From the IMG/VR virus record IMGVR_UViG_3300030109_005803, positions 1-63,530 of that record: a stretch of DNA of 63,530 nucleotides; one strand, 5' to 3'. Position numbers and translations under genes: made by a program. How positions within the stretch are numbered: position 1 is the first letter of the stretch; the number at the start of each line of letters is the position of its first letter. This document shows positions 1 to 63,530 of the stretch, piece by piece. The notes beneath the pieces were generated by a model, which worked only from the letters and a program-made list of their open reading frames with translations, was not told the DNA's origin and did not search any database. The DNA is from a virus.

Positions 1-2168
1 GTCACAAAAGCGTCACCACAAGGAACCTCGTCAAGAAGATTCAGCTTCTTGGCCATTGTTTTATAATCGTTGTCCATGATCCGAGCACGGTTTACGGTCT
101 CGTCATAGCGCTGCTTAAAATCATCGTACTGCTTCTTCTCTTCCAGCAGTTCTTCAATATTAATCGTCGTTAAGAAATCATCATAAGTTTTTAGCTTACC
201 ATCAAACTGAGCTATCTCTTGTTTTAGTTCGCTGATGTTATCCTTTGTATCTTGAACGTTGGTGGTTAATTGCTTTCTTTTCTCGACCAACTTCTTGATG
301 TTTAGGCGCTCAGTAGGAATAGAGTCGATCTGCTCAGTCAAATCATTGTACACTTGCTCGTTTTCAACCAACTGTAGGCGGATAGCATCACAGTTCTTAG
401 TGTCGGCTAGTAGTTCTTTCTGAGCTTCTTCACAGTGAACCTCAGCAATTGCGATGTCTTTATCGTAATCTGTGTCGCCAACGCGTCGTAGAACAGCTTT
501 TAAGTCAGCGGAGTCCTCTTTTGCTAGCTTAAACTTCTTCTCAAAGATCTCTAAATCCAAGAACTTAGCTAGGATCTCCTTGCGTTTTGTGGACCCCTCC
601 TTAATAAAGCTTAAAGAATCAAGCTGGCTAGCCATTGACGTCAATAAAAAGTCCTCAATTGTGCCAAACTGCTTGCGAATATTAGCATCGGTCTCGTTGC
701 GGGTCGTGCCGTTAAGGCTTAAATCGCCGTCTTGTGTAAAATCCAAGAAGGTCCTAGCTTCATTGGTTTCTACGCCCTTGAGACGCTTTATATACTTCTC
801 GGACTTTCTCTCGATAGTGTAGGTCTTCTCACCAATTTGAAGGTCAATCGTGCCAATACAGTTCTTCTTGTTTTGATTAATAATATTGTAATTCTTGCGT
901 TCGTTCTTTGATGTTGTGTTAAACATAGTGTAAAGCATACTATCAATAACCGATGACTTGCCTGAATAGTTCTTACCGAAGATACCCACAATCCCATTGA
1001 GGTTTGTAAAATCTAGAATGTTACTTTCCCCGTAATTGAACAGATTGTCCCACTCAAAGCGATTAATATTCCAATTTACGTTTCTTGCAATGTCTTCGTT
1101 CTCCTCAATGTGGGAGTTATACTTGCGGTTTAACTCGTAAATCTTCTGGATGATTTCCTCTGTGGGCTCATAGTCCTCTAGATACTCGCGCATTAGACGT
1201 TCCTGAACTGCGACATCTCGTAAGTTTTCGACCTTAAAATTATTTCCAAGACTGACCTCCCCTCTTTCACCGGCTGCTCGGTTCAAAAATGAGATAGACT
1301 CAGGCTTAAAGCGAGACTTTGCCACTTCAACAGCCTTACGCATCACGTCCAAAGGAAGATTGTTGTTACTTACAAGGCGAAGACGAGCACCAGAAGGAAT
1401 CTTAGTGCCCTTTGGCATACGCCCCTTCGGCGTTAGTTCGATCGTCATAAAAGGTTTTGGATTCAAAAGAACATGATGATTAACTGTAAACGTGTTTTTA
1501 TCTTCGATATCCCAAATCAAAAAGCCCTTGTCGTTGGTTTCGCCGTGGTTCTGCTGGACAGTTGAACCGCAGTAGCGAACTCGGCCCTCTGTATCAAGAA
1601 TCTGGTTTGTCTTGTGAATATCCCCAAGCATTGCAAAGTCATGACCAGCAAACACGCCAATGTCGTGATCGCCGTGATCCATAACCCAACCAACGTCAGT
1701 GGACACTCCACCGATCGCGCCGTGGTATAAAGCAATATTAATCCGAGATTGGTCGCTCGGAGCAACCCAGTTCTCCTCATCAAACACGGATAGCACGTTG
1801 AGGGCGAGATCCGGCTCTAGAACGGTTTCACCAGCATTCTTGAGTAGATGTAGGTTCGGAAGATTCAAAGCGCTTACAATGGGTGACAGCGCGTCCTGGC
1901 GGCTACTGTTCTTTAAGTTGCCGTCGTGGTTGCCGAGAATGATGTAGGTTGGCGCGATTGCCTCTAGATTCATAAAGAAGTCGGAGCAAAGCTCAACGAA
2001 CTCTGGTGATATCTGCGTCTTGGTGTGGGCGATGTCGCCGCAGTGGACAATGTAGTCCACATTCTCTTTACGAAGAACCTCGTAAAGTTGTTTGAATACC
2101 TTCTTGTATTCATAATGATATTTTAAATTTTTTATATGCGTATCCGCAATGTGAGCAATTCTATACAC
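1..2168 (-). CDS. Fused Mre11-type nuclease / Rad50-type ATPase (T4 gp47-gp46-like), 3' end outside window
   Basis: One open frame of 722 visible codons starts at a GTG with AGGGG upstream and runs off the window start with no stop. The N-terminal third is a calcineurin-type phosphoesterase like SbcD/Mre11/gp47: DTH at residues 9-11, GD at 44-45, GNHD at 79-82, then YHG and GDIH. A linker follows, and near residue 394 an SMC/Rad50-type Walker A (GKNYSGKSS). After it come long charged helices of a coiled coil, ending at the edge in VPCGDAF, probably the start of the zinc hook. In T4 and in bacteria these are two proteins that form the end-processing complex used in recombination-dependent replication and host DNA degradation. 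Here they appear as one polypeptide. I read the frame by hand: no stop separates the halves and the linker looks like normal protein. The second half of the coiled coil, the signature motif and Walker B lie outside the window. Confidence 0.87.
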   Translation of the reverse strand, partial: MYRIAHIADTHIKNLKYHYEYKKVFKQLYEVLRKENVDYIVHCGDIAHTKTQISPEFVELCSDFFMNLEAIAPTYIILGNHDGNLKNSSRQDALSPIVSALNLPNLHLLKNAGETVLEPDLALNVLSVFDEENWVAPSDQSRINIALYHGAIGGVSTDVGWVMDHGDHDIGVFAGHDFAMLGDIHKTNQILDTEGRVRYCGSTVQQNHGETNDKGFLIWDIEDKNTFTVNHHVLLNPKPFMTIELTPKGRMPKGTKIPSGARLRLVSNNNLPLDVMRKAVEVAKSRFKPESISFLNRAAGERGEVSLGNNFKVENLRDVAVQERLMREYLEDYEPTEEIIQKIYELNRKYNSHIEENEDIARNVNWNINRFEWDNLFNYGESNILDFTNLNGIVGIFGKNYSGKSSVIDSMLYTMFNTTSKNERKNYNIINQNKKNCIGTIDLQIGEKTYTIERKSEKYIKRLKGVETNEARTFLDFTQDGDLSLNGTTRNETDANIRKQFGTIEDFLLTSMASQLDSLSFIKEGSTKRKEILAKFLDLEIFEKKFKLAKEDSADLKAVLRRVGDTDYDKDIAIAEVHCEEAQKELLADTKNCDAIRLQLVENEQVYNDLTEQIDSIPTERLNIKKLVEKRKQLTTNVQDTKDNISELKQEIAQFDGKLKTYDDFLTTINIEELLEEKKQYDDFKQRYDETVNRARIMDNDYKTMAKKLNLLDEVPCGDAFV

Positions 2169-2187
2169 TTTATCCCCTAAAACAAAA

Positions 2188-2217
2188 CTCTATCACCAGT
2201 ATACACTAGTGATAGAG
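2188..2217 (-). terminator. Terminator-like hairpin (alternatively an operator)
   Basis: A perfect 9-bp inverted repeat (CTCTATCAC / GTGATAGAG), extendable by 3 bp past one mismatch, is followed on the minus strand by TTTTGTTTT. It lies just past the stop of the 243-residue gene and would end transcripts coming from it. The same palindrome brackets the -10 box of the promoter at 2198-2225, so a repressor operator is the alternative reading. The stem is fairly AT-rich. Confidence 0.55.
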
Positions 2218-2225
2218 CCTGTCAA
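2198..2225 (-). promoter_or_regulatory. Sigma-70-type promoter for the nuclease-ATPase fusion
   Basis: TTGACA (2220-2225) and TATACT (2198-2203) are separated by 16 bases on the minus strand. The predicted start is near 2191, giving a leader of about 23 bases with the AGGGG ribosome site before the GTG at 2168. Box quality suggests a middle or early promoter read by host polymerase. The -10 box lies in the loop of the hairpin at 2188-2217. Confidence 0.65.
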
Positions 2226-2259
2226 GTGTTATTTTTAGATTTTATTGATAGCCGAAGTT

Positions 2260-2991
2260 TTAAAAGTTTCTTCGATAATCACGCTTAATGTCGTGAGGGC
2301 GTTCCCCAGCGGCTAAGCGTCGTTTGATTTTATCTACATCACCCTGATGGAGGCGACCTTTTGACTTTTCAAATTCTGCTTTCCGAATAAGATCCTGAGC
2401 CTCCTCATCTTGTCCCTCTTCCATTGGAGCGTACATCGGGTTAGCGAGGATGTGGCGAAGAGTAGCAACCATCGGAGCATCTAAGCTCAGACTAAGGGCC
2501 TCCAGATCAGCGGGAGTCATTTTGTTCAGAACATCTCTGGCGTTAATCAGAGTAACGAGACGGCCTTCGGGGGAATCGAATGCTCGATCACGGGTCTCCT
2601 CGTCGTCGGGTTCGGCAATATCTTCAATACCTGCACCGGGGCGGTCGGCTCCACGCATGGCATCCATCTCTTCCTTAACAGCAGCCTTCAAAGCGTTGCG
2701 ATTAACTTTGATGTTCTTACCGCGGCCAGTGTCCTTATCGAACTTAACAGCAACGTTAGTATTCTTTGTTCCCGGGTGGGTGACAATACCGTCGCCATAC
2801 TCGTCGTGGGTTACTTTCTGACCAGACTTAAAACCTTCTTCAAGCTCTCCACGATCTTTCATATCCAAAGCGATCGCAACAGCCTGATCTTGTGGCTTAT
2901 CTTCCTTACCCATAAGGTAAGAAATCTTCTTGCTTACTTTGTCTTCCCCTTCGTTGGCGAACTTTCTAAAGTTTTCTAATATAAGTTTCAT
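2260..2991 (-). CDS. Conserved phage protein of unknown function, with a Tudor/SH3-like barrel motif
   Basis: This is a 243-residue acidic, soluble protein with no signal peptide or membrane segment. It opens with MKLILENFRKF, an opening I associate with proteins of T4-like marine phages. Residues about 57-100 resemble the small beta-barrel found at the C-terminus of UvrD-type helicases (GQKVTHDEYGDGIVT, then VAVKFDKD). The C-terminal 40 residues are strongly basic (KRRLAAGERPHDIKRDYRR) and could bind nucleic acid. The start is an ATG with AGAGG upstream, and that ribosome site overlaps the stop of the small cysteine-rich gene before it. Its location between recombination and primase genes suggests a DNA-metabolism accessory role, but this is only context. 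Confidence 0.7.
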   Translation of the reverse strand: MKLILENFRKFANEGEDKVSKKISYLMGKEDKPQDQAVAIALDMKDRGELEEGFKSGQKVTHDEYGDGIVTHPGTKNTNVAVKFDKDTGRGKNIKVNRNALKAAVKEEMDAMRGADRPGAGIEDIAEPDDEETRDRAFDSPEGRLVTLINARDVLNKMTPADLEALSLSLDAPMVATLRHILANPMYAPMEEGQDEEAQDLIRKAEFEKSKGRLHQGDVDKIKRRLAAGERPHDIKRDYRRNF

Positions 2992-3002
2992 CTTTTAATC
3001 CT

Positions 3003-3080
3003 CTAGCAGCAATTGCCTGTGCAGCAGCAGCAGCAACGTGGTGTAAATAAACTTACAATCTTGTTCCATAAATTTCTCAT
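3003..3080 (-). CDS. 25-residue cysteine-run micropeptide
   Basis: The encoded peptide is an amphipathic, basic N-terminus (MRNLWNKIVSLFTPR) followed by CCCCCTGNCC, so seven of the last ten residues are cysteine. Support for translation is a strong ribosome site (AAGGAG, 8 bases before the ATG), an ATGA overlap with the preceding small frame, and a stop codon that overlaps the ribosome site of the next gene. I do not recognise it. A metal- or Fe-S-binding peptide, or a lipidated or membrane-associated peptide, are possibilities only. Part of the run comes from a TGC repeat, so slippage could vary the cysteine number between relatives. Confidence 0.55.
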   Translation of the reverse strand: MRNLWNKIVSLFTPRCCCCCTGNCC

Positions 3081-3202
3081 TTTGCATTCTCCTTGTCAGA
3101 TAGCAAGTCGTTGCCCATATCGCGAATCTCGTGGAACATAATTGCTCTTTTAAGCATTTCTTCTAATATAATCTTAATCAATCTGACTTTATCACGTTTC
3201 AC
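3077..3202 (-). CDS. Small 41-residue phage protein
   Basis: The frame starts at GTG five bases after the primase stop and ends in a TGA that overlaps the ATG of the cysteine-rich peptide, which suggests translational coupling. The product is basic and helical (KRDKVRLIKIILEEMLKR), a pattern seen in many tiny phage proteins. No clear ribosome site precedes the GTG, and an internal ATG at codon 16 is an alternative start. Function unknown. Confidence 0.45.
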   Translation of the reverse strand: MKRDKVRLIKIILEEMLKRAIMFHEIRDMGNDLLSDKENAK

Positions 3203-3206
3203 TATA

Positions 3207-4142
3207 TTACACAGACATTGCTAATGTCAACAGTAAATAGTTGTCTGGTGTGATAAGGGTCGCTTTGTTGAGACATTTCTGAAAATCATCCTTCAACATG
3301 GACCCGACGTCCTCATTATCACCAACATCAACTTTCCAAACTTCAATGTCGAAATTCAGTAGAGTCCTAATGATATCCAACTCTTTCTTCTTGGCGTCCG
3401 GATCCAGAGCAATATACACGCCCGCGTCTTCCTTGACAATCTTCTGAAGCAAGGCAGAGTTCTGATTTAGCGTGGAGCCAAGAAGAGGCACAGAGTTACG
3501 CCCAGCAACGATAGCATCAAACACTCCCTCTACTAGAATAATGTCCGAACTCCAATCCACAAACAAATCATTGAATATAATGTTTTTGCTCGCTGGTGGG
3601 TTCTTATACTTTGGATAAGCTCTCTTATCATAGGACCGAGAGATAAAGTAGTTTAGATCGCCTTCGTCATCAAACGACGGAATTACAACGCGGCCTTCAT
3701 ACTCGCCCTCACTACAATACCCCATCTTCCACCAAACAATGTCTTGTTTCGTGATACCGCGTTTTCGGAGGTAGTTTCTAGCAGCGAACCCAGTGGGTGG
3801 CATATTTTTGTTAGCCAAAGATACAAAACCTTCGGGCATCTCAAGTATTTGTTTTTCTTCTACTTTCTCTGCAAAAAGATCTTCAAGCTTGTCGTAATCA
3901 ACAGTTTCTGTAATTTCGCGCCACTGTGCTTTATCATGACTACTGCCGAAGCGGCGAATAATACGATAGATATTTTTACCGCGCGTGTCGCATATCCAGC
4001 ATTTGTAGTAGCCTTTAGCCACATTGACAGAAAACTTACGCTTATGATGATTGCAGTAAGGACAAGAAAAAAGGTGTTCATCGTTTGAACGGTAAGATGC
4101 TCCGAGAACATTCGTTAGAATCTTAAGTTTCTTGCTGTCCAT
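3207..4142 (-). CDS. DNA primase, T4 gp61-like
   Basis: This 311-residue protein makes RNA primers for lagging-strand synthesis at the phage fork, working with a gp41-type helicase that is not in the window. Visible domains are an N-terminal zinc ribbon with C27, C30, C48 and C51 (CPYC ... CWIC), a central basic region around residues 115-190, and a TOPRIM domain with ILVEGVFDAI near 202 and LDPDAKKK near 246. The length is close to T4 gp61. It overlaps the RuvC-like gene upstream by 20 bases, so the two are probably co-translated. The C-terminus is hydrophobic (LLLTLAMSV). Confidence 0.88.
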   Translation of the reverse strand: MDSKKLKILTNVLGASYRSNDEHLFSCPYCNHHKRKFSVNVAKGYYKCWICDTRGKNIYRIIRRFGSSHDKAQWREITETVDYDKLEDLFAEKVEEKQILEMPEGFVSLANKNMPPTGFAARNYLRKRGITKQDIVWWKMGYCSEGEYEGRVVIPSFDDEGDLNYFISRSYDKRAYPKYKNPPASKNIIFNDLFVDWSSDIILVEGVFDAIVAGRNSVPLLGSTLNQNSALLQKIVKEDAGVYIALDPDAKKKELDIIRTLLNFDIEVWKVDVGDNEDVGSMLKDDFQKCLNKATLITPDNYLLLTLAMSV

Positions 4143-4644
4143 TTATCCACCCCGCCTTTGCAATCACATAACTATCCGATCGGTCGGCATAGCCAGCCTT
4201 CGGATTACCGTATCTTGTGTATTCTATATCAAAGGAGGGTACGTTGTCAAGGACAAACTGAAGTGCAACGTCTTTTGCCTTCTGTCCCTTTGGAACTTTA
4301 ATGCCGCAGCTCTTTCTAGCTGATGTGGCCGCAAGATACTGCGGCTCAATGCCAAAAAGATTATAAGATATCCACGACACAATTCCATTTATTTTTGACA
4401 ACAAAGACAATGTTTGCGCTGATGAAAACCCAGAGCGGAAGGACTGCAGTGATTGCTCCACATAAATGTGTTCAATAAAATAATCATTTCGTATTGCAGC
4501 CAAACGACCTTCAACTGCAGAGCATTTCTGAAAGAAATTCTTTTCTTTACGAAGATCTATGTGATCACAAACGACGATGTTCCCGTCATTATCTAATATG
4601 GTGTAGCCAGTGATACTGGTTGAGATGTCAAGTCCTAAAATCAT
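4123..4644 (-). CDS. RuvC-like nuclease (RNase H fold), putative Holliday junction resolvase
   Basis: This 173-residue protein has the acidic pattern of the RuvC family. There is an Asp in the first strand (GLDIST, D6), a Glu in the second-region strand (YVEQS, near 63), and two Asp in a C-terminal helix (YADRSDSYVIAK, near 154-157). The family cleaves four-way junctions, and in phages it debranches DNA before packaging, a job T4 gives to the unrelated gp49. It lies directly upstream of the primase, which supports a replication or recombination role. The start is a clean ATG. Which structure it cuts is inferred. Confidence 0.75.
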   Translation of the reverse strand: MILGLDISTSITGYTILDNDGNIVVCDHIDLRKEKNFFQKCSAVEGRLAAIRNDYFIEHIYVEQSLQSFRSGFSSAQTLSLLSKINGIVSWISYNLFGIEPQYLAATSARKSCGIKVPKGQKAKDVALQFVLDNVPSFDIEYTRYGNPKAGYADRSDSYVIAKAGWINGQQET

Positions 4645-4656
4645 ATCCGAATGATA

Positions 4657-5934
4657 TCAGATGTCAAGCTTAATCTTAAACGTAAAGTCTCGTTCTACGG
4701 TTTTCTTCACTGGTGTGGCGACTTTGGCAATACCAATAAGGTTTCTGTCTTCGTCGTAAATACCAATCTTTGAGATGTATGTTGTCTTCTCAAAAGATCC
4801 AGTTGGGTCTGGGTATGAGGAGCTTACAATATTCTTAACTACAATCGTGTCACTCTCTATATACCCCTGCGATCCGGTTGATATTAGTGTCTCCGCGCCA
4901 TTTGCTAAAAATGATGGGCTATTGGAGTGGTTCAACTCTCCTTTAGGGGCGTTTGCAAACATGGTAAGCACTTGCGTGTTTGTAGTGCCGCTCATTAACA
5001 TACCAAAAGAAGAACTTGGCGCTGTTATGGAACCAGAAATCGACTGTCCAAAGTACGTCCAATTAGCCGTGCTCAATCCGACCGAACTAGTGTAATAATC
5101 TTGATTTGCTGAAAGGTCGGTCGAGCTGGTTAAGATAACAAAGCCTTCGTTGTATAGAACCAACCCGACAACCGAATCAGTTAAAGATCCGGTACCGTAC
5201 GTTTGAATTAACTCACCGTTTCTTTTGGTGTCTTGTGCCCGGGCGATCAAAGTACCTGAGTGGAAAAATTCTAAATTTACTGACCCTTTCTTGATTTGAC
5301 TCCCATAGAACACACTTGGTATCGAAATAAGACCCACGGACGAACTATCTAAGCTTCTGTTATGTATCCCGGCTACTATAGAATCAGCCGAGGAGGAATA
5401 TTCAAAATGAGGAGATATATTTCTATAATAGTTAATCGTGCTCTTAAGGGCGCGCAGATTCGTTATGGAGCCGTTACTAGTGATTATAGGACCAGTGGCA
5501 GATTGGCTTACAACCGCCGATTCAAACCTCGCATCCGTTGCAGAATAGAATTCTTTAGATATAGACGCCGTATACGGATAAAGGCTGCCGGTAATAACGT
5601 CACCCGGAAGTTTACTAGCAAATGCGGCGGCTGTGCTAGTTCTAAAGTTTAATCTTGATCCGTCCTTGACAATCCAAGGATAGATAATTCCGCGGTCGAT
5701 GATTCCATCTGGGCCAATCGTCCTGCCTGTACGAGAGTCGGCACGATCAACGTTTAATTCATATAACGAAATGTTACCGGCGTCAGTTAATCTAATAGAG
5801 CCTGTAAACGATCCTGATATATTTGGTGTGTTATTGTAGTAAGCCGAACCACTATAAATTACAAATTTAACTTCTGGGTATAATTTTAGTGTATTGGTAA
5901 ATACATCATTCCTGTTAAACTTGTAAAAAGACAT
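4657..5934 (-). CDS. Putative virion structural protein (tail/fibre region)
   Basis: This 425-residue protein is rich in Ser, Thr, Gly and Tyr, with an all-beta look, as in tail decoration or fibre proteins. Its C-terminal 45 residues (YISKIGIYDEDRNLIGIAKV, then a KI-LDI ending) match the end of the next upstream gene product (VGLYSPDNELLAVAKLSEPL, ending in RVRLDY). The two are therefore paralogous at least in that domain. It lies at the 3' end of the structural block, just before the DNA-metabolism genes. No catalytic motif is visible. Confidence 0.65.
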   Translation of the reverse strand: MSFYKFNRNDVFTNTLKLYPEVKFVIYSGSAYYNNTPNISGSFTGSIRLTDAGNISLYELNVDRADSRTGRTIGPDGIIDRGIIYPWIVKDGSRLNFRTSTAAAFASKLPGDVITGSLYPYTASISKEFYSATDARFESAVVSQSATGPIITSNGSITNLRALKSTINYYRNISPHFEYSSSADSIVAGIHNRSLDSSSVGLISIPSVFYGSQIKKGSVNLEFFHSGTLIARAQDTKRNGELIQTYGTGSLTDSVVGLVLYNEGFVILTSSTDLSANQDYYTSSVGLSTANWTYFGQSISGSITAPSSSFGMLMSGTTNTQVLTMFANAPKGELNHSNSPSFLANGAETLISTGSQGYIESDTIVVKNIVSSSYPDPTGSFEKTTYISKIGIYDEDRNLIGIAKVATPVKKTVERDFTFKIKLDI

Positions 5935-5952
5935 CTAACACCCATAACATTA

Positions 5953-7014
5953 TTAGTAATCTAATCTTACTCTAACTGTGAACTCGTTCGTTGGGTCCTT
6001 CTTAAGCGGCTCGGACAACTTTGCAACAGCCAACAGTTCATTGTCTGGTGAGTACAGCCCCACAGTAGTAGCGTAAGATACCGGAACATCTGCGGAGTCA
6101 TTCTTGACCACCAGCTTGCTGGCACTCAGATATGTTGGGTTAGCAGAATAGTTGAACTCATTGTGGTTTGCTCTGCAGAAGTATACTGTAGAGTTTAGCT
6201 CAACTGAGTTATTAAATGACATGTCGTAAACTCTGTGTCTAAACGCATCGCTGTTTGCCTGAATAGTTGAGCCAGTCAATACAGCATCCATGATTTCACC
6301 AGCGGAATTCATTTGAGCACTAGAACTAAGAAGCCCCTGGAAAACTGAGGCAGTAACTACGGCGACACCCGCTTGATAATAAATCAGTCCAACTGGTTGC
6401 TGTGTCGAGCCAGTAATGCCGTCCAAAGGAGCACCCACCGAATTAGTTGCGTATAAAAGTCCATATTCACCAGCAGGAGAATTGACCTTATAAGAAGTCA
6501 CTCCATCTGCATCTAACAATTTAATACGAGTGCTGTGTGGGTCAGCGTGAGCTGCCTTTACTCCCAGCTCTAGAGAGAACGAACCTTTCTTAACTTCGTC
6601 CTTGGTAAGGAGTCTGGTAAAGTTAATTACGATGGCTTCATTAATCTTAGTGCCACCATCAGTTAGGTTACCATCTTCATCGAAGCGTCGGATATCATTA
6701 TTTTCGTCAAAACCTACAAGTACTTGAGCCATCTGGTTATAAATGTTAATCTTTTTAGCGTTCTGTGAGTTTGCGGCACCAGAAAGCGAAGAAGCATTGG
6801 CATAGCCAGTTGTTAAATCAAAAATATGGTTAGCAGAGGAACTCAAATAAGGGTAATCATAAACAGACTGAAAAATACCATGTGAAAAGTTTTTGATATT
6901 TTCGTCTGCGTAAGTTCCTGATACTATCGCACCCGTGATAGGAATGGCCTCATGGAGAAGGTTCCTAGTAGAAATTACATCTTTTGCATTTAAAGTTTTG
7001 AAAGTAGTAGCCAT
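5953..7014 (-). CDS. Putative virion structural protein, paralogue of its neighbour
   Basis: This 353-residue beta-rich protein shares its C-terminal domain with the 425-residue protein downstream and a general architecture of short Ser/Gly-rich strands. The middle contains RLLTKDEVKKGSFSLELG, echoing the SQIKKGSVNLEFFHSG of the neighbour, so the similarity extends beyond the C-terminus. It sits in a run of tail-region genes separated by about 15-20 bases. The exact position in the particle is unknown. Duplication of an ancestral tail gene is the simplest explanation. Confidence 0.65.
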   Translation of the reverse strand: MATTFKTLNAKDVISTRNLLHEAIPITGAIVSGTYADENIKNFSHGIFQSVYDYPYLSSSANHIFDLTTGYANASSLSGAANSQNAKKINIYNQMAQVLVGFDENNDIRRFDEDGNLTDGGTKINEAIVINFTRLLTKDEVKKGSFSLELGVKAAHADPHSTRIKLLDADGVTSYKVNSPAGEYGLLYATNSVGAPLDGITGSTQQPVGLIYYQAGVAVVTASVFQGLLSSSAQMNSAGEIMDAVLTGSTIQANSDAFRHRVYDMSFNNSVELNSTVYFCRANHNEFNYSANPTYLSASKLVVKNDSADVPVSYATTVGLYSPDNELLAVAKLSEPLKKDPTNEFTVRVRLDY

Positions 7015-7029
7015 TTTATATTCCTATAC

Positions 7030-7989
7030 CTATACCGATTTAATAAATCTAATTGGGACGTCTACACGATACCCGGTGTTAACACCTGTTACTCGAACAG
7101 TTGAATCAATAAATCTCCACTGATTTGCTGATAGATTGTTTCCTGCTGGGTTAGAGAAGACCGTTGTAGCCAAAGAGCCGATCTGCGTGAAAAGAAAATC
7201 GCTAGTTCGAAGGTCCAAAGAAGACCCAACTCTAAACTGGAATCTTGTTCCTCTTGGCCCCGTAACAGATGATTCTGTTGTGCCACCCAGGTTTGTTACA
7301 TAGCCCGCTCCTGCAGTCAAGTTAAAGAAATAAGAAGCAATGCTATCATCATCAATAAATGAGGGTGTTGCGCCCGGTACCGCCGTATCGGTAGACAATG
7401 CTGTATTAGTAGCCGTTGGAGAAGATGGTGGTGGAAATATCTGACCCAATCTATTATCTAGCTCTACAATGTACTGAGTTTCTATTAGATCTCTGGCTAA
7501 CGTCTCTTCGCTTGATATTTCGGTTGTATCAAGTCCCTGATCAGTCGCAATGTGCGATATATCATCATTAGGCTTATAACCGTTTAGAACGCCCTCTGAG
7601 AGTGTCCCTAGATTATCAACAGTAGTCTTATCTACTGGAATAACAAATGTTCCAGATGAGTGCTTTGCTGAGCCCTGCCCTGCAGTCGTAAATAACTTCA
7701 CAACCGGAAGATACAGCAAATCATTTCTGTTCACCGTCAAAAGCTTTGACTTCATAAGAGAGGTGTTGTTGGTAAAAGCTTCTAGAACTGGAGACTGAAG
7801 GATTGTTATGTCATAGTAAGCCGAGCCGCTAGCGTTGTTTTTATCATACAGCCCGTAGTCTATTTCATCATCGCCTAAAGCGAATTTTGAAATCCTAAAG
7901 GTACCATCGCCCTTTGCTAATCGCATCCTGCCTGTGTCTGTTAATACGGCGTCCAATATAATGTCGCCTGAGTTGTCTAGAAATCCCAT
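7030..7989 (-). CDS. Putative virion structural protein with an LTxxG...DDEI N-terminal motif
   Basis: This 319-residue protein has a characteristic N-terminus (FLDNSGDIILDAVLTDTGR followed by FALGDDEIDYGLYD). The same pattern, an LT-x-x-G stretch then F-A-x-x-DD-x-I-x-Y, occurs at the N-terminus of the 326-residue protein at 15048-16028. This suggests a shared docking domain in two tail proteins. The C-terminal half is beta-rich with no enzyme motif. The ATG is preceded by AGAGG at good spacing. Confidence 0.65.
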   Translation of the reverse strand: MGFLDNSGDIILDAVLTDTGRMRLAKGDGTFRISKFALGDDEIDYGLYDKNNASGSAYYDITILQSPVLEAFTNNTSLMKSKLLTVNRNDLLYLPVVKLFTTAGQGSAKHSSGTFVIPVDKTTVDNLGTLSEGVLNGYKPNDDISHIATDQGLDTTEISSEETLARDLIETQYIVELDNRLGQIFPPPSSPTATNTALSTDTAVPGATPSFIDDDSIASYFFNLTAGAGYVTNLGGTTESSVTGPRGTRFQFRVGSSLDLRTSDFLFTQIGSLATTVFSNPAGNNLSANQWRFIDSTVRVTGVNTGYRVDVPIRFIKSV

Positions 7990-8007
7990 GTGTTTACCTC
8001 TCGTTAT

Positions 8008-8018
8008 TTAAATAGTTG
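8008..8018 (-). promoter_or_regulatory. Candidate late-gene regulatory motif CAACTATTTAA
   Basis: The 11-mer CAACTATTTAA lies 18 bases before the ATG of the 319-residue gene, and here it continues as TTTAAATAACG. An identical 11-mer is 15 bases before the gp25-like gene. It is AT-rich and partly resembles the T4-type late -10 box. A near match also occurs inside the primase coding region, so chance is a real possibility. Confidence 0.25.
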
Positions 8019-8035
8019 TTTGTTTTAAATAAATC

Positions 8036-9343
8036 CTATGGAGTTATAACTCCAGTGTTTTTGAATGTGACGTTTAAGTCTACTTTTCTGCCTGTCTTTT
8101 TGCTTGTCACCCTAATCTTCAACGTCTTATCCCAACAATCAGCATCAATATTGTTACCAGCATCATCTTGGGTTACTTGGTCTAGAATATTATTTCCTGG
8201 CAATGTGCTAGTGGTAGCTGTTTGACTTATTGGAGTCATATATTCCAGATTTCTCAACGAAGGCTCAATATAAATATATCTTCTGCCTGACTTGTTTTTA
8301 TTCTTTTGGTCTATTGCGTTTTCTAAATAAATAGTTTTTAATATCAAATAAACCTGCCCTTCGTTATCTACGAGTTCGGCCTCAAAAATGTGAGTTGGAT
8401 TTGAGAAGTTATTGTGTACATCAATCGCCCTCACGCAGTAATAGTATTTTGTATTTGGAATAACCTCATCAATCAAGTGGGCTCCGGACGCTCTTTTATC
8501 TATCGTTATTCTGCCACTGACAACTTTATAGGGCGCCGTATTTACAGCAAAATCTGTGTATGAGTTAGGTCTCGTTGTGGTTCTAAATACCTCATACCGA
8601 TCGATAGGATCATCATTCTTATAGGTTATACGAAGTTTGCCATTCTCAATCAATTCTTCTAGAGTTACATCCTCTGCTAACGAAGTGCCTCCATCTTGTG
8701 CAATATAGTGGTTGATTATCGCTTCTCGATCTGTTTCTTTAATGATCACCGGAGTTGTTGTGTACTCGCCAGTGCTAGAGTTCAACATCAAAAGAAGCCG
8801 ATTGCTAACGCCGCTATATGGAACGATCCTAAAATCTGGGGGCACCGGCGGATTGTCCAATATGGCACTGATATGTGATGAGTAAGGTATGACCGCAGCG
8901 CGAGCATCAAGGTCTGATTTAATCGTTACCTGACCGCGAGGGACTGGTCCTGCATTCTGAAGATCGGCTACCTCAAATCCATGCGGGCCGGTCTTAAAGT
9001 TAATCTTAAAACTTTTTAGCCCACCGTAAACTGTATAGGGTGAATTAGCACCAAGTGTCGAAATCAGATATCTAACATTAAAGTTGTTTTTAGACTGATT
9101 GGTGTTATAATAGCCACCCAATGTGCGCGCACTAATATTATAGTCGGGATAGACATCTGAAGGGTTGTTGACTGCTCGGTATGTGCTGGCAAACAAATTA
9201 TTGATATCGTTAACGAACTGTTCAACTGAAATCACAGAATCATAATTATATTGTAGTGGTCCAAAAGAAATATCCACAACAGTACCATCGTTGTATTCCT
9301 CTTCTATATCAAACCACCACTCTGTCTTTACGGGACTTACCAT
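8036..9343 (-). CDS. Putative virion protein with a fibronectin-III-like region
   Basis: This 435-residue protein starts at an ATG with a strong ribosome site (AAGGAG). The N-terminal half has a run of short strands (PLQYNYDSVISVEQFVNDIN). Residues about 245-325 read like a fibronectin-III module (IDRYEVFRTT, then PNTKYYYCVRAIDVHNNFS). Such modules are common in exposed tail proteins and often bind surfaces. A hairpin is encoded by the last codons. It belongs to the same transcription block as the 959-residue gene before it. Confidence 0.6.
   Translation of the reverse strand: MVSPVKTEWWFDIEEEYNDGTVVDISFGPLQYNYDSVISVEQFVNDINNLFASTYRAVNNPSDVYPDYNISARTLGGYYNTNQSKNNFNVRYLISTLGANSPYTVYGGLKSFKINFKTGPHGFEVADLQNAGPVPRGQVTIKSDLDARAAVIPYSSHISAILDNPPVPPDFRIVPYSGVSNRLLLMLNSSTGEYTTTPVIIKETDREAIINHYIAQDGGTSLAEDVTLEELIENGKLRITYKNDDPIDRYEVFRTTTRPNSYTDFAVNTAPYKVVSGRITIDKRASGAHLIDEVIPNTKYYYCVRAIDVHNNFSNPTHIFEAELVDNEGQVYLILKTIYLENAIDQKNKNKSGRRYIYIEPSLRNLEYMTPISQTATTSTLPGNNILDQVTQDDAGNNIDADCWDKTLKIRVTSKKTGRKVDLNVTFKNTGVITP
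8039..8054 (-). terminator. Possible weak terminator hairpin
   Basis: TGGAGTTATAACTCCA is a perfect 16-base palindrome that folds into a 6-bp stem with a TATA loop. It ends at the stop codon of the 435-residue gene and is followed on the minus strand by a T-rich stretch (TAGGATTTATTT). The stem is short and the T-run interrupted, so termination would be weak. It may simply be the end of the coding region. Confidence 0.3.
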
Positions 9344-9352
9344 TACAACTCC

Positions 9353-12232
9353 TTAAGGTCCTGTCAGTCCATAATTGAACATATTATTTAACAGACCAGC
9401 TGCAGTATTAGAAACAACAGCATTGTTTCCTGCCATATTACCAGCGGCAGAATTTCCTACGTTGCTTGGGGCATTACTGCCGGCTAAATTTGAAACCGTA
9501 CCAGCAGCCATGTTTCCTACGTTATTGGACATATTGTTGGCTGCGGTGTTGGTGAGTGTTTGAGCAATGTCAAATACGTCATTAATCGGGGGTCCGCCAA
9601 ACGGACCGACGGCGCCTGCAGGAATACTCGGATCGGTAGCTACAAACTGCCCCAAATCAAATCCTTGAGTAACATCAATGGTAATTCCGCCGGCATTGAT
9701 AACACCGTTCCCTAGTTCGGCTGCAATTTCTGAGTCCATTTGTTCAGATATTATATCCTCGGCAAACTGGGCAGCCTCTCCTTGTATCGTTTCGTTGGAT
9801 TCTTCTATGCCCTCATCAATCGCATCCCCTATAGGATCCTCTTCGGGACCGCCGAGATCTATGATAATAGGATCGGGACAATCATCTTCTGGTATTGTAT
9901 TCAACGGTCCATATATATTCAGTGCGGTTGCGGGTACGGCACCACCAGTGAAATTTCCATCAAATCCGGTGCCATATTTTATTCGTATTGGTAATAAACT
10001 CAAGTCAGTTTCAGCTATTTGTCTAGAGTTTTGGAAATCTCCTACTGTATACGAGGTGTCTGTTCGGACACCAAAAATCTGATCTATGTTTGCTGCTGCA
10101 GCAGGATCACCGGACTGGTATACTTTATATACATAATTACCCAACTCGTTCATGAAGATTGGGAACTCCCCGGGCTCCTCGTCTTCCGGTGTATACTGGA
10201 AACCATTTAAGTTATTGGCGATCGAGTAGGTCTCCGTAGCCTGGAATGCGACCGCTTCCTCCGCGTAAACTCCTAAAGCGTTAGCTAGCGCGCGCCCCTG
10301 CCCGACAGCGCCAGAATTAGCGATAGTAAGCACACTATCATAATAGTAACTTTCACCTATGATCATACGAACTTGCTTAATGTCGTACTGATACCTGACA
10401 CCATACTTTATCTGCGTGTCGTAGTATACGACGCCTTTTCGGTTGTATATAATGTCTCGTCCAAAAAACAATCGCTGCACGACTGGCTCTGTGGCAGCTG
10501 CCGAAGTTTGTCCTGCCGGTACAACTCTTTTCTCAACAACATACATAATTGCCTCAGAGTTGTGCATTGCGAGGTTCCTATGAACAGGGAAAAAGCTCCT
10601 TCGGTAATCGGCAACTATGTTTAGCGCCTGCGTGATTAAAACTGTTGTGAGACTGTTAAACCAAATAGAGTAATTATCATACAGAGCGGTGGCCGTTGTA
10701 GGATCTGTGTCGGTCGCGGTGATAAGAGAAGCTCCCAACTTGCTTGAGGCACCCGTCGAGAAGTCCTGAGAACTTCCTGGTCCTCCTGTGGAATTAATCA
10801 GATCATTGATGAATTCATACGGTCCTCCGGGTGCGGGCGTACCATTAGTTGTTACGCCTTGTAAGAAATCTTCTAAAACATCGTTTATCTTAACTGGAAG
10901 AGGTATCTCTAGATTATTGGCAACAACTTGATTGTTTTGGGTTGTGTCGTAAATAGTAAAGGGCACCGTGGGGGACTGTTGGGCGTTATTCAACTTAAGT
11001 TCTTTTATTGTCAACAATTCCAAAGTCACCAAGAAACCTAAAGTAAAATCCTCACCTATCGCGCCCTGTAAAGCCTCTATGACCGATACTGAACCTTGAA
11101 CCATATCCCACTGGTTATCATAAGGTATAGTAATCTTATTGTAGAAGGGGTATGTGTCAACGGCTGCCAAATCGTCCGACGTGTCATCTGTTCCGCGGTT
11201 GTCTCTAGCTATGTTATTTATATCCGTTAGCGTATTAAAAGAAATATCAGGGCTTAACACCGCCACATTTCCATAATTTTCAGTGTAACTCTGTTTCAAA
11301 ATTGATAGATTGTTACAATAAAACTGAAGATATCCTTGAGAATTAGTTTGATTTTCAGTTATATCCGACCCACTCAAGCTCCCAGCTAATACATCTTTGT
11401 ATTCGCTTGTTGTGACTTGCTCTCCAAGAGCAAATGGAATATACGCTGCCGGAATAGAATCCCCTGGGACGTCCGAGAGCAGTGTCGAAATTTCAACATG
11501 GTAAAAGTTCGGTATTAAAGTCTCTGCCACGCTTGAAATAGCTGTTTCGTAATCAGGGCTTGTGTCTAAAAACCGGTTGTATTTAGGCTCTATTTCAATA
11601 TTGTATCCTGACGCCGGCGCTTGTGGGTCATAGTGGTCATATGTAAACTTATGACTTAGTATCGGATTTCCCGGACCGGCGGGGGATTGTGCCATTAATG
11701 GCAGTGTATTTTGACCGGCGCCGGCCATTCTAATATCTGTAGTCAATAAGCCGTATGGTGTCTCGTCATTCTCCGGTAAATTTTGAGGGTTTACTGAGAA
11801 ATACTTCTCAAAGTAAGGAACGCCCGCAACGTTAGTTCCGGGATTGTCCTGGTTTAGAAGATTATTTACTTGGACCGGACCATCGATATTGCCATCATTC
11901 CAAGCATCTTCAAAAAACGATAACGTAACAACGTGAGTTTTTGTGTCTTTTGAATAGGCTCCTGGAGTTGTTTGGTAGAAGCCACCCATCAGGCTCTTGT
12001 AAAAGGGATGACTTACAATCCCATCAAACTGAACGTTCGTGTTAACCTCTAAGTTGCCGTTTTCCGCATTTGTCCGCAATGCTGGAACATCTCCCTGGGC
12101 ATCTCTAAGTCGATCAGCCGATTTCCAGTCACTCCGGATTAAAGGATGGAGTTGGAAATTTCCGCGCTGACGCTCAGTTTCATTGAGCCCGAGAATGTTT
12201 GAATTTACTGCTTCAAATCTTTTTGATGCCAT
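9353..12232 (-). CDS. Large putative tail/virion protein with a low-complexity Asn-Ala-Gly tail
   Basis: This 959-residue protein is mostly beta-rich with Tyr/Asn/Gln-rich segments. A segment around residues 595-640 with GVRYQYDIKQVRMI may be another fibronectin-like module, similar in style to the next protein downstream. An acidic stretch (EEDPIGDAIDEGIEESNET) precedes a low-complexity end of roughly 75 residues built from N, A, G and S with repeated VGN-AAG and NMAAG units. It overlaps nothing and is separated by 2 bases from the gene before it. The repeat end may be flexible or a trimerising or attachment segment. Function unassigned. Confidence 0.6.
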   Translation of the reverse strand: MASKRFEAVNSNILGLNETERQRGNFQLHPLIRSDWKSADRLRDAQGDVPALRTNAENGNLEVNTNVQFDGIVSHPFYKSLMGGFYQTTPGAYSKDTKTHVVTLSFFEDAWNDGNIDGPVQVNNLLNQDNPGTNVAGVPYFEKYFSVNPQNLPENDETPYGLLTTDIRMAGAGQNTLPLMAQSPAGPGNPILSHKFTYDHYDPQAPASGYNIEIEPKYNRFLDTSPDYETAISSVAETLIPNFYHVEISTLLSDVPGDSIPAAYIPFALGEQVTTSEYKDVLAGSLSGSDITENQTNSQGYLQFYCNNLSILKQSYTENYGNVAVLSPDISFNTLTDINNIARDNRGTDDTSDDLAAVDTYPFYNKITIPYDNQWDMVQGSVSVIEALQGAIGEDFTLGFLVTLELLTIKELKLNNAQQSPTVPFTIYDTTQNNQVVANNLEIPLPVKINDVLEDFLQGVTTNGTPAPGGPYEFINDLINSTGGPGSSQDFSTGASSKLGASLITATDTDPTTATALYDNYSIWFNSLTTVLITQALNIVADYRRSFFPVHRNLAMHNSEAIMYVVEKRVVPAGQTSAAATEPVVQRLFFGRDIIYNRKGVVYYDTQIKYGVRYQYDIKQVRMIIGESYYYDSVLTIANSGAVGQGRALANALGVYAEEAVAFQATETYSIANNLNGFQYTPEDEEPGEFPIFMNELGNYVYKVYQSGDPAAAANIDQIFGVRTDTSYTVGDFQNSRQIAETDLSLLPIRIKYGTGFDGNFTGGAVPATALNIYGPLNTIPEDDCPDPIIIDLGGPEEDPIGDAIDEGIEESNETIQGEAAQFAEDIISEQMDSEIAAELGNGVINAGGITIDVTQGFDLGQFVATDPSIPAGAVGPFGGPPINDVFDIAQTLTNTAANNMSNNVGNMAAGTVSNLAGSNAPSNVGNSAAGNMAGNNAVVSNTAAGLLNNMFNYGLTGP
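9430..9530 (-). repeat. Imperfect repeats encoding the Asn-Ala-Gly tail
   Basis: The 3' part of the 959-residue gene contains degenerate tandem copies of roughly 55-60 bases. One pair of units, near 9441 and 9499 on the plus strand, shares the core TTTCCTACGTT after a CCAGC start. They encode repeated VGN-AAG / AGT-SNLA peptide units. Copy number could vary between relatives. Confidence 0.5.
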
Positions 12233-12234
12233 TT

Positions 12235-15054
12235 TTAATAGGATCCTCGATTACTTGCTGTTGTTGCCCTGGGGGCTGCCGTGACCGTTTGTGAACCGCG
12301 CTGTGTCCCAGACGACTGTTCCGTCGCTGAAGGCATAACTTGTCGACTTGAAAGGTACTCAGACATCACTACCCCAGAAGCTCCCTTAATGTTGAGGCTT
12401 TCATTAAATAGTTTTGTTACGTTTTTGTTTATTGTTTTCATTACGCGCTCAGAGCTAATATTCCCTGTCGTTGTTCTTGGGTCTTGATCTCCCAATATAA
12501 ACATTTCGTCGTATCTCTCTAATTTAAATTTGTTGGGCACGTTTAAAACATTATTGGGTTCAGTAAGCCTACAAAGAACCGGCTTATTAGAATTCCTAAG
12601 CGTATCAAAGTTTTGCGCCGTCATAGGCGCCCAAGAGTCACCGTTACCCACAGAGTATTCTATCTTTACAACTGAATTAAAATTAAGGTTTTTCTCTAGA
12701 ACATTAAGACTGTTAAAGCTTTCTGGTGATTTTGTCAATTGTTCATAAGCCAGTGATCCAGAAATTGCCTCTTCGTTAACAGGCTTCACATCTTTGAAGT
12801 CTGCCGCCTTTTGTTGAATGGCAAATTGTATTAAGTTACTGTCAATATAGTCAGATCTGCGCCTGCTCATTTGTTTTATTTTTGATTCCAAACTTCCCGA
12901 AACTGCAGCTTTGGCGCTTTTATTTTCTTTTGCAAAGTCACTGGTGCTTGAAAAATAGTTTGATGAATCCGCGGCAGTCGATACTCGTCCGGAAGGCTTT
13001 TGGTTATATACACTTTTAAGAGGTATAACGCCCGGGGAAAACATAATCCCACTAGCGCCCAACAGAGATTGAACTGCATCAGATTGACTATCCTTTAAAT
13101 TAGAATTGGCTTTAAAGTTTTTTGATTTTGTTGAAACTACTTCGTTAGCTTGTAACAAATCTAATGATTTATTAAGTGAATTTTCCTTTTGCACCTTAAA
13201 TGACGTAGTATTGGTCTTAACCTCACTGGGCGATATGAATCCAAATTTATTAATCTCTATATTATTTGTAGAGGCAACATCATATTTGGCTTCTTCACTA
13301 ATGATTCTGTTTTTAAACTGATCAAAACCAATTCTACTTAATCCTGAATCTGATTGCTGGACATCATTTCCTAGGTAATCAAACCCCGCTTTGTTTGACA
13401 AAGAATTCAAGTAATTCTTTTTTATGTCCGAAACAACTTTGAGCTTTCTCACTAGGGGCTCGGCGCCCGCGATTGATGAATTAAAGTTTTGGCTCTTTTG
13501 AATTTTACCTGTCGACTTGTTAGATGTTTTATGGATCATTACCTCCACAAAATCATTTAATATCTTATTGAACTCCGATAGAGACTTTTGGCTAGCCGAA
13601 TATGGGCTGGCGAAGGTAAGCATATTTTGTGCTATTAAACCGATTGGGATTGGACCGACTCGGGCGCCAAAGACAAACTGCAAGATCGATATGTAAGCCT
13701 CTAGAGATGACTTCCAACTCTTGTCGGCTGCTAGCTCCGTTTCTCTCGCTATAACGTTTTGCTGAACATCAAAGCCTTTTTTGCCATAATTATTGAATTT
13801 TAAATTATAAGAATTAGCGATTGTTATTTTATCTTGAAGATCACCAATCATTTCAGACACTATCTTTAATGAATTATCATTTATTTCAATTTCAATATCG
13901 TAATGATAATATCCTTCAATCTCATCCTGCATTTGATTGTCCACTATTAGCAGTGGCATAATGCTCACTCCATTATCAGATGCATTTGCTCGTATAACTT
14001 TAACCGAACCATCCGACAGGGTTCCGACTAATCTTCGGGATGCTCTGCTACTTATAGTCTGCTCGCCCACTGGTCTTATAGGCGTTAGGTAGTTGCCATA
14101 GCTTGTGGATTCAATCTCACGCCGATAAACTTTTATGTCCAAAATATCTACAGCTGATAATAGTGCTGTACTGTTGTCAAACAAGTAAGAAAGAGCGGCG
14201 TTACTTCTGACATACTGAAGGAAGTGGAAATCGGCACAAACTCTCACCGACCCATTTTTTGTCCTAGTATAACTTACATTGCTGAAGTATTCTCTCATGG
14301 ACGGCTCTGTTCGAAGTCTTGAACTAACCAAGGAGTTAACAACAGAGGTGCGGTAATCTTTAATTTTTTGATTTGGTACCTCAAACTCTTCAAGTCTCGG
14401 GTGGCGTCTATCGCTATGGGTATCACCCGCCATCAATCCCGTTTGGCTGTGTCGGTGAACTGGCCCTGCCCAGATTTCCCCTTCCGTGCCGAACCCTTCA
14501 ACAGTTTCTAATAATTTATATACAACAGATGTTCTATTCACAACCCCAGCGGTTTTCACTCTTTCTACCAGATGGCGACTAATACTAAAGTTTGTGCCCA
14601 AACTTAGCTGCTGATCGGTGACTATCTCACTGGTGAAACACAGGATTGAGAGGTGTTGTAATGGAATCGTGCTTTTAATTACTATAGGTACGTCCACTAC
14701 TTTAGAAAAAATTGTAGAATCTTCTTTGCTGTTGAAGTATGTCTTAGATCCTTCTTCCGACAAATTATTAATGTGAGTATTCTTAACTAGGTCAGACTGC
14801 CTATAGGCATATCTTTTGATTGTATCACCGACACCCAAGAGAGACTCCTCATCTTCACTGGTGATGGCTGATACATTAAGGTTAAACGTCGTGTTATAAG
14901 TTGGCGATGTTGTTTGCACAAGCGCACGAACAATTATACTAAACTCTTTTATTTGCTCTTGTTGTTGATCGGAACGCAAAATATCTATTTCTTTAATCAA
15001 AACAGTAGGCAGTGTGGTGTCATAGACGCCGTTTGAAACATTCAACATTAGCAA
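12235..15054 (-). CDS. Large putative virion protein of unknown function
   Basis: This 939-residue protein overlaps the preceding gene by 7 bases. The N-terminal 250 residues are beta-rich, and HRHSQTGLMAGDTHSDRRHP near 205 is an unusual His/Arg-rich stretch. From about residue 400 the sequence becomes helical and Lys/Ser/Asn-rich, as in elongated tail components. It ends in a polar Ser/Thr/Gln/Ala tail. No membrane segment or catalytic signature is seen. Its place between baseplate-type and fibre-type genes supports a particle role. The family is not recognised. Confidence 0.6.
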   Translation of the reverse strand: MLMLNVSNGVYDTTLPTVLIKEIDILRSDQQQEQIKEFSIIVRALVQTTSPTYNTTFNLNVSAITSEDEESLLGVGDTIKRYAYRQSDLVKNTHINNLSEEGSKTYFNSKEDSTIFSKVVDVPIVIKSTIPLQHLSILCFTSEIVTDQQLSLGTNFSISRHLVERVKTAGVVNRTSVVYKLLETVEGFGTEGEIWAGPVHRHSQTGLMAGDTHSDRRHPRLEEFEVPNQKIKDYRTSVVNSLVSSRLRTEPSMREYFSNVSYTRTKNGSVRVCADFHFLQYVRSNAALSYLFDNSTALLSAVDILDIKVYRREIESTSYGNYLTPIRPVGEQTISSRASRRLVGTLSDGSVKVIRANASDNGVSIMPLLIVDNQMQDEIEGYYHYDIEIEINDNSLKIVSEMIGDLQDKITIANSYNLKFNNYGKKGFDVQQNVIARETELAADKSWKSSLEAYISILQFVFGARVGPIPIGLIAQNMLTFASPYSASQKSLSEFNKILNDFVEVMIHKTSNKSTGKIQKSQNFNSSIAGAEPLVRKLKVVSDIKKNYLNSLSNKAGFDYLGNDVQQSDSGLSRIGFDQFKNRIISEEAKYDVASTNNIEINKFGFISPSEVKTNTTSFKVQKENSLNKSLDLLQANEVVSTKSKNFKANSNLKDSQSDAVQSLLGASGIMFSPGVIPLKSVYNQKPSGRVSTAADSSNYFSSTSDFAKENKSAKAAVSGSLESKIKQMSRRRSDYIDSNLIQFAIQQKAADFKDVKPVNEEAISGSLAYEQLTKSPESFNSLNVLEKNLNFNSVVKIEYSVGNGDSWAPMTAQNFDTLRNSNKPVLCRLTEPNNVLNVPNKFKLERYDEMFILGDQDPRTTTGNISSERVMKTINKNVTKLFNESLNIKGASGVVMSEYLSSRQVMPSATEQSSGTQRGSQTVTAAPRATTASNRGSY

Positions 15055-16028
15055 GGCTCCTCGTTATCAGAAATATACAAATCTCTTGAAAGTTGAGTTC
15101 TGGCAATCGTGCCCTTAAGGGTGCTATCTTTTATACCCAATCTTTGTATAACTTCATCTGGCATTTCTGAGTCAACAAAAATATTTGCAAAAAATTCAAC
15201 TTTTTGATCATTGAGCACCTCGCCTAGGTTTTGAGTTGTGAGGAAAGTTTTCTGCGTGTAAGTTCCATCAGAGCCGGACAAATATACTTCTACATCAAAG
15301 TTATCTTTCAGGTTATCGGTGTTTCTCTCCACAACATCCAAAACTAAATAATCCTCCTGCAGGTACAAAGCTACCCCGGTTTCACTGTCTTCTGTTAGTC
15401 TCACGACCTTTTCTGCTTGCTCGTCTGTAAGATCGTCCAACTCATCATCTGATGAGTAAAAAGACTTATAATCAATCGTTACATCAATTTGTGGAATATT
15501 ACGCACAATACCGTCTGCCAAACTAGTATTGCTGGCTGTGAGGTTAACTGCCTGATAGTATTGACTGGAGGAGATTTCATTCTCAAGCGCATTGATGTGC
15601 CATGCCGGCGCATATTGCGTCTTAAGGTCGCTGGTTCCTAATGGGTCAGACCCTAGAAAAAACTTTTGTGCAAACTGCGGAGTATCCTGGAACGCGTTAA
15701 CGAACGACACAGAGTTCTCAGCTATTAAGTATTGTCCTGATGGATCGACTGCTTGAAGTGGATCCGAGACTTCCTCCAGAAATTGATTGACTCTTGTTTC
15801 GGCGCCTGTTGTGCTCTTTTGAACTTTAAGTGCCGGCGTATCGAAGCGGATTCTCTGATCGGCATTGTTTTGATCTTCGTCAAAGCCTGCTGCTTTAGTA
15901 TTGTACAATATATCATCGTCAAAAAAAGCATAAAATGCTGGCTTTAAACGTCCAAGCTCTAGCTTTTTCTTGCCATATTCAGTTAGTTTAAATTCTAACA
16001 CCTCTTCTTTTTTATCAAAAAAGCTCAT
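15048..16028 (-). CDS. Putative virion protein sharing the LTxxG...DDxI motif
   Basis: This 326-residue protein begins with FFDKKEEVLEFKLTEYGKKK followed by FYAFFDDDILY. It shares the N-terminal pattern LT-x-x-G, a short linker, then A-F-x-DD-x-I-x-Y with the 319-residue protein at 7030-7989. The C-terminal part is acidic and beta/alpha mixed (DELDDLTDEQAEKV). Its ATG overlaps the stop of the 2833-residue gene in an ATGA, indicating coupled translation. A connector or adaptor in the tail is plausible, with no direct evidence. Confidence 0.62.
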   Translation of the reverse strand: MSFFDKKEEVLEFKLTEYGKKKLELGRLKPAFYAFFDDDILYNTKAAGFDEDQNNADQRIRFDTPALKVQKSTTGAETRVNQFLEEVSDPLQAVDPSGQYLIAENSVSFVNAFQDTPQFAQKFFLGSDPLGTSDLKTQYAPAWHINALENEISSSQYYQAVNLTASNTSLADGIVRNIPQIDVTIDYKSFYSSDDELDDLTDEQAEKVVRLTEDSETGVALYLQEDYLVLDVVERNTDNLKDNFDVEVYLSGSDGTYTQKTFLTTQNLGEVLNDQKVEFFANIFVDSEMPDEVIQRLGIKDSTLKGTIARTQLSRDLYISDNEEPC

Positions 16029-19000
16029 TCTATGTCTTCCGAAATATATCTCACTGTTTCGTCAATCTTAACTAGTTCAACAAGGGAGAAGTAATCGTAC
16101 GGCCAGTTATAAGTGTAATCTCCCACAGTTTGTGGGAATGCTGACACATCGTCCGAAACCAAGCGCCTTCTGGTCTTGTCAAAATCTTTTACAGCGCGCT
16201 TCTTAACTTTAAACACCATCCACTGAATTTCATCTGAGTCCCCAGCCAGAAGCTCAAGAATTTGTTTATCATCGATGACAACTTCATTTTGTTCAAACTT
16301 ATCTCCTATGTCCGGTGGCAAGTTTTGCCACATGTCGGTGATGTCTTTCTGTGTGAGGGCTACGGAGAATTCAAACCCGTACATCAAAATAGGTGCGACG
16401 GTTTCGTTGATCACAAAATCAAACTTCGGCGGGAACACATATTTTTGTAGAAGTTTTTCAGTGTCAGAGTATTGCTGATTGTCTTTGCCGATTGGGAAAA
16501 ACTCTCTTCGGTTCGCAACAGCCTTGAAGGGAACTGCGATGACTGCCTCTTCCAGCATCCCCGCGCTCTTTGGCTTTCCTATTCTCTTGGGCACACCGGT
16601 TTCAAACCCAACAACTTCTGCTAACGAGAATTGTCCTGCTGGGGCACCTTCTTTAATTCTAAAGAAGATTCCTTCGTTGTCTGTTGTTGGAAGCGTACCA
16701 TACTGGTGCCACAACCCGTTAGTTTTAATTTGTGCCGAACTGGAAAGTCCGGAATCAACAAAGCTAGCTGTTGTGCTGCTAGTGGTTACATTGGCAAAAT
16801 TCAAAACAGGTGTTTCAAACTTTGATTGTAGTAGCCAAACTTTCTTCTGCTCATTGGTTCCTTCCGGAACCTCTGTAAAGAACTGTGCTACATTAAACGA
16901 ATCTCCGATGTTAATACTAACCTTGTCTTCCACATCCCATGGGTATGTGGTGGTATAGGTTACCTGTGCATTTGATAAAATTTCGTCTAAGGTAGGTAAT
17001 CCAGTCCTCGGCGCCGTGAACACAAAGTCTACGCTTGCTGCACCGTGATAATAAGGAGGCACAACATGATTAAAGCTAGCAGACTGGGCTGCATAAGTAC
17101 CCACGTCGAGCCCTTGTCCAATTGGATATCCAAATGCAGATTCTCTGCCGTACAAATCAAACGCAGATCTGTCAACTTGCAAATTTGAATCTAAGGTCCT
17201 AAACAAGTCCGCTCGCATGCGATATACGGAACCACTGTTCACAGTGTGGAATTGATCTTCTCGCTTGGACCTGAACGATGTTAAGCCATCCATGAAGAAG
17301 TTAGTTGTTTCGCACAAGAAGTTGTCAATCGCCAATTCATAGAATTTTTGACCAGCGTTGATTTTGACAAAGTCAGACCCAGAAATAGGGGGTGAGGCGC
17401 TCCTACGATTATACAACTCATCGTGATCAGAAATTCCCGTATCATAGATCGCGCCCGAGCCGGAAATAAATCCTCTTTCTAAAAATGCCAAGGGGCGCTG
17501 CAGTGTCTCAAATGGTACTTTTTGTATTTGATATCCACTATTTTTAGAATTTGTTGCATCATTGGAAATTACATTTAATAGCTTGTCGTATTGTACGGTG
17601 CCTTCTGGAAGATTTGTTTGCGCGCAGCTAGCTGTCGGTATACTTTCGTTCGTCTTAATATCTGTATCGTCTGACCCTGTATTGGTAAGAACATAGTTGC
17701 TGACCGCAAGCCCGGACTTGATTGTATTAAACAAAATTCCCGGTGCGAGAAGGGGCTCAGCAAAAGTCCGGAATACTGTTTCTCTTCGAGTCGCGGCATG
17801 TCCTGTAGTATCAACCTCGATATGGTCTCCGTAGGACTTCGACAGAATAGTTGCTAGTTCCAACGTTCTTTCAGCGGGGTAAAAGCCCTTGTAAGGAAGG
17901 AACTTAATTATCGCATTACAACTAAGGGATAATTTATCTCTTTTAATTTTTAGATCTCCAGATCTCTTATCGTGCAATGAATCGTCTATAACACTAAAAT
18001 ATTTAATAAAGTCAGAATTTGTGTACGTTTTAAAGAAATCAGAATTTGAACTATCGTATATGGATGCGCCGGTCAAATTAAAGATATTGTCGACATCAGC
18101 CAAAAAGTCTCCCGACTTTGTGTCAATATAAGTTTCAATCAATTCGCTTATTCTAAATTCCGGTACGATTGAATGATCCTTGCCAATTACAGCAATTCTT
18201 TCTGAGTACGATAAATAAGTTTCATACGGCTTTTTACCAGACTGCTGTCCTGCGAGCCACTCTGCATCACCAACGAAAATAGTAGTTCCAGCGTTATCAG
18301 CACTTGAAGAGCCGGCTGGAACACGAGAAGCGTACGTTGCGGCGGCTTGGAGGGCTTTATTTGTGCCAGCCGAAGCGGCGTTGTCATTATAGAACCGCGA
18401 GTAGCTATTCAGCAACTCACCAGAACCAGATGTAATTGGGCGGAAATTGGGCGACGGACCAGTAAAATCAAATTGTCCTGCATAGGTGCTGGTGAAATCA
18501 GAGTGCCCATCAAGTGGCCATATACTTTCTCCAAAAACTCCTCTTCCTTGAGAGTTAAAGTTCTCAACTGAAATAGAACTTCGCTCTGATCTTGTATCAT
18601 TCCAAATGTTGGCGATAGTATATTCAGTTCGTCTTCTTACGATATTCTTGTAAGCATTTATCTCAGAAGGATATACTCTTTCCTTGTAATCAATGATTGT
18701 GCTTAGCTGACTAGACGTTACAAACTGGAATACTCTATTCAAAGAGTTGTTTGTTAAATCTGGAACAGGGATATTCAAGCGATTGTTCAAAGGCTCATTA
18801 GAGAAAAAGTCCAACTCGTTTCCATATGTTACCATCAGAGAGACATTGTTAAGGGGATTTGAGTTTTCTGTATTGTCCTCAAGCATTACGCTTGTGGGCG
18901 CGTAACGGCTACTAACTGGCTGTTCAGTATAATCAACAAAACCATTAGATTTTAGACCACGAACAAACTGGTACTTTGTACCATCGGTCAAAATAACGGG

Positions 19001-22000
19001 TACTTGCGGTGGCGGGGTTACCAAGCCGATCTGATTTGTCTTACGTAGAGTTCTAGCGACTTTTGTTTCGCCAGTTCGGATCTGTTTCCAAGTTGGATAT
19101 CCATACGGACCATTTCTACTTGTATTAACAAAATTAAAGTAGTCAGCGGCTGTGTTAAGCGGGGGGGAAGCCCAGTAGTCATCATTGTTGTAAGAAGCAC
19201 TGGCATCCAATGCTAAGGGGAACCCAAGAGTATGAGAGGATGCTGTTAACGGATCCAGAGTACGAGTTGTTAATCCGACAAAAGTTAGATCATTATAGTC
19301 TGTTCCAGAGACTATCAATTCACCTAACGTGCTGGCGCTGTAATAAGTTGGCGCCTGCAAGCCAAAAATAGTGGAACCGGAAGACAATGATGCTGTAACC
19401 CAGGAATATTGCTGCGTGGAGCGTGGGATCGCATATTGTACAAACAAATTATCGTGTACAGATTCTGTGGAATATCCGGCTGATGATGACTCAATTCTTT
19501 TTAGTGAGTTCCTGTTTGTCTTGTGCCAGGATGGTGTTGTTACATACGTCAATAATGGAACAGTTCCGAATACCGGGTCATGACCAAAGGCGCCGGCGTG
19601 TAACGTTGCTAGCTGATTAAGACCGCGAGGTTTGCCAAGCTGATCGCTGACTCTTATGGACCCTGTTAAACTATTATCGGTGTTGGAGCCTGATAGACCT
19701 CTGTTGATAATACCAAGATTTCTGTATGGAAGAGCATTATAAACAGATAGCTCTTCGTGGGCCGGATCCCTATACCCTCTAGAGGATACTTCGTATGAGC
19801 CCGGGGACGCGAACAAGTTAACAAAGATTGTCTTGTTGGAGTTTGCCCCCGTTCGATCCGGCAGTCGGTAATCCAAGTCGCCTCCGGAGTTTTCAGTTGA
19901 ATCCTCTACCAGTGGGAATCGGCCTCTTGTGGCTAACGTTTCAGGATTAGCAGCAAAACTAAACGACTGATCTTGGAAGAAAAGATCGTTAATAGTTCGC
20001 CCAGAAGTTTGTATGACTTGATAGTTTTTCTGATAGTTACCGACTTGATTGTGTACTAAGGTCCCCGAAAGTCTTGTACCGACAGAGGCGGTTGTCATCA
20101 AGATATTCTTAATGTTTACAGGACGCTTTGATGTTTCGTCTCTAAATCGCTGCGCAGTCGCCAAATTTGGCAACCAACCTAGGGGTGCAGACCCTGCAGG
20201 AGAATCCTTGAAGGGATAGTTGGGGGGGATAATTCCGAGAGCACCTACGGCTCCAGTAGGGATTTCAGCACTGCTTGCATCCAAACCAAAAGCTAGCCGG
20301 AACCCTTCAGCACGAGTGTTTCTCGTATCTGAGCCGGCGTTTAACTCGGCGTGACGATAGTAGCGACCTCCGACAAACTTTTCTGTGAATGGCCCCTGTG
20401 CTGGAATATCAGTGTCAAAAACAAAATCATGGTGAAGATTGGTAATTGTTACTCCCGCTTTGTAGGAGCTTGAAATTGTGGTGTTATAAGTTGTTTGTTC
20501 AGATGTTTCATACAGACTGAACGGTGCCAACTTATTACCGTTCATCTTCAGCTTATCGTTATTCCCTCTGTTGATATCCGGGTTAAGTCCGAAGCCTAGT
20601 CTTTGCTTATAGGTTGGGTAAAACTCATCAGTTGTATCCAACAAACTTTCCACGTCCGTGTCGAAAGAAAGCATAATATTGATTGGAATATTAGAAGCTG
20701 GCAGGATGGGTCCATAAGGTTGTACGGCTTGAAATACGAAATTAACATCCTTGTTTTGGTGTTGTCCAACTCCACCTAAAATTTTAGAACCTCCGATTGA
20801 GAATCGATATGGTCTTAGATTTTCACGCACTGCCAACTGATCGATAACAGATAAAATTGCACCTCTTGAGTTGTTTACAGCGTTATCTTCCGTTATGGTC
20901 GGATTATCTCTTTCGGCTTTGTTTTTCCACCAAAGATAATTACTTTTCTGGTCCCCATCCGGTGGAGCATGGACATACTTCCACTTCTGGACCAGCTCTC
21001 GGGTGGACAAGCCAACTGTCCTTCTTCTTGGGGCGTGGGCGGGGTAAAACCCAGTTCCCTGCAGATCATCATCTGGTGACGATATCGCATCACCATAATC
21101 TACATTTGATGATGCCGTTGCTTCAAAGACAGATTTCTCACTGTCTATAAACGGAAATACGTTTCTGTACTTGCTTCTTTCTAGCGCGTGACTTTCAACA
21201 ACAGTCCTAACATTATCAGCAAACTCCGCTGATGCTGGAACTAGCTGCCCTAACATAAATGACAGCGATGAATCAAACCACTTATAGAACTCGTAGAATC
21301 GGTCAAAATCTATCTGATCGTTACCGACCTTTTCAAAAAACTTTTGTCTTACGAACTTTAGAGTCTTATATTCATCGCGGTATCGGTTAACTCCTTCACC
21401 AATTAAATTATTAAAATCTTTAAGAGTTCCAAATGCGTTTATCATCTCTTCGGAGATAATCTTGCTCATGCTCTTTTCAAAAGCAAAGAAGTAGTTTATC
21501 GGCCTAGAATCAATCTTAAACTCTTTCTGATCTTGAGCGCTTAAAACTTGTACCGTTTCGGCTGGGGCGATGGTCTCCAGTTCATTGAGGCGAGCCGCAA
21601 CAATAAAGTCTTTCTTAATTGCTGATGTTGATGAAGCTTCAAAACCAAAACCCTTAGCAGTTACTTGCTTGTTAACAGCGTTCCCAATCCATCCAAACCG
21701 TGTAGAGGCAAGTGTCGCGGACCCTGACGATTCGTCTTCTACGGTGAACTCACCGGAAGCATTTGAGCCCGTGTTTTGACTAAACTCCCAATTAAACGCT
21801 AGTGTATCTAATTTTGATACTTCACCGTACGACGCACTAACATCCCATGGGAAGGCATACAAGCTCGGACGCAAAGCACCATGATTTTCGGTATCCAGCG
21901 CGTGTTCGCGGAGCGCTTCATCTTCCACGTAGTCTAGCCAGAAACGGCAAGAGTTAACCTTAACATCTGATGTCTGCAACAGTGCCCCTGTAACATTCGT

Positions 22001-24526
22001 TCTGTGGGCACCCAAAAAGACTCTTCTTGACCCGCTAATAAACGAATCAGGAGGCGTACTGATTGTCCCTGAGACATTGAATGTATTAACGATTTCACCA
22101 GATCTAGATTCGACACCACTAAATACAACAACATAATTTCCGGAATCTGATGCGCCGTCGACAAAGTAAGCTAAAGGATACTTTTCTGGCTTTACTCTAA
22201 CGGATAAATTCCAAGTAGAATCAGTGTACAAGTCCTCATAAAGTGAAGACGTTAATTGTGGCACAAATCCGCCAGCTGTGCCTGTTAGCATAAAGCGTGC
22301 ATTGTCGGAATTTAACTCATCACGAACTGAGAGGATTTGGAAGTTAACTGCGTCTGTGGAATCCCAAACAGTGTTCGTCTGGTCCGCTATGGCGCCGTGT
22401 ACACCAAAGATAGAAGAACTAATGGCATTTGTGAAGAAATAGCCAGCGTCTTGGTCCGCCGAGGGTTTTGTAGGGAACGTCACATCAGCTTCTAATGTAA
22501 TAGCGTAGCCTCCAGTTAGTTCCGTGGCAGCGGGGATGACACCGGTTGAGTTTGGGTTAACCGAGGACGAAAATGAATATACGACGGCGCTCTTATTTGT
22601 GTTGTTGTTAAAATTAACAAGTTTATCATTAACAAGTATATTTCTTCTGTTTTCACGAAACTCATATTCAGTATTCTGGGCATACATGCTGAGTTTGATT
22701 AACTCATCGTCCACTCCAAATGATCGAATAAGGTTCCTAAAGGACTTTTCAGTACCCTTGGTCTTATAGATGTATGTTAGGTTGTTGTAGATATTTTGAT
22801 AAATGATGTTCTTAATGTCATTTAAGGACTTATCATAAATTCTGTCTTCACTCCTATCGGCTAGTTTTTCTAATACATCAGCATCAAGAAAAATCTCCGG
22901 TGATATGAAACCATGTGAATTAAGCTTTTTATAAGAGTAAGGGAATGGTTTGTTGCTTCCACTTATATACTCAACATCTTTTAGGCTGTTTAACTCAGAA
23001 GCTTGTATATGCAGTGTGTCGAAGTAGCTCGAAATGATCTGTGTTAAATACTTTGCTTGTTTTCCTTCCTCTGTATCCTGTTCTGTAACCCAAGCAGGGA
23101 TTGAGTTGTAGATAGAGGCATTATTACTTTCATCGTAAGCAGAGCCAGAATTAGTTAGACTCGCCTTAAGAGCGACAACATCTGGGTGATTTGACCTAAT
23201 AATCGGGTCTAAAAATTCCTTTGTTGCTGCGTTTGAAAGTACTATAGCCGAACCAGTGTTTCTAGAGTTCGATCCATAACCAGTCCAGGCACCATTTGTA
23301 ATACGCCCAGCGTAATCAAGAACAACGCTATCTGTTGCGGCTATCCCGGTAATTCCTTCATTAAACTTATAATAAACACCGAGTTTTGTGTTTGCATCTT
23401 CCTGAGTATCTGTAAATGGCTTTGGATCTGTGTTGGTACCGCCGCCGACTTGACTAATGAAGTACCTGCCAACATCTTTTGAGCTTCTTTGTGTTTTCCA
23501 ATACCTAAACTCGTCAATGGAACCAGATAACTTAGCTGAGCCCTCCATATCGACTCCGTCATAGGTATTTCCTGAGACGGCGGTTATTAGGGCACCGATG
23601 TGGGCTCGCAAAGCACCGGTAACTTCACTAATACCGCTAGAACCAAGAACTGTGTCGTTATTGATCGTTCCGTCAACATAGAATTTAGATTCTATACCTG
23701 ATGATGCCGACAGCAAAGAAATAGCGTAATGGTGCCAATTGCCATCTGCCAAGGACCCAGTTGTGAAGGAGGTGGCAGCAACTGATTGTTGATATATCCC
23801 GCTTGTACCCGACTGGGCAGTGATAAGAACCGGCGAGGTGCCATCTGTTGAGGCAGACAGTTCGATTGTTAGGCGCCCATAAGATGTTGATCCGGATTCC
23901 TCGCCGTTCCAAAGATCAAATACAACTTCTTTTTCAGTCAGACTGGAGAGAAATTCACTCTTGTTTAACCAAAACTCTACCGTTACACCATCGGCCAGAT
24001 TATACTTGAGATTGCTTTCTCTGTTGGTGCTTGTATCGTAGTAATTAGAGCCTGTAAACTGTGACGAATATGGCGTCATGCCATCAGGATTTGGGTGCGG
24101 ACCACCTTCAAAATAGATGTATTCTAAAGAAGATGGTAAGCCATATCCATTGGTCTTTGTCGTGGTTCCCCATCCATCTGCAGATATAATTGCATATCCA
24201 TTCGTTCTGGGATATAGATTATCAAGGATATGCAGGTCAATAAAAGTTGACTCGTTCTCCCACTTTAATCTTTCTTTTAAAGACCCATCATAAGGATATG
24301 TATCATAGACTCTTTCAATTGATTGAACGTAATATTCTTCTGCCGAACCATAGCGAGCAAAACTAGATGGATCCGAGAAATCTACATTTGGAATGTAGCG
24401 TTTTTCATGAATAACATCTTGTCTGTGATATCCAACTGATTCAACCTCCGCTCCAATATCCTTTGCAGATTTATTTGAGAGGGAGTTAACATTTTTGGCT
24501 TTTTCAAATAAAGTTTTAAAACTCAT
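16025..24526 (-). CDS. Giant virion protein with LamG/concanavalin-like domains (putative adhesin or tail fibre)
   Basis: This 2833-residue protein is the largest in the window. Residues about 165-365 look like a LamG/concanavalin A-like domain (VTVEFWLN, DGNWHHYAISL, KFYVDG, GSIDEFRYW). A second, more divergent copy lies around 640-880 (TLEADVTFP, TWNLSVRV, YFVDG, RVFLGAHR, FWLDYV). A helical region near 500-620 contains KTKGTEKSFRNLIRSFGVDD. The rest is Ser/Gly/Tyr-rich and beta-like. LamG domains in phage proteins usually bind glycans, which suggests contact with the host surface. There is no chaperone or peptidase-like end. The protein must be particle-associated given its neighbours, but its position is inferred. 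Confidence 0.68.
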   Translation of the reverse strand: MSFKTLFEKAKNVNSLSNKSAKDIGAEVESVGYHRQDVIHEKRYIPNVDFSDPSSFARYGSAEEYYVQSIERVYDTYPYDGSLKERLKWENESTFIDLHILDNLYPRTNGYAIISADGWGTTTKTNGYGLPSSLEYIYFEGGPHPNPDGMTPYSSQFTGSNYYDTSTNRESNLKYNLADGVTVEFWLNKSEFLSSLTEKEVVFDLWNGEESGSTSYGRLTIELSASTDGTSPVLITAQSGTSGIYQQSVAATSFTTGSLADGNWHHYAISLLSASSGIESKFYVDGTINNDTVLGSSGISEVTGALRAHIGALITAVSGNTYDGVDMEGSAKLSGSIDEFRYWKTQRSSKDVGRYFISQVGGGTNTDPKPFTDTQEDANTKLGVYYKFNEGITGIAATDSVVLDYAGRITNGAWTGYGSNSRNTGSAIVLSNAATKEFLDPIIRSNHPDVVALKASLTNSGSAYDESNNASIYNSIPAWVTEQDTEEGKQAKYLTQIISSYFDTLHIQASELNSLKDVEYISGSNKPFPYSYKKLNSHGFISPEIFLDADVLEKLADRSEDRIYDKSLNDIKNIIYQNIYNNLTYIYKTKGTEKSFRNLIRSFGVDDELIKLSMYAQNTEYEFRENRRNILVNDKLVNFNNNTNKSAVVYSFSSSVNPNSTGVIPAATELTGGYAITLEADVTFPTKPSADQDAGYFFTNAISSSIFGVHGAIADQTNTVWDSTDAVNFQILSVRDELNSDNARFMLTGTAGGFVPQLTSSLYEDLYTDSTWNLSVRVKPEKYPLAYFVDGASDSGNYVVVFSGVESRSGEIVNTFNVSGTISTPPDSFISGSRRVFLGAHRTNVTGALLQTSDVKVNSCRFWLDYVEDEALREHALDTENHGALRPSLYAFPWDVSASYGEVSKLDTLAFNWEFSQNTGSNASGEFTVEDESSGSATLASTRFGWIGNAVNKQVTAKGFGFEASSTSAIKKDFIVAARLNELETIAPAETVQVLSAQDQKEFKIDSRPINYFFAFEKSMSKIISEEMINAFGTLKDFNNLIGEGVNRYRDEYKTLKFVRQKFFEKVGNDQIDFDRFYEFYKWFDSSLSFMLGQLVPASAEFADNVRTVVESHALERSKYRNVFPFIDSEKSVFEATASSNVDYGDAISSPDDDLQGTGFYPAHAPRRRTVGLSTRELVQKWKYVHAPPDGDQKSNYLWWKNKAERDNPTITEDNAVNNSRGAILSVIDQLAVRENLRPYRFSIGGSKILGGVGQHQNKDVNFVFQAVQPYGPILPASNIPINIMLSFDTDVESLLDTTDEFYPTYKQRLGFGLNPDINRGNNDKLKMNGNKLAPFSLYETSEQTTYNTTISSSYKAGVTITNLHHDFVFDTDIPAQGPFTEKFVGGRYYRHAELNAGSDTRNTRAEGFRLAFGLDASSAEIPTGAVGALGIIPPNYPFKDSPAGSAPLGWLPNLATAQRFRDETSKRPVNIKNILMTTASVGTRLSGTLVHNQVGNYQKNYQVIQTSGRTINDLFFQDQSFSFAANPETLATRGRFPLVEDSTENSGGDLDYRLPDRTGANSNKTIFVNLFASPGSYEVSSRGYRDPAHEELSVYNALPYRNLGIINRGLSGSNTDNSLTGSIRVSDQLGKPRGLNQLATLHAGAFGHDPVFGTVPLLTYVTTPSWHKTNRNSLKRIESSSAGYSTESVHDNLFVQYAIPRSTQQYSWVTASLSSGSTIFGLQAPTYYSASTLGELIVSGTDYNDLTFVGLTTRTLDPLTASSHTLGFPLALDASASYNNDDYWASPPLNTAADYFNFVNTSRNGPYGYPTWKQIRTGETKVARTLRKTNQIGLVTPPPQVPVILTDGTKYQFVRGLKSNGFVDYTEQPVSSRYAPTSVMLEDNTENSNPLNNVSLMVTYGNELDFFSNEPLNNRLNIPVPDLTNNSLNRVFQFVTSSQLSTIIDYKERVYPSEINAYKNIVRRRTEYTIANIWNDTRSERSSISVENFNSQGRGVFGESIWPLDGHSDFTSTYAGQFDFTGPSPNFRPITSGSGELLNSYSRFYNDNAASAGTNKALQAAATYASRVPAGSSSADNAGTTIFVGDAEWLAGQQSGKKPYETYLSYSERIAVIGKDHSIVPEFRISELIETYIDTKSGDFLADVDNIFNLTGASIYDSSNSDFFKTYTNSDFIKYFSVIDDSLHDKRSGDLKIKRDKLSLSCNAIIKFLPYKGFYPAERTLELATILSKSYGDHIEVDTTGHAATRRETVFRTFAEPLLAPGILFNTIKSGLAVSNYVLTNTGSDDTDIKTNESIPTASCAQTNLPEGTVQYDKLLNVISNDATNSKNSGYQIQKVPFETLQRPLAFLERGFISGSGAIYDTGISDHDELYNRRSASPPISGSDFVKINAGQKFYELAIDNFLCETTNFFMDGLTSFRSKREDQFHTVNSGSVYRMRADLFRTLDSNLQVDRSAFDLYGRESAFGYPIGQGLDVGTYAAQSASFNHVVPPYYHGAASVDFVFTAPRTGLPTLDEILSNAQVTYTTTYPWDVEDKVSINIGDSFNVAQFFTEVPEGTNEQKKVWLLQSKFETPVLNFANVTTSSTTASFVDSGLSSSAQIKTNGLWHQYGTLPTTDNEGIFFRIKEGAPAGQFSLAEVVGFETGVPKRIGKPKSAGMLEEAVIAVPFKAVANRREFFPIGKDNQQYSDTEKLLQKYVFPPKFDFVINETVAPILMYGFEFSVALTQKDITDMWQNLPPDIGDKFEQNEVVIDDKQILELLAGDSDEIQWMVFKVKKRAVKDFDKTRRRLVSDDVSAFPQTVGDYTYNWPYDYFSLVELVKIDETVRYISEDIE

Positions 24527-24536
24527 ACCTTAATTA

Positions 24537-26084
24537 TCATTCAACTCTAAATTTAAACGTCTGAGGCTGCTCTTGCCAATCACCTATGCTGTCATTATAG
24601 TATGACAATCTTATTTCATACATGTAATCTGCCTCCAACAGCGACATATCTAAATCAAAGTAGCTCCCTTCCTTATCGTACGACAAGTAAGTACTAAAAT
24701 CCGAACCTGTTCCAAACGGAATGGCGGTTAAATTGTCTATTACGCGATAGATGCCGAATGATGCACTCTCTATGATATCAGTTGGGTTGTTTGCCGTTGC
24801 GACCGTATAAAGCGTAGGAGACCAATTCCTATCGCGAACAAAGAATCTGAATCTTGCTGTGTCCTGTGTGGAGTACACCTTTTTAAGGTTTTTGCAGGAC
24901 GTGATTCTGTTGAATGTTGGCGCACTATCATAGGTCGGCATCAATTCAGGGAAGAATGACCCTGTGAAGTATTCAACGCCACCAGAGTGCCACACATCGT
25001 GTATCTCTTGTAAGGGCGTAGAAGCCGCTGTAAGGGCTATGTTACAAGAATAGATGCCTGTACTCACATAACTTCCAGTAGCGTTTATATCGCCCGTAGC
25101 GGCGGTGCTACCGCCTCCCTGAAGGGATAGCTTTGAGCCGCTGGGCTCTCCGAAGGAACTAGAGTAGAATGAAACTAGTATACTGTTGGTTCCAACATCT
25201 GGAATATTATTAAGACCGCGGCGTCCATAATTATAAACCTGTAAGGTGTTAAGGTTGTCTGCCGGCGTAGCTCGTGAGGAGGAGAAGAAAAAGTTTTCTC
25301 TATCGTCCATGGTGCGGGAGTCCCAGCGAGCTTCAATGACTGGGCGCTTAAAAAAGAATTCAGAAGAACGTGCGAAGAACTTCTTTGTGTAATATGACTG
25401 AGTAGCGCCGACTGTGTTTTGGATTACAGACCCAGAGTCGGCCGCGGCGCCGGTGGCACCGTTACCCACTGACGAAGAAAAATACGCTTCTTGGCTGGCT
25501 GTGAGACGAATACCAAAGCCGTAATTATTGTATTCGCCGCCGGATAAGCCCTTGATCCAATTTTCTACAACTTCTGACACATCTACTTCTAAATCTTCAT
25601 ACCCTTCTGGAAAACTAACATTGTAATTGTCTTGGGGCAGGTAATCTCCACCGATACTTGTCCAACCGGTTGTAGATGAAGCAGATAGCCAGTTGGAGAA
25701 GCCAAGATCTTGATACTCATCCATATCAAGTCCAGTCCCCTCATTCCATGATTGTGATATGGGCGCCACAATTAAATTAAAATCTTGCGGCAACGTAAAC
25801 GGATGCTCAGCATTAAACATCTTTAAGTAAAAAGATACAGAACCAGATGCCGGGATCGTGCCAGCTGTACGGTCGGTAGAAATTGAAGATACCGGAAACT
25901 GAATTAGAATCCGGGAAAGCTCCTGAGATTGTCCGTTGGAACCAGATTCTTGCCCGTATATAGAAAACACTTCAAGTGAATCAGCGTACCCCATATTGGA
26001 GCCTGTGCCTCTAGTTACGAGAAATGCTTCATAGGCGTTTGTTATTGTGTTATCGGCGCTAGCCGTATATCTAAAAATAGCCAT
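24537..26084 (-). CDS. Putative tail protein with a DNRLRE-like domain
   Basis: This 515-residue protein begins with a beta-sandwich pattern reminiscent of DNRLRE/disaggregatase-related domains. It contains SRILIQFPVSSI, later LEVDVSEVVENWIKG and YGFGIRLTAS. In that family the pattern strand, then V-T-x-x-V-x-x-W, then a G-x-x-L strand is typical. The family is associated with surface and carbohydrate-related proteins. The second half is Ser/Tyr-rich. It abuts the gp6-like gene with a 1-base overlap, so it may be a baseplate-attached fibre component. Confidence 0.6.
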   Translation of the reverse strand: MAIFRYTASADNTITNAYEAFLVTRGTGSNMGYADSLEVFSIYGQESGSNGQSQELSRILIQFPVSSISTDRTAGTIPASGSVSFYLKMFNAEHPFTLPQDFNLIVAPISQSWNEGTGLDMDEYQDLGFSNWLSASSTTGWTSIGGDYLPQDNYNVSFPEGYEDLEVDVSEVVENWIKGLSGGEYNNYGFGIRLTASQEAYFSSSVGNGATGAAADSGSVIQNTVGATQSYYTKKFFARSSEFFFKRPVIEARWDSRTMDDRENFFFSSSRATPADNLNTLQVYNYGRRGLNNIPDVGTNSILVSFYSSSFGEPSGSKLSLQGGGSTAATGDINATGSYVSTGIYSCNIALTAASTPLQEIHDVWHSGGVEYFTGSFFPELMPTYDSAPTFNRITSCKNLKKVYSTQDTARFRFFVRDRNWSPTLYTVATANNPTDIIESASFGIYRVIDNLTAIPFGTGSDFSTYLSYDKEGSYFDLDMSLLEADYMYEIRLSYYNDSIGDWQEQPQTFKFRVE

Positions 26085-27877
26085 TATCTAATTGATCCCT
26101 TGATATCGACATTTGGATATTTGAGTTCGAAAATGACGTTTGGCTGTGCTTCTATCATTCTACCGTCGGAGGACAGGGCTGCATCGAAATCATAGTTTGA
26201 CTCAGAATATATGCCACCAGATTTTAAACCAACATCAACAGATGTAACATCCACAACACCATCTACTTTTTGCAATTCTTTATAGATTTCTGTAATCTTT
26301 ACTGGCTCGCCAATGTCTTGTTTCATAGAAAATTTATCTGCTAATCTTTGGTTGCAAGTCCCAATGACATCAAAACGGTTTGCATTTATATCTATCAATA
26401 TCTCATAACTGATATCAAAATTAACGATCTCAGCATCTAGAATATCAACTGTGTCCGATATCATTTTATACTGAGTGATCCAATTTTTTAAATTGTTTTT
26501 AAGAGTGCTATTAGCAACAATCAATTTTCCAACGCTATTTTCTGACATTACATGAATGTTAACATTTCTTTTAAACTCATCCGGATCTTTTGCAATGGCG
26601 ACGCGCTTAATCATTCCAAACTTTGCAGGCATACCATAACAGATAGCTTGGTAATCTTGTGCCGTGACTGCTCTATTTTGTGTTGCGAAGTGGCTAAACG
26701 CTCTTTGCCGGATTTCCTCTGACGAGGGCAGGGATACGCTGCCGACAAATTGTTCTTCATTGGTGGCTTCCAATGAGCTGATGACTGAATTTCTATTAGC
26801 CAGTGAAAGGCTGCCCTGATTACCAAACTTAAAGTTTGCTGCAGCAACTCCCGTAATCGTATCCACGGCAGCGTTAACATCTGACGTCGTGTTGAAACGG
26901 TATTGAACTGTCAGGGTTGTGTCGGAGGGTCCTACTCCAAACTTATCAGTGTCTATGAGTTTTGTAGGGTCAAAATCGGCGTCTGTTGTATAAGTTCTTC
27001 CGTTTAGGTCCAGTACAACTTCTGTTGGATCTACAACAGGGTTAGTAAGGTCGTTGCTATCCGAACCGTATCCAAACTGGATAAACGTCTGATTATTAAT
27101 GGTCTCGACAACAAACCTTCTAGCTACCGGGGTGGCTTTTAATAAGTTAGGCACTGTTGAACGAGTAGTTGTTGTATTTCTTATCGCTTTATAAATAACG
27201 TTCTGAGATAGGTGGTCCACTTCAAAATATTCATTACCTTCGGAATCTGTCACACTAATAATATTGGAGACGTTTGTCACTCCTAAGGGAACTTTTCTAA
27301 ACCGTTCAAAGCTGCCAACGGCAAATGACTCAGTACCGGCGCGGCCGGAAACAGCTGTCCCTGTTGCTCTAATAACATATGTAAGGGGCGCGCCGGTTGT
27401 TGAATCAGCTGAGCCGACAACCACCTGATTTCCTTCTTTGTTAAAATCCACATCCTCTAATAGGGTGTAAAATCCGCCACCTGTTGATGTAAAGTTCGAA
27501 CCAGCCTGCAAAACTGGTGTGAGAGTCGAGTCCGGTCCGAGTCCACTAGATGCGGCAGGTATCTCAACGAAAAATGTCATTCGCCCATATGAGGATGGGC
27601 TTGTTTGAAGTTTGTATCCAAGCTGTCTAGCGAGTCGAACAACATTACTATACTCAACGGCGCTGTCTAAGAAAGTCTCGTTCATTTGGTAATCAAGATA
27701 GAACGATAAAATGTCCCCGACGTATGACACAGTGTCAAGCATCAGAGATCCAAATGAGGCTCTGTTAAAGTCCTTGTAGGTGTTTGGATAGTATCTTTTG
27801 GCGAATTCTTCCAGGTCGCGCCGGATCGATTCAAAATCTCTACTTGTATAATTTATTGCAACGTTCTTTTTGGACAT
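26084..27877 (-). CDS. Baseplate wedge protein, T4 gp6-like
   Basis: This 597-residue protein begins with the conserved wedge-protein signature (YTSRDFESIRRDLEEFAKRY, then DTVSYVGDILSFYLDYQMNE and VRLARQLGYKL). Two gp6 molecules pair in each baseplate wedge and form the inner ring that links the hub, gp25 and gp53-type proteins. The middle carries the baseplate-J-like stretch (RAFSHFATQNRAVTAQDYQA). Length is close to T4 gp6. It is followed downstream by tail-protein genes and preceded by the gp25-like gene, a neighbourhood usual in T4-like marine phages. Confidence 0.85.
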   Translation of the reverse strand: MSKKNVAINYTSRDFESIRRDLEEFAKRYYPNTYKDFNRASFGSLMLDTVSYVGDILSFYLDYQMNETFLDSAVEYSNVVRLARQLGYKLQTSPSSYGRMTFFVEIPAASSGLGPDSTLTPVLQAGSNFTSTGGGFYTLLEDVDFNKEGNQVVVGSADSTTGAPLTYVIRATGTAVSGRAGTESFAVGSFERFRKVPLGVTNVSNIISVTDSEGNEYFEVDHLSQNVIYKAIRNTTTTRSTVPNLLKATPVARRFVVETINNQTFIQFGYGSDSNDLTNPVVDPTEVVLDLNGRTYTTDADFDPTKLIDTDKFGVGPSDTTLTVQYRFNTTSDVNAAVDTITGVAAANFKFGNQGSLSLANRNSVISSLEATNEEQFVGSVSLPSSEEIRQRAFSHFATQNRAVTAQDYQAICYGMPAKFGMIKRVAIAKDPDEFKRNVNIHVMSENSVGKLIVANSTLKNNLKNWITQYKMISDTVDILDAEIVNFDISYEILIDINANRFDVIGTCNQRLADKFSMKQDIGEPVKITEIYKELQKVDGVVDVTSVDVGLKSGGIYSESNYDFDAALSSDGRMIEAQPNVIFELKYPNVDIKGSIR

Positions 27878-27898
27878 CTACTTCTACACCTTTAATAA

Positions 27899-28300
27899 TT
27901 AGTTAATATTGTTATTAACCTCTACATTTAGAATCGCATTGGTCTGAAGTGGCAATATAGTAAACAATATAGAGACTGATAAGCTATTGGGGAAAAGATC
28001 AGGATTATTTTCTGGTACTGTAAAGTCAATCCTATCAATCCCGATGTAAGGCAAATATCTTTGAACCTGTTGCCTGATTTTACTATCTATTTCAGAGTAA
28101 GTTGAGGCTGTGTTTTGTTCAAATAAATATTTTTTCAACCCAACACCAAAATCAGTGTCCATTATCCTTTCGCCCGGGCTTGTTAAGACAAGCATTTTTA
28201 AATTTTGTTTTGCAAGAGAACTAAAATCCGTGATCAGCCCGTATGGGCCATAGATATCATCAAAAACTAGCGGTAGTTTTGGTGCCAAACCAGAAGCCAT
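27899..28300 (-). CDS. Baseplate wedge protein, gp25/GpW-lysozyme family
   Basis: This 133-residue protein has the gp25-type core: GERIMDTDFGVGLKKYLFEQ and then KIRQQVQRYLPYIGIDRIDF, with a C-terminal strand pattern. The family nucleates the tail sheath on the baseplate and is shared by phage tails and contractile injection systems. The ATG is preceded by GAAGGAGGA, one of the strongest ribosome sites in the window. Length is normal. It is immediately upstream of the gp6-like gene, as expected for partners in the wedge. Confidence 0.85.
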   Translation of the reverse strand: MASGLAPKLPLVFDDIYGPYGLITDFSSLAKQNLKMLVLTSPGERIMDTDFGVGLKKYLFEQNTASTYSEIDSKIRQQVQRYLPYIGIDRIDFTVPENNPDLFPNSLSVSILFTILPLQTNAILNVEVNNNIN

Positions 28301-28315
28301 GTGCGATCCTCCTTC

Positions 28316-28337
28316 TTAAATAGTTGATTTATTTATT
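28316..28337 (-). promoter_or_regulatory. Candidate T4-type late promoter before the gp25-like gene
   Basis: AATAAATA (28330-28337) matches the late -10 box described for T4-like cyanophages (ATAAATA). A start near 28323 would leave a short leader before the gp25-like ATG at 28300. The 11-mer CAACTATTTAA at 28316-28326 follows and is shared with the 319-residue gene. A gp55-like factor is encoded 8 kb upstream. The evidence is sequence similarity of a short AT-rich box only. Confidence 0.4.
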
Positions 28338-31300
28338 TTAGCACTCCTCGGAAGGTGGCGGTGCTGTTGCGTCAACATTGTCATCCGAAAGACCCTCGTC
28401 AATCTTTATCTTAAGTAATTCAATTAATAGATACAGAATACCCAGGGGCGACGGCGGGGCCATAAACATGCCCGCAACTGTGCCCTTAAAGTCAACGCCA
28501 TCAAGACTAATTCTTGGACCGAACAGAGGCGAGTCTTCACCAATTACATCATTACTATCATCGACCACCGCGTCGGTCAGGGCTTCATTACCAATACTGT
28601 ATAAGCAGAACAATAAAGATAAAACATCCTCTCCGTTAATATTTGCAGTTCTTATCGGAGAACTGTTTGGTAGGCTGTTGATAGACGCCGTGATCGCCCG
28701 AGAAACCTCCAAAAAGGCATCCGCTGTTATATCCTTGACTATCTTTGAGATAGCAATGTGTGGATCGATAAGCTCAACTAGCCCCTTGAGGATTGCAATC
28801 GGAGTTTCCTTCAAGAATTTTAAGAATATCTCGCGCGCCATGGAATTCATGTCTTGCTGACCGTTGTTAGCCAAAGTATTCGAATATTCGTCATTCAATC
28901 CGTCAGGCAGTGGTGGGCGGGTGGAAGCATCCGTCATATTCATAAAGTTTATGATAGCCCGCTTTGTTCCTCTAAAAGAATCGGTTATGTCTGAGAAGAA
29001 CAATTCTGTTAAGTAGAAGTTGTATAGAAGTGGACCCATCAAAATTGCGTCTTGATTGAATACCTGTTGTTTGAAGATTTGGTACTCTTGACTCTCCTTA
29101 ATAATTCCTACTATATTCTGAGCCAGACCCGTATTAACCTCGAATAACGTTGCTACCTGTGGGGGAGCGACGGCATCGGCGCGCTCCGTATAGTTGAGTC
29201 TAACTGTGCCAGCTGGGGTGTCGGGGGCAGAAAAAACATTTTGAAAATATAATCCAACATCAAAATCAGCATACGACGACGGCAATATATAAGACATAGA
29301 GTTTGCATCAGTAATAGCACTATCTTCCAGATTGTAAATGCCCAGAACGTCTTCTATGAAAATATCATCAAATGTTTTGTTCTCACCCTGCGGGTCTATA
29401 ATGTTGTTTATGGCTCCAAGCGTAGACCTTTGTCCGGAATCCCAAGTGTAATACAACCTTTCCTCTACCAAAAAACGAATCAAGTCAGACCTTTCATCAT
29501 TTAAAGGAAAATTGGCTTTACTTTCAGTTTCATTCAACTCAAAGCCCTCTGGTATGTTATATGGAGGGTATGTGTGAGCAATGCCCCCGTTGTTGATTGT
29601 AGACTGTCTGACCGACACTCTATCAAAATAATTGTATATCTCTCTCTCAAGAACAGAATTGCCATCAAGTCGTTCTGTCTCGATGGACTGGATAATTTCG
29701 TTAACCATGAACTCTTTCACAAAAGGCAGTTCTAATACAGAATTCATGTCAAAGGCTGAGAAAACAACAATATTTTTAATTATAAATTCGTCTATCGCAG
29801 CCTGTATTAACATTAGTATCAAACCGTAATATAAGGTATTTCTTGTTTTGTCCTTTGCTGACCCCTGGTCGTAGCACGCGGCTGCTGCAAACTCTTTCTT
29901 CATCTGATCAAGAATACCCTCAGCATCAAACAGATCACCAATATTTTCTGGAGGGCAATTTGCATTGTTCTTGAAGAACTTAAGATTGTTTATCTTATCG
30001 GCGCTAAATGCTCCATTTTCTAAGATATAGTCAAATAAGTTGGCGAATAGGGTACCATAAGCCGGTATGAATTGTTCTTGGACGCTCGCTACAACGTCTT
30101 CATTATTCGACGCCAGGAACGATCCGTTACCTATCTGCTGCTCAACAGGATCTACAAATCTAAACACATACGGATTAAATTCTTTCATAGTATAAGCTGT
30201 GTTTGCTGGCAATGGAGGAGCTTGACCCGGGACGAGGTTCTCTATCTCTCCAACCAAAAGATCGTCAACTGAATCTAAATTGTAATTCAAACTCAAGTAG
30301 GTGCTCGCATTTGGCTGATATTTCGGGTAGTTTATATACAAATATTGATCTGCAGCTTCCTGCGCTGTTTGTTGGGCGCCTAGGTTTAGGTCATAGTTCT
30401 GGGGCTCTCCGCGTTGTATATTGTACAACAACCGGATTGAAATAGTTTCAAACGGTATCGGGCCGGTGTTATCATTAGATTCGTTGTAAAATGAAAATGT
30501 GGAGCCGTTATCAAAAAGGATTGGAACTTCAAAATTGAAGCTTGTACTTCCATACGGCTGAATTGCATTTTGGAATCTCTTTTTGAAGGCTTCTGGAAAA
30601 ACATATTTTGTATGCACTACCCCGGACCCGGATGTCTGGTCTTGGATAGATGTAATTTTATCATTTACTTCTTCAATAACACCAGGGACTTCGCTCAAAG
30701 CCGAGTCGATAGTGCCAACCACCGTGCTAACATTATTGATGATATTTTGAATCTTAGCATTGTCAATGTCTTGACAGACTCCCTGCTCCGTCGCCGTCTC
30801 AATCGCCTCAGTAGCCTCTCCAAAGAATTCAAACATTTCTGTAATAAAGTTTAGAACTGCCGGATCCATTTCAGCTTGTGGCATCTCCAAACCCAGAACT
30901 TCAAAGGCACCAGAAACATCCGTATTCAACTCATTAGAAACTGTAGGTTCCAACAAGGACGTACGGGCTGCCTCTAGTGACCCGGCCATGTATGTTTTGG
31001 TGGTTCCCAGAATATTGTTAAACAGGTTAGGTAAAATTCTGGTAGCTATTGGGTTCTCTAGGTAGTTCGGAGAATCTGGGCACAAAAACTCAATCTGCGG
31101 CGGGACGATCTCAATACCATCTTCGGCAATCCTTATCAGTTCTTCAAGTGCCGGGGTTGAATTGAAGAAATCCTCATCCAAACATATATTGCAGTTCTCC
31201 ACCACTTGCAAGATATTGTTGTTGATAATATCGTTACAAATTGAAACCGTGTCCACATACTGCGAGATTCTGGCAAAATAACTATTGACGGATCCAATCG

Positions 31301-33194
31301 TGTTAACATTATTCCTAATCTGTGTCAGAGGATAGGTCGAATTGAAGTCAAGAATCTTCGTGTATGTGAGCGGCTCAACTTCTCTTTGAGAGTTGAGTAA
31401 ACGACAAACCTCTACAGGATCCAATATATTCGAAACATCCGAGAAGTAATTGTAGACTAGTTCTAATGATATCCCATCTTGAGCAAATTCAGCTTGTAAA
31501 AGTTCTTCCAGATTTGGAAAACTCTGGGCTGCTCTTTGGTTCTCGTCCCTTATCCTGCTTCCGACGTCTATAACACCTGTTTCTCCACGAAGGATGGCAT
31601 CACAATTAAATTGTATCAATTCTACTAGAGACTTGATAACAGCGAATGCACCATTAGCAATAGCACCTAAGACAATGTCTTTTATTTGATCTTTAATATC
31701 GCCATTGATTGAAAACGGATTCGCGAAGTCCTTGAACAGTTCGCCCAAATTTGGTCTTTTTATATTTATGTCTTTCGAAGGTGGTGTTGGTTCCGCTTGT
31801 AGAGAGGAGGCTGTCTGAATAATTGAGTTTCTGACTGACTGAGTTATCCTAGAGGCTGTCGCACCCAGTCCCAACGTTAAGCAAATAATCGCTTCTTTTG
31901 CAAGGGCTTGAATTCCGAACTGGTTTAAAATTTGATTTACAATCTTTTGTTCTTTTGTGGGGTTAGGTCCAAATATTGGAACGTTAAAATTCAGAACGGC
32001 GTCTATTGTGTCTACAATTTGAATTCCAGCATTGAGTTTCTTAGCTTTTTCTGCCTGGAGGATATTCTTTTTCGTTTCTTCATTTTCAGCCTTTTCAATT
32101 TCTTTTAGTAACTCTTCTTTAGTTTTAAGCGAACTAAACGTGTTCTCAAGCTGTTCTATATTACTGATGTCAATCAGATCGTCTGATGATCTGTTCCCAA
32201 AAATATTATTACCAGGAGTAATGGAACCGGGAATATCTCCTATCTGTGGTGCAGTGAAAGACCCTTCAATTCCGAGCGTCGACATAAACCCTGTTATTGA
32301 CTGTTGCTGTGTTAAATTTGACTGCTGCTCCGAGGATTCAATAATCTCTTTATAATTTTGAACTGTTTTTAGTGCTAAGGGGTCACTAAAAATTGGGTTG
32401 TATTTAGAGTTTGTAATAAATCCAATCTTTGCTTGACTGGATTCGCCGCGTGTTACATTTAAAACAAAATAATCAACTCGCACAATATTTGAGTCTGTAT
32501 CAAAGTACATTGTCAAATAATCGGTATCTAAGAAAGTACTCTCTTTAAGTTTAAAGTCCAAGCCCTCATATATGACACTAAGCAAAGCATTGACAATTCT
32601 ATTGGTTGTGATACCAAGACTATTTGCGTCCAAAGACAAAGGTATAATCCCCTTGAACAATGAAAGACCGGCGGAAAAGTCACTAATTGTTCCAGTCAAC
32701 TTGTCTAGCGAACTTGGAGTATTTGTAAATTCAAAGCTCGTTGCGCTTGTTTCGGCGCCGACTTCTCTTACAACGTTGAAGTATGCCAGAGCATCTAGGA
32801 AATCAGGTAACTTTTCCTCTTTTTCGTATTCTTCTTTAAGATCATAGATGTTTCCTTGCTGCAATGATAACTTAAATGTATTTTTGATGTTAAATGGACC
32901 AGCTCTTTCCAAAGAGAGCGAATCTGAAATCGTGTTGCGAAGCTGCTCGTAGAAGCCACTAAAACTAGTAAACTCAGTATTATTTTTGCCAACCACTAAA
33001 GGATAGTATTCTGGAAAATAGTGTTCAATAAAATAATCTGTACACAGGCGCTCTTGGGTCTCTCTGGGCTGGTTGCCTGCGACATTTACATAAAAGCTCA
33101 TTGTGTTGTCTACTTTATTGACAAATGGGATGCCCGGTAAAGTTCTAGAGATTAGAGATTGTAAAGATATAGCTTCTATTCCTGGAATAGCCAT
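28338..33194 (-). CDS. Very large virion-associated protein of unknown function
   Basis: This 1618-residue protein lies between baseplate genes and starts with a 1-base overlap of the gene before it. It is mainly alpha/beta with many Asn/Ile-rich helices, unlike the beta-rich tail proteins elsewhere. A central helical region around residues 340-420 is strongly charged (KTKEELLKEIEKAENEETKK). Hydrophobic stretches occur (AIICLTLGLGATA near 440 and PLGILYLLIELLKI near the end), and these might interact with membrane or be buried helices. It lacks the uniform coiled-coil repeats of a tape measure. The family is unrecognised. A baseplate or cell-penetration role is inferred from position. Confidence 0.6.
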   Translation of the reverse strand: MAIPGIEAISLQSLISRTLPGIPFVNKVDNTMSFYVNVAGNQPRETQERLCTDYFIEHYFPEYYPLVVGKNNTEFTSFSGFYEQLRNTISDSLSLERAGPFNIKNTFKLSLQQGNIYDLKEEYEKEEKLPDFLDALAYFNVVREVGAETSATSFEFTNTPSSLDKLTGTISDFSAGLSLFKGIIPLSLDANSLGITTNRIVNALLSVIYEGLDFKLKESTFLDTDYLTMYFDTDSNIVRVDYFVLNVTRGESSQAKIGFITNSKYNPIFSDPLALKTVQNYKEIIESSEQQSNLTQQQSITGFMSTLGIEGSFTAPQIGDIPGSITPGNNIFGNRSSDDLIDISNIEQLENTFSSLKTKEELLKEIEKAENEETKKNILQAEKAKKLNAGIQIVDTIDAVLNFNVPIFGPNPTKEQKIVNQILNQFGIQALAKEAIICLTLGLGATASRITQSVRNSIIQTASSLQAEPTPPSKDINIKRPNLGELFKDFANPFSINGDIKDQIKDIVLGAIANGAFAVIKSLVELIQFNCDAILRGETGVIDVGSRIRDENQRAAQSFPNLEELLQAEFAQDGISLELVYNYFSDVSNILDPVEVCRLLNSQREVEPLTYTKILDFNSTYPLTQIRNNVNTIGSVNSYFARISQYVDTVSICNDIINNNILQVVENCNICLDEDFFNSTPALEELIRIAEDGIEIVPPQIEFLCPDSPNYLENPIATRILPNLFNNILGTTKTYMAGSLEAARTSLLEPTVSNELNTDVSGAFEVLGLEMPQAEMDPAVLNFITEMFEFFGEATEAIETATEQGVCQDIDNAKIQNIINNVSTVVGTIDSALSEVPGVIEEVNDKITSIQDQTSGSGVVHTKYVFPEAFKKRFQNAIQPYGSTSFNFEVPILFDNGSTFSFYNESNDNTGPIPFETISIRLLYNIQRGEPQNYDLNLGAQQTAQEAADQYLYINYPKYQPNASTYLSLNYNLDSVDDLLVGEIENLVPGQAPPLPANTAYTMKEFNPYVFRFVDPVEQQIGNGSFLASNNEDVVASVQEQFIPAYGTLFANLFDYILENGAFSADKINNLKFFKNNANCPPENIGDLFDAEGILDQMKKEFAAAACYDQGSAKDKTRNTLYYGLILMLIQAAIDEFIIKNIVVFSAFDMNSVLELPFVKEFMVNEIIQSIETERLDGNSVLEREIYNYFDRVSVRQSTINNGGIAHTYPPYNIPEGFELNETESKANFPLNDERSDLIRFLVEERLYYTWDSGQRSTLGAINNIIDPQGENKTFDDIFIEDVLGIYNLEDSAITDANSMSYILPSSYADFDVGLYFQNVFSAPDTPAGTVRLNYTERADAVAPPQVATLFEVNTGLAQNIVGIIKESQEYQIFKQQVFNQDAILMGPLLYNFYLTELFFSDITDSFRGTKRAIINFMNMTDASTRPPLPDGLNDEYSNTLANNGQQDMNSMAREIFLKFLKETPIAILKGLVELIDPHIAISKIVKDITADAFLEVSRAITASINSLPNSSPIRTANINGEDVLSLLFCLYSIGNEALTDAVVDDSNDVIGEDSPLFGPRISLDGVDFKGTVAGMFMAPPSPLGILYLLIELLKIKIDEGLSDDNVDATAPPPSEEC

Positions 33195-34177
33195 TAGTTT
33201 GTCCTATTGTATAAACTTAGAATATATTTGTCGCCAGCAACTCCAGAGTTATCTAAGTAATCGTTAACAACCGCAACGGTGGTTAGGGGTATATCAGCTA
33301 TCATAGGCACTTGACAATTTAAAGCAACATTAATCGAATTCTCAACGCCGGCCATCATCGTTTGTTTAAAGTCAGGGGCGGTTTCAGTTCCGTAAAACGG
33401 TGACATATGCGTGTGATTCTGGACAGCCCTGTTAAAACTTTGCTGATACGAAATAAAGTTATCTAATATCGTACCAATGTTTTCAACGACCTGAAGGAGA
33501 GCATTCAGGCAATCTTTGAGATTTTCACCTTTTACCATCGGCTGCAGGTCTTCTGGATCATTCATAGCTATTAAATCAATCCCGTATCCGCTCTTATCTG
33601 CGTTTGACAATTCGCCACCCTGTGAGTTAATTGAATCTGTTCGAGTGATAAGTCGGATGTTTTCGCGACCAATAACTCTAATATTGTCTGCCTTAATGGC
33701 TATGCCAGATCTGGGTGTTACTGACGAGGTTGAGCCGGCGCCCTTGGGCTTTTTAAGTCTAAAATACCCATCAATATCTGCTTTTTGGCTGACATATATC
33801 CTCGCTGAGTCTAAAACGAAGTTTGGATCTGCGTAAAGCTTATTCCCTTTTCGGTCGCGACTGCTTGCGTTGTGCCCTAGGGTTCCGGCAACTATATCTA
33901 TAGCAGCACAATGAGACTGTCCTTTACCTCCAGCTCCGGAGAATCTGTTTGAATTTCTATCTTTTCCTAATTTAATAGAAGCGTTGCCTTTTCTTATAAC
34001 TCTCTCGTTGGAAGTTAGAATTAAATCAGGCGTGTCATAGTTCTCTGTCTCTTTTGAGGCAACTCCGCGAATATCAGCTTCTTCAGCTGGGGATGCGTTA
34101 TCCAATTTTCTTTTCAGCATTGGATCTTTTGGCTCTTGGATAGCCGAGCTTGTTCTTACTTTCCCTGTATCTGACAT
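33194..34177 (-). CDS. Putative baseplate/central spike-region protein
   Basis: This 327-residue protein contains a beta-repeat section that could form a helical or prism-like structure (SARIYVSQKADIDGYFRL, IAIKADNIRVIGRENIRLIT). It then has a helical section ending in a His-rich site (FNRAVQNHTHMSPF). Such a strand-repeat followed by NHTH is frequently seen in phage tail-tip and baseplate proteins of the gp5/VgrG neighbourhood. It is next to the transglycosylase-bearing gene, fitting a tail-tip assembly. I see no lysozyme domain in this protein itself. Confidence 0.55.
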   Translation of the reverse strand: MSDTGKVRTSSAIQEPKDPMLKRKLDNASPAEEADIRGVASKETENYDTPDLILTSNERVIRKGNASIKLGKDRNSNRFSGAGGKGQSHCAAIDIVAGTLGHNASSRDRKGNKLYADPNFVLDSARIYVSQKADIDGYFRLKKPKGAGSTSSVTPRSGIAIKADNIRVIGRENIRLITRTDSINSQGGELSNADKSGYGIDLIAMNDPEDLQPMVKGENLKDCLNALLQVVENIGTILDNFISYQQSFNRAVQNHTHMSPFYGTETAPDFKQTMMAGVENSINVALNCQVPMIADIPLTTVAVVNDYLDNSGVAGDKYILSLYNRTN

Positions 34178-34196
34178 TTTTTTTATTTAACCTCTA

Positions 34197-35591
34197 TTAT
34201 GCTTCAGTCCCAAGCCATCTAGCTATCACCCTGCGACGGGTAATTCGCTTTTCGGGATGCAAGGGATCAGCATAGCCTGAATTTACTTCTGCTGTATACG
34301 CGGATCCAATAACATAACTATCTGGTTTCCCCACAGCTCTTGGATAAAATACTAAGAAATACCAATCTACCCCTTTGTTAGCCGCAGAGATAGTCTTATT
34401 TCCTTTTAGTTTTGAAAAATATTTCTCAACATATGTAAGTTGTTGCTTAGGTCCCATTGTAAGCAATTTTTCTACTGTGGTGCCCAGAGTTTTGGCAGTT
34501 GCTGCTCTAGAATCCTCGGGCATGAACTGTATCAATCCTGTGGCTGCCGTATTTCTGTTAAGAGCATAAGGATCAAAAAGCCCACTTTCTTTAGCAAGTA
34601 TTTTTTCAAATGTTACCAATGGCATCCCTAGCCGCTGCAGCATGGCTTTAATCTCAGGCATAAACTTAGTTTTTAATTTCTGCTGTACAGATCTGTCTAA
34701 GATAGCATCGCCCTCCCAAGAGCGATTGCTTTTTTTCTTAAAGGGTCCATCCAAACCACCTCGGGCAACCCTAGCGGAGAATGTATATCCTGAGGGCGCC
34801 TTAATAGTTTCGTCACCTTTAGACTCGAATATCTGTCTTCTTAGCTCCTTTAGGTTTTGTGCTTTTTGTTTTGCGGCGGCGACTCGTGGAGATGGAGATG
34901 TAGATGTAGTCGGGTTTAGCCTAGAAGAATTCTGACTTGCATCTCGTGATGCACCGAGACTTGTAGGTGATGTAGATTTGTGCATTAACTTTATTGATGA
35001 ATCTAGAAAATTAATATCAAATATCTTAGAGCCTATCTTTATAATCTGGGGGTTTAAAAATCTTTCTTCGTTGGCGTATATTATTTCCACCAATGTTCCT
35101 GGTTCAATAGCTTGCTGGGTGCCTGGGACAGCAGCCTCCAAAGCCAACGAGGCTTCGGGCAACGTCTGGACACGCTCAGCTAAAGACAATCCTTTAATAT
35201 TTAATTTTCTAGTGTCTCCCTTTTCTAGAGCCTCAATGGGTATAATGACTCTGGGGTCTGCTTCGTGAACATAGACTCTGTACTTGTAGTATACTGCTTC
35301 GCCTGTTAGGTTCGGATCATTTGCAAGCTCAAGCTGCCTTGACACATACTCTAAATTTTCCATTGGGCTGGCCGCGACTGGCTGATCTGATACCACAAGA
35401 GCCATTACAACCCCGCCAAAGACTGTTTTGGATCCGATGGCATCGGGAGTGAAAGCTTCTTCCAAAACAGTAGAAATCGCGTCTGTGGTGGTTAGTGACC
35501 TTCTATCGCCAGATAGACCATCTGCAGGTCTGAGGTCATTCAGAACTCCGTACTCGCTGAACAATTGCTGGGGGGTTATTTCATTAGCCAT
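34197..35591 (-). CDS. Baseplate-associated protein with a C-terminal lytic transglycosylase (SLT) domain
   Basis: The C-terminal 150 residues of this 464-residue protein match Slt-type lysozyme-fold enzymes. There is a helix with the catalytic Glu (ILAKESGLFDPYALN, E near 334), then TAATGLIQFMPEDS, and a YFSKLKG helix with a later YPRAVGKPDSYV. These enzymes cleave peptidoglycan between MurNAc and GlcNAc. Carried on the particle, such a domain would open the wall locally during injection. The N-terminal 230 residues look like a structural docking region and the linker is Ser/Thr/Pro-rich. It plays the part of the T4 gp5 lysozyme, with a different fold family. Confidence 0.8.
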   Translation of the reverse strand: MANEITPQQLFSEYGVLNDLRPADGLSGDRRSLTTTDAISTVLEEAFTPDAIGSKTVFGGVVMALVVSDQPVAASPMENLEYVSRQLELANDPNLTGEAVYYKYRVYVHEADPRVIIPIEALEKGDTRKLNIKGLSLAERVQTLPEASLALEAAVPGTQQAIEPGTLVEIIYANEERFLNPQIIKIGSKIFDINFLDSSIKLMHKSTSPTSLGASRDASQNSSRLNPTTSTSPSPRVAAAKQKAQNLKELRRQIFESKGDETIKAPSGYTFSARVARGGLDGPFKKKSNRSWEGDAILDRSVQQKLKTKFMPEIKAMLQRLGMPLVTFEKILAKESGLFDPYALNRNTAATGLIQFMPEDSRAATAKTLGTTVEKLLTMGPKQQLTYVEKYFSKLKGNKTISAANKGVDWYFLVFYPRAVGKPDSYVIGSAYTAEVNSGYADPLHPEKRITRRRVIARWLGTEA

Positions 35592-35892
35592 CTTCGCTGT
35601 TCTCGTTTAACAAATCAAATAGCTGCTCTTTATCATCCTCTGTGAGACCAACTTGGTTTGTCTTCTGGCGCTGTAGGATGGCAGCTAGTTTCACCATCTG
35701 CTCGTTGGATCTTTGAAGGTTTTCTACATACTTGGCCGCGATTGAACCCATCTCTCTTCTATCGGCAGGAGAGACCTTCATATCTGCCATTACATCCATT
35801 AACAAGGATTTGGCCATGGCACGATCTTCTTTGATATTCGTCGTGGTCTCTTCTATGTAATGCTCTAAACTTAAATCTCGCTGTTTTCCCAT
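35584..35892 (-). CDS. Small helical protein of unknown function
   Basis: This 102-residue, almost entirely helical protein (DRREMGSIAAKYVENLQRSN) has an acidic C-terminus (LTEDDKEQLFDLLNENSEDG). It overlaps the sigma-factor gene by 22 bases and the transglycosylase gene by 8 bases, so it sits inside a tightly coupled transcript. A late-transcription co-activator like T4 gp33, which is small and acidic and works with gp55, is an idea based on the neighbour. A baseplate chaperone is equally possible. I could not identify family motifs. Confidence 0.6.
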   Translation of the reverse strand: MGKQRDLSLEHYIEETTTNIKEDRAMAKSLLMDVMADMKVSPADRREMGSIAAKYVENLQRSNEQMVKLAAILQRQKTNQVGLTEDDKEQLFDLLNENSEDG

Positions 35893-36560
35893 TTTGTCTT
35901 AAACGTCCTATACCTTTTACGAAGCTTGTTAAGATTATTGACAACCTGTTTGGTATTCAAACCCGTAAGCTCTCGGAGATATAAGTAAATAGCTTTTTTA
36001 TTAAAAATTTCTATTTGCTCAGCAGAGTCCAAGAGAATGCGGACGGCCATAAGAACCTTTCTCTCGTTTTCTTTAACCATAAAGGAGTCCCAAGTATCTA
36101 TTTCGCTACTCAAAGACATCCAGAACTCCACCTCAGATCTCTTATCATAATAGCTGGGTTCATCTGATATTAGATTCTCATCCACCTCGTTGAGGACGTC
36201 CTCCATGAAGATTTCTGTTTGAAGGCGCTTTTTGGTTCTTTTGACCTTGTGTATGAACCAGTTCTTTGTCACCACTGAAAAGTACGAGAAGGCTTTTGAA
36301 CCCTTACTAGGATCGTACTTGTTTAAGATTGTGGTTAACCAAACTTTACAATCCGCTCTGAGATAATCAATGTTTGGTAATGTTGTAAACCGATAAGTGT
36401 AGATTATTTTATCTACCATATCGTCAAATGCAGGCTGTATATACTCCTCGTACAGTTTGGATCGAAGTTCTCGATCTTCTGTATTCGCATATTTAACTAT
36501 TGCGTCTTCGTGTACCTGCGTAAAATAATGATTTTTCTTGCTCTTTTTCTTCCTCGGCAT
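35871..36560 (-). CDS. Late-transcription sigma factor, T4 gp55-like
   Basis: This 229-residue protein is shorter than bacterial sigma factors, as expected for the gp55 family, which directs host polymerase to late promoters. The N-terminus NHYFTQVHEDAIVKYANTED is typical of gp55 relatives in marine phages. It is followed by the region-2-like helix pair (SKAFSYFSVVTKNWFIHKVK) that contacts the -10 box and the beta' subunit. The C-terminus carries a helical region (LREL and KQVVNNLNKLRKRYRTF). The ATG has GAGGAAG upstream and lies inside the 3' end of the preceding gene, a 68-base overlap. It should activate the structural genes around it. Confidence 0.82.
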   Translation of the reverse strand: MPRKKKSKKNHYFTQVHEDAIVKYANTEDRELRSKLYEEYIQPAFDDMVDKIIYTYRFTTLPNIDYLRADCKVWLTTILNKYDPSKGSKAFSYFSVVTKNWFIHKVKRTKKRLQTEIFMEDVLNEVDENLISDEPSYYDKRSEVEFWMSLSSEIDTWDSFMVKENERKVLMAVRILLDSAEQIEIFNKKAIYLYLRELTGLNTKQVVNNLNKLRKRYRTFKTKWENSEI

Positions 36561-36864
36561 TTAGTGCTTCCTCTAGTTCTTGCTCTATTTCTTCGTCTAT
36601 CGTATATTCAAAAATCTCTCTAAAATTTGAGATTTCATCATTAACCTCTCTTATTCTTAAGACCAGTTCTTGTATAATTGGTTCCCCATGATAAGAATCC
36701 ATGCTATACATGTCTTTTACAAAGACTTGGAATGCTTTAACGGTTAAAAATAAATCAGACATATTATCAGATATAAACACAAACTTCTGTAGTATCCTAA
36801 CAGCGTACCAAGCTAGGAGTGCATTAGTTATTAATGAAGTGACGAGTGCAATATATATAAACAT
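36493..36864 (-). CDS. Membrane-anchored small protein conserved in T4-like marine phages
   Basis: The 123-residue product has one N-terminal membrane segment (FIYIALVTSLITNALLAWYA), then a helical cytoplasmic domain (SDNMSDLFLTVKAFQVFVKD) and a very acidic coiled C-terminus. Proteins of this layout are, to my knowledge, widespread in T4-like phages of marine hosts and remain uncharacterised. Its last 68 bases also encode the start of the sigma factor in another frame. It overlaps the zinc-ribbon gene by one base. Confidence 0.7.
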   Translation of the reverse strand: MFIYIALVTSLITNALLAWYAVRILQKFVFISDNMSDLFLTVKAFQVFVKDMYSMDSYHGEPIIQELVLRIREVNDEISNFREIFEYTIDEEIEQELEEALNAEEEKEQEKSLFYAGTRRRNS

Positions 36865-37112
36865 TATCTATTTTTATTTAGTTTATCTTTTTCTTGTTCT
36901 AGCTCTCCGCGCGAATCTTCGATAAACTGCTCTGTAAGTTGGCCGGTTTTATTTGATTTTGTTCCGGACTTTTTCGTTGTAAACGTTGTCAGCATTTTCA
37001 CCAATGTGGTACCAGAGTCGCACACAGGGCATACAGACTGTGTCTCACTAGAAGGGTGGTATATCACTGATATTTCGTTACACGCGGTACAACGATACTG
37101 ATAGCGGGGCAC
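36864..37112 (-). CDS. FmdB-type zinc-ribbon protein
   Basis: This 82-residue protein has a zinc ribbon with C8, C11, C28 and C31 (YRCTAC ... VCPVC), followed by a basic region and an acidic C-terminus (EQFIEDSRGELEQEKDKLNK). It resembles FmdB-family regulators, a small putative nucleic-acid-binding family also found in phages. It starts at GTG overlapping the TAG of the upstream 53-residue gene by one base. A regulatory role in late transcription is possible from its place near the sigma factor, but not shown. Confidence 0.7.
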   Translation of the reverse strand: MPRYQYRCTACNEISVIYHPSSETQSVCPVCDSGTTLVKMLTTFTTKKSGTKSNKTGQLTEQFIEDSRGELEQEKDKLNKNR

Positions 37113-37273
37113 TAACGCCTCTTTTCAAGATCTTTCAATCTTCTATCAATGTCTCTTAGGTGCCCTTCAAGCTCGCGAGCTTGATCGTGGATAGCGGTCC
37201 TCAAGATTGTTTGAACCACCTCCTTAATTGCTCCTTCAGTTAGAAATTTTGGCTGCTTTGTATTCTTTGACAT
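37112..37273 (-). CDS. 53-residue helical protein
   Basis: This is a complete small frame with an ATG start and a TAG that shares one base with the GTG of the zinc-ribbon gene. The product is a single charged helix (TEGAIKEVVQTILRTAIHDQ followed by LRDIDRRLKDLEKRR) with heptad-like spacing, so it may form a coiled coil. It fills the gap between two recognised phage genes without overlap problems. Function unknown. Confidence 0.6.
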   Translation of the reverse strand: MSKNTKQPKFLTEGAIKEVVQTILRTAIHDQARELEGHLRDIDRRLKDLEKRR

Positions 37274-37276
37274 GTT

Positions 37277-37474
37277 CTATTCCTCCTCATTAAATTGTAC
37301 AGTATCAAGATTAATCACTGGTGGGTTGGTAACTACCAACTCTGTATGTGATGAATCCTCTGGATTTACCTGAAAATTCATCTCCTGTAGAACTGGAACA
37401 ATGTCTGACTGTTCCATTAATGATCTTTGTAGTGCCATCATAAGGGCCCCTACTGCCTGATTTGATAATTTCAT
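37277..37474 (-). CDS. Conserved small protein of T4-like marine phages
   Basis: This 65-residue protein begins with MKLSNQAVGALMMALQRSLM, a start I recognise as recurrent among cyanophage-type T4-like genomes. An acidic C-terminus follows. The ribosome site is strong (AAAGGAG). It is the last typical phage core gene before the glycan island (in coordinates, its start abuts the end of the Gmd gene). Function unknown; two short helices with a beta-strand tail are likely. Confidence 0.7.
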   Translation of the reverse strand: MKLSNQAVGALMMALQRSLMEQSDIVPVLQEMNFQVNPEDSSHTELVVTNPPVINLDTVQFNEEE

Positions 37475-37475
37475 T

Positions 37476-38447
37476 CTATTCTCCTTTTATCAGTTTTAAA
37501 TCGGCCTCATACATGAGGGCCGCTAGTTCTTCCATATTAACCTTCGGCTGCCAATCGAGGTTTGCTTTTGCTTTTTCAGCGTTACCAAGAAGGCACGGTA
37601 CTTCACTTGGTCGCAAATACCGAGGGTCAATTTTAACATAATTATTGTAATCTCCCAAGCCGGCATGATCAAACACACATTTCAAAAAGTCCCTAACAGT
37701 GTGTGTTCTACCTGTGGCTATAACATAGTCGTCCGGGGAGTCTTGCTGGAGCATAAGCCACATCGCCTCTACATAATCTCCCGCATAACCCCAGTCCCGC
37801 TTGGCATCGAGATTACCTAGCCGAAGTTCTTTCTGAAGACCTAGCTTTATCTTGGCGGCTGCCATAGTAATTTTTCTTGTAACGAATGTTTCACCTCGTC
37901 GTGGGGATTCGTGATTAAAAAGAATTCCACTACAAACAAACATACCATAACTATCTCTATAGTTTTGTACGAGATGATGTCCGTATACTTTAGCACATGC
38001 ATAGGGGGATGCCGGCATAAGAGTGGATTTTTCGTCTAAGGGCATCTTAGGATTAGTACCATACATTTCCGATGAAGAAGCCTGATAAAAGCGAGTATTA
38101 GGACAAACATTCCTGATTGCTTCCAGAAGACGCAAGGTTCCCATTACAATAAATTCGGTTGTCTCTTCCGGAGTTTCAAACGATACTCTAACGTGGGACT
38201 GTGCAGCTAAATTATATACCTCATCTGGCTTATGTTCAATAAGAAGTCTGTGGAGGCAACCTGAATCGTTCATATTTCCATACACCATATGGAAATTCTC
38301 ATTCTCCATCAGATGATTAATTCTGTCTGTCGTTATTAAAGATGTTCTACGCTTCATGCCGATAACATTGTAGCCTTTTGAAACAAGAAGCTCTGCCAAA
38401 TATGATCCATCCTGCCCTGTTATTCCTGTTATAAACGCTGTCTTCAT
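37476..38447 (-). CDS. gmd: GDP-mannose 4,6-dehydratase
   Basis: This enzyme converts GDP-mannose to GDP-4-keto-6-deoxymannose, the first step to GDP-L-fucose and related deoxyhexoses. The 323-residue protein is an extended short-chain dehydrogenase with the NADP(H) motif ([14 protein letters not shown]), active-site SSSEMYG and the YxxxK pair (YACAKVYG). The family-typical [16 protein letters not shown] and [20 protein letters not shown] are also present. The length is slightly short for Gmd but complete. It overlaps the GDP-fucose synthase gene by one base, so the two steps are co-expressed. It is the last gene of the island in transcription order. Confidence 0.93.
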
Positions 38448-39343
38448 TAATTATTCTCCAAATACCATTGCATGGTTTTCTCGATACCAGAATTGAATGA
38501 GGTAAAGTTATAGCCTCCGACCAACTCTACAAAACGCTTGTTTGAGCCATCTTTGCGGTATTGTCCATCTAGATTTCCATTATATCTTATCTGTATGGTT
38601 TTTTTAATTTTCTTTTTTGCCATTTCAGCCATCTCTCTTACACTAAGGTTCTCATCTGGTGCCACGATTAAGGGGTGTCCTGAGTTGTGCTTGTCTAAAA
38701 GCACAGGGATAATCTCCACCAAGTCGTCAACGTAAAGTTGTTGTCTCTTTGGGTTCCCGGTCCCCCATAGTTCTATGGTCTCTCCATCCTTTGCTTTAGC
38801 CAACTTCGATACTAACGCTGGGACGAAGTGTGAGTTCTCTGTGTCGAAATGGTCGCTCGGTCCGTATATATTAGACGGACAGAAAGTGGAGTAATTTAAT
38901 CCATATTGTTTGCGATATGACAGAGTCTGGACATGGAGGGCGCGCTTGGTGTATCCATATGAAAAGTTAGTTTTGGCAGGTGGTCCACTAAAAATATCCG
39001 CCTCTGTAAACGGATACTGACTCACAACATCCGGGAATGCGCAAGTACTGAGTGAGGATAACACACGTTTGACTCCTGTCGAATACGCTGCTTGTATAAT
39101 GTTGGTGTTTATCAGAGTGTTTTGAAGATAAAACTCTGCTTGATTTTCAGAATTATCTTTTATCCCCCCGACTCGGGCGGCTAGATGAACTATCGCATCA
39201 GGACGCAATTGACGAAGAACGTCTTCGGTTTGATTGTAATCCTTTAGGTCACATACCCCAGAGCCAAGATATGTCCAATTAGGTTTATGCCTCTTTAGCC
39301 TATTCCCTAGAAATCCTGTACCACCCGTGACCAACACTCTCAT
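38447..39343 (-). CDS. fcl: GDP-L-fucose synthase (epimerase/reductase)
   Basis: This 298-residue short-chain dehydrogenase catalyses the double epimerisation and NADPH reduction of GDP-4-keto-6-deoxymannose to GDP-L-fucose. Motifs seen are [10 protein letters not shown], the active-site [29 protein letters not shown]...SHFVPALV and [13 protein letters not shown], all family-typical. It is coupled to Gmd downstream (1-base overlap) and to the GmhA-like gene upstream (1-base overlap). If active, the phage can make activated fucose from host GDP-mannose. Other outcomes, such as related deoxyhexoses, are less likely. Confidence 0.9.
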
Positions 39344-39927
39344 TAATCTATGTTTCTTAGAGAAGAGTCTTTTAACCTATTCTTCTCCCCTCGTATTGAT
39401 GGGCATTTATTATCAGTTTGATGAATTAGGTCGTAGAACAAGATCATGCACATTACCTCTACAGTATGAAAATATTCACAATCAAAACTCATTTCCGATA
39501 TATCCTCTTTTAGGATTTCTGATCTTTGCCCTGATACCATAAACGTATCCATACCGGCGTCATCTGCCCAATGCAAAGCGTTAATAACATTAGATGAATT
39601 TCCTGAGCAAGACATTCCTACCACCAAGCAATCTTCTGGGTTTTCAACTGTCGCCATGGTGTCCAGCCACCTTACAAACAGCATCTCAAAGCCATGATCA
39701 TTTGCATTAGAAGTTATATAACCAACACTATCAAAAGAATATACCGCCTTGTCTGGTATGAGCCTGGATAAATCCGTAGCCATATGACTGGCCACATAAT
39801 GCAGTCCGCCATTCCCCAATAAAAATACTTTCTTTGCTTTATTTATCTTTGATGCTAGCAATTCGTAATCTTGTGAATTGGTAATATCAATACATCTCTG
39901 TTCAATATTTTCAAAATTAATCTTCAT
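39343..39927 (-). CDS. Sedoheptulose-7-phosphate isomerase-like SIS protein (GmhA-like)
   Basis: This 194-residue SIS-domain protein has FLLGNGGLHYVASHMATDLS and CSGNSSNVINALHWADDAGM, the sugar-phosphate-binding loops of GmhA, and a C-terminal helix (YFHTVEVMCMILFYDLIHQ) carrying the expected His and Glu. GmhA converts sedoheptulose 7-phosphate to D-glycero-D-manno-heptose 7-phosphate for ADP- or GDP-heptose. An HldE-type nucleotidyltransferase lies 19 kb upstream, and a cyclase of the family that includes sedoheptulose cyclases is three genes away. The substrate is inferred from family; a different ketose is possible. Confidence 0.8.
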   Translation of the reverse strand: MKINFENIEQRCIDITNSQDYELLASKINKAKKVFLLGNGGLHYVASHMATDLSRLIPDKAVYSFDSVGYITSNANDHGFEMLFVRWLDTMATVENPEDCLVVGMSCSGNSSNVINALHWADDAGMDTFMVSGQRSEILKEDISEMSFDCEYFHTVEVMCMILFYDLIHQTDNKCPSIRGEKNRLKDSSLRNID

Positions 39928-39945
39928 TTTATATCCTTAATATTA

Positions 39946-40731
39946 TTATCTTTTCCCATTTAGGAAATCTTCAAAATCAATATACTTGTAAAGCCCATTT
40001 AAGTTAGAATCAGGTGTACATGAATAAACTTCCAGCCCATCTATCCCGTCTATTACGCCTCTCGCATGCCGCCATATATTTATAATCTGACGCTCATTCG
40101 GCTTTCCAAAATGTACTCCCTTACCAAAGTAATCGCTGCGGAAGTGGTTCACATCGGTGTCCGCCGTGGACTCGTACTCGGCGCGACCATGGACAATTAT
40201 ATCCTTATTTGATTGTTTATCGTCTTTATATCTTGCATCGCATCCTACAAAAGCGATCTCATTGTATCCCAGAGCGTGTAAAATTACAAGACCCATATAT
40301 CCAGAATTTGGCCAATGTTGAGCATATATGTTTTTACCGGCAGGACCGCTCGGATCGAACTTTACGTCACCCAATGTTAGTCTTGACTCTTTTATACTGA
40401 ATACGTTTTCCTCATTAACAAACATCTCTTCAGCACTAACTTTATCCTGATCTTGAAAGTGCTCCGGACCATGATTCTCATTGTCTAAACAATCTGCGAG
40501 AAAGAACGCTTTCACATCTCTTTCGAGTATAACTTTATTTAGATCTTTATATATTGATCTAAGATCGTTACTATCGATGGATAGATAATATGTCGGATCG
40601 AAACCCCAGTCATCAAATGCTATGTACGCGCGGTTGAATGTTATAGTAGGATAATCCTTAAGTTTTTTAATATCTATCTTATTTAGCGATGGACCGGTTC
40701 CGATAATCCAAGCTAGCTTTTTTTTACTCAT
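39946..40731 (-). CDS. DUF115/GT42-like protein (putative glycosyltransferase)
   Basis: This 261-residue protein starts with IIGTGPSLNKIDIKKLKDYP and later has PNSGYMGLVILHALGYNEIA followed by FVGCDA. The pattern G-x-GPSL-x-x-ID ... SG-x-x-x-x-x-A-x-LGY-x-E-I-x-x-x-G-x-D is shared by DUF115 proteins and by GT42 sialyltransferases such as the Campylobacter CstII type. Those enzymes transfer CMP-activated nonulosonic acids. No membrane segment is seen. It overlaps the aminotransferase gene by 4 bases, so it is part of the same assembly line. Donor and acceptor unknown. Confidence 0.62.
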   Translation of the reverse strand: MSKKKLAWIIGTGPSLNKIDIKKLKDYPTITFNRAYIAFDDWGFDPTYYLSIDSNDLRSIYKDLNKVILERDVKAFFLADCLDNENHGPEHFQDQDKVSAEEMFVNEENVFSIKESRLTLGDVKFDPSGPAGKNIYAQHWPNSGYMGLVILHALGYNEIAFVGCDARYKDDKQSNKDIIVHGRAEYESTADTDVNHFRSDYFGKGVHFGKPNERQIINIWRHARGVIDGIDGLEVYSCTPDSNLNGLYKYIDFEDFLNGKR

Positions 40732-41909
40732 GATGTTTTTTCCTTTTTGGCGAATGACTTCTTAAACAACTCAGCCGCATGCTTTATATCTTTTTCGGTC
40801 AGATTTAAACTTGGTCTCAACCTGACTGAATTGAGACCTGTTTTATTACAAATAAGCCCATTTGTGTACAGTTCGCTTATTATTGTATCTCTAAACTCAC
40901 TGTTTTTTAAATCAAATCCGAAGATTAGCCCACAATTTCTCAAATTTAGTATCTCTGGCATTTCTGATAATGTTGTAAACAACAGTTTAGATATCTTATT
41001 AACATTATTTAATATATCGTATTCATTGTAAGCTTTGATAATATGTTTGCATCGAATCATATCCGAGATATCACCATCCCACGTTACTTCAAGTCTAACG
41101 CTATTTTCTGGTGAAAATATTTGTGAAAACTTGTCCCTTACCATTATCCCGGAAAGTTGGGTCTTCTTACCAAAAATAACAATATCTGGCACTACGTCAA
41201 CATGCTGAAAGAACCATAGTTTTCCAGTTCCTCCAAATCCAACCTGTATTTCATCAAAAACAAGGGGCACATCGTATTCATCGCACAGCCTTCTCAATTG
41301 TTTAAAGAAGGTCTGATCATAATGAATGTCTCCAGCACTACATTGTATCGGCTCGACCAAAAGGCATGTAATATCGTTATTCCTCAAGCTCTCCTCGACC
41401 TTTTGTAAGTCCGGTGCTATTTTCATAGAGTAGTCTTCTGGGAATCCGTTTAATCTCTTGTCCGCTCCGGGGAATCTTGAAGTTATGAAACCACCGTAAC
41501 CGTTAATGCCATGAAAGCTATTGTGGAAGGATAATATCTTGGGCTTGTGAAATCTTTTATATAATATACAAGTTTTTATGGCCGCCTCAACTGCAAGGGC
41601 ACCGGTGCAACTATAATGGATGTTTTTAAAAATACCGACGCCGGCATATTCAGTAAACATTTTATCAAACTCAAGGGTCTCATCTGATACAAACTCACAA
41701 TTATTCATTTTTAACGAAGAAGCTCTCAGATACTCTTCGATAAATTCAGAAGTTTTAAATATCGGATGATTATACCCTAACGGCAATGAGGCATACATTC
41801 CGAAAAAATCAAGAATTTCTCTATGAGTGTTTTTATCATATAAATATAGCCCATGACTTTTTTCAAAGTCTACTTTGATTCCAAATTTAGTACTTCTTGC
41901 TAAAGACAT
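40728..41909 (-). CDS. Class III PLP aminotransferase
   Basis: This 393-residue enzyme has the fold-type I class III pattern: the PLP phosphate loop (SCTGALAVEAAIKT), FHNSFHGINGYGG, VEPIQCSAGD, FDEIQVGFGGTGKLW and FGKKTQLSG with the Schiff-base Lys. The FGKKTQ motif is typical of the lysine-6-aminotransferase-like branch. In this cluster a keto-sugar or keto-cyclitol is a likely amino acceptor, because the cyclase-like gene overlaps it by 10 bases. Most sugar aminotransferases are instead of the DegT class, so a class III enzyme here is unusual. Confidence 0.82.
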   Translation of the reverse strand: MSLARSTKFGIKVDFEKSHGLYLYDKNTHREILDFFGMYASLPLGYNHPIFKTSEFIEEYLRASSLKMNNCEFVSDETLEFDKMFTEYAGVGIFKNIHYSCTGALAVEAAIKTCILYKRFHKPKILSFHNSFHGINGYGGFITSRFPGADKRLNGFPEDYSMKIAPDLQKVEESLRNNDITCLLVEPIQCSAGDIHYDQTFFKQLRRLCDEYDVPLVFDEIQVGFGGTGKLWFFQHVDVVPDIVIFGKKTQLSGIMVRDKFSQIFSPENSVRLEVTWDGDISDMIRCKHIIKAYNEYDILNNVNKISKLLFTTLSEMPEILNLRNCGLIFGFDLKNSEFRDTIISELYTNGLICNKTGLNSVRLRPSLNLTEKDIKHAAELFKKSFAKKEKTS

Positions 41910-42973
41910 ATACCCTCCATATAGTGCTTTAAATCTTCCTTAAGTTTGTCAATTGATATGCTTGCGTCTTTACCGATTTTGGTCACTCTTAAGTCTTTTA
42001 TTCCATATGGCAAAATACAAACGATATCTCCATCTGTATTCTTTTTGTCTTTTGTCAGTAAATCGTAGTAATCCTCAATCCTATTTTCGCCAATGTGGTA
42101 CTCCGTTAAATTATTTTTTAAGTGCTTATAAAAATAAAGATATGTTTTTTTGTTAATAATGTTGTTTTTTAAAGCAATGTAGTTAGCTATGTCCATCCCT
42201 ATCGTAACAGCTAGTCCATGGCTTATCCTGTAGTTACTTAGAGCCTCGATAGCGTGCCCAAACGTGTGTCCATAATTGAAAACCCTTCGTTCTCCCTTGT
42301 CGAACTCGTCTCTCTGCACCATCTCCCTTTTAATTGTCAGACTTTCTTTAATATAACGACCCATCAGATCGCAAGGATTTTGTAGAAGTTTGCTATATTC
42401 TCTTGTCATATCCTCCAAGAGGTGACTGTCGGCATAAATATAATAATGTAACATTTCACCAATGCCGGACCTAATATCATCTCGCGGAAGTGTTTTTAAA
42501 AACTCAGGGCAGCAGATAATTTTTTCTGGCGGGTGAAAAGATCCTAGCAGGTTTTTAGCGTTTGAAAAATTGATTGATGTTTTACTGCCAATGCAACTGT
42601 CTGCTTGAGCCAACAAGGTGGTCGGAAAGAACTTCCAACCGACACCACGATATAGCACAGACGCCGTAAAAGAAGTTACATCTTGAGTTATGCCGCCCCC
42701 TACTGCCACAAGTTTGTGATTTCGCTTAAAGCCGCTGGATATCAAAATAGACAGCACTTCTTGGCATGTCTGTAACGTCTTGCTCTCTTCTGATACTTTC
42801 AACACGTAGACTCTTTTAGGGTCTACTGTGTTTCGAAATACGGGATATTCGTCATAGATATATTTATCTATTACTAAAAAATCCATGTCCTGAATCTGGG
42901 ACTCAACCGCCTCTTTTAGAGACGCGTCGAACTCCACATGGTACTTTCCCTTATGCGAAGCAACACTAAACAT
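41900..42973 (-). CDS. 3-dehydroquinate-synthase-superfamily sugar-phosphate cyclase
   Basis: This 357-residue protein is in the AroB superfamily: AVGGGITQDVTSFTASVLYR, FPTTLLAQADSCIGSKTSIN, NLLGSFHPPEKI, SGIGEMLHYYIY and FNYGHTFGHAIEAL. The Glu and two His zinc ligands are visible. In true AroB the Glu is followed by x-x-Lys (E-x-I-K). Here the position reads GEMLHY, so that catalytic Lys is His. This, and the absence of other shikimate genes, argues against dehydroquinate synthesis. It suggests a relative of the secondary-metabolite cyclases (2-deoxy-scyllo-inosose or 2-epi-5-epi-valiolone type). Substrate unknown. Confidence 0.8.
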   Translation of the reverse strand: MFSVASHKGKYHVEFDASLKEAVESQIQDMDFLVIDKYIYDEYPVFRNTVDPKRVYVLKVSEESKTLQTCQEVLSILISSGFKRNHKLVAVGGGITQDVTSFTASVLYRGVGWKFFPTTLLAQADSCIGSKTSINFSNAKNLLGSFHPPEKIICCPEFLKTLPRDDIRSGIGEMLHYYIYADSHLLEDMTREYSKLLQNPCDLMGRYIKESLTIKREMVQRDEFDKGERRVFNYGHTFGHAIEALSNYRISHGLAVTIGMDIANYIALKNNIINKKTYLYFYKHLKNNLTEYHIGENRIEDYYDLLTKDKKNTDGDIVCILPYGIKDLRVTKIGKDASISIDKLKEDLKHYMEGICL

Positions 42974-43649
42974 TTACGAAGCCCCCGTCTACAATTAAAT
43001 TTTGTCCTGTAAGATACGTGTTATACTCGCTGGCCAAAAATAAAACTACTTTTGATATTTCTTCTGGTGCTGCCATCCTCTTCATTGGAACTTGCTCACA
43101 CATCTCAGAAATACCCTTTGTACCAAGAATTCTTGTTGTCAATTCAGTCGCTGTAAACCCAGGCGACACACAGTTAACTAGGACATTATGAGCCGCCATT
43201 TCGACTGCAAGAGTCTTCGTCATGCCGACAAGCGCAAACTTAGAAGTTGTATAGCAAGACCTCTTTTCTTTCGTACAGTGTCCGAATATTGATGCGATGT
43301 TAATGATCCTACCATACCCTCTGTCCTTCATTGATTTTGAAACCGCCTTTGATATCATAAAAGGCGCCTTTGTATTGATGTGCATTATCTTATCGTAATC
43401 CTCTTCTAGAACATCCTCAACATAATTTATTTTGTTAATACCAGCATTATTTACACAAACATCAATCCTGAGGGTCTCCAAGAGCTTTACAAAATCATTC
43501 AGTTCTTTCCCGTTAGTGAGGTCGTAGGTTGAGCTTGGATAGGACACAACTTCGGCGCCCAGTGATTTAAAATCATCGGAAATGCACTTTCCGATTCCTC
43601 TCGTAGCGCCTGTGACTAACACTACTTTATTACTAAAATCAAGATTCAT
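42966..43649 (-). CDS. Short-chain dehydrogenase/reductase (FabG-like)
   Basis: This 227-residue classical SDR has TGATRGIGK (cofactor loop), NNAG near 88, a catalytic Ser in NIASIFG, YTTSK with Tyr and Lys, and the C-terminal LTGQNLIVDGGF. The family reduces keto groups or oxidises alcohols with NAD(P)H. Wedged between the cyclase (8-base overlap) and the cytidylyltransferase-like gene (11-base overlap), it most likely acts on the cyclase or sugar product rather than on fatty acids. The substrate is inferred from context. Confidence 0.82.
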   Translation of the reverse strand: MNLDFSNKVVLVTGATRGIGKCISDDFKSLGAEVVSYPSSTYDLTNGKELNDFVKLLETLRIDVCVNNAGINKINYVEDVLEEDYDKIMHINTKAPFMISKAVSKSMKDRGYGRIINIASIFGHCTKEKRSCYTTSKFALVGMTKTLAVEMAAHNVLVNCVSPGFTATELTTRILGTKGISEMCEQVPMKRMAAPEEISKVVLFLASEYNTYLTGQNLIVDGGFVNV

Positions 43650-44775
43650 TTTTTTCAGGATATACGTGCTCTACGTCTTCTCTACTAACGGCTAGCCTAA
43701 TAGCGGGTTTGTCTCCGACAGCAGTAATATGGTGTACTCTGTTTTTTGGTATAAAAACTATGTCGTCCTTTCCAACTATTATCTTTTGCCCCTCAATGTC
43801 CCACTCCCATTGTCCATCAACAATATACCACCATTCGTTCCACTCAGGGTGATAGTGTGCTCTGTTGCCCTCTCCGGGCATTTGGTGTATTAGGGTGGCA
43901 CTATTATTTTCAGTATTAACCACTCTCTTGCTCCAAGAAACCGAGCTATCGAAACTGCTTATGATGTCTTTGACATTGACAGGGATCTCACTATTGGCTG
44001 AGTGTAAATCATTAGTATTGACCCCATCTTTTGCTAATATACTGGGGACATCCACTTCAACATGAAGACCGTCGCCATAGTATCTTGGCTCGTAGGTCTC
44101 CTTGGACGCCAAATGTCTAGCAACCAACTCAGCTAACTGAAAGTCTTCCTCTTCATCAACATCTATTGTGGAGTGTCCGGTCAAAGTGTAATAGCCTACC
44201 TCGCCATCGCCCCCATGATACCCGGAGCCGTACTTGTTCATATTATCTTTATAATTTTCGCTTCTCCAAGCCATCAATCCACAAGCATAAGCTCCCACTG
44301 GCGTTACCTCCTGTGAGGGTGGAGAGGGCTTTTTCTTATCAAAATTAATTGCATTTCCGTCATACACACACTCAATTTGTTGCTTATCCAGGGAAACCAA
44401 GGTATCGTAGTCACCGGTGGCGACCATTTTCGTAAAGCTTTTAATGTCCTTCACCGACAGAAAGGGAGAAGTTGCCAGAACCTGTACCATGAAATCACAC
44501 TCTACGTTCTCTATGAAGTCCAGTGAAAAATCATCATTTGTTGCCGAGTCGGTCGATAGGTGAGGCGATCTCTTATAAAATCTAACCCCTTCAGATACTG
44601 CTATCTCTCCAATTAAGTCCGACTCTGTGTTAACATATATCTCATCGAAACATTGGCTTTCTTTTACCGCTCGTATGATATATGAGATAAGAGGGATTCC
44701 GTTAAGAAGTCTTATGTTTTTTTTGGGTATTCTTTTGCTGCCCAGACGGGCAGGTATCATTGCTACAATTTTCAT
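43639..44775 (-). CDS. Cytidylyltransferase (NeuA/KdsB-like) fused to a cupin domain
   Basis: This 378-residue two-domain protein carries a CMP-sugar synthetase at residues 1-230: ARLGSKRIPKKNIR, the typical CTP-binding loop, then VLATSPF and a YACGLMAW strand. Residues 290-375 are a cupin with HYHPEWNEWWYI, GDIVF-like strands and IPKNRVHHITA, the metal-binding pattern of mannose-6-phosphate-isomerase-like or oxalate-type cupins. NeuA-class enzymes activate nonulosonic acids or KDO as CMP derivatives. The fusion might couple isomerisation or product binding to activation. Substrate unknown; the sialyltransferase-like neighbour supports a CMP donor. Confidence 0.8.
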   Translation of the reverse strand: MKIVAMIPARLGSKRIPKKNIRLLNGIPLISYIIRAVKESQCFDEIYVNTESDLIGEIAVSEGVRFYKRSPHLSTDSATNDDFSLDFIENVECDFMVQVLATSPFLSVKDIKSFTKMVATGDYDTLVSLDKQQIECVYDGNAINFDKKKPSPPSQEVTPVGAYACGLMAWRSENYKDNMNKYGSGYHGGDGEVGYYTLTGHSTIDVDEEEDFQLAELVARHLASKETYEPRYYGDGLHVEVDVPSILAKDGVNTNDLHSANSEIPVNVKDIISSFDSSVSWSKRVVNTENNSATLIHQMPGEGNRAHYHPEWNEWWYIVDGQWEWDIEGQKIIVGKDDIVFIPKNRVHHITAVGDKPAIRLAVSREDVEHVYPEKNES

Positions 44776-45647
44776 CTGTTGGTAACCTTTTGTATAGTGT
44801 GATTAAAATTTTCAGTTAGATACTTATCTAAAGTCATTTTCTTGCCATAGTGAAAATACACCATCTTGTGAAAATAATTGATTTGCGGCTGTTGCTGGTG
44901 TATATCAATCCTCAAATCTGCAAAGTTAGGAACTTTATCAGAATCTTCTCTGAAGTTGTTGTTTGTCATGGCTTCGTTATGATACTTATCATAATATATT
45001 TGGCCAAACTTATTCATGTTAAAGAAAGTCATGCCAGTTAGATACAATTCTTTTATATCGTAATTTAGAAGGGTTATAATTCCAGTTAGACCTGTGTTAC
45101 AGGTTGTTCCCACTTCCTTGAAAATCTTAAATAAATATCCATCACTAACGTTGTGCCAAGGGACACCAGTTGTATCTAAAAAGTCATGGACCCTCTGTAT
45201 ATCCCACATCGAAACCATCGGGCAAACAATGTACTTCATATCCTTTGCGAAGCTCATATTATTCTTAAGGGCGGCGATCTTATTACAATTTAGGCAATTC
45301 ATTAAGATATCTGTTCTTTTACCGTAATCTTCCCAGTTCTCTTCCTGCATATGAAAAGCTTGGTTTACGCGAACTACCAAATCAAACGAATCAATATATT
45401 CCCCCATCTTCATCCCCTTTAAGTGAGGAGATGGGCACACATAAGCTATTCTTTTACCACTAACCAGTTCTGCTAGACTGTTATCTATCTCATAGTCTTC
45501 AAACTTGTCAATGAAATTACCTCTTCTGCCAAGATCAGCCAATTGACTCTCTGGTAGAGGTGTCGATGACTGCCAGGGAGGAGCACTATTCGATAGAGGA
45601 ATATTTATTATTTCTCTCTTTAAGCCTTCATACCATTTAGTGGACAT
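44772..45647 (-). CDS. GT29 (sialyltransferase)-like glycosyltransferase
   Basis: This 291-residue soluble protein resembles GT29 enzymes. A large sialyl-motif-like stretch is present (KGMKMGEYIDSFDLVVRVNQ, then YGKRTDILMNC), with the typical I-D-x-F-D-x-V-x-R-x-N core. A later VGTTCNTGLTGIITLL followed by YLTGMTFF matches the small-motif region. GT29 transfers sialic acid from CMP-donors and is best known from animals, with scattered marine bacterial and viral members. It overlaps the CMP-sugar-synthetase gene by 4 bases, a strong functional hint. The donor need not be Neu5Ac. Confidence 0.68.
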   Translation of the reverse strand: MSTKWYEGLKREIINIPLSNSAPPWQSSTPLPESQLADLGRRGNFIDKFEDYEIDNSLAELVSGKRIAYVCPSPHLKGMKMGEYIDSFDLVVRVNQAFHMQEENWEDYGKRTDILMNCLNCNKIAALKNNMSFAKDMKYIVCPMVSMWDIQRVHDFLDTTGVPWHNVSDGYLFKIFKEVGTTCNTGLTGIITLLNYDIKELYLTGMTFFNMNKFGQIYYDKYHNEAMTNNNFREDSDKVPNFADLRIDIHQQQPQINYFHKMVYFHYGKKMTLDKYLTENFNHTIQKVTNR

Positions 45648-45655
45648 TTACTAGC

Positions 45656-46603
45656 CTACCAAATAAAATTGTTTTTGTAATATTCGACAATTGACTTTAT
45701 CTCTTCATCAAATACCTTCTTGGGATTCCAACCTAACGATCTAAGCTTTTCGTCATTTAAGGCATAACGAACATCTTGCCCTTGGCGAGAATATGAAAAA
45801 TCCACATACTGTTGCCAATCCGCGGTGCCGTGGTGTGCAGCTACTATTTTCCTGACTGTTTCAGAGTTTGCCTGCTCAAAGCCGCCGGCAACATTGTATA
45901 TCTCATTTATTTTTCCGGATTCAATAATAGTTAAAACTGCTTCAGCTGTGTCATCAGCGTGAAGCCAATTGCGTATTGGAGTCCCACCATCATGCAACCT
46001 AATCTTTCTCCCTCTGATAAGATTTTTAACTGAGAGCGGTACTAATTTTTCTGGGTATTGTCCAATACCATAGTTGTTTGTTGGTCGCAAAATAACATAT
46101 TCTACGTTATACGTTCTAGCCCAGGCAAGAACAAGCATGTCAGCGGAGGCTTTGCTTGCTGAGTAAGGGTTACTTGGGTGCAATAGGTGATTTTCTGTGT
46201 GTTCACCATGTTCAATGTCTCCGTAAACTTCATCTGTACTAAAATGAAATAGTATTGGGCGCCGATGGCAGTTCTCTGGTCTGTTGCGTATTAGGTCTAG
46301 CAGGTTTCTCACTCCTACAATATTACTACTTATAAACTCTTTACTATCTATAATACTGTTTCCAACGTGCGACTCGGCCGCGGTGTTTATCACATAATCG
46401 CAATCGTAGAGGTGTGTTAAATCCTTAATATCTTTTTCTAAAAACGTGAAGTTGGAGAATTGCGTGAACTCCTCTAACAAATTTTTATTTGCTGCATACG
46501 TGCATTTATCAATTCCATAAACCATCCAGCCGCGCTCTAGACATTTTCTAGTGACATACGATCCTATGAAGCCTAGGCATCCTGTGACATATACAATCTT
46601 CAT
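45656..46603 (-). CDS. NDP-glucose 4,6-dehydratase (RmlB-like)
   Basis: This 315-residue extended SDR has VTGCLGFIGSYV, HFSTDEVYGDIEH, YSASKASADMLV and RPTNNYGIGQYPEKLVP, followed by PIRNWLHADDTAEAV, all hallmarks of dTDP-glucose 4,6-dehydratase. It makes the 4-keto-6-deoxyglucose nucleotide that feeds deoxysugar pathways. The usual RmlA partner is not visible in the island, so the activated glucose may come from the host. It lies directly next to the E1-type 3-dehydrase (1-base gap), which suggests that enzyme uses its product. Confidence 0.88.
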   Translation of the reverse strand: MKIVYVTGCLGFIGSYVTRKCLERGWMVYGIDKCTYAANKNLLEEFTQFSNFTFLEKDIKDLTHLYDCDYVINTAAESHVGNSIIDSKEFISSNIVGVRNLLDLIRNRPENCHRRPILFHFSTDEVYGDIEHGEHTENHLLHPSNPYSASKASADMLVLAWARTYNVEYVILRPTNNYGIGQYPEKLVPLSVKNLIRGRKIRLHDGGTPIRNWLHADDTAEAVLTIIESGKINEIYNVAGGFEQANSETVRKIVAAHHGTADWQQYVDFSYSRQGQDVRYALNDEKLRSLGWNPKKVFDEEIKSIVEYYKNNFIW

Positions 46604-46604
46604 C

Positions 46605-47957
46605 TTAGGTCATGACCTCCATAAAGGTATCAACCACCTTCTTAATATATTCAATTTTCTCGTCGGTGTAACCTATGTAAGTCCCCAGGAAAACTGAGCT
46701 AGCGGTTGCTGTATGAGCATTTGGATATCTCTCTTCTAAATCAACGCCTTCCGGACGCAAATGAGCATATGCTGGATGATATAAAACGTTTCCGGTAAAA
46801 TACGATCTTGTTTGGATCTTATTGTATTCCATATAATCAACAAAATCTTGTTTCGTAAAACTATCGTTGTCTTTAACAAGCAGAAGGAATCCAAACCAAC
46901 ACGGGTCCGCTTTCTCTGTAGCCTTTGGTAGGTGAAAATGATCTTCATACTTTTCAAAAATTGAATAAATTTTATCAAAGTTCTCTCGTCTCGCGGACTC
47001 CATCTCTGGAAGCTTTTTGAGTTGTTCCAACCCCATTGCTGCCTGTAGATCAAGTGGCTTAAGGTTATATCCTATTTCATCAAAAACATATCTATGATCA
47101 TACGTCAGTGCCTTGTTGCCATCTAGCCAGTTTTTAAATCGATTCCCACACGCTGTTCCAGACGTCACGTCGCCGGGCTTTAGAGTGTTGCAGTAACAGG
47201 CGCGACCCCAGTCTCGGTAACTGGACAGGGCCATTTGAGTAGCTGCTGAATTTGTAGCCACGAAACCACCCTCACCCGTAGTCATATGATGTGCCGGGAA
47301 GAAAGAGCAACTCGCGAGATCTCCATAAGAGCCAAGCTTTTTGCCATCATATGTAGATCCTAGGGCATCACATGCATCCTCAAGAAAAATCAAATCATAT
47401 TGCTTAACTAAGGACATTAACCTATCCATGTCTGGAGGGTTACCCAAAACATGGGCAAAGATTATGCCTTTAATTTCCTTGTTCGTATCGTTCTTTAATA
47501 CTTGTTCTACTTCATCTAAATTTAGATTTAGACTTGGGATATCAACGTCAACAAACACTGGCTCAAACCCATTTTGGATTAGAGGATTAATAGTAGTTGG
47601 GAAACAGACAATTGGAGTTATAAACTTAGATCCAGCCTCTAGTCGATACTTTTTGGGCAGCTTGTTCTGGGAACGCAATACAGAGGTCATCAAAAGGTTG
47701 GCTGAGGATCCGGAGTTCGTTAAGATTCCTCGCTTTTTACCTAATAATTGTGGGAACTCTTTCTCAAATTGAGAGGCGTTCTGTCCGAAGATCAACCACT
47801 CACTGAGCAGGGACTTCACAGCAGCGTGATACTCTTTCTCATCAAAGTGTGGTCCAGAGTACTTAACCCAGTCTCCCTCTTCCCACTTTTCATTAAGCTT
47901 CTTTTCAGAAACATATTCAGTAATTAGCTGTAATATTTGCTCCATTTTGTCAGACAT
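46605..47957 (-). CDS. E1/RfbH-type NDP-4-keto-6-deoxyhexose 3-dehydrase
   Basis: This 450-residue DegT-fold enzyme lacks the PLP Lys. The motif reads SFFPAHHMTTGEGG, with His where aminotransferases have Lys, the signature of CDP-6-deoxy-4-ketoglucose 3-dehydrase (RfbH/E1). Cys in EDACDALG, and CYC plus TACGNRF after SYRDWGR, fit the [2Fe-2S] ligands of that family. E1 removes the C3 hydroxyl with electrons from a reductase (E3); no E3 gene is in the island. The length (450) is close to RfbH (about 437) and longer than the related ColD. This points to a 3,6-dideoxyhexose. Confidence 0.88.
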   Translation of the reverse strand: MSDKMEQILQLITEYVSEKKLNEKWEEGDWVKYSGPHFDEKEYHAAVKSLLSEWLIFGQNASQFEKEFPQLLGKKRGILTNSGSSANLLMTSVLRSQNKLPKKYRLEAGSKFITPIVCFPTTINPLIQNGFEPVFVDVDIPSLNLNLDEVEQVLKNDTNKEIKGIIFAHVLGNPPDMDRLMSLVKQYDLIFLEDACDALGSTYDGKKLGSYGDLASCSFFPAHHMTTGEGGFVATNSAATQMALSSYRDWGRACYCNTLKPGDVTSGTACGNRFKNWLDGNKALTYDHRYVFDEIGYNLKPLDLQAAMGLEQLKKLPEMESARRENFDKIYSIFEKYEDHFHLPKATEKADPCWFGFLLLVKDNDSFTKQDFVDYMEYNKIQTRSYFTGNVLYHPAYAHLRPEGVDLEERYPNAHTATASSVFLGTYIGYTDEKIEYIKKVVDTFMEVMT

Positions 47958-48778
47958 TCTTTTAATCCTTTTCGCAATCCTATTGTTTTAATATTTAGGC
48001 TGTCGATTCGAGCGCTACAACCACTATAGCCCAAACCATTTTCTTCTTCTATAATAACATCAAAGGAGCCATTAGTTAAATTCTTATACTCCTGAATGAT
48101 GTCGCTGATCTTGTACTTCTGGCTGTAACAGGCGTTTATGTCCTTTGGTATGTTACTACTATCATGATTGTTTATGATATGGCTTATCAAGCGCCCCACA
48201 TCTTTTGAATAAATAAAGTCCATTTCTTTATCTTGGTGGATTACGGGATTTTGCCCATTTAGCACCTTATTGTGGGTCGCTTTAATTAATCTTTGCTCTT
48301 CCTCATAAGAGCCGAAGCACCCAAATAATCTAATGTTAAAAATGTTTTTGTCAATGTCTAAAATTTTTTTTGTTATGGTATTTTTAGACATGCCGTAAAA
48401 GTCTTTCGGGCGCCTTTGATGTATCTCTTTTTCTTTAATCCGATATATCTGTTGACCCCTGTCAAATTCCGCGCCGGATCCAAAATTAAACATGATTTGA
48501 AATCTATCAGAGAAAAAAGACAAATTATCAAACATTGCAATATTATCATTGTAATCTTGTTCCGTGTCCTGTCTCCCTCTTTTCCCGCCCTTAACAGCAG
48601 TGTGAATTACGACATCAACCTGATTGTTGCTGAAGAAGTTCTCTACTTGTTTAAAGTTGGTTGGATCAAGAGTAGACCTGTTTGTTAATATTAGTTCTAC
48701 TTTTGACTCCAGGCCGGCGAAGTACTCTTTCAGTTCTTTTGCTAAAAATCCATTGGCACCGGTAATTAAATACTTCAT
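47924..48778 (-). CDS. NAD-dependent epimerase/dehydratase (SDR)
   Basis: This 284-residue protein has ITGANGFLAKELKEYF for cofactor binding and an extended-SDR shape with a Tyr/Lys pair (YGMSKNTITKK). Residues FNIRLFGCFGSYE and MDFIYSKDVGRLI resemble epimerases or reductases acting on nucleotide sugars. It overlaps the transketolase-half gene by 4 bases and the E1-type dehydrase by 34. A likely role is to reduce or epimerise the sugar after the other two enzymes act, the part played by the reductase in the yersiniose pathway. Confidence 0.75.
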   Translation of the reverse strand: MKYLITGANGFLAKELKEYFAGLESKVELILTNRSTLDPTNFKQVENFFSNNQVDVVIHTAVKGGKRGRQDTEQDYNDNIAMFDNLSFFSDRFQIMFNFGSGAEFDRGQQIYRIKEKEIHQRRPKDFYGMSKNTITKKILDIDKNIFNIRLFGCFGSYEEEQRLIKATHNKVLNGQNPVIHQDKEMDFIYSKDVGRLISHIINNHDSSNIPKDINACYSQKYKISDIIQEYKNLTNGSFDVIIEEENGLGYSGCSARIDSLNIKTIGLRKGLKECLTKWSKYYS

Positions 48779-49260
48779 CTCTTAAGATTCATATATATTG
48801 GAGTTTTCTTGTCAAATAGTGTCGTTGAGGTTGTACACCAGTCAACCAGCTGCTCAACATTGGGAGGTCGAACTAGTTTAATGTTGGAGAATGTTGCCAT
48901 AACCTTTTCGTCTTCCTCAGCCCAATGAGAAAAGCCTAGATACCCATAATCGCGGGATCTTCCTCCACCAATTAACTTAACAGGAAGCTTCTCATGGTCA
49001 ACGTAATTTCTAATAAACTCAAAAGGACGGTATAATAGAAAAGGTGTAATTGAATAAACAAAAGGTATCTTGCCATCCATCGCCATTCCTGAAGCCATAC
49101 CCATCATAAGCTGTTCGGAAGAGCCAACATTCCAAAAACGATCTGGGTAATCAATCCTGATCTTGTCCCACAACCCATAGCCCAGATCGCCCGTAAGAAC
49201 AACTATATCCTCATTGGCTGACATCTCTTGATGAAGAATCTTAGCAAACTCTTTTCTCAT
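48775..49260 (-). CDS. Transketolase C-terminal half (pyrimidine-binding subunit)
   Basis: This 161-residue protein is the pyrimidine (PP) domain of a transketolase-type enzyme: VVLTGDLGYGLWDKIR, WNVGSSEQLMMGMASGMAMD with the catalytic Glu, and YSITPFLLYRPFEFIRN. The PYR half must pair with the diphosphate-binding half encoded by the next upstream gene, which it overlaps in an ATGA. The third, C-terminal transketolase domain is missing, as in two-subunit enzymes that attach C2 units to keto-sugars in some actinobacterial branched-chain octose pathways. Confidence 0.82.
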   Translation of the reverse strand: MRKEFAKILHQEMSANEDIVVLTGDLGYGLWDKIRIDYPDRFWNVGSSEQLMMGMASGMAMDGKIPFVYSITPFLLYRPFEFIRNYVDHEKLPVKLIGGGRSRDYGYLGFSHWAEEDEKVMATFSNIKLVRPPNVEQLVDWCTTSTTLFDKKTPIYMNLKR

Positions 49261-49889
49261 CCCTGCAATTCCTCGATCGCAGCTTTATAATCCTGTTCAT
49301 CCATAATGTGGTAGTGCGCGTTTAGCCCTCGTAAGAAAGAAAATTGATTAACACTTGTATGGATAATTTCTATCTCTGGTAGAAATGCTTTGAGTCTCTT
49401 GGTTAGGTACCCCTTGTCGACTGCCTCATAGGCAGCGTATCCGTTCAAATTAGCGTATACCTTTATGTTGGTGACGTTGTGTACCTTTATGAACCTTAAA
49501 GCCTCCCAGATCGATCCTTCGGCGCTCTCGCCGTCACTTATTAAACAATGGACTGTTCTTGATGGATCAGCTAGCGCGCGACCTACTGCCACAGTGAGCC
49601 CCATCCCTAGACTACCAGTTGAGCAATGCAAATCATCTTTCTCATTTCTATGTGGGTGACCCCCGTGTTTATCAAAAAGTTTTTCGGCGTCATGACCACG
49701 ATATTTCTCTAAAACAACGTACAGAGCTAAGGCACAATGACCAGACGAAAGAATAAAAATATCGTCCTTCTCCATACCAGCATAGATATCTTCTATAATT
49801 CCTACGCTCGATAAATAACTACCAAGGTGCGACAATCTTCTGTTATATGCGATATCTAATATCCGTTTCTTCAGTGCTAGATCTTCCAT
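49257..49889 (-). CDS. Transketolase N-terminal half (thiamine diphosphate-binding subunit)
   Basis: This 210-residue protein corresponds to the thiamine-diphosphate domain of transketolase. It has FILSSGHCALALYVVL (SGH motif), GHPHRN, TGSLGMGLTVAVGRAL, and a cofactor motif SDGES ... ANLNGY in place of the usual GDG ... NN. Together with the 161-residue subunit it would form a complete two-chain enzyme that moves a two-carbon ketol. A conventional transketolase would be over 600 residues, so this is a compact relative. In this island its acceptor is probably an NDP-keto-deoxysugar, as the 3-dehydrase and an SDR are adjacent. Confidence 0.84.
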   Translation of the reverse strand: MEDLALKKRILDIAYNRRLSHLGSYLSSVGIIEDIYAGMEKDDIFILSSGHCALALYVVLEKYRGHDAEKLFDKHGGHPHRNEKDDLHCSTGSLGMGLTVAVGRALADPSRTVHCLISDGESAEGSIWEALRFIKVHNVTNIKVYANLNGYAAYEAVDKGYLTKRLKAFLPEIEIIHTSVNQFSFLRGLNAHYHIMDEQDYKAAIEELQG

Positions 49890-50629
49890 TGGTCACTCCA
49901 ATGATCTTGTATCATCTTATCATAATTGACACCCTCTTTTTGTACTTTCCAAGTTGCTTGCTCGGGGTGCCATCTGTAGTTAAATCCGAGCCATATGGGC
50001 GCAGGAAATATCATAATTCCGTTATCCGCCAAGCTACAGTATAAATCATAATCGGCAGCGCCGCCATAAACTTCCGGCTTAGTTTGCAATAGACCTTCCC
50101 TGTACAACGAAGTGTTATATATCACTGTTGGGGTATTCACAGGGCACCTCTGTAGACTTTGGTCTTTAAACTCTTTTAAAGATGCATACTTGTGTGTGAC
50201 ATAGCCCGTTACGTCCTGTTTATGGTTAACTCCTCTTATAGGACTTTGAAGCGCCAAGATCTGGTCTGGTCGGGTCTGAATGATCTTCATACATTTGTTT
50301 ACAAAGCTTTTCTCAAGAAAATCGTCGGCTCCCATAACCAAAACATACTCGCCAGTCATCAACTCAAACCCACGAGATCGGGCCTCATCCCAGCAATTAG
50401 GGTATATGTTTTTGGCGCTAGAAATCATAAAACTTGGAGACTCCTCCAGAGCAGCAAATTCTGTAGCTAGTCGATTTGCTATTTCTAGACTGTTATCAGT
50501 GCTTTCATTGTCAACAAAAATAACCTCTAGATTTTGATAGTCTTGGTTTAGTGCTGACCTAAGACACTCTTCAATCCACTTTTCTGCATTAAAGCAGGGA
50601 ATTATAATACTAAATTTAGGAATACTCAT
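49877..50629 (-). CDS. Family 2 glycosyltransferase (GT-A)
   Basis: This 250-residue protein begins with FSIIIPCFNAEKWIEECLRS and NLEVIFVDNESTDNS, the nucleotide-binding part of inverting GT2 enzymes. It has a metal-binding motif at MGADDFLEKS. Asp in VDNESTD and the ADD sequence are the expected nucleotide and manganese ligands. It is soluble, with no membrane helices. It overlaps the thiamine-subunit gene by 13 bases. The sugar transferred is unknown, though the C2-branched or 3,6-dideoxy sugar made next door is a natural candidate. Confidence 0.87.
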   Translation of the reverse strand: MSIPKFSIIIPCFNAEKWIEECLRSALNQDYQNLEVIFVDNESTDNSLEIANRLATEFAALEESPSFMISSAKNIYPNCWDEARSRGFELMTGEYVLVMGADDFLEKSFVNKCMKIIQTRPDQILALQSPIRGVNHKQDVTGYVTHKYASLKEFKDQSLQRCPVNTPTVIYNTSLYREGLLQTKPEVYGGAADYDLYCSLADNGIMIFPAPIWLGFNYRWHPEQATWKVQKEGVNYDKMIQDHWSDQWKI

Positions 50630-50631
50630 GT

Positions 50632-51657
50632 TTATAGCTCTGTCATCTTCTGTACACGATGGATATATGTATGGTTCTTAACTACTTCATTACGATAATA
50701 CTCTTTTGTTTCATGAGCAAGTGCATCATTTGATAGATATTTATCTATTATCATCATCATCTCATCTTCTGATCCATACATGGGCAAATCCGGGAATATA
50801 TTTTTTATTGCGGTTATCATATCACTTACTAGAATCCCTGTCAACCCTAGAGCCTTGAAAGTTCTCTCATTAGTATCTAATCCTAAAATTCTTTGATAGT
50901 TGTCGTGGATATTTAACGCAATATTGCTATTATACAGAACTCTATTTTCTTGCTCGTGTGTTAGGTTTTTATTAATGAAAATACCACAATCTAATTTGCT
51001 CTTCATTAGTGGCTTAAAATGACTGCGCATAATTTGAGCTTTTTCATTAAACCCATTATTAGCCCAGCCTCCCACATAACAGACGTCATGGTTGTTCCTG
51101 TCGGATGGATCTTTTTTATAAGATATTGAATCAAAAGCTAAAGGTATATAATTGATCTTTTTCCATTCTTTATAATAAAGATCTTTAATCTCTGGTGATT
51201 GCTCTACCCACGTCCAGAGGTGAACGTTATCTAACTCATTTAAATAGTTAATCGCTTTGAGTCCAGTTCCTCCTAGAAAATCACTTGGTGAGTAGCCGCA
51301 TATAAAATTCGGATGCGAGCCCCAAGGAGATGGAAATTTAGTTGGCTGGACAAATACATAACACTTTTCACTCTTCTTGATTATCTCCATCGCGGAAGAA
51401 TATACAGACATAAAATGCCTCTGTGTTTGTGTAGTATTATTTTTATTCACAGCCATCTGATAACAAGAAGACAGCGTGTAGTCGTCTACCATAATACTAT
51501 AGCTACATCCTGATAGTGACTCTGATGCGCTAATCCAGTCACCTAAGCCCTGCGTTGGGATTGACTCATAGCCTAGATTTCCCCAGGCTGCAGAATACCC
51601 TCTATATATCGTTTGACCGGCGCCGGCTGGTAAATTACCCGGTAGTAAAACCTTCAT
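50632..51657 (-). CDS. Glycosyltransferase-like protein (CgeB/GT-B type)
   Basis: This 341-residue protein ends with the GT-B C-terminal pattern of CgeB-like transferases (LGLDTNERTFKALGLTGILV, then SDMITAIKNIFPDL), where the Glu pair binds the donor nucleotide. The N-terminus is glycine-rich (LLPGNLPAGAGQTIYRGYSA). It belongs to the run of transferases at 50-56 kb and overlaps the next one by 4 bases. Donor and acceptor cannot be read from the sequence. Confidence 0.72.
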   Translation of the reverse strand: MKVLLPGNLPAGAGQTIYRGYSAAWGNLGYESIPTQGLGDWISASESLSGCSYSIMVDDYTLSSCYQMAVNKNNTTQTQRHFMSVYSSAMEIIKKSEKCYVFVQPTKFPSPWGSHPNFICGYSPSDFLGGTGLKAINYLNELDNVHLWTWVEQSPEIKDLYYKEWKKINYIPLAFDSISYKKDPSDRNNHDVCYVGGWANNGFNEKAQIMRSHFKPLMKSKLDCGIFINKNLTHEQENRVLYNSNIALNIHDNYQRILGLDTNERTFKALGLTGILVSDMITAIKNIFPDLPMYGSEDEMMMIIDKYLSNDALAHETKEYYRNEVVKNHTYIHRVQKMTEL

Positions 51658-52577
51658 ATGCCATTAATATCCTTTAATAGATTGGACAACCGCATGTGTG
51701 ACTGATGGTCTTTGAGATATCTCTGGTATCCGGCCGCACTTAATTTTTCTACCAAAGTAGGAGTTTTCAGCAAATATTTTAGCTTAGAAATCATTTCATT
51801 TCGTTGAGAGAAGGTTATGATTTCTTTATCGATTTTAAAGTAATTTTCCAACCCTTTGGTGTTCTCTGTGACCAACAGTGCGCGGGAGGCTGGTACTTCA
51901 AACATGCGAGCCTTCATTTGTGTTTTTCTTTCGTGATCATTAGAGTTCTTGCTGAAGTTTATGCCGATGCGACTTTGGGAAGTTTTTGATAACATATCTG
52001 TATATTCCAAGCCATGGGTTACCTCTATATTCAAGCCAGCGTCTCTAATCATGTTGATATAGCTTGTCCTATCTTGGTTAAGATGTCCACAAAATATAAT
52101 GTCTGTTTGCTTGGGTAGCTTCTCTTGTGGATATAGGTTTTTATTTGCGTGCCACAAGCCTAGAAATATGTTTTCGTAGTTTGCTTCATTCCTATATCTT
52201 TCCAGATAAGATGGTTCGGGAGTGGAACAAGCAGTAAAAAGGTGGCATGCGCGCGAGGAAAAGTTATCAAATCGCCAAGTGTCATCACAAAACCAGTTGA
52301 ATGTCTTGACAAGTCCACTTTTTGTATACTTCTCTATCTGCTCCCATGGTTCGTGCGGGGTCATGGCAGGGTTGTTTGTCATACAGCAAAAAATTAAATC
52401 AGGCTTAAAAGTATCTACTATCTTGGAATAATCTTTATCTTTTGGATTTACCGTATCATAAAGGTAAACGTCGTGGCCCAGATCTTTTAAGGGGAGGAAC
52501 ACATTCCAATATCCGTAATCTATCCACGTAGCAGTTCCGTTTGTTAAAGTTTTATTTAAGGTTAATAATATTTTCAT
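51654..52577 (-). CDS. CgeB/DUF3880-like glycosyltransferase
   Basis: This 307-residue GT-B protein has LPLKDLGHDVYLYDTVNPKD and DLIFCCMTNNP in the N-domain, and IIFCGHLNQDRTSYINMI in the linker. RMFEVPASRALLVTENTKGL forms the donor site of the C-domain. This matches the DUF3880 plus Glyco_trans_1_2 arrangement named after the spore protein CgeB. Both this and the previous protein keep the E-x-x-A pattern at the donor site. A 4-base overlap with each neighbour indicates one transcript. Confidence 0.75.
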   Translation of the reverse strand: MKILLTLNKTLTNGTATWIDYGYWNVFLPLKDLGHDVYLYDTVNPKDKDYSKIVDTFKPDLIFCCMTNNPAMTPHEPWEQIEKYTKSGLVKTFNWFCDDTWRFDNFSSRACHLFTACSTPEPSYLERYRNEANYENIFLGLWHANKNLYPQEKLPKQTDIIFCGHLNQDRTSYINMIRDAGLNIEVTHGLEYTDMLSKTSQSRIGINFSKNSNDHERKTQMKARMFEVPASRALLVTENTKGLENYFKIDKEIITFSQRNEMISKLKYLLKTPTLVEKLSAAGYQRYLKDHQSHMRLSNLLKDINGI

Positions 52578-53425
52578 CTAAATACATCTAATATTTTCTT
52601 TGGAATTTCACTTCGTTTGTTTCTCATGACATTTATCAGCTCTGAACCTTTTAGTGAAAACCACTCTTCTTTTGACGCGCCTAAGTTTTTATTGGTAACC
52701 ACGCTCATACCCATCATTCGCGCCTCGACGGCTATTCTTGATAATGTCTCAGGAGTTTTTGGCAAGAAAATTAAAAATTTATTAGCACCGAGTCTTTCCA
52801 GAAAATCTCTGTATTGCAAAGTGGGTATAAGTTCAAATTCAAGATTTTTAATTTTACAATAGTTGACTGCATCAGAAGTATTTTTGTGACTTATGTTAGA
52901 GTTCATTATAGAATAAACACTCTTCTTCTCTTTTTTGGCAATTTCCTCTAAAAAGTCAAGCACGTCTGACTCCCACAAATTTCCCCCAACATTTGTTATG
53001 TTGTTTAGTTCTAGATTCTTCTCAACTATTTCTTCATGAAACTTACTCTGGCAGATGACTGCTAGGGCTGATTTATAAAAATCGAAGTTAATGATCTCGG
53101 ACGGCGGTGCGTGATAATTGTCATACAGTGCCGGATTTCTACTTCTTAGGTATTTGTGGTCGTGTTCGTATATAATATACTTTTTATTTTGCAAAAGTGT
53201 CTTAACTTGTTCCGATAAGTTAATAAAATTTGAGATGATAAACCAAGAATTTGAGTTTTTTGTAATATACTCTTCATTAACAAGATGGCAATTCTTTTTT
53301 TCAACCTCGTAGCCTAAACCACTAAGAATATTAATTAATTCTTCGTTGTTTAGTTCACCGCCTCCGGGGATTTCATTAGAAAAATAGTCAGCAATAAATA
53401 CTATGCTACTCATGCTCCTCAACAT
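52574..53425 (-). CDS. Glycosyltransferase-like protein (GT-B, group 1 type)
   Basis: This 283-residue protein starts with VFIADYFSNEIPGGGELNNE, the typical start of GT4-type enzymes with a G-G-x-E loop. It ends with PKTPETLSRIAVEARMMGMS, a C-terminal E-x-x-x-x-E donor site. It is shorter than most GT4 enzymes. The start is chosen at an ATG with AAGGA upstream; a second in-frame ATG 12 bases later is possible. It is likely part of the same glycan assembly as its neighbours. Confidence 0.68.
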   Translation of the reverse strand: MLRSMSSIVFIADYFSNEIPGGGELNNEELINILSGLGYEVEKKNCHLVNEEYITKNSNSWFIISNFINLSEQVKTLLQNKKYIIYEHDHKYLRSRNPALYDNYHAPPSEIINFDFYKSALAVICQSKFHEEIVEKNLELNNITNVGGNLWESDVLDFLEEIAKKEKKSVYSIMNSNISHKNTSDAVNYCKIKNLEFELIPTLQYRDFLERLGANKFLIFLPKTPETLSRIAVEARMMGMSVVTNKNLGASKEEWFSLKGSELINVMRNKRSEIPKKILDVFR

Positions 53426-54674
53426 CTAGTCCTTCTAACCATCCCTCAACATCAAAGTCTTCCTCTCCCTCCAGACTTATACCCAGGGCGTTTAGGAAAT
53501 TTTCATAAAGTTGCTCTTCAGCAAAGTTTTTATGAATATGATTTTTCAATGTTTCGGCCTCTTTTTTCCAGTGAGTTTCTTTCTCTAAGCATTCTTTCAA
53601 AGCAGACTTATAATGTTTCTCTTTGGCATATGCCCACTTGGAATCAGCTTGGATTATTCCATCCCAAACTGCATGCGGCTGCACATTCTCTATATCATAG
53701 TCTACCTTGATTACTCTTGGCACTTGTTTACCCTTCTTGTTAGGCTTACAAATAAAATCCATCTGTCCCGACCAAGTTGTTGTAATCAGAGGCAAGCCAT
53801 GATAAGCAGCCTCAAACAAAGGAAGACCATAACCTTCACCATGTCCAATATTAATCATTGCTCTCATTGTGGGATGCTCGTAGAGCCACGCTAGGTTACC
53901 AGGAGACATTTCACCATGAATTAGATACACTGTACACTTACGGTCTTCGTAAGGCGCCAGGAGCGTCTGCAGGCGATTTTGTGTAAATTCCCTGTCCGTG
54001 ATAGAGTCCGACGCTGTATTAGCCTTAACTACTAAACCAACTTCTTCATCGTCAGCAAAGGTCTCCACAAACCACTTGATCGTATTATCCAGATTCTTCC
54101 TTGGTCCCCACTGTGCGATCGCAAGGAAATTTTTATCGGTTCTAAAATCTATATTTACTTCTTCAGGATCAAACATTCTAACCGGATAATTAACCGTTTC
54201 TACTGGTACGTTCAATCCCCATCCCTTAATTTCATTTCCTTGCTGGTCATTGACATCATACTTTGTCTGTTCAAACACTTTTTTTGAGTGATTAGAAACA
54301 ACAATTATCTTATTAACTGTTTCATTAGATTTGGATATCCATTGAGGTGAAACTTTAGTAGTCTCAATCCCAGCTGTGTATCCGATATTTATTGGCGCTA
54401 TCTTTTCAAACTCATTTGGTACCGTGACTTGTAACGAAACATCAAATTGCCCTCCTTGTTGGGCGTACATCTGAGTTTTCATAATAAGATTGTGGATTAG
54501 GTCTGACTCTTCATCAACAGCGGCTATTTGCCCAGTTCTTCCCCAGGGGATGTTGATGATATAAATATCAAACAAGTCTGGTCGGGACTGTAACGACCTT
54601 AAAGCAAAACGAGCTTGTTCTCCATACCCAGAGCGTGATAGAACTGGACCTTTGATTAAAATCTTTCTTAACAT
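53406..54674 (-). CDS. Group 1 glycosyltransferase (GT4-like)
   Basis: This 422-residue GT-B enzyme has the N-terminal loop KGPVLSRSGYGEQARFALRS and a C-terminal GHGEGYGLPLFEAAYHGLPL with the E-x-x-x-x-x-E donor signature. ARWGP-like NFLAIAQWGPRKNLDN lies in the linker. The acidic C-terminus (LEGEEDFDVEGWLEGLDVEE) is unusual. It overlaps the next transferase by 20 bases and shares one base with the one before. Retaining transfer of a nucleotide-activated sugar is expected; identity unknown. Confidence 0.82.
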   Translation of the reverse strand: MLRKILIKGPVLSRSGYGEQARFALRSLQSRPDLFDIYIINIPWGRTGQIAAVDEESDLIHNLIMKTQMYAQQGGQFDVSLQVTVPNEFEKIAPINIGYTAGIETTKVSPQWISKSNETVNKIIVVSNHSKKVFEQTKYDVNDQQGNEIKGWGLNVPVETVNYPVRMFDPEEVNIDFRTDKNFLAIAQWGPRKNLDNTIKWFVETFADDEEVGLVVKANTASDSITDREFTQNRLQTLLAPYEDRKCTVYLIHGEMSPGNLAWLYEHPTMRAMINIGHGEGYGLPLFEAAYHGLPLITTTWSGQMDFICKPNKKGKQVPRVIKVDYDIENVQPHAVWDGIIQADSKWAYAKEKHYKSALKECLEKETHWKKEAETLKNHIHKNFAEEQLYENFLNALGISLEGEEDFDVEGWLEGLDVEEHE

Positions 54675-55924
54675 TAGTATACCTTTACTTCGTATGAATC
54701 GTAGCCCTTACGGTCTTCCCAAGAGCCTTTTTCTTCGTTTATTGAGGTGAACAAATCATCCCATCTCTGAATGAATTTATCGAACCCAAATCGATCCTCC
54801 GACCATTGGCGGCCGGCGAGACCCAATTCTCTTCTAGACTCCGGAGTCATTTCATAAAGTTCCACCAGAGCATTGATAAAATCGTCCTTCTTCAGACGAT
54901 CCTCATAAATGTATGGAACCTGCTGAGATCCAATGATGGCTTTAGAGATCGGGTTCAGTCCGATGCCAAAAAATTTCTCCCCATCAGTTACCTGATCCTG
55001 CAAGCCGCCGGTCATGTTAACCAATATGGGTGTGCCACAAGAAAGCGATTCCAAGGTTGAGAGACCAAACCCTTCGGCATCAGAAATGCAAACAGTAATA
55101 TCTGCCATATTATACATCCCTGCAAGGTCACTGGCACTGACTTTCTCTCTGGAGAACAAGACTTCACCATTTGTCAGCCCTAGCTCATGGATTATCGCCT
55201 CTAGATCTTGTCCATTATTGTCCTTGATATCAGTATGCATAATAAGACAAGCCTTATCGTGCCCTACCTTGTCTAAAAATTCTTTAAACCACCATATCAA
55301 GGTGCCAGATTGCTTGCGGCGCGCGTTACGACTATTCCAAAAACAGACAAATTTATCATCCAAATTTTTAGACACTCTCCAAGTCTTAACCTCTTCCACC
55401 GAGTGTGGTTTAAAAACATCAGGATTTACAGCATGTGGAATATAAGAAGAATCTACTTCTGGTGTCACTGTCTCAACTATATCATGCGTAACTTTAGATA
55501 TACATGCAACATGATCATTTGAAAGATAGAATTTGCGATTAAATTTCGGGTATGGATAATTGTCCCAAACATGATAATAGACCATTGGCACGTGTGCCCT
55601 AACTTCGTTCTCAATTGCCCATAACCATTCATAGAATCTTGGATCTGTCATAAACCAAAGTATATCCGGCTTTTGTTGTCGAATCATCGCACGGACCATA
55701 TCTGGGTTTCCGTAACCGTCGACGGGCCAAATAACCCAATCATTACCCCAAGTCTCAGTTTTTTGAGGATCATAACTAGCGTGCTTGATCGCGCCACCAA
55801 ATGAAACAAACTGGTACTTGCCAGTCTTAAGCATCCCTTCAATAATATACTTTGTTTGAGTTCCGACACCACTCGGAGATAGCGGATGATCGCTAATGGT
55901 GAAAATCTTAATCTTGTCTGACAT
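54674..55924 (-). CDS. Group 1 glycosyltransferase (GT4-like)
   Basis: This 416-residue GT-B protein has SDHPLSPSGVGTQTKYIIEG at the N-terminus, FVCFWNSRNARRKQSGTLIW in the linker and ISDAEGFGLSTLESLSCGTP at the donor site, with both expected Glu. The motif TGGLQDQVTDG follows. It is the first island gene transcribed and is followed at once by the other transferases, so transferases precede the sugar-building genes in the transcript. It may be the priming or first-addition enzyme, which is inference. Confidence 0.84.
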   Translation of the reverse strand: MSDKIKIFTISDHPLSPSGVGTQTKYIIEGMLKTGKYQFVSFGGAIKHASYDPQKTETWGNDWVIWPVDGYGNPDMVRAMIRQQKPDILWFMTDPRFYEWLWAIENEVRAHVPMVYYHVWDNYPYPKFNRKFYLSNDHVACISKVTHDIVETVTPEVDSSYIPHAVNPDVFKPHSVEEVKTWRVSKNLDDKFVCFWNSRNARRKQSGTLIWWFKEFLDKVGHDKACLIMHTDIKDNNGQDLEAIIHELGLTNGEVLFSREKVSASDLAGMYNMADITVCISDAEGFGLSTLESLSCGTPILVNMTGGLQDQVTDGEKFFGIGLNPISKAIIGSQQVPYIYEDRLKKDDFINALVELYEMTPESRRELGLAGRQWSEDRFGFDKFIQRWDDLFTSINEEKGSWEDRKGYDSYEVKVY

Positions 55925-55932
55925 TTAGGTTC

Positions 55933-56715
55933 CTATCTACAGTGTTCAGTTTTGCGCAATGAACAGGGATAAGGCTTTAAGCAATTAAGTCTATTTTTAA
56001 TAGAAAAGCCTTTTTGGATATTGTATATTGCTTGGTATAAAATTTTAAGGGCGTTCTCAGTTTTTTTGGCGCCACTTGTTACTCTAAATATCTCTACTCT
56101 GTTCTTTTTAGCTGTTCTTTTTAGCAAAGCAAAGTGCGTCTCTACATCCTCAGGATTTAAATTGTGCTTCTGGCAAAAGAAATGTTTGTATAAGGTCAAC
56201 TGATACGTAACCATCTTTTCAGCCTTTTTGCGGGAATCCCAGCCCCAAGAGCAAGTCTTCCAATCAAAAAGATGGTACTTGTCTCCTACTTTAACAACAG
56301 CATCCACAAATCCTTTAAAGTGAAACCCAAAGTTTTCTATCTCTTCGTACAGAAGTTCCTCGGAGGAATACACCTCGTAGTCTCCAAAGTAGCTTTTAAG
56401 TGCGTCTTCAACTTCAGCCAGTACCTCGGGTCCAGCAGCGCGCATTTGTTCAACATTCTTCTGATTTACTTCGATATTTTTTTCCGCAAGTTTTTCTAGT
56501 TCTTGGTCAAAGCCAATCTGAAACACCTTTGCTTCATCGATGTTCTCACGGAGAAGTTTCTTCTCGCATACATCGTGGACAGCAGTTCCGAATGCGGTGT
56601 ATTCATTACCCTCAAAGGAAGCAACCTTCTCGATCCAGCTTTTCTTGTGGTAATGCGGGCAGTGGGCCCAATCTTTTAGTTCAGAGTATGATATATGTTT
56701 CTTAGTGGTCATCAT
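55933..56715 (-). CDS. PD-(D/E)XK superfamily nuclease (RecB/Cas4-like)
   Basis: This 260-residue protein begins with YSELKDWAHCPHYHKKSWIE, the N-terminal Q/Y and Cys motif seen in RecB-family nucleases. It has GTAVHDVCEK in the first helix, the catalytic core FKGFVDAVV ... YHLFDWKTCS (D ... D-x-K) and a QLTLYKHFF helix. The C-terminal Cys (NCLKPYPCSLRKTEHC) could form, with the N-terminal Cys, an Fe-S cluster like Cas4/AddB, although the spacing is not canonical. Phages use such nucleases in replication or recombination. It overlaps the metallopeptidase-like gene by 14 bases. Confidence 0.82.
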   Translation of the reverse strand: MMTTKKHISYSELKDWAHCPHYHKKSWIEKVASFEGNEYTAFGTAVHDVCEKKLLRENIDEAKVFQIGFDQELEKLAEKNIEVNQKNVEQMRAAGPEVLAEVEDALKSYFGDYEVYSSEELLYEEIENFGFHFKGFVDAVVKVGDKYHLFDWKTCSWGWDSRKKAEKMVTYQLTLYKHFFCQKHNLNPEDVETHFALLKRTAKKNRVEIFRVTSGAKKTENALKILYQAIYNIQKGFSIKNRLNCLKPYPCSLRKTEHCR

Positions 56716-57331
56716 TTAGAGCATCTACTACTTTCTGGTACAACACCGGACTTATTTTTTTAACATACTGTGGGCTCTCTGTAAAGTATTTTTCAAAGCC
56801 ATTAGCAAAATATTCCTCAATGGAGGTTGCTCCATATGGGGAGCAAAATAGACCCATCGTGAGTGTTTGAAGCTTTGGATAACCAACCACGTTAGCCAAA
56901 AAGTCATCAAACATCTTATTGTATTCCAACATCTCATAGCGAATGCGCGGCATCTGATCAAACCCCTCGCCCTGCAACAAGAAATACAGCTTCCTTCTTT
57001 TACCTAAGAACTCTGCCAACATTCTATTATCATAGATAGCGTGCGGATTTTCGGATTCTACAGCGTGAGCCGCTTCGTGAACAAAGTTCTCAATCATATC
57101 CTCGTTCGTAGGTTCACCTAGTTTCATGTAGATGGCCCCGTGGTTATAAGCAGCGTTACGTCCGTCAAGAGCCGCATTATCCGAGATATAACATATGTCA
57201 ACGTTTCGCAAAACAGACTTTGGTAATATCCGTTCTATCTGATGACAGAATAAAGGAATGTCTACGGCTGGTTCTGTTTCACCGTAGACAAACACTGGAA
57301 TATCGTAGATGTAGTACTCTCTACTAAACAT
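56702..57331 (-). CDS. Zinc-metallopeptidase-like protein (HExxH)
   Basis: The protein is about 209 residues from the ATG at 57331. A TTG start 21 bases earlier would overlap the previous gene more deeply and lacks a better ribosome site, so I chose the ATG. It has FVHEAAHAVE (HExxH, near 85) and a downstream helix SIEEYFANGFEKYF with a Glu as probable third ligand. This gluzincin pattern resembles the anthrax lethal factor/PPEP-type fold. No signal peptide is seen, so it may act inside the infected cell on host or phage proteins. Substrate unknown. Confidence 0.68.
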   Translation of the reverse strand: MFSREYYIYDIPVFVYGETEPAVDIPLFCHQIERILPKSVLRNVDICYISDNAALDGRNAAYNHGAIYMKLGEPTNEDMIENFVHEAAHAVESENPHAIYDNRMLAEFLGKRRKLYFLLQGEGFDQMPRIRYEMLEYNKMFDDFLANVVGYPKLQTLTMGLFCSPYGATSIEEYFANGFEKYFTESPQYVKKISPVLYQKVVDALNDDH

Positions 57332-57560
57332 TTTGCTTTTCCATCGTTTCAACGTCGGCTAGTGCCTGTTCGTATCCACGAAGAAAATTCTCTTCTGCAA
57401 CTGCTAGTAAGAACTCCGGGAACTCAGCCGCAAAGACTTCAACTGCCATATCAACAGTTACATCTTCGGTCCGAGCCAATCTCTCGCCAATGTAATTAAC
57501 GACTAGTTCTTTGAGTCCCGTCTCAGAACTCACAGTTTCATTTAAATCTATATTTTCCAT
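57324..57560 (-). CDS. Conserved small acidic protein of T4-like marine phages
   Basis: This 78-residue protein starts at an ATG with GAGG seven bases upstream, the ribosome site overlapping the PhoH stop. A longer frame with an upstream start is less likely. MENIDLNETVSSETGLKELV and FPEFLLAVAEENFLRGYEQA are patterns I associate with a small protein found beside phoH in cyanophage-type genomes. It is acidic and helical. Its function has not, to my knowledge, been determined. Confidence 0.72.
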   Translation of the reverse strand: MENIDLNETVSSETGLKELVVNYIGERLARTEDVTVDMAVEVFAAEFPEFLLAVAEENFLRGYEQALADVETMEKQNV

Positions 57561-57567
57561 TTTAACC

Positions 57568-58887
57568 TCACAAATTTTGTGCGGCGAAAGTAGCAACTCT
57601 TGAACGTTCACCCTTTAGGAGGGTTACGTGAGCAGCCAACTCAAAGTCTTTAAATTTCTCAACAGCATGAGTCAGGCCGTTCGTCGTAGCATCTATGTAA
57701 ACGTTATCAATCTGTTCCACATCGCCAGTCAACACAATCTTGGTTCCTTCACCAACTCTTGTTATTATAGTCTTTAATTCGTGAGTTGTCAAGTTTTGTG
57801 CCTCATCAATTATAATAAAGGCTTTTCCGATAGAGCGGCCGCGGATATAAGTGATTGCTTCAATCTCAATCGTGCCCTTCTCCAAGTACATATCCAAAGT
57901 AACCTTGTCATTTCCCATTAGGGTCTGAAGGTTGTCTTGAATTGGCATCAACCAAGGAGACATCTTTTCCTCCATCGTGCCCGGTAAGAAACCTATGTCC
58001 TTTCCTAGCGGCTGTACGGGTCTAGAAACGATTAGACGAGTGTAGACGGATGATCTGTCGTCTAGGGTCTGTTCAAGAGCTGCAGCGATCGCACAGAGCG
58101 TCTTACCGCTACCTGCTTTACCAATCGCAGTGATAACCTCAATGTCTGGATCCATAAGAGCGTCAATCAAGAAAGATTGCTCTTTGTTTCTCGGCTTGAT
58201 CCCCCACACTCCTCTTTTTTCTTTACGCAATTGTCTAACCGGCGTATGTTCATTGAGGAACCTTCCCAATGCAGTCTTCTTTTCATTTGCATTGGAAATC
58301 AGCATCACATATTCATTTGTCTTGAGATTTCTGCCTTCAAGATAAACGTCTTTTTTATCATAGAATTGATCTATTATCCCATCGTCTACTAGAACCTCTG
58401 AGAAACCAGTGTATATACTGTCACTGTCATCGACAATCTGTTGATTTTGGAAATCCTCACAGGGCAGCCCAATAGCATCCGCAATAACCCGCATGTTAAT
58501 GTCGCGGGAAACAAGGATAACTTTTCTTTCGGATTCCCTCGCGACAGTTCTGGCCGTTGCGATAATAAGGTGATCAGGGATCTTAATGTCTAGATCTTGC
58601 GGTAGGTCATCTCTGTCTATATCTGCCGCAGATATTGATTTAACAATCCCCAGACCCTGGCGAATGCGTACACCTTTTTTGAGGCTGCCTTTGGAGCGAA
58701 GTTCGTCCCAGATACGAATAATCTTTCGCGCCTGCACCCCTACAAGGTCTTGACGCTTCTTATGCTTATCAATTTCCTCAAAAACTTTTAAAGGAACGTA
58801 TACATCATTGTTTTTAAAAGCGTATATTGCGTCTGCGTTCGTTAGATAAACACTGGTATCTAACACATAAATCTTCTTACGGCTCAT
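57568..58887 (-). CDS. phoH: PIN-domain / PhoH-type ATPase
   Basis: This 439-residue protein has an N-terminal PIN nuclease domain with acidic residues at VLDTSVYLT (D9), in the EEIDK helix (E37-E38 region), and DHLIIATA and VSRDIN around 105-130. A C-terminal PhoH-like ATPase has Walker A AIGKAGSGKTLCAIA near 255 and Walker B AFIIIDEAQN. The PhoH2 arrangement (PIN plus RNA helicase/ATPase) suggests an RNA-unwinding and cleaving enzyme. phoH is one of the commonest auxiliary genes of marine phages; its link to phosphate starvation is only partly supported. A hairpin just before the gene covers the ribosome site. Confidence 0.9.
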   Translation of the reverse strand: MSRKKIYVLDTSVYLTNADAIYAFKNNDVYVPLKVFEEIDKHKKRQDLVGVQARKIIRIWDELRSKGSLKKGVRIRQGLGIVKSISAADIDRDDLPQDLDIKIPDHLIIATARTVARESERKVILVSRDINMRVIADAIGLPCEDFQNQQIVDDSDSIYTGFSEVLVDDGIIDQFYDKKDVYLEGRNLKTNEYVMLISNANEKKTALGRFLNEHTPVRQLRKEKRGVWGIKPRNKEQSFLIDALMDPDIEVITAIGKAGSGKTLCAIAAALEQTLDDRSSVYTRLIVSRPVQPLGKDIGFLPGTMEEKMSPWLMPIQDNLQTLMGNDKVTLDMYLEKGTIEIEAITYIRGRSIGKAFIIIDEAQNLTTHELKTIITRVGEGTKIVLTGDVEQIDNVYIDATTNGLTHAVEKFKDFELAAHVTLLKGERSRVATFAAQNL

Positions 58888-58893
58888 TACAAC

Positions 58894-58913
58894 CCTATTC
58901 TAAACTAAATAGG
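58894..58913 (-). promoter_or_regulatory. Hairpin over the phoH ribosome-binding site
   Basis: CCTATT and AATAGG form a 6-bp stem with an 8-base loop in the phoH leader. The second arm leads straight into the AGGG before the ATG at 58887. In the RNA this could hide the ribosome site and tune translation. The stem is short, so the effect may be small. Confidence 0.3.
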
Positions 58914-58921
58914 CAGTACTT

Positions 58922-59440
58922 TTAATAGTTTCCTACTTTTGCTATATCACCTGATGTTAGAACCTCTACTTTTGACGGTTTTAAGTCACCGTCGGACAAA
59001 GGAGGTGGTTCCATTCCAGCATCTGATACAAGCGTTGAAGAACTTTGGATTTTGCCGCCGCCTACACTCCATAGCATTTCGATGCCCAATTCTTCGCACA
59101 CATCCATCTCTGGAGTATTATCAGTTTTGCGATCTCCACCATTAGCAAAATAATCTGGCTTAATCCTCCGGAGCGCTTCACATACGGTACCGTCCCTATC
59201 ATCAACATTAGTTGTTTCTCCGGTTGCAGTAAAGCCTTCCAGAATCTCACATCGCTCATCAAATGGCATAAAGATATAGCCCTTCTTTCGCATTAGCCAG
59301 TCATCTGAATTGACAATGACAACTACGTGACCATATTTAGATGCTTCCTGAATCATGCGAAGGTGTCCAATATGTACAGGATCAAACCCTCCCGAAACAC
59401 ACACGGTTGTATAGGGAGTCGATCTAGGTTCACTACTCAT
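58922..59440 (-). CDS. Nucleotidyltransferase of the HldE/RfaE C-domain type
   Basis: About 172 residues from the ATG at 59440, chosen because it is 9 bases after GAGG; an ATG 6 bases earlier is possible, and a far upstream start would overlap the preceding gene. It has the Rossmann nucleotidyltransferase motif SGGFDPVHIGHL, NSDDWLMRKKG and the C-terminal SSSTLV. This type transfers AMP to heptose 1-phosphate (HldE C-domain) or acts on glycerol or ethanolamine phosphates. With the GmhA-like isomerase in the island, ADP-heptose-like chemistry is a reasonable suggestion, but kinase and phosphatase are missing. Confidence 0.8.
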   Translation of the reverse strand: MSSEPRSTPYTTVCVSGGFDPVHIGHLRMIQEASKYGHVVVIVNSDDWLMRKKGYIFMPFDERCEILEGFTATGETTNVDDRDGTVCEALRRIKPDYFANGGDRKTDNTPEMDVCEELGIEMLWSVGGGKIQSSSTLVSDAGMEPPPLSDGDLKPSKVEVLTSGDIAKVGNY

Positions 59441-59672
59441 CTTCATCGCCCTCTGTACTGGAGAGAAAGTTTCTCTCAATAGCACCAATCGCTTCTTCCG
59501 CGTCTGCCAAATTACCAATTGCAGCGGCAATCTCGCCAACAACGCTTGGATGCTCAGCGACCCCCATGGGGTTATTCAAATACAGTTCAATAACAGCAAT
59601 CGCCTCTTGCCTATCTGCTTCAAAGCGGGCCAGGGTTGCTCGTACTAACTGTTCAGCCATCATATTACTCAT
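59433..59672 (-). CDS. Small helical protein of unknown function
   Basis: This 79-residue acidic protein has a strong ribosome site (AGGAG) and an ATG (MSNMMAEQLVRATLARFEAD). It overlaps the nucleotidyltransferase gene by eight bases. The composition is Ala/Glu-rich with a likely two-helix fold. It lies between the tRNA genes and the nucleotidyltransferase. No motif recognised. Confidence 0.62.
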   Translation of the reverse strand: MSNMMAEQLVRATLARFEADRQEAIAVIELYLNNPMGVAEHPSVVGEIAAAIGNLADAEEAIGAIERNFLSSTEGDEDE

Positions 59673-59692
59673 TTTTCTCTCCTATTATAAAA

Positions 59693-59770
59693 TGGTCGGC
59701 GTGGTAGGATTCGAACCTACGACCCCCTGCTCCCAAAGCAGGTGCGCTAACCAGACTGCGCTACACGCCG
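59693..59770 (-). tRNA. tRNA-Pro (anticodon UGG)
   Basis: This is a complete cloverleaf of 75 bases plus an encoded CCA. The acceptor arms CGGCGTG / CACGCCG pair over 7 bp, the anticodon stem CCTGC/GCAGG is perfect and the loop TTTGGGA gives UGG. The T arm is GTAGG-TTCGAAT-CCTAC. It is the last of three tandem tRNA genes transcribed. A UGG tRNA reads CCA and other proline codons. Confidence 0.95.
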
Positions 59771-59773
59771 AAA

Positions 59774-59849
59774 TGGTGGAGATGACAGGAGTCGAACCTG
59801 CGACCTGATGCGTGCAAGGCAACTGCTCTCCCAACTGAGCTACATCCCC
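59774..59849 (-). tRNA. tRNA-Ala (anticodon UGC)
   Basis: The length is 76 bases with an encoded CCA. The acceptor GGGGATG / CATCTCC includes the G3-U70 wobble pair that identifies alanine tRNAs. The anticodon loop CTTGCAC gives UGC; the stem has one T-T mismatch. Only three bases separate it from tRNA-Pro, so the cluster is processed from one transcript. Confidence 0.93.
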
Positions 59850-59866
59850 AAAAATATTCAACTTTA

Positions 59867-59932
<66 letters not shown>

Positions 59933-59942
<10 letters not shown>

Positions 59943-60145
59943 ACGCTGACCCATAATACCTTATAGGGCAGGTAGTTTACAGGACTTATTATTTTGACCG
60001 GGAACAGTCCCTCACTTTCTGCCCAATGAAGATGACTGACCTCTATATCCATAGTCAGAACATACTCTTCATCAAGTTTGGGGTAATGAAAGTTGTAGTG
60101 CCCCATTGTTGATGGGTACACAATTGTGTCTTTTTTGATTTTCAT
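59933..60145 (-). CDS. 70-residue protein whose stop lies inside tRNA-Thr
   Basis: The frame reads from the ATG at 60145 (MKIKKDTIVYPSTMGHYNFH) to a TAG formed by bases 8-10 of tRNA-Thr. A sigma-70 promoter just upstream would start transcription close to this ATG, so translation would be leaderless. An upstream in-frame ATG at 60160 lies within the promoter. The C-terminus is rich in aromatic and hydrophobic residues. No family recognised. Overlap of a coding end with a tRNA suggests the gene is expressed before or independently of tRNA processing. Confidence 0.45.
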
Positions 60146-60151
60146 TTTTCT

Positions 60152-60180
60152 ACTATACATGATATTCTCTAACAAGTCAA
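60152..60180 (-). promoter_or_regulatory. Sigma-70-type promoter before the tRNA cluster
   Basis: TTGACT (60175-60180) and TATAGT (60152-60157) are separated by 17 bases on the minus strand. The start is expected near 60145, which is the first base of an ATG, so the first mRNA would have almost no leader. The same transcript would run through tRNA-Thr, tRNA-Ala and tRNA-Pro. Confidence 0.62.
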
Positions 60181-60190
60181 ATTAATTTTG

Positions 60191-60454
60191 TTAGATAGGG
60201 TCATACAGACTTTCGTCCTCGTACTCCTCTGGCTCCTCTGTGTAGAGGACAATTGTATAAAGCCCATTCCAATCTGTTGGAATCAGCCTTCTTAATATTT
60301 TTGAATCTTCTCGGGTGTCGGCATGAACATACAAAGCCATACCGAGAGTACTTTGGCTAACATCATAAAGACCGCGATCCCCGAACTCTGTGATTGCTTT
60401 GAGGATTAGCTCCTCTTTTTCTCTCTTTGAGAGACGATTCTTTTTGCTGGACAC
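60191..60454 (-). CDS. 87-residue protein of unknown function
   Basis: It starts at GTG sharing one base with the stop of the upstream gene, and ends about 10 bases before the promoter at 60152-60180. The N-terminus is highly basic (KKNRLSKREKEELILKAITE), followed by strand-like IVLYTEEPEEYEDESLYDPI. The only later Met is too far in to be a good start. Function unknown. Confidence 0.6.
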   Translation of the reverse strand: MSSKKNRLSKREKEELILKAITEFGDRGLYDVSQSTLGMALYVHADTREDSKILRRLIPTDWNGLYTIVLYTEEPEEYEDESLYDPI

Positions 60455-60642
60455 TAGCTTTTCTTTCTTCTAGTCTTTTTATGAAGCTTTTCAAACAAAA
60501 GCTTCTTCCAAAGCGTTCCCTCTATTTCTTCCTCAGACATATTCAAAGAATACAAGCCAGCAAGAATCAAACGGATTTCACGGTTTGATAGATATACTGT
60601 TTTCAAGAACGCTGGAATCTTTTTATTGTTCTGGTCTGCCAT
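60454..60642 (-). CDS. 62-residue basic protein of unknown function
   Basis: The ATG at 60642 follows AAGGAG at 11 bases; a GTG 21 bases further upstream is the alternative start. The protein has an amphipathic helix (NREIRLILAGLYSLNMSEEE) and a very basic end (LHKKTRRKKS), which suggests nucleic acid contact. A promoter with TTGACT and TATTCT lies about 90 bases upstream. Confidence 0.6.
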   Translation of the reverse strand: MADQNNKKIPAFLKTVYLSNREIRLILAGLYSLNMSEEEIEGTLWKKLLFEKLHKKTRRKKS

Positions 60643-60732
60643 CTTTTTATTATCTCCTTCCACTAACTATAAGTAGTTGGAGATTTGTCTTGTCGTCTTG
60701 CTCTTAACCCTCATTGCAACATCATTGCGCTA

Positions 60733-60760
60733 AGAATACGCTATATTCTATATAAGTCAA
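60733..60760 (-). promoter_or_regulatory. Sigma-70-type promoter
   Basis: TTGACT (60755-60760) and TATTCT (60733-60738) have a 16-base spacer on the minus strand. It lies over the stop codon of the lipoprotein gene and upstream of two small genes. The -10 box matches consensus at four of six positions. Confidence 0.45.
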
Positions 60761-61314
60761 GAACCTTTTTTAAGATAAACACCACTATTAGAATTATATC
60801 TGTTAGACATCGTCGGCAATCCACCATATTCTGGATCATCAATAACTAAAAACATATCCAATGGAGGATTGGTCTCGGGCCGCCAGCTGAACACCAACAA
60901 TCTCTCCTCTTCATACCAGTACCAATCAAACTCATTATTTTTAACAAGGTCAAAAACATTGACGCATCCATTTTGATTATTTGTAATCGCTGGAAGCAGG
61001 CTATCATACAAAGCATGCCCTGAATATAGTTCAACGTTTTCGCCACAGACTCTTACTCTTCCTTCTTCTCCATTGGGAAACTCAACAGATAAAGAAAAGT
61101 AGTCGGCTACCACTATTTCAGAAGATATGTTTCTTGCAAAACAGTAGACTACTATACCAAGTGTATTTTGACTGTCGGGATACCCAGTGCCCCAAAGGCA
61201 AGACATGTCGAACATATAATCGCCATAGTCTGTGTCAGCTACTGGCTCTGGGTTTTCTGAGACAACTGCGCAAGAGAATAAAAAGAATATTAAAGTAAAG
61301 AATACTCTATACAT
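60757..61314 (-). CDS. Putative phage-encoded lipoprotein
   Basis: The 185-residue product has a short signal peptide (MYRVFFTLIFFLFSCAVVSE) with a lipobox ending at Cys15 (LFSC), so the mature protein would be lipid-anchored outside the inner membrane. The rest has six or so Cys in loops (MSCLWGTG, VVYCFARN, RVCGENVEL, NGCVNVF), compatible with disulfides. The gene has its own near-consensus promoter. Phage lipoproteins often exclude superinfecting phages, a guess here. No domain recognised. Confidence 0.65.
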   Translation of the reverse strand: MYRVFFTLIFFLFSCAVVSENPEPVADTDYGDYMFDMSCLWGTGYPDSQNTLGIVVYCFARNISSEIVVADYFSLSVEFPNGEEGRVRVCGENVELYSGHALYDSLLPAITNNQNGCVNVFDLVKNNEFDWYWYEEERLLVFSWRPETNPPLDMFLVIDDPEYGGLPTMSNRYNSNSGVYLKKGS

Positions 61315-61329
61315 CTTATATTAATTATT

Positions 61330-61358
61330 ATTATATTAATATTAATTGTATATTGCAA
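61330..61358 (-). promoter_or_regulatory. Near-consensus sigma-70 promoter for the lipoprotein gene
   Basis: TTGCAA (61353-61358) and a perfect TATAAT (61330-61335) are separated by 17 bases on the minus strand. Transcription should start near 61323, nine bases before the ATG, leaving no room for a normal ribosome site. The segment sits just after the tmRNA 3' end. This is the best -10 box in the window. Confidence 0.65.
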
Positions 61359-61377
61359 GTAAAATTTATATTTTTTT

Positions 61378-61690
61378 TGGTGGAGGTGGTGGGAATCGAA
61401 CCCACGTCCAAAGTATTTCCAACTTCAAGTCATTCACAGGCATATCTTGTTTCTCTAAACAAGCAAAGTATCAAATTCGATTCAATCCGCTCAAAAAGGA
61501 AAAAGCGTTCTTTTTTGTTTGTTCTTCTTGGACACCCGGCGAAGAACAACCGGGGATCAAGCAGCTAGTGCTAAACCGTAATCTGCGTCGTTTGCAGTTA
61601 AGTGGTTCTAACTAATGTTTAATGTGATTAAGTTAGCTGTCACAACCTGCACTATCCATCTTCCCAACCCTGTCGAAACCTGTCACCCCC
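61378..61690 (-). ncRNA. ssrA: tmRNA (ssrA), one-piece, phage-encoded
   Basis: The 313-base RNA has the tRNA-like ends of tmRNA. The acceptor GGGGGTG / CACCTCC pairs over 7 bp with a G3-U70 wobble (alanine identity). The 5' side continues ACAGGTTTCGACAGGG, the T arm is GTGGG-TTCGATT-CCCAC, and a CCA is encoded. The internal reading frame gives the tag ANDADYGLALAA (see 61557-61595). tmRNA with SmpB rescues stalled ribosomes and tags the partial protein for proteolysis; after charging, the tag starts with an extra Ala. It is a normal one-piece molecule, not permuted. No SmpB gene is in the window. It may be read through from the gene upstream, as no promoter of its own is obvious. Confidence 0.93.
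61557..61595 (-). other. tmRNA resume frame encoding the tag ANDADYGLALAA
   Basis: The frame begins at the resume codon GCA (61593-61595) and ends in TGA at 61557-61559. It encodes ANDADYGLALAA. The last residues LAA are the expected signal for ClpXP-type proteases, and the AND start is typical of bacterial tags. The tag differs from the Escherichia coli tag ANDENYALAA in the middle and is two residues longer. Confidence 0.88.
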
Positions 61691-61725
61691 CTTATTTTTC
61701 TTCTTGACAAAACGAAAGAAATAGT

Positions 61726-62064
61726 TTATTCTTTGTCCATGCCAAATTTTCTCTTTATATCTACCCACGAACTTGGATTAATACCCAATATTCTTCTTAT
61801 CTCTGCATTAGTGTCAGCAACACTAATAACTGCATTATACAGTGCTTCCTTAGAAATATCAACTATTTTCGACCAAAGATTAAAGCCATACAGCTTGCCA
61901 TTGGTAAGCTTCATGGAACACTCTAACTTTAATCCTATAACTTCTTCAAGAGTTAAAGCAGATAACATTATTTCAAACGCTTCAGAAGACTTACCTTCAT
62001 TACGTAATGTATTTGATAGTGATTTGTTTCTACTAAAACCCTTTTCTATATTAGGGTTTGTCAT
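61726..62064 (-). CDS. 112-residue conserved phage protein of unknown function
   Basis: The protein is basic at both ends with a conserved-looking core: LTLEEVIGLKLECSMKLTNG, LYGFNLWSKIVDISKEALYN and AEIRRILGINPSSWVDIKRK. The second half suggests a helix-turn-helix or a small DNA-binding fold. It is separated from the tmRNA by 35 bases, so both may be in one transcript. Similar proteins are, in my recollection, found in T4-like marine phages; function unknown. Confidence 0.68.
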   Translation of the reverse strand: MTNPNIEKGFSRNKSLSNTLRNEGKSSEAFEIMLSALTLEEVIGLKLECSMKLTNGKLYGFNLWSKIVDISKEALYNAVISVADTNAEIRRILGINPSSWVDIKRKFGMDKE

Positions 62065-62067
62065 ATT

Positions 62068-62907
62068 CTACTGTTCTAAAAGTTTGTCTATTAAACTCTC
62101 TAAATTAATATCCATTCCTTCTTCCAATTCAAAATCAGGAATGTCTGTTTCTGGATCCCCGTCTTCTTCTGGAGAGGCAGTGGGCTCATCTGGCTGTGCA
62201 TCTTGTGCTGCTTGTGGTTCCTCTGGGGTTGTCGACAATTCTCCTTCAAATTTGTCAAAGTATAGCGCAAGGTTCTTCAGAAGGTACTCTTCAAACATTG
62301 CAATGTCGTTGGGGTTATCGAGGTTATCGTATGCCACAAGAATATTCTTCTCAATGTCCTGGAAGTCATCATATGCTCTGTTGCGGCCGGTCTTGTCGAC
62401 ACCCTCTAAGCCAAACTCTTCTCTTTCATCGGGCTCTTCTGCTGGCTCTTCTACTTTATCTTCAACGTCGATAAATGCTGGGTCATCCTCGGGCTTGTCG
62501 GAAATGGTGATATCAACATCTTCTTCCACAGCCTCAATCTCTTCGTCTTCGCCGGCTTCCTTACGGGATTCCTCAGGTGCAAGAGACATGTCGACAGCAT
62601 TAAGTATGTGGGCTCTATATGAATCTCTCTGTTGCTTATCGGTGGTAAGGGATTTATATCCTGTTTCAAGAACGGATAATAAGTTAGAGTTCTTAAGAAG
62701 ATCTTCTAAAGTATTAATGCCAGTACTTTCATGTTTCGCCACGGCCGCAACATTACTCTTCTCGGATAGTAAAGTTCGTATAGCAGAACGAAGCTCATTT
62801 TCTTCGTTTAATCTTTTTGTTTCTCTTCTACCTAAAACGTGGCGAATGGCTTTGCGCACATTCTCCCGGAGCATTAGCTCTTCTGCAAATTCTTTACGAT
62901 CAATCAT
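62068..62907 (-). CDS. Acidic helical phage protein (possible prohead core-like)
   Basis: The 279-residue protein has a basic N-terminal helix pair (RENVRKAIRHVLGRRETKRL, ELRSAIRTLL) followed by very acidic segments (EDEEIEAVEEDVDITI, EEPDEREEFGLEGVDK). It ends in an acidic low-complexity region and a short amphipathic helix (NLESLIDKLLEQ). Acidic, helical proteins like this occur as scaffold or core components, so a head-assembly role is possible, but no hallmark motif is visible. It is 3 bases from the next gene. Confidence 0.6.
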   Translation of the reverse strand: MIDRKEFAEELMLRENVRKAIRHVLGRRETKRLNEENELRSAIRTLLSEKSNVAAVAKHESTGINTLEDLLKNSNLLSVLETGYKSLTTDKQQRDSYRAHILNAVDMSLAPEESRKEAGEDEEIEAVEEDVDITISDKPEDDPAFIDVEDKVEEPAEEPDEREEFGLEGVDKTGRNRAYDDFQDIEKNILVAYDNLDNPNDIAMFEEYLLKNLALYFDKFEGELSTTPEEPQAAQDAQPDEPTASPEEDGDPETDIPDFELEEGMDINLESLIDKLLEQ

Positions 62908-62909
62908 TT

Positions 62910-63530
62910 TTAGCCCACCGATATTCCTAGTAAATAGTTCATTACTTCAGTAACTATCTCTTCATCTTCTTTAATGAAGTTCTTGGGATGCCTCTTCTTT
63001 TTCTTCTCGGAACCCACAATACTTGGGGCTCTGCCAGAAAATCCTGCAACAGCGCCTGCGCCCATAGCGGACATTTCCTCAAGCTTTCCTTGAAGTATAT
63101 CATATATTTCTTGATTATAAAATCCCATAATGGCTTCAAAGTCCTCTATTGAGGCTCCCTTAAGAGCATTTCTTAAAGTTGTCCCTGACATCTCGCCAAA
63201 CCCTGGAACGTCAATTTCAACGTGCGGAGCAACTGCAATGTATCCATGTTTGTCAAGTCCCACAAGCTCTTCTCCTGGCCTGTAAGTTTTGTAGTAGGCA
63301 GGAATGCCTTTCTTGGTAAGACCGTCTAGATTGGCAAACCTGGGACTGTCACGCATATCCTTGCCTCCGACCGCGAATATAATAGCCGTCGATGCTGGAT
63401 CGAAGTCCTGAGTAAGCTCCACAGCCTGATACGGATTTCTGCTCATTACGATTTTGTCGGCAGGAACGCCATGCGCGACCATGATTTTTTTCTTTTCTTC
63501 AAAATCCAGCGGAGATTTCGGACCCATTTT
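62910..63530 (-). CDS. Nucleotidyltransferase-fold protein, 5' end outside window
   Basis: The visible 206 residues are the C-terminal part. Codons continue to the window edge without a start that would fit the family, so the N-terminal HxGH domain is probably outside. Visible are AIIFAVGGKDMRDSPRFANL, IAVAPHVEIDVPGFGEMSGT and the motif MSGTTLRNAL, equivalent to the S-x-T-x-L/I-R loop that binds ATP or CTP in this superfamily. A basic KKKKRHPKNF follows. Marine T4-like phages carry related putative cytidylyltransferases of unknown substrate. Confidence 0.72.
   Translation of the reverse strand, partial: KMGPKSPLDFEEKKKIMVAHGVPADKIVMSRNPYQAVELTQDFDPASTAIIFAVGGKDMRDSPRFANLDGLTKKGIPAYYKTYRPGEELVGLDKHGYIAVAPHVEIDVPGFGEMSGTTLRNALKGASIEDFEAIMGFYNQEIYDILQGKLEEMSAMGAGAVAGFSGRAPSIVGSEKKKKRHPKNFIKEDEEIVTEVMNYLLGISVG

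Follow-up and report, generated by a model that had tools for sequence, protein, structure and literature searches.

A fused Mre11-Rad50 gene is very probably the sole source of this complex in a group of large phages

The window, by which we mean the whole 63,530-nucleotide stretch of viral DNA analysed here, begins at base 1 of a source virus record of 64,886 bases, and its first gene, on the minus strand, is one open frame with a Mre11/SbcD half and a Rad50/SbcC half. The frame starts with GTG (2168-2166), with a Shine-Dalgarno-like AGGGG ahead of the start, and its 3' end is lost where it runs off the contig start; since the window begins at the record's first base, the remainder of the gene is absent from the record. 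The features of this region are as follows.

3..2168, minus strand: fused Mre11(SbcD)-Rad50(SbcC) gene, 722 codons with the 3' end lost; full-length relatives have ~1,050 aa
1461..2168, minus strand: Mre11 calcineurin-like phosphoesterase core, ~residues 1-236, with DTH, GD, GNHD, YHG and GDIH (PF00149 at 3-153, PF12850 at 3-222)
1119..1460, minus strand: Mre11 capping region and putative C-terminal helix-loop-helix, ~residues 237-350, boundary approximate (phrog_100 match 1-463)
1077..1112, minus strand: short junction, ~residues 353-364, inside 'EENEDIARNVNW', from the alignment of 46 relatives
534..1076, minus strand: Rad50 N-terminal ATPase lobe, ~residues 365-545 (PF13476 AAA_23 at 375-609)
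951..977, minus strand: Walker A GKNYSGKSS, residues 398-406, read from the sequence; K404 invariant in 46/46
624..626, minus strand: Q-loop Gln515, invariant in 46/46
18..533, minus strand: predicted first coiled-coil arm (approximate), between the ATPase lobe and the hook (phrog_77 match 286-717)
18..20, minus strand: first of the two hook cysteines (C717 in VPCGDAFV); its partner, the second coil and Walker B are beyond the contig
2185..2225, minus strand: promoter-like TTGACA-16-TATACT just ahead of the start codon; a terminator-like hairpin overlaps it and has the -10 in its loop
3207..4142, minus strand: DnaG-type primase, upstream neighbour of the fusion (Pfam PF08275 and PF01807; phrog_47, 1.5e-45)
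4123..4644, minus strand: RuvC-like Holliday junction resolvase, upstream neighbour (phrog_827, 1.1e-7)

Both halves of the chain were recognised by two profile collections. Pfam placed Metallophos at residues 3-153 (9.2e-13) and AAA_23 at residues 375-609 (1.1e-7), PHROGs matched the SbcD family (4.2e-33) and the SbcC family (1.9e-27), and the fusion profile also hit Mre11 and Rad50 proteins of archaea and bacteria whose structures are solved. Escherichia coli SbcCD (e.g., PDB 6s85) belongs to the same families by profile search, but consists of two polypeptides. In the window, the Mre11/SbcD phosphoesterase is complete, and the Rad50 portion comprises the N-lobe and the first coiled-coil arm, the latter being a prediction from position and sequence; the helix-loop-helix is likewise a probable assignment, based on its position and helix pattern. 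These results bear out the sequence-only reading, which had described a single uninterrupted frame, the five phosphoesterase motifs and a Walker A, all of which are present, with the strand and the GTG start missing from its account.

To the lost part of the gene, relatives provide a guide. A search of viral contigs (IMG/VR) identified 79 distinct loci that encode relatives of the fusion, 47-99% identical to it, and unless a contig end truncates them, all but L022 have it as one ORF that measures 1,034-1,085 aa from stop to stop. Among the full-length relatives the closest is L002 (ORF 235-3393), which is 97.5% identical and supplies the half missing from the window: the second coil, the SGAEKT signature, the ILDEP Walker B, the D-loop and the switch His. 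The second coiled coil and Walker B, which the earlier reading had proposed to look for beyond the window's edge, were thus found in L002 and in other full-length relatives. When 46 full-length relatives were aligned, 16 of the 16 catalytic and ATPase residues tested were invariant in every one. These include the Mre11 metal ligands (DxH, GD, GNHD, H, GDxH), which place the N-terminal half among Mre11/SbcD proteins, and the Rad50/SbcC set of Walker A, Q-loop, signature SG, Walker B DE, D-loop and His switch, whose two halves stand apart on either side of a long coil region; the Rad50 N-half was read in the window itself and the C-half in the full-length relatives.

A single frame of this kind might also arise as an assembly or sequencing artefact, when an indel joins two adjacent genes, and a precedent exists. 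In Listeria phage LMTA-57 (L082, KJ591605.1, 3908-6937) a single-frame 'fusion' is annotated as one recombination exonuclease, yet it follows from a one-base difference and reads through a 95-nt intergenic gap, and the other full-length relatives of this phage that were listed have two frames and two genes with that gap; the LMTA-57 'fusion' probably stems from a single-base mutation or sequencing error. The window's junction differs, since it is conserved protein of fixed length: the segment from Y329 to W366 that spans it has 38 residues in all 46 relatives, which come from many assemblies, and separately deposited genomes of huge phages and of Microcystis phage Mel-JY01 have the same fused architecture. 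The indel in the linker about which the sequence-only reading had worried is therefore excluded by independent relatives, and we rejected the artefact explanation, to which we assign almost no probability.

A scan of genome contigs also gave three close hits in metagenome-assembled genomes (MAGs; L094-L096). Primase-like or tail-like genes are found among their neighbours, as in the window, and one of the three (L096, CP070664.1, a WOR-3 MAG chromosome) is a relative of this phage region that is truncated by masked or unknown bases (a run of N). Bacterial ownership of the gene was set aside on account of these phage-like neighbours and the run of N; the three are likely phage contigs inside MAGs, with L096 a phage contig scaffolded into its MAG, although this is not proven.

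The architecture itself is not new. Fusions of Mre11 to Rad50 had been reported by Yoshida, Claverie and Ogata 2011 (PMC3175470) for Mimivirus (R555), bacteria, plasmids, eukaryotes and Bacillus phage 0305phi8-36. These authors found that fusion homologs abound in aquatic metagenomes, are enriched in the viral fractions and share scaffolds with phage primases, and they suggested that some of the aquatic fusion genes belong to (uncultured) phages. The window's gene has the features by which they defined a fusion, a single ORF in which a short linker joins an N-terminal Mre11-like domain to a C-terminal Rad50-like one, and it shares this domain order and linker with the Mimivirus, 0305phi8-36, plasmid and eukaryotic examples, R555 being likened by architecture only. 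What differs from the 2011 work is that the genes now lie on long phage contigs, and that both ATPase halves are intact in the window's group; in 0305phi8-36, one P-loop NTPase segment was missed in the 2011 paper. The locus fits the prediction of phage-owned fusions (PMC3175470), and the long contigs back the suspicion that phages own many of the fusion genes so abundant in aquatic samples. The word marine, as we apply it to these phages, reflects the settings in which fusion genes have been published and where related phages generally live; it does not come from sample metadata. In the searches made, no literature on phage SbcCD fusions was found beyond the 2011 paper, and a survey of jumbo phages counts SbcC and SbcD among nearly universal core genes, with the fusion unmentioned in the passages concerned. 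The sequence-only reading was right that the two enzymes are separate proteins in T4 and in typical bacteria, as the gene pairs of T4 and other phages confirmed, but its claim of novelty fails, given the published architecture and the ~79 related viral loci that carry it; the search of phage genomes that it had suggested found the same architecture, and such fusions are common in this group.

More distant phages carry it as well. Mel-JY01, in which the gene is annotated 'AAA domain containing protein' (WWT39521.1), and the huge phages LR756508 and LR756501 encode the same fusion at ~31% identity or less to the window, and fall in the same clade. Trees were built for each half, with the separate pairs of T4-like, Herelleviridae, Lak and other phages for comparison and cellular sequences left out; both included the window's group, Mel-JY01 and a 735-kb huge phage, and the Rad50 tree also a 484-kb phage. 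The sampled phage fusions lay on one side of a branch in the Mre11-half tree (support 100/98) and in the Rad50-half tree (support 98/99). These trees support a single origin of the fusion among the sampled phages, which is not proven in general because some branches are long and cellular sequences were left out.

We next consider what the fused protein does. T4 gp47/gp46 (SbcD/SbcC-like), a well-studied recombination complex, comprises the same two enzymes, but as two proteins from separate genes. In the window's group the fusion is the only such locus that we see: in each of the 18 long contigs checked, both families map to a single locus (two ORFs in L022), and no convincing second, separate Mre11/Rad50 pair was found within them, a copy beyond the contig ends still being possible. 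A further two phrog_77 matches, both weak (E 7e-5 and 3e-4), may be coiled-coil matches. A RecA/UvsX-type gene was present in 11 of the 11 contigs tested. The primase also lies upstream of the fusion in Mel-JY01, where the primase-fusion order recurs, and in LR756508 (the 484-kb phage), where the similar order is a RuvC-like ORF (by sequence), a small ORF, the primase and then the fusion. The fused frame, the motifs of both halves, the junction length, the sole copy in long contigs, the RecA gene, the adjoining primase and RuvC, and the single clade together point to a fusion that is very probably the sole Mre11-Rad50 complex (SbcD-SbcC, T4 gp47-gp46) of a large marine phage, in which one chain would hold nuclease and ATPase in cis and feed recombination.

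A specialised role, in host DNA degradation or counter-defence, would be suggested by the observation that most cellular holders of a fusion also keep a normal separate pair, for which reason another function was suggested for the fusion (PMC3175470), and by a record note that T4 gp46/47 is needed for host DNA degradation too. However, the phages have only this one Mre11-Rad50 locus per long contig, and its core setting is normal, with primase and RuvC adjoining and RecA in the same contigs, so that we consider a specialised role in place of the gp46/47 recombination role improbable.

The junction extends about a dozen residues past the Mre11 C-terminal region, which is the size of the 9-12-residue linker that was estimated in 2011 for the Mre11-then-Rad50 order and judged compatible with the solved T. 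maritima complex (PMC3175470). Because the junction has the required size, the fused chain can take the ordinary architecture, with nuclease and ATPase in cis. Alternatively, the chain could be made whole and then processed into two subunits, the fusion only securing their equal synthesis, but a length that is fixed in 46 of 46 relatives is more in keeping with a structural linker than with a disposable one, and we think processing very improbable. In an unprocessed fusion that acts as the phage's recombination complex, two chains would most likely dimerise through their Mre11 phosphoesterases and the apex of the Rad50 coil, and the Mre11 helix-loop-helix would sit at the base of the coiled coil in the same chain. 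The Rad50 heads, driven closed and open by ATP, would then gate the nuclease, which may trim and resect DNA ends and pass them to the phage's own RecA/UvsX, to be used in recombination-dependent replication and repair. On the sequence-only reading, fusion would fix the stoichiometry of the two enzymes and might change how the complex opens and closes. These phages offer many natural single-chain versions of a complex that normally has two subunits, of use for structural and single-molecule work.

One unusual feature of the fusion is the coil apex. The CXXC zinc hook, described as highly conserved (PMC9569753), is retained in Mel-JY01 and both huge phages, and the separate phage Rad50 proteins compared have CPTC (as in T4 gp46) or CPVC. 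Nearly all relatives of the window's gene keep two cysteines at the apex, but most, including L002 (CGDAFVTSC), have them at an altered spacing. Of the 79 loci, PCG-x5/6-C or a close form occurs at 61, of which 48 have six residues between the cysteines and 13 have seven; the others have GCKC (10), CXXC (5) or PCGPDC (L064), apart from L025 and L066, whose apex fell outside the classification pattern. We treat the apex as a variant hook and retain the protein in Rad50/SbcC, since all ATPase motifs are present. The change in spacing looks like one that occurred inside the marine group. It is possible, and we propose it tentatively, that the fused lineage remodelled its hook from CXXC to PCG-x5/6-C (mostly Cx6C, with some CxC), giving a predicted apex that binds metal in a different geometry, or else a hook that works without Zn. 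A limited search found no literature on the PCG-x5/6-C variant. The forms CXXC, CxC, Cx6C and Cx7C make a natural series for asking what a zinc hook requires.

The Mre11 part also contains an insertion site, between GDIHK and GSxxQQNHGE (~residues 190-225), which is seen in L083 (2944-7169), L022 (5992-9382), L004 and L005. The fusion gene of LR756508 is split by an endonuclease-like ORF of 305 aa with a weak TnsA-like match, the second half of the gene having its own start, and that of L022 by a degenerate insert, while L004 and L005 retain an in-frame piece, 'VDEKDLDKYLEDGWEIVEE', of similar sequence. No Rfam match to a group I or II intron was obtained at the L022/L083 insert site.

The promoter-like element ahead of the fusion gene recurs in related loci (L002 at 199, L004 at 5576, L006 at 96, L009 at 5944, L021 at 938, L030 at 5935, L045 at 5938 and L074 at 5944) as TTGACA/T-16/17-TATACT with the -10 in the hairpin loop, and tests of 66 gene starts in related loci found it at 12. 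The hairpin arms covary between loci (CTCTATCAC/GTGATAGAG, CTCTACCGT/ACGGTAGAG, CTCTGCCAA/TTGGCAGAG), and the element resembles the PeSLs of T4-like phages. Toward the other end of the window, genes for tRNA-Pro, tRNA-Ala and tRNA-Thr lie at 59693-59942, and a phage-encoded tmRNA at 61378-61690 (minus strand) specifies the tag peptide ANDADYGLALAA.

Follow-up and report, generated by a model that had tools for sequence, protein, structure and literature searches.

A run of five consecutive genes on a viral contig raises the question of whether a phage can build a branched-chain 3,6-dideoxy sugar with a transketolase (TK) in the place that YerE occupies in yersiniose biosynthesis. The contig belongs to a tailed phage, an aquatic bacterial virus; its source, an IMG/VR virus record of 64,886 bases (IMGVR_UViG_3300030109_005803), encodes phage baseplate-wedge, primase, exonuclease, and PhoH proteins. 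The window, i.e., the whole stretch of DNA analyzed, comprises 63,530 nucleotides of this record. An earlier note had described consecutive genes for an RmlB-like dehydratase, an E1-type dehydrase, an SDR, and a two-chain TK. All five were confirmed as minus-strand open reading frames in the order TKN, TKpyr, SDR, E1, and RmlB, with neighbors that overlap by 4–34 bp or are separated by a 1-bp gap, at exactly the following coordinates, here preceded by the genes upstream of them:

49877–55924, minus strand: six glycosyltransferase-like genes directly upstream of TKN (Pfam hits in part)
49257–49889, minus strand: TKN, ThDP-binding chain of a mini-transketolase, 210 aa (Transketolase_N, 3.2e-6)
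48775–49260, minus strand: TKpyr, pyrimidine-binding chain of the mini-transketolase, 161 aa (Transket_pyr, 1.9e-19)
47924–48778, minus strand: extended SDR, proposed to reduce a side-chain ketone, a function inferred (Epimerase, 2.2e-21)
46605–47957, minus strand: E1/RfbH-type, PMP-dependent [2Fe-2S] NDP-4-keto-6-deoxyhexose 3-dehydrase (NF011936, 441 bits)
45656–46603, minus strand: RmlB-like NDP-glucose 4,6-dehydratase (TIGR01181, 1.5e-89, 300 bits)

Dehydratase, 3-dehydrase, and their genomic context

The assignment is firmest in the case of E1, which passes the RfbH equivalog cut-off (NF011936; 441 vs. 423 bits) and has its best PDB matches in the CDP-4-keto-6-deoxyglucose-3-dehydrase structures 3bcx/3bb8. 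His223 is located at the position of the PLP lysine, and Cys196, Cys254, Cys256, and Cys270 are at the Fe-S positions, just as the earlier note had read them. The dehydratase carries the motifs STDEVY and YSASK and has its best PDB match in a dTDP-glucose 4,6-dehydratase (2hun); because it scores below the dTDP equivalog cut-off (TIGR01181; 300 vs. 365 bits) although its catalytic motifs are present, it is referred to only as RmlB-like, but it resembles RmlB, the dTDP type, more than RfbG, the CDP type. The SDR belongs to the Epimerase family and has a Rossmann motif and the sequence YGMSK (YxxxK); the curated family models did not assign it to a named subfamily.

An E3-type reductase or 2Fe-2S ferredoxin domain (PF00175, PF00111) was found in none of 17 phage records, including that of the window, suggesting that E1 depends on an electron donor of the host. 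In one related locus (L118), E1 is flanked by IscA-like, IscU-like, and ferredoxin-like genes, so that, for at least one such phage, assembly of the cluster and the supply of electrons seem important.

The glycosyltransferase-like genes upstream of TKN are likely the users of the branched sugar, and related genes are likewise found 5′ of the TK pair in most of the near relatives. Glycos_transf_2 and Glyco_trans_1_2 were matched across 49877–52577; the product of 52574–53425 has no Pfam match, and those of 53406–55924 were called glycosyltransferase-like from reading the sequence only. The window also encodes a SIS-domain protein (39343–39927) and an AroB-like cyclase (41900–42973); the latter matches the model of a putative phospholyase (TIGR04425).

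A miniature two-chain transketolase

Both TK chains are modeled confidently by AlphaFold (pLDDT 92 for TKN and 86 for TKpyr), and the split TK of Carboxydothermus is their best match by sequence as well as by fold (top Foldseek matches 6yak and 6yaj, respectively). TKpyr stops where the Transketolase_C domain (PF02780) would start, and this domain is absent from the whole contig. Judged by its sequence, the TK of the window is a reduced form without a C-terminal domain; TKN also lacks approximately 35 residues that are retained by bacterial mini-TKs.

Loss of catalytic residues from the TK subunits was an outcome that the earlier note had named as fatal to its proposal, which withstood the comparison because every residue checked is kept. 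Residues H21, H51, H78, D119, E124, N149, and H192 of TKN correspond to H26, H66, H100, D155, E160, N185, and H261 of Escherichia coli TktA, and E49, F74, H112, and R161 of TKpyr correspond to E411, F437, H473, and R520 (S385 and R358 of TktA, where the alignment is uncertain, were left out). The residues that bind ThDP and Mg, the catalytic Glu411, and histidines 26, 66, 100, 261, and 473 (TktA numbering) are thus all retained, and the catalytic residues are invariant among 86–88 phage sequences.

The acceptor site of TktA is altered: D469 is replaced by L108 and H461 by G100 in TKpyr, and R91 has no counterpart. The leucine at the position of D469 is present in 86 of 88 phage sequences; seven of nine bacterial mini-TKs keep the aspartate. 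The loss of D469, H461, and R91 suggests that the acceptor of the phage TK is probably something other than a phosphorylated aldose. D469, S385, and R520 were mutated in the laboratory evolution that directed the E. coli enzyme away from acceptors carrying a phosphate (PMC5073344). The product of E1, which has no oxygen beside its ketone, would fit such an altered site. In a genome scan with only two peptide patterns, the bacterial mini-TKs were located in other operons, mostly without E1, and a search of INPHARED yielded no close relative of TKpyr (nine matching records, the best with approximately 32% identity).

Conservation of the module and exchange of the ThDP enzyme

More than 200 viral contigs encode relatives of the TK (14 by single-sequence search; 220 by profile search, 80 of which were fetched). 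Of the 44 nonredundant TK loci flanked by 7 kb or more on both sides, all 44 contain TKN, 43 an SDR, 41 a DegT protein of the His type (E1/ColD-like), and 39 a member of the RmlB clade. Three TK loci lack a nearby DegT protein, but a search of the whole record located a dehydrase elsewhere for two of them. In four full-flank loci without the RmlB clade, no close RmlB was found on the whole contigs, so that 4,6-dehydration must be supplied by the host. The most divergent phage pairs (L012 and L013) have PfkB-kinase-like, HAD, or nucleotidyltransferase genes as neighbors and not the full module. The arrangement is not due to chance, as dozens of divergent viral contigs share the module; judged from the contigs compared, where sampling is weighted toward relatives of the window and many contigs are fragmentary, it is widespread among viruses beyond this phage.

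All 76 DegT proteins from TK loci have histidine at the position of the PLP lysine, never lysine itself. Most are E1 proteins with four cysteines, about one-third are shorter and Fe-S-free (FYASHVITAGG), and a few are ColD-like. One type of TK pair is thus accompanied by various 3-deoxygenases, which suggests that 3-deoxygenation is the chemistry they have in common. Among 49 control loci anchored on Gmd (GDP-mannose dehydratase), only six contain an E1-like dehydrase (Fisher p = 2.6e-15); this anchored comparison was adopted because TK cases are too few within the Gmd-anchored loci, where a 2×2 test gives p = 0.23.

The strongest support for the branched-sugar interpretation is the reciprocal search anchored on E1. 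Among 46 nonredundant full-flank phage loci, 43 have a ThDP carboligase beside E1, with exactly one class in 40: a YerE-like enzyme in 25, the TK pair in eight, and a KADH-like pair (the two-chain alpha-ketoacid-dehydrogenase type, E1_dh plus a pyrimidine-domain chain) in seven; three loci have two classes and three have none. Any of these classes is present in only 5 of 49 Gmd-anchored control loci (p = 1e-17, with class profiles built from the same phage sets that they classified). The usual gene orders are E1-RmlB-ThDP-SDR and ThDP-SDR-E1-RmlB. Two control loci with SDR, E1, and RmlB but without TK (L114 and L172) hold a TPP_enzyme N/M/C protein instead.

In the case of the YerE-like enzyme, the nearest PDB entry is JanthE (8rph), itself YerE-like (375 bits vs. 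246 for AHAS). The phage gene often adjoins one for an HpcH/HpaI aldolase, or genes for an acetaldehyde dehydrogenase and a DmpG-like aldolase. ErwE favors 4-hydroxy-2-oxo acids (PMC12247030), and the neighboring aldolases could be their source.

The ThDP enzyme is also exchanged between close relatives. E1 and RmlB of L036, which has a TK, and L204, which has a YerE-like enzyme and an HpcH/HpaI aldolase, are 95% and 87% identical. L041 and L198 are collinear, aligning at approximately 65–71% for many kilobases to the left and right of the slot, yet its 1.1 kb encodes the TK pair in L041 and a KADH-like pair in L198. Mapped onto the E1 tree, the ThDP class undergoes 27 changes; counting only what well-supported branches require, the TK label was gained or lost at least 13 times. 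The claim that a TK pair replaces YerE is thereby supported at the level of comparative genomics, as the same slot in sister phages holds a YerE-like or KADH-like enzyme. Ketone acceptors have been reported for only three ThDP superfamilies, DC, TK, and alphaKADH2 (PMC12247030), and the three classes in the slot represent the three superfamilies for which keto-sugar branching is known or proposed.

A putative pathway for a C4-branched sugar

The family membership and catalytic residues of the proteins, the conservation of the module, and the exchange of the ThDP slot are all evident in the comparison, and the five genes can with fairly high confidence be assigned to the synthesis of a C4-branched 3,6-dideoxy sugar by the phage. 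The order of the steps, the donor, the acceptor carbon, the nucleotide, the stereochemistry, and the destination glycan are proposals drawn from these data, and RmlB, E1, TK transfer to C4, and SDR is the simplest reading of the order. RmlB would form NDP-4-keto-6-deoxyglucose, probably in the dTDP form, from which the PMP-dependent E1, with its [2Fe-2S] cluster re-reduced by a host donor, would remove the C3 oxygen to yield NDP-4-keto-3,6-dideoxyglucose. TKN and TKpyr would then take a hydroxyacetyl (C2) unit from hydroxypyruvate or a ketose phosphate and add it to the ketone at C4, resulting in a tertiary alcohol, and the SDR would reduce the side-chain ketone to give a 4-C-(1,2-dihydroxyethyl)-3,6-dideoxyhexose. 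The likely product is a dTDP-3,6-dideoxy-4-C-(1,2-dihydroxyethyl)-hexose, which the adjacent glycosyltransferases may attach to a glycan of the phage or its host.

The AroB-related putative phospholyase and the SIS-domain protein in the window prompted the candidate explanation that the pair is an ordinary pentose-phosphate TK, whose product, a ketose phosphate such as sedoheptulose 7-phosphate, feeds these heptose/cyclitol-like genes while an unbranched 3,6-dideoxyhexose is the product of E1, RmlB, and SDR. The kinase, HAD, or nucleotidyltransferase genes that adjoin the TK pair in L012 and L013 are in line with such a role. However, in the viral loci compared the TK goes together with E1 and SDR and not with the AroB-like or SIS genes; an AroB-like gene is present in only two clustered loci, one of them that of the window, so that the explanation was rejected on co-occurrence. 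The acceptor-site residues of TKs that act on phosphorylated sugars are also gone, and in other loci the slot is taken by YerE-like or KADH-like enzymes, neither of which makes a ketose phosphate; both the ordinary TK and its ketose-phosphate product are therefore quite improbable.

A branched sugar with a different unit or carbon is unlikely, be it an acetyl group from a 2-oxo acid such as pyruvate, as in yersiniose, a branch at C3, or branching before E1. TKpyr is nearer to DXS, a pyruvate user, than to the single-chain TKs in the PDB (split TK being best), and the KADH-like pairs that take the slot are expected to use pyruvate. TKN, by contrast, is TK-like, and the matches to H26, H66, H100, H261, and H473 of TktA are retained in the pair; branching before E1 would be chemically awkward because E1 requires a free C4 ketone. 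There is scarcely any likelihood that the cluster is decaying or nonfunctional cargo without an active TK. Its TK chains are far below the length of any characterized TK, with TKN short even by the standard of bacterial mini-TKs, but the invariant catalytic residues, the confident models of both chains, the intact reading frames across many divergent phages, and the repeated exchange of the TK pair as a unit all argue against decay.

The C4-branching pathway has several partial precedents. The clusters for yersiniose A/B and erwiniose (E1, E3, YerE or ErwE, and ketoreductase) likewise combine a 4,6-dehydratase, E1, a ThDP carboligase, and a reductase, and a YerE-like enzyme occupies the equivalent slot in sister phages; the module of the window differs in its phage origin, a two-chain TK in place of a yersiniose-type YerE (TPP_enzyme N/M/C), an RmlB-like instead of an RfbG-type dehydratase, and the lack of E3. 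Its E1 agrees with RfbH at the equivalog level, including the catalytic histidine and the four Fe-S cysteines, but has an insertion in the Cys loop, an RmlB-like partner, and no E3. The split TK of Carboxydothermus hydrogenoformans (6yaj/6yak; PMC7661550) shares the two chains and the PP and Pyr folds, whereas the phage pair lacks TKC, has an altered acceptor site, is located in a sugar cluster, and has an N chain approximately 70 residues below the resolved chain. The split TKs of miharamycin and amipurimycin biosynthesis, likened here by description only, have a proposed role like that of the phage pair, the attachment of a hydroxyacetyl branch to a keto-sugar, but belong to nucleoside antibiotics of Streptomyces for which no E1 module is claimed (PMC12247030). 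AlphaKADH2 enzymes (aldgamycin, kosinostatin, and kibdelomycin; PMC12247030) are two-chain ThDP enzymes that place a C2 branch onto a keto-sugar, and a KADH-like pair takes the place of the TK pair in sister phages; unlike the TK of the window, they represent another ThDP superfamily, use pyruvate as donor, and serve actinobacterial secondary metabolism.

The combination had been regarded as undescribed in a phage, and the open-access literature yielded nothing relevant on RfbH with transketolase or on phage branched-chain or dideoxy sugars with thiamine; it is nonetheless not unique to this phage but present in dozens of viral contigs. All support comes from comparative sequence evidence, which makes it likely that RmlB, E1, and SDR form a plug-in cassette of aquatic phages whose carbon-adding slot is repeatedly swapped among three ThDP superfamilies, thereby varying the branch, with the mini-TK as a new family of ketone-accepting nucleotide-sugar TKs. 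The addition of a hydroxyacetyl group to a sugar ketone by a TK has been proposed for the split TKs of Streptomyces but not demonstrated in vitro (PMC12247030); the compact phage pairs, which lie next to the genes for their likely substrate, open the question to direct experiment. From the exchange of ThDP enzymes between close relatives, it would seem that phages vary the branch on a surface sugar, perhaps to alter receptor or exclusion properties. Phage genes annotated as “transketolase”, “acetolactate synthase”, or “pyruvate dehydrogenase” may encode sugar-branching enzymes rather than represent auxiliary genes of central metabolism.

Sugar-type genes beyond the module in the window

The window contains, at 40728-44775, a run of genes encoding a cytidylyltransferase-cupin fusion (PseF-like), a FabG-like SDR, an AroB-related phospholyase that exceeds the TIGR04425 cut-off, and a class III aminotransferase, which looks like a second unusual pathway, directed at a sugar or a cyclitol. 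The cytidylyltransferase gene is adjoined by a gene (44772-45647) whose product is weakly similar to glycosyltransferase family 29 (sialyltransferase).

Variation among phage loci

Downstream of RmlB, several module loci (L005, L118, L041, L198, and L213) encode a B12-binding radical SAM protein, for which C-methylation of the module's sugar is a possible role. Its coordinates in two of these loci are as follows:

L005:12537-14288, B12-binding radical SAM protein
L118:6482-8278, B12-binding radical SAM protein

In the phage contig L118, which has no transketolase pair, the gene of the E1 3-dehydrase is flanked by IscA-like, IscU-like, and ferredoxin-like genes (L118:3062-5489). Fe-S-free E1-like dehydrases of about 380 aa, marked by the motif FYASHVITAGG (L070, L074, L107, and others), form a distinct type among these phages. 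Where a YerE-type enzyme is followed by an acetaldehyde dehydrogenase and a DmpG-like aldolase (L172:4001-7627 and L219), the latter two would represent a phage-borne, erwiniose-like donor supply.

Occurrence in contigs assigned to cellular genomes

The phage module is present also in the genome-collection contigs L017, L018 (Maricaulis MAG), and L019 (Thaumarchaeota MAG), where its glycosyltransferase neighbours resemble those of the window; these are probably phage contigs misplaced by binning into cellular MAGs. Mini-transketolase pairs of about 240 and 165 aa, without the C-terminal domain, are encoded in MAGs of Patescibacteria, Omnitrophota, and Elusimicrobia (L020-L028), within a recurring operon that also comprises a LegB/RmlB-like SDR, a methyltransferase with a Cys-rich segment at its N-terminus, and a PgfS/ArnC-like glycosyltransferase. 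This bacterial operon possibly represents a so far undescribed pathway for a lipid-linked branched sugar.

Follow-up and report, generated by a model that had tools for sequence, protein, structure and literature searches.

Complete and tag-less tmRNA genes share one slot in a clade of large myoviruses

In an uncultured clade of large myoviruses, a single gene slot holds either a complete tmRNA gene (ssrA; 12 contigs, the window included) or a tRNA-like domain of 82-83 nt that we call a mini (11 contigs). The window is the whole stretch of DNA that was analysed, 63,530 nt out of a virus record of 64,886 bases, and the phage it comes from is a member of this clade. With at least 92 distinct minis known, their charging signal intact, and with minis alternating with a real tmRNA at one locus, what had been a curiosity becomes a class. 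The reading we prefer, at a probability of about 0.55, is that these phage RNAs are alanylated, use SmpB and take over or block host trans-translation. We hold at roughly even odds the wider proposition that phages carry widespread alanylatable, tRNA-sized, tag-less tmRNAs that antagonize (or rewire) host rescue, and that their interchange with a functional tmRNA at one myovirus locus amounts to a switch between sabotage and takeover.

The phage and its complete tmRNA

The first-pass annotation of this DNA, made from its sequence alone, had proposed a phage-encoded, complete one-piece tmRNA with a novel-looking tag. The gene is confirmed as such by an ARAGORN call and by the covariance-model search that had been suggested as a check, in which it matched Rfam model RF00023 from end to end (model positions 1-374; 119.9 bits against a gathering score of 47; E 2.8e-46). 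The gene, its parts and its neighbours are as follows.

57568..59542, minus strand: phoH (57568-58887) and a cytidylyltransferase-like gene (58922-59542), which close the conserved block on its downstream side
59693..59942, minus strand: tRNA-Thr(tgt), tRNA-Ala(tgc) and tRNA-Pro(tgg)
60757..61314, minus strand: 185-aa gene after ssrA, with a lipoprotein-like start as judged by eye
61378..61690, minus strand: full one-piece phage tmRNA gene (ssrA)
61378..61409, minus strand: 3' part of the tRNA-like domain, with GGAC, the T arm, the acceptor 3' strand with U70 and the encoded ACCA
61446..61463, minus strand: hairpin in the messenger domain's 3' half, CUUGUUU/AAACAAG (pair counts, 10 relatives)
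61520..61554, minus strand: pseudoknot PK2, CCCGG/CCGGG interleaved with UGUUCUUC/GAAGAACA (pair counts, 10 relatives)
61557..61595, minus strand: tag frame encoding ANDADYGLALAA and then a stop, with GCA as resume codon (as DNA; ARAGORN coding part 96-134 of the gene)
61608..61644, minus strand: pseudoknot PK1, UGUGA/UCACA interleaved with CUAACU/AGUUAG (pair counts, 10 relatives)
61666..61690, minus strand: 5' part of the tRNA-like domain, with the acceptor 5' strand with G3 and the D-loop-like GGNTTCGAC
61726..62064, minus strand: 112-aa gene directly upstream of ssrA, conserved in the clade, with no PHROG or Pfam match
62068..62907, minus strand: 279-aa gene, used as bait for finding relatives
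62910..63527, minus strand: 205-aa gene with conserved synteny

The tRNA-like domain has a 7-bp acceptor (GGGGGUG/CACCUCC) that includes G3-U70, a T arm and an encoded ACCA. The tag frame has a resume codon, a stop and a hydrophobic Ala-Ala end (ANDADYGLALAA*), and pseudoknots lie around it. The tmRNA structure was drawn by hand on the window sequence itself and then counted over ten aligned relatives, so that the control with slid partners is biased towards the drawing; standard pairs fill 97.4% of the 546 cells, compared with 92.1% in shuffles and 42-53% with slid partners. Changes on both sides were seen in 16 of 55 pairs over the ten relatives, against 5.4 in shuffles. PK1 and PK2 are H-type and have paired changes, whereas PK3 was drawn as one 4-pair helix without them, and the drawn structure has no PK4. 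The predicted pseudoknots are thus supported by covariation across the ten relatives, and the failure of the pseudoknot region that had been named as grounds for rejecting the tmRNA did not occur. A promoter-like site, by consensus match only, lies upstream of ssrA at 61862-61834 on the minus strand.

In its whole-model match, G3-U70, CCA, PK1/PK2, alanine resume codon and -LAA end, the window gene resembles bacterial one-piece tmRNA (RF00023), from which it differs in being phage-borne, in its length of 313 nt and in a tag without an exact match in genome_contigs. Since tmRNA genes normally belong to bacteria, a misassembled contig with host DNA in it had been considered as another way in which the reading could fail. 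The gene order shared with 11 other full-form contigs and the 0 exact matches of the tag in genome_contigs contradict this, and we regard the chance of a misassembly as negligible. A blastn search for named close relatives of the window ssrA gave only matches of T-arm length (30 records, none over 80%). The earlier remark that phage tmRNAs are rare is roughly right, as 402 of 18,146 phage genomes are counted with one in PMC9004378. Those already described include mycobacteriophages Bxz1 and Wildcat and Bacillus phage G (PMC4131195), as well as the two-piece tmRNA of Methylophilales phage Melnitz (PMC9004378). Like the window phage, these phages have their own ssrA, but they belong to other clades, and the slot in the window clade has a second, tag-less allele.

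Degenerate-pattern searches found the exact tag ANDADYGLALAA in 5 other viral contigs (L003-L007) and nowhere in genome_contigs. Syntenic relatives have the tags ANDANYGLALAA (L008), ANEADYGLALAA (L012, L013), ANDADYDLALAA (L087, L088) and ANDSNYTSYALAA (L084). All of these tags keep an AN start and an LAA end and so, by comparison with known tags, are likely to be working proteolysis tags. A literature search for printed tags did not meet ANDADYGLALAA, ANDANYGLALAA, ANEADYGLALAA or ANDADYDLALAA. The window tag is therefore unusual, as had been thought, but the clue to the host lineage expected of it was not obtained because no bacterium matched, and the host of the window phage was not found.

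PHROG and Pfam matches in the window (baseplate wedge, PhoH, exonuclease) are consistent with a myovirus. Named phages have only distant proteins in common with it: PhoH is below 40% identical among the matches listed, and the baseplate gp6-like protein is at best 33.6% identical to that of Flavobacterium phage immuto and 32.0% to that of Microcystis phage Mel-JY01. A distant search with the 6-kb region gave mostly tRNA gene matches among the ten matches listed. Elsewhere in the window, a 2833-aa open reading frame lies amid tail and baseplate genes (16025-24526), and a block of surface-sugar genes (37476-55924) encodes GDP-mannose dehydratase, epimerases, an aminotransferase and glycosyltransferases. 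This block includes a cytidylyltransferase fused to a cupin (43639-44775) as well as a match to family-29 sialyltransferases (28.2 bits, 44772-45647). At 48775-49889, two adjacent open reading frames match the pyrimidine-binding and thiamine-diphosphate-binding parts of transketolase, as in a split enzyme.

One slot, two forms

The window and its relatives share the gene order p205-p279-p112-[ssrA]-next gene-tRNAs-nucleotidyltransferase-phoH. Relatives were collected with the 279-aa neighbour gene as bait, used singly and as an alignment and with the RNA itself left out of view, which gave 20 loci. Eighteen of these cover the slot, and none is empty: 10 hold a full tmRNA (L003, L008-L013, L084, L087, L088) and 8 hold only a mini of 82-83 nt (L014, L078-L081, L083, L085, L086). 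L015 and L082 stop short of the slot. The totals of 12 full and 11 mini contigs include contigs found through the RNA itself; one flank was compared for L046, which ends just past its mini, and in some slot contigs one or another of the six compared genes went unmatched.

A tree was built from the two upstream proteins, with 24 rows of which 12 are full, 10 are mini and 2 are of unknown state. It has 6 changes between full and mini (5-6 in bootstrap trees), and its starred branches force at least 2. A single clade for the full rows was rejected (p 6e-120), a test that is weakened by the long branch of L006, and a single clade for the mini rows was rejected as well (p 0.0024). The minis of L036 and L049 nest (90/81) among full rows, beside the subclade of the window. 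Identity of the 3' tRNA-like part is 0.89 between full forms, 0.96 between minis and 0.76 between a full form and a mini. Because this part is more alike within forms than between them and the tree has repeated changes, full and mini are, as judged from these comparisons, two allele lineages swapped at one place and not repeated fresh deletions. That minis arose when the resident full gene simply suffered a deletion is not favoured, as the T stems of the two forms are distinct. The alternation of full and tag-less forms among close relatives argues for control of host trans-translation and not for simple extra rescue. It is also the main point beyond the first-pass annotation, of which the complete phage tmRNA stood and the host clue did not.

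Structure and predicted action of the minis

Minis were collected with a strict pattern, which gave 53 distinct sequences, and with a relaxed pattern in which acceptor and T stem were free. Both patterns fix the encoded CCA, TTCGAC and GGAC, so that minis without an encoded CCA or with other D-loops are missed. All accepted minis have a tmRNA-type tRNA-like domain in standard order without a messenger domain, with a median size of 81 nt, and pairing predicts that the clade mini is just this domain closed by a short hairpin. In the 53 strict minis, the unconstrained T-stem pairs 1-4 are paired in 212/212 cells and show as many as four pair types, acceptor pair 5 is paired in every sequence, and the first six H2 pairs are paired in 288 of 318 cells, compared with 111-136 when slid. 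Among the matches listed, G3-U70 is present in all 39 distinct minis whose acceptor was unconstrained, while acceptor pairs 5 and 6 vary in the same minis (four and five types). Also among the matches listed, one T-stem pair is broken in 1 of 92 distinct minis, GG precedes TTCGAC in 90/92 although it was not imposed, and the spacer between TTCGAC and GGAC measures 25-32 nt in 88/92. A recurrent inner motif like AARRCC...GG, a consensus made by eye, lies in the spacer. The mini at L014:7202-7284 scores 54.6 bits over 83 nt with RF00023; its single-sequence folding is not significant (z -0.65), and the structural support is comparative.

A scan for longer spacers (49-79 nt) gave 14 stretches, of which 6 have the full 7-pair acceptor (L153:1741-1851, L155:7502-7603, L158:903-1000, L160:9534-9646, L161:10698-10809, L163:2413-2516). 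These mid-size forms have a complete tRNA-like domain with 60-75 nt between TTCGAC and GGAC and make up a second, rarer size class, in which the insert is apparently a larger structured cap. The other 8 were rejected because the acceptor fails, the contig leaves no room for it or they look like minis with a chance upstream TTCGAC. The longest mini of the strict set, at L054:1903-1992, measures 90 nt with a 38-nt spacer and lies near tRNA genes. Two other identities were considered and rejected. A canonical tRNA-Ala with anticodon arm and D stem does not fit, as ARAGORN called no tRNA at the window-clade minis and cmscan assigned them to RF00023; nor does a permuted (two-piece) tmRNA, as all accepted minis among the matches listed have the 5' acceptor strand ahead of the 3' strand.

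Mobile elements are able to insert into ssrA and take fragments of it with them (PMC9004378), so a mini might be a decaying tmRNA gene, an attachment-site scar or an assembly deletion. This is very improbable given the complete pairing with compensatory changes, the peaked spacer size and the separate allele lineage of the minis, and we rejected minis as pseudogenes or att sites on the pairing, the compensatory changes and the lineage. Minis are moreover solitary or 1-5 nt from phage tRNA genes, and DS6A is listed as integrating at tRNA-Lys (PMC10865867).

From the genes and their exchange, we infer that both RNAs are expressed, charged and used with SmpB, and in which direction they act. The phage would express the window tmRNA in its host, where host AlaRS would charge it with alanine and host SmpB would bind it. 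It would then enter ribosomes stalled on cut messages and swap in its own template, adding a phage-specific tag with the usual Leu-Ala-Ala end. The mini would likewise be alanylated and delivered by SmpB to stalled ribosomes, and because it has no template, it would block host trans-translation as a competitive or dead-end form. The common need behind both alleles may be to take SmpB-dependent rescue from the host RNA during infection. Two published observations concern the parts of this scheme: in E. coli, the DS6A form is described as an inhibitor of endogenous tmRNA (PMC11915505), and in phage Wildcat, tmRNA is given as the most highly expressed lytic gene (PMC7474061).

The G3-U70 pair is an alanine identity determinant, and it bears on whether charging matters. 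If the mini were only an SmpB sponge, charging would be irrelevant, in keeping with the report that a TLD-like (DS6A-like) molecule strongly inhibits tmRNA in E. coli whether chargeable or not, perhaps by titrating SmpB (PMC4131195). Yet the at least 92 distinct minis keep G3-U70 invariant (39 of them unconstrained there), the 7-bp acceptor intact and CCA encoded. A charged mini is favoured over titration alone because the charging pair would drift under titration and does not, and we consider a pure sponge unlikely. A tag-less rescue RNA is somewhat more credible, although still clearly less likely than an alanylated mini that enters stalled ribosomes together with host SmpB and stops there. 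Such a rescue RNA would enter stalled ribosomes and add one alanine, another factor would complete release, and both alleles would keep ribosomes moving. Rescue of that sort has been proposed for the mitochondrial tmRNA, which has no tag frame and is nevertheless conserved along with SmpB (PMC11915505). The unbroken G3-U70 of the unconstrained minis, needless for a plain decoy, and the slot shared with a normal rescue RNA would suit this idea, whereas the mini has neither a template nor a stop codon to end translation and the DS6A-like molecule inhibits tmRNA (PMC4131195, PMC11915505). Being tRNA-sized and anticodon-less, and placed inside long tRNA arrays in some phages, the mini could also be an alanyl tRNA mimic for another use, such as a decoy of AlaRS, EF-Tu or a host RNase. 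This is improbable, since the tmRNA-type D-loop features are kept (the GG noted above, 90/92 among the matches listed) and the mini replaces a real tmRNA in one slot.

If the mini is an antagonist that trades places with a functional phage tmRNA at one locus, trans-translation would be a battleground where phages alternate between sabotage and takeover. Minis offer a direct route to asking whether ribosome rescue is something that phages disable or something that they seize, and they let one ask how an alanylated, template-less tmRNA acts on a stalled ribosome. If inhibitory, they would be natural inhibitors in the form of small RNAs, acting on a pathway that serves as an antibiotic target.

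The nearest precedent is the TLD-only tmRNA of Mycobacterium phage DS6A, the only phage so named in the available text of PMC4131195 and PMC11915505. Compared by description, minis are likewise little beyond a tRNA-like domain, but DS6A is one phage case in print against at least 92 distinct minis, and minis differ from it in the invariant G3-U70, the fixed-size hairpin cap and the allelic exchange with a full tmRNA. Literature searches of titles and abstract openings found no report of a phage TLD-only class besides DS6A. Mitochondrial and Mallomonadaceae plastid tmRNAs also have no tag frame, but they are organellar, and the mitochondrial genes are usually permuted (PMC11915505), whereas minis are viral and in standard order. 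The 2025 tmRNA database has 9 'standard, no CDS' genes among 97,179 (PMC11915505). What appears to be new is the size of the class, the invariance of the charging pair and the exchange of minis with a full tmRNA as alleles.

Distribution of the minis

The strict pattern matched 61 viral stretches, whose 53 distinct sequences form 24 clusters at 80% identity, and the relaxed pattern matched at least 120. Together the two scans gave at least 121 places, of which at least 113 were accepted and at least 8 rejected, with at least 92 distinct minis on at least 113 viral contigs. In genome_contigs, the strict pattern matched once, on a phage-like contig from Prochlorococcus single cell AG-409-P03. 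At 130,604 bases this contig is equal in length to viral contig L047, with which it is identical over the 8000 bases compared. For L047, PHROG matches were found for 2 of 8 proteins tested, and a terminase match in the same record, at E 2.8e-5, falls short of Pfam's cut-off. The relaxed pattern matched 1 of 292 genomes of the phylum of this cell, again AG-409-P03; the positive control in that phylum was poor, a normal 3' end with encoded CCA being matched in only 15/98 genomes. The virus-specificity of minis is thus judged from the strict pattern together with this weak control. Five minis searched singly matched no named phage over 80% of the mini.

Rfam was run on 12 further loci. Seven of the 9 accepted minis scored over the tmRNA cut-off, with L105 and L110 under it, and 2 of the 3 rejected loci were permuted tmRNAs (L092, L099). 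In all 61 strict mini records, the mini was the sole RF00023 match over the cut-off (51-81 bits), and no second tmRNA was seen in these records, many of which are fragments. A search for SmpB in 48 records (12 full-form records including that of the window, and 36 mini), many of them again fragments, gave no match; its control found SmpB in 10 of 14 named genomes.

The permuted (two-piece) tmRNA genes in viral contigs lie at L092:13-276, on a contig of 295,848 bases, and at L099:5920-6274. Some minis are placed in arrays at 1-5 nt from a phage tRNA gene, and many have no tRNA in the fetched locus. L026, L041 and L016 carry an identical mini sequence 3 nt from tRNA-Leu in arrays, and their fetched loci have as many as 28 tRNA genes.
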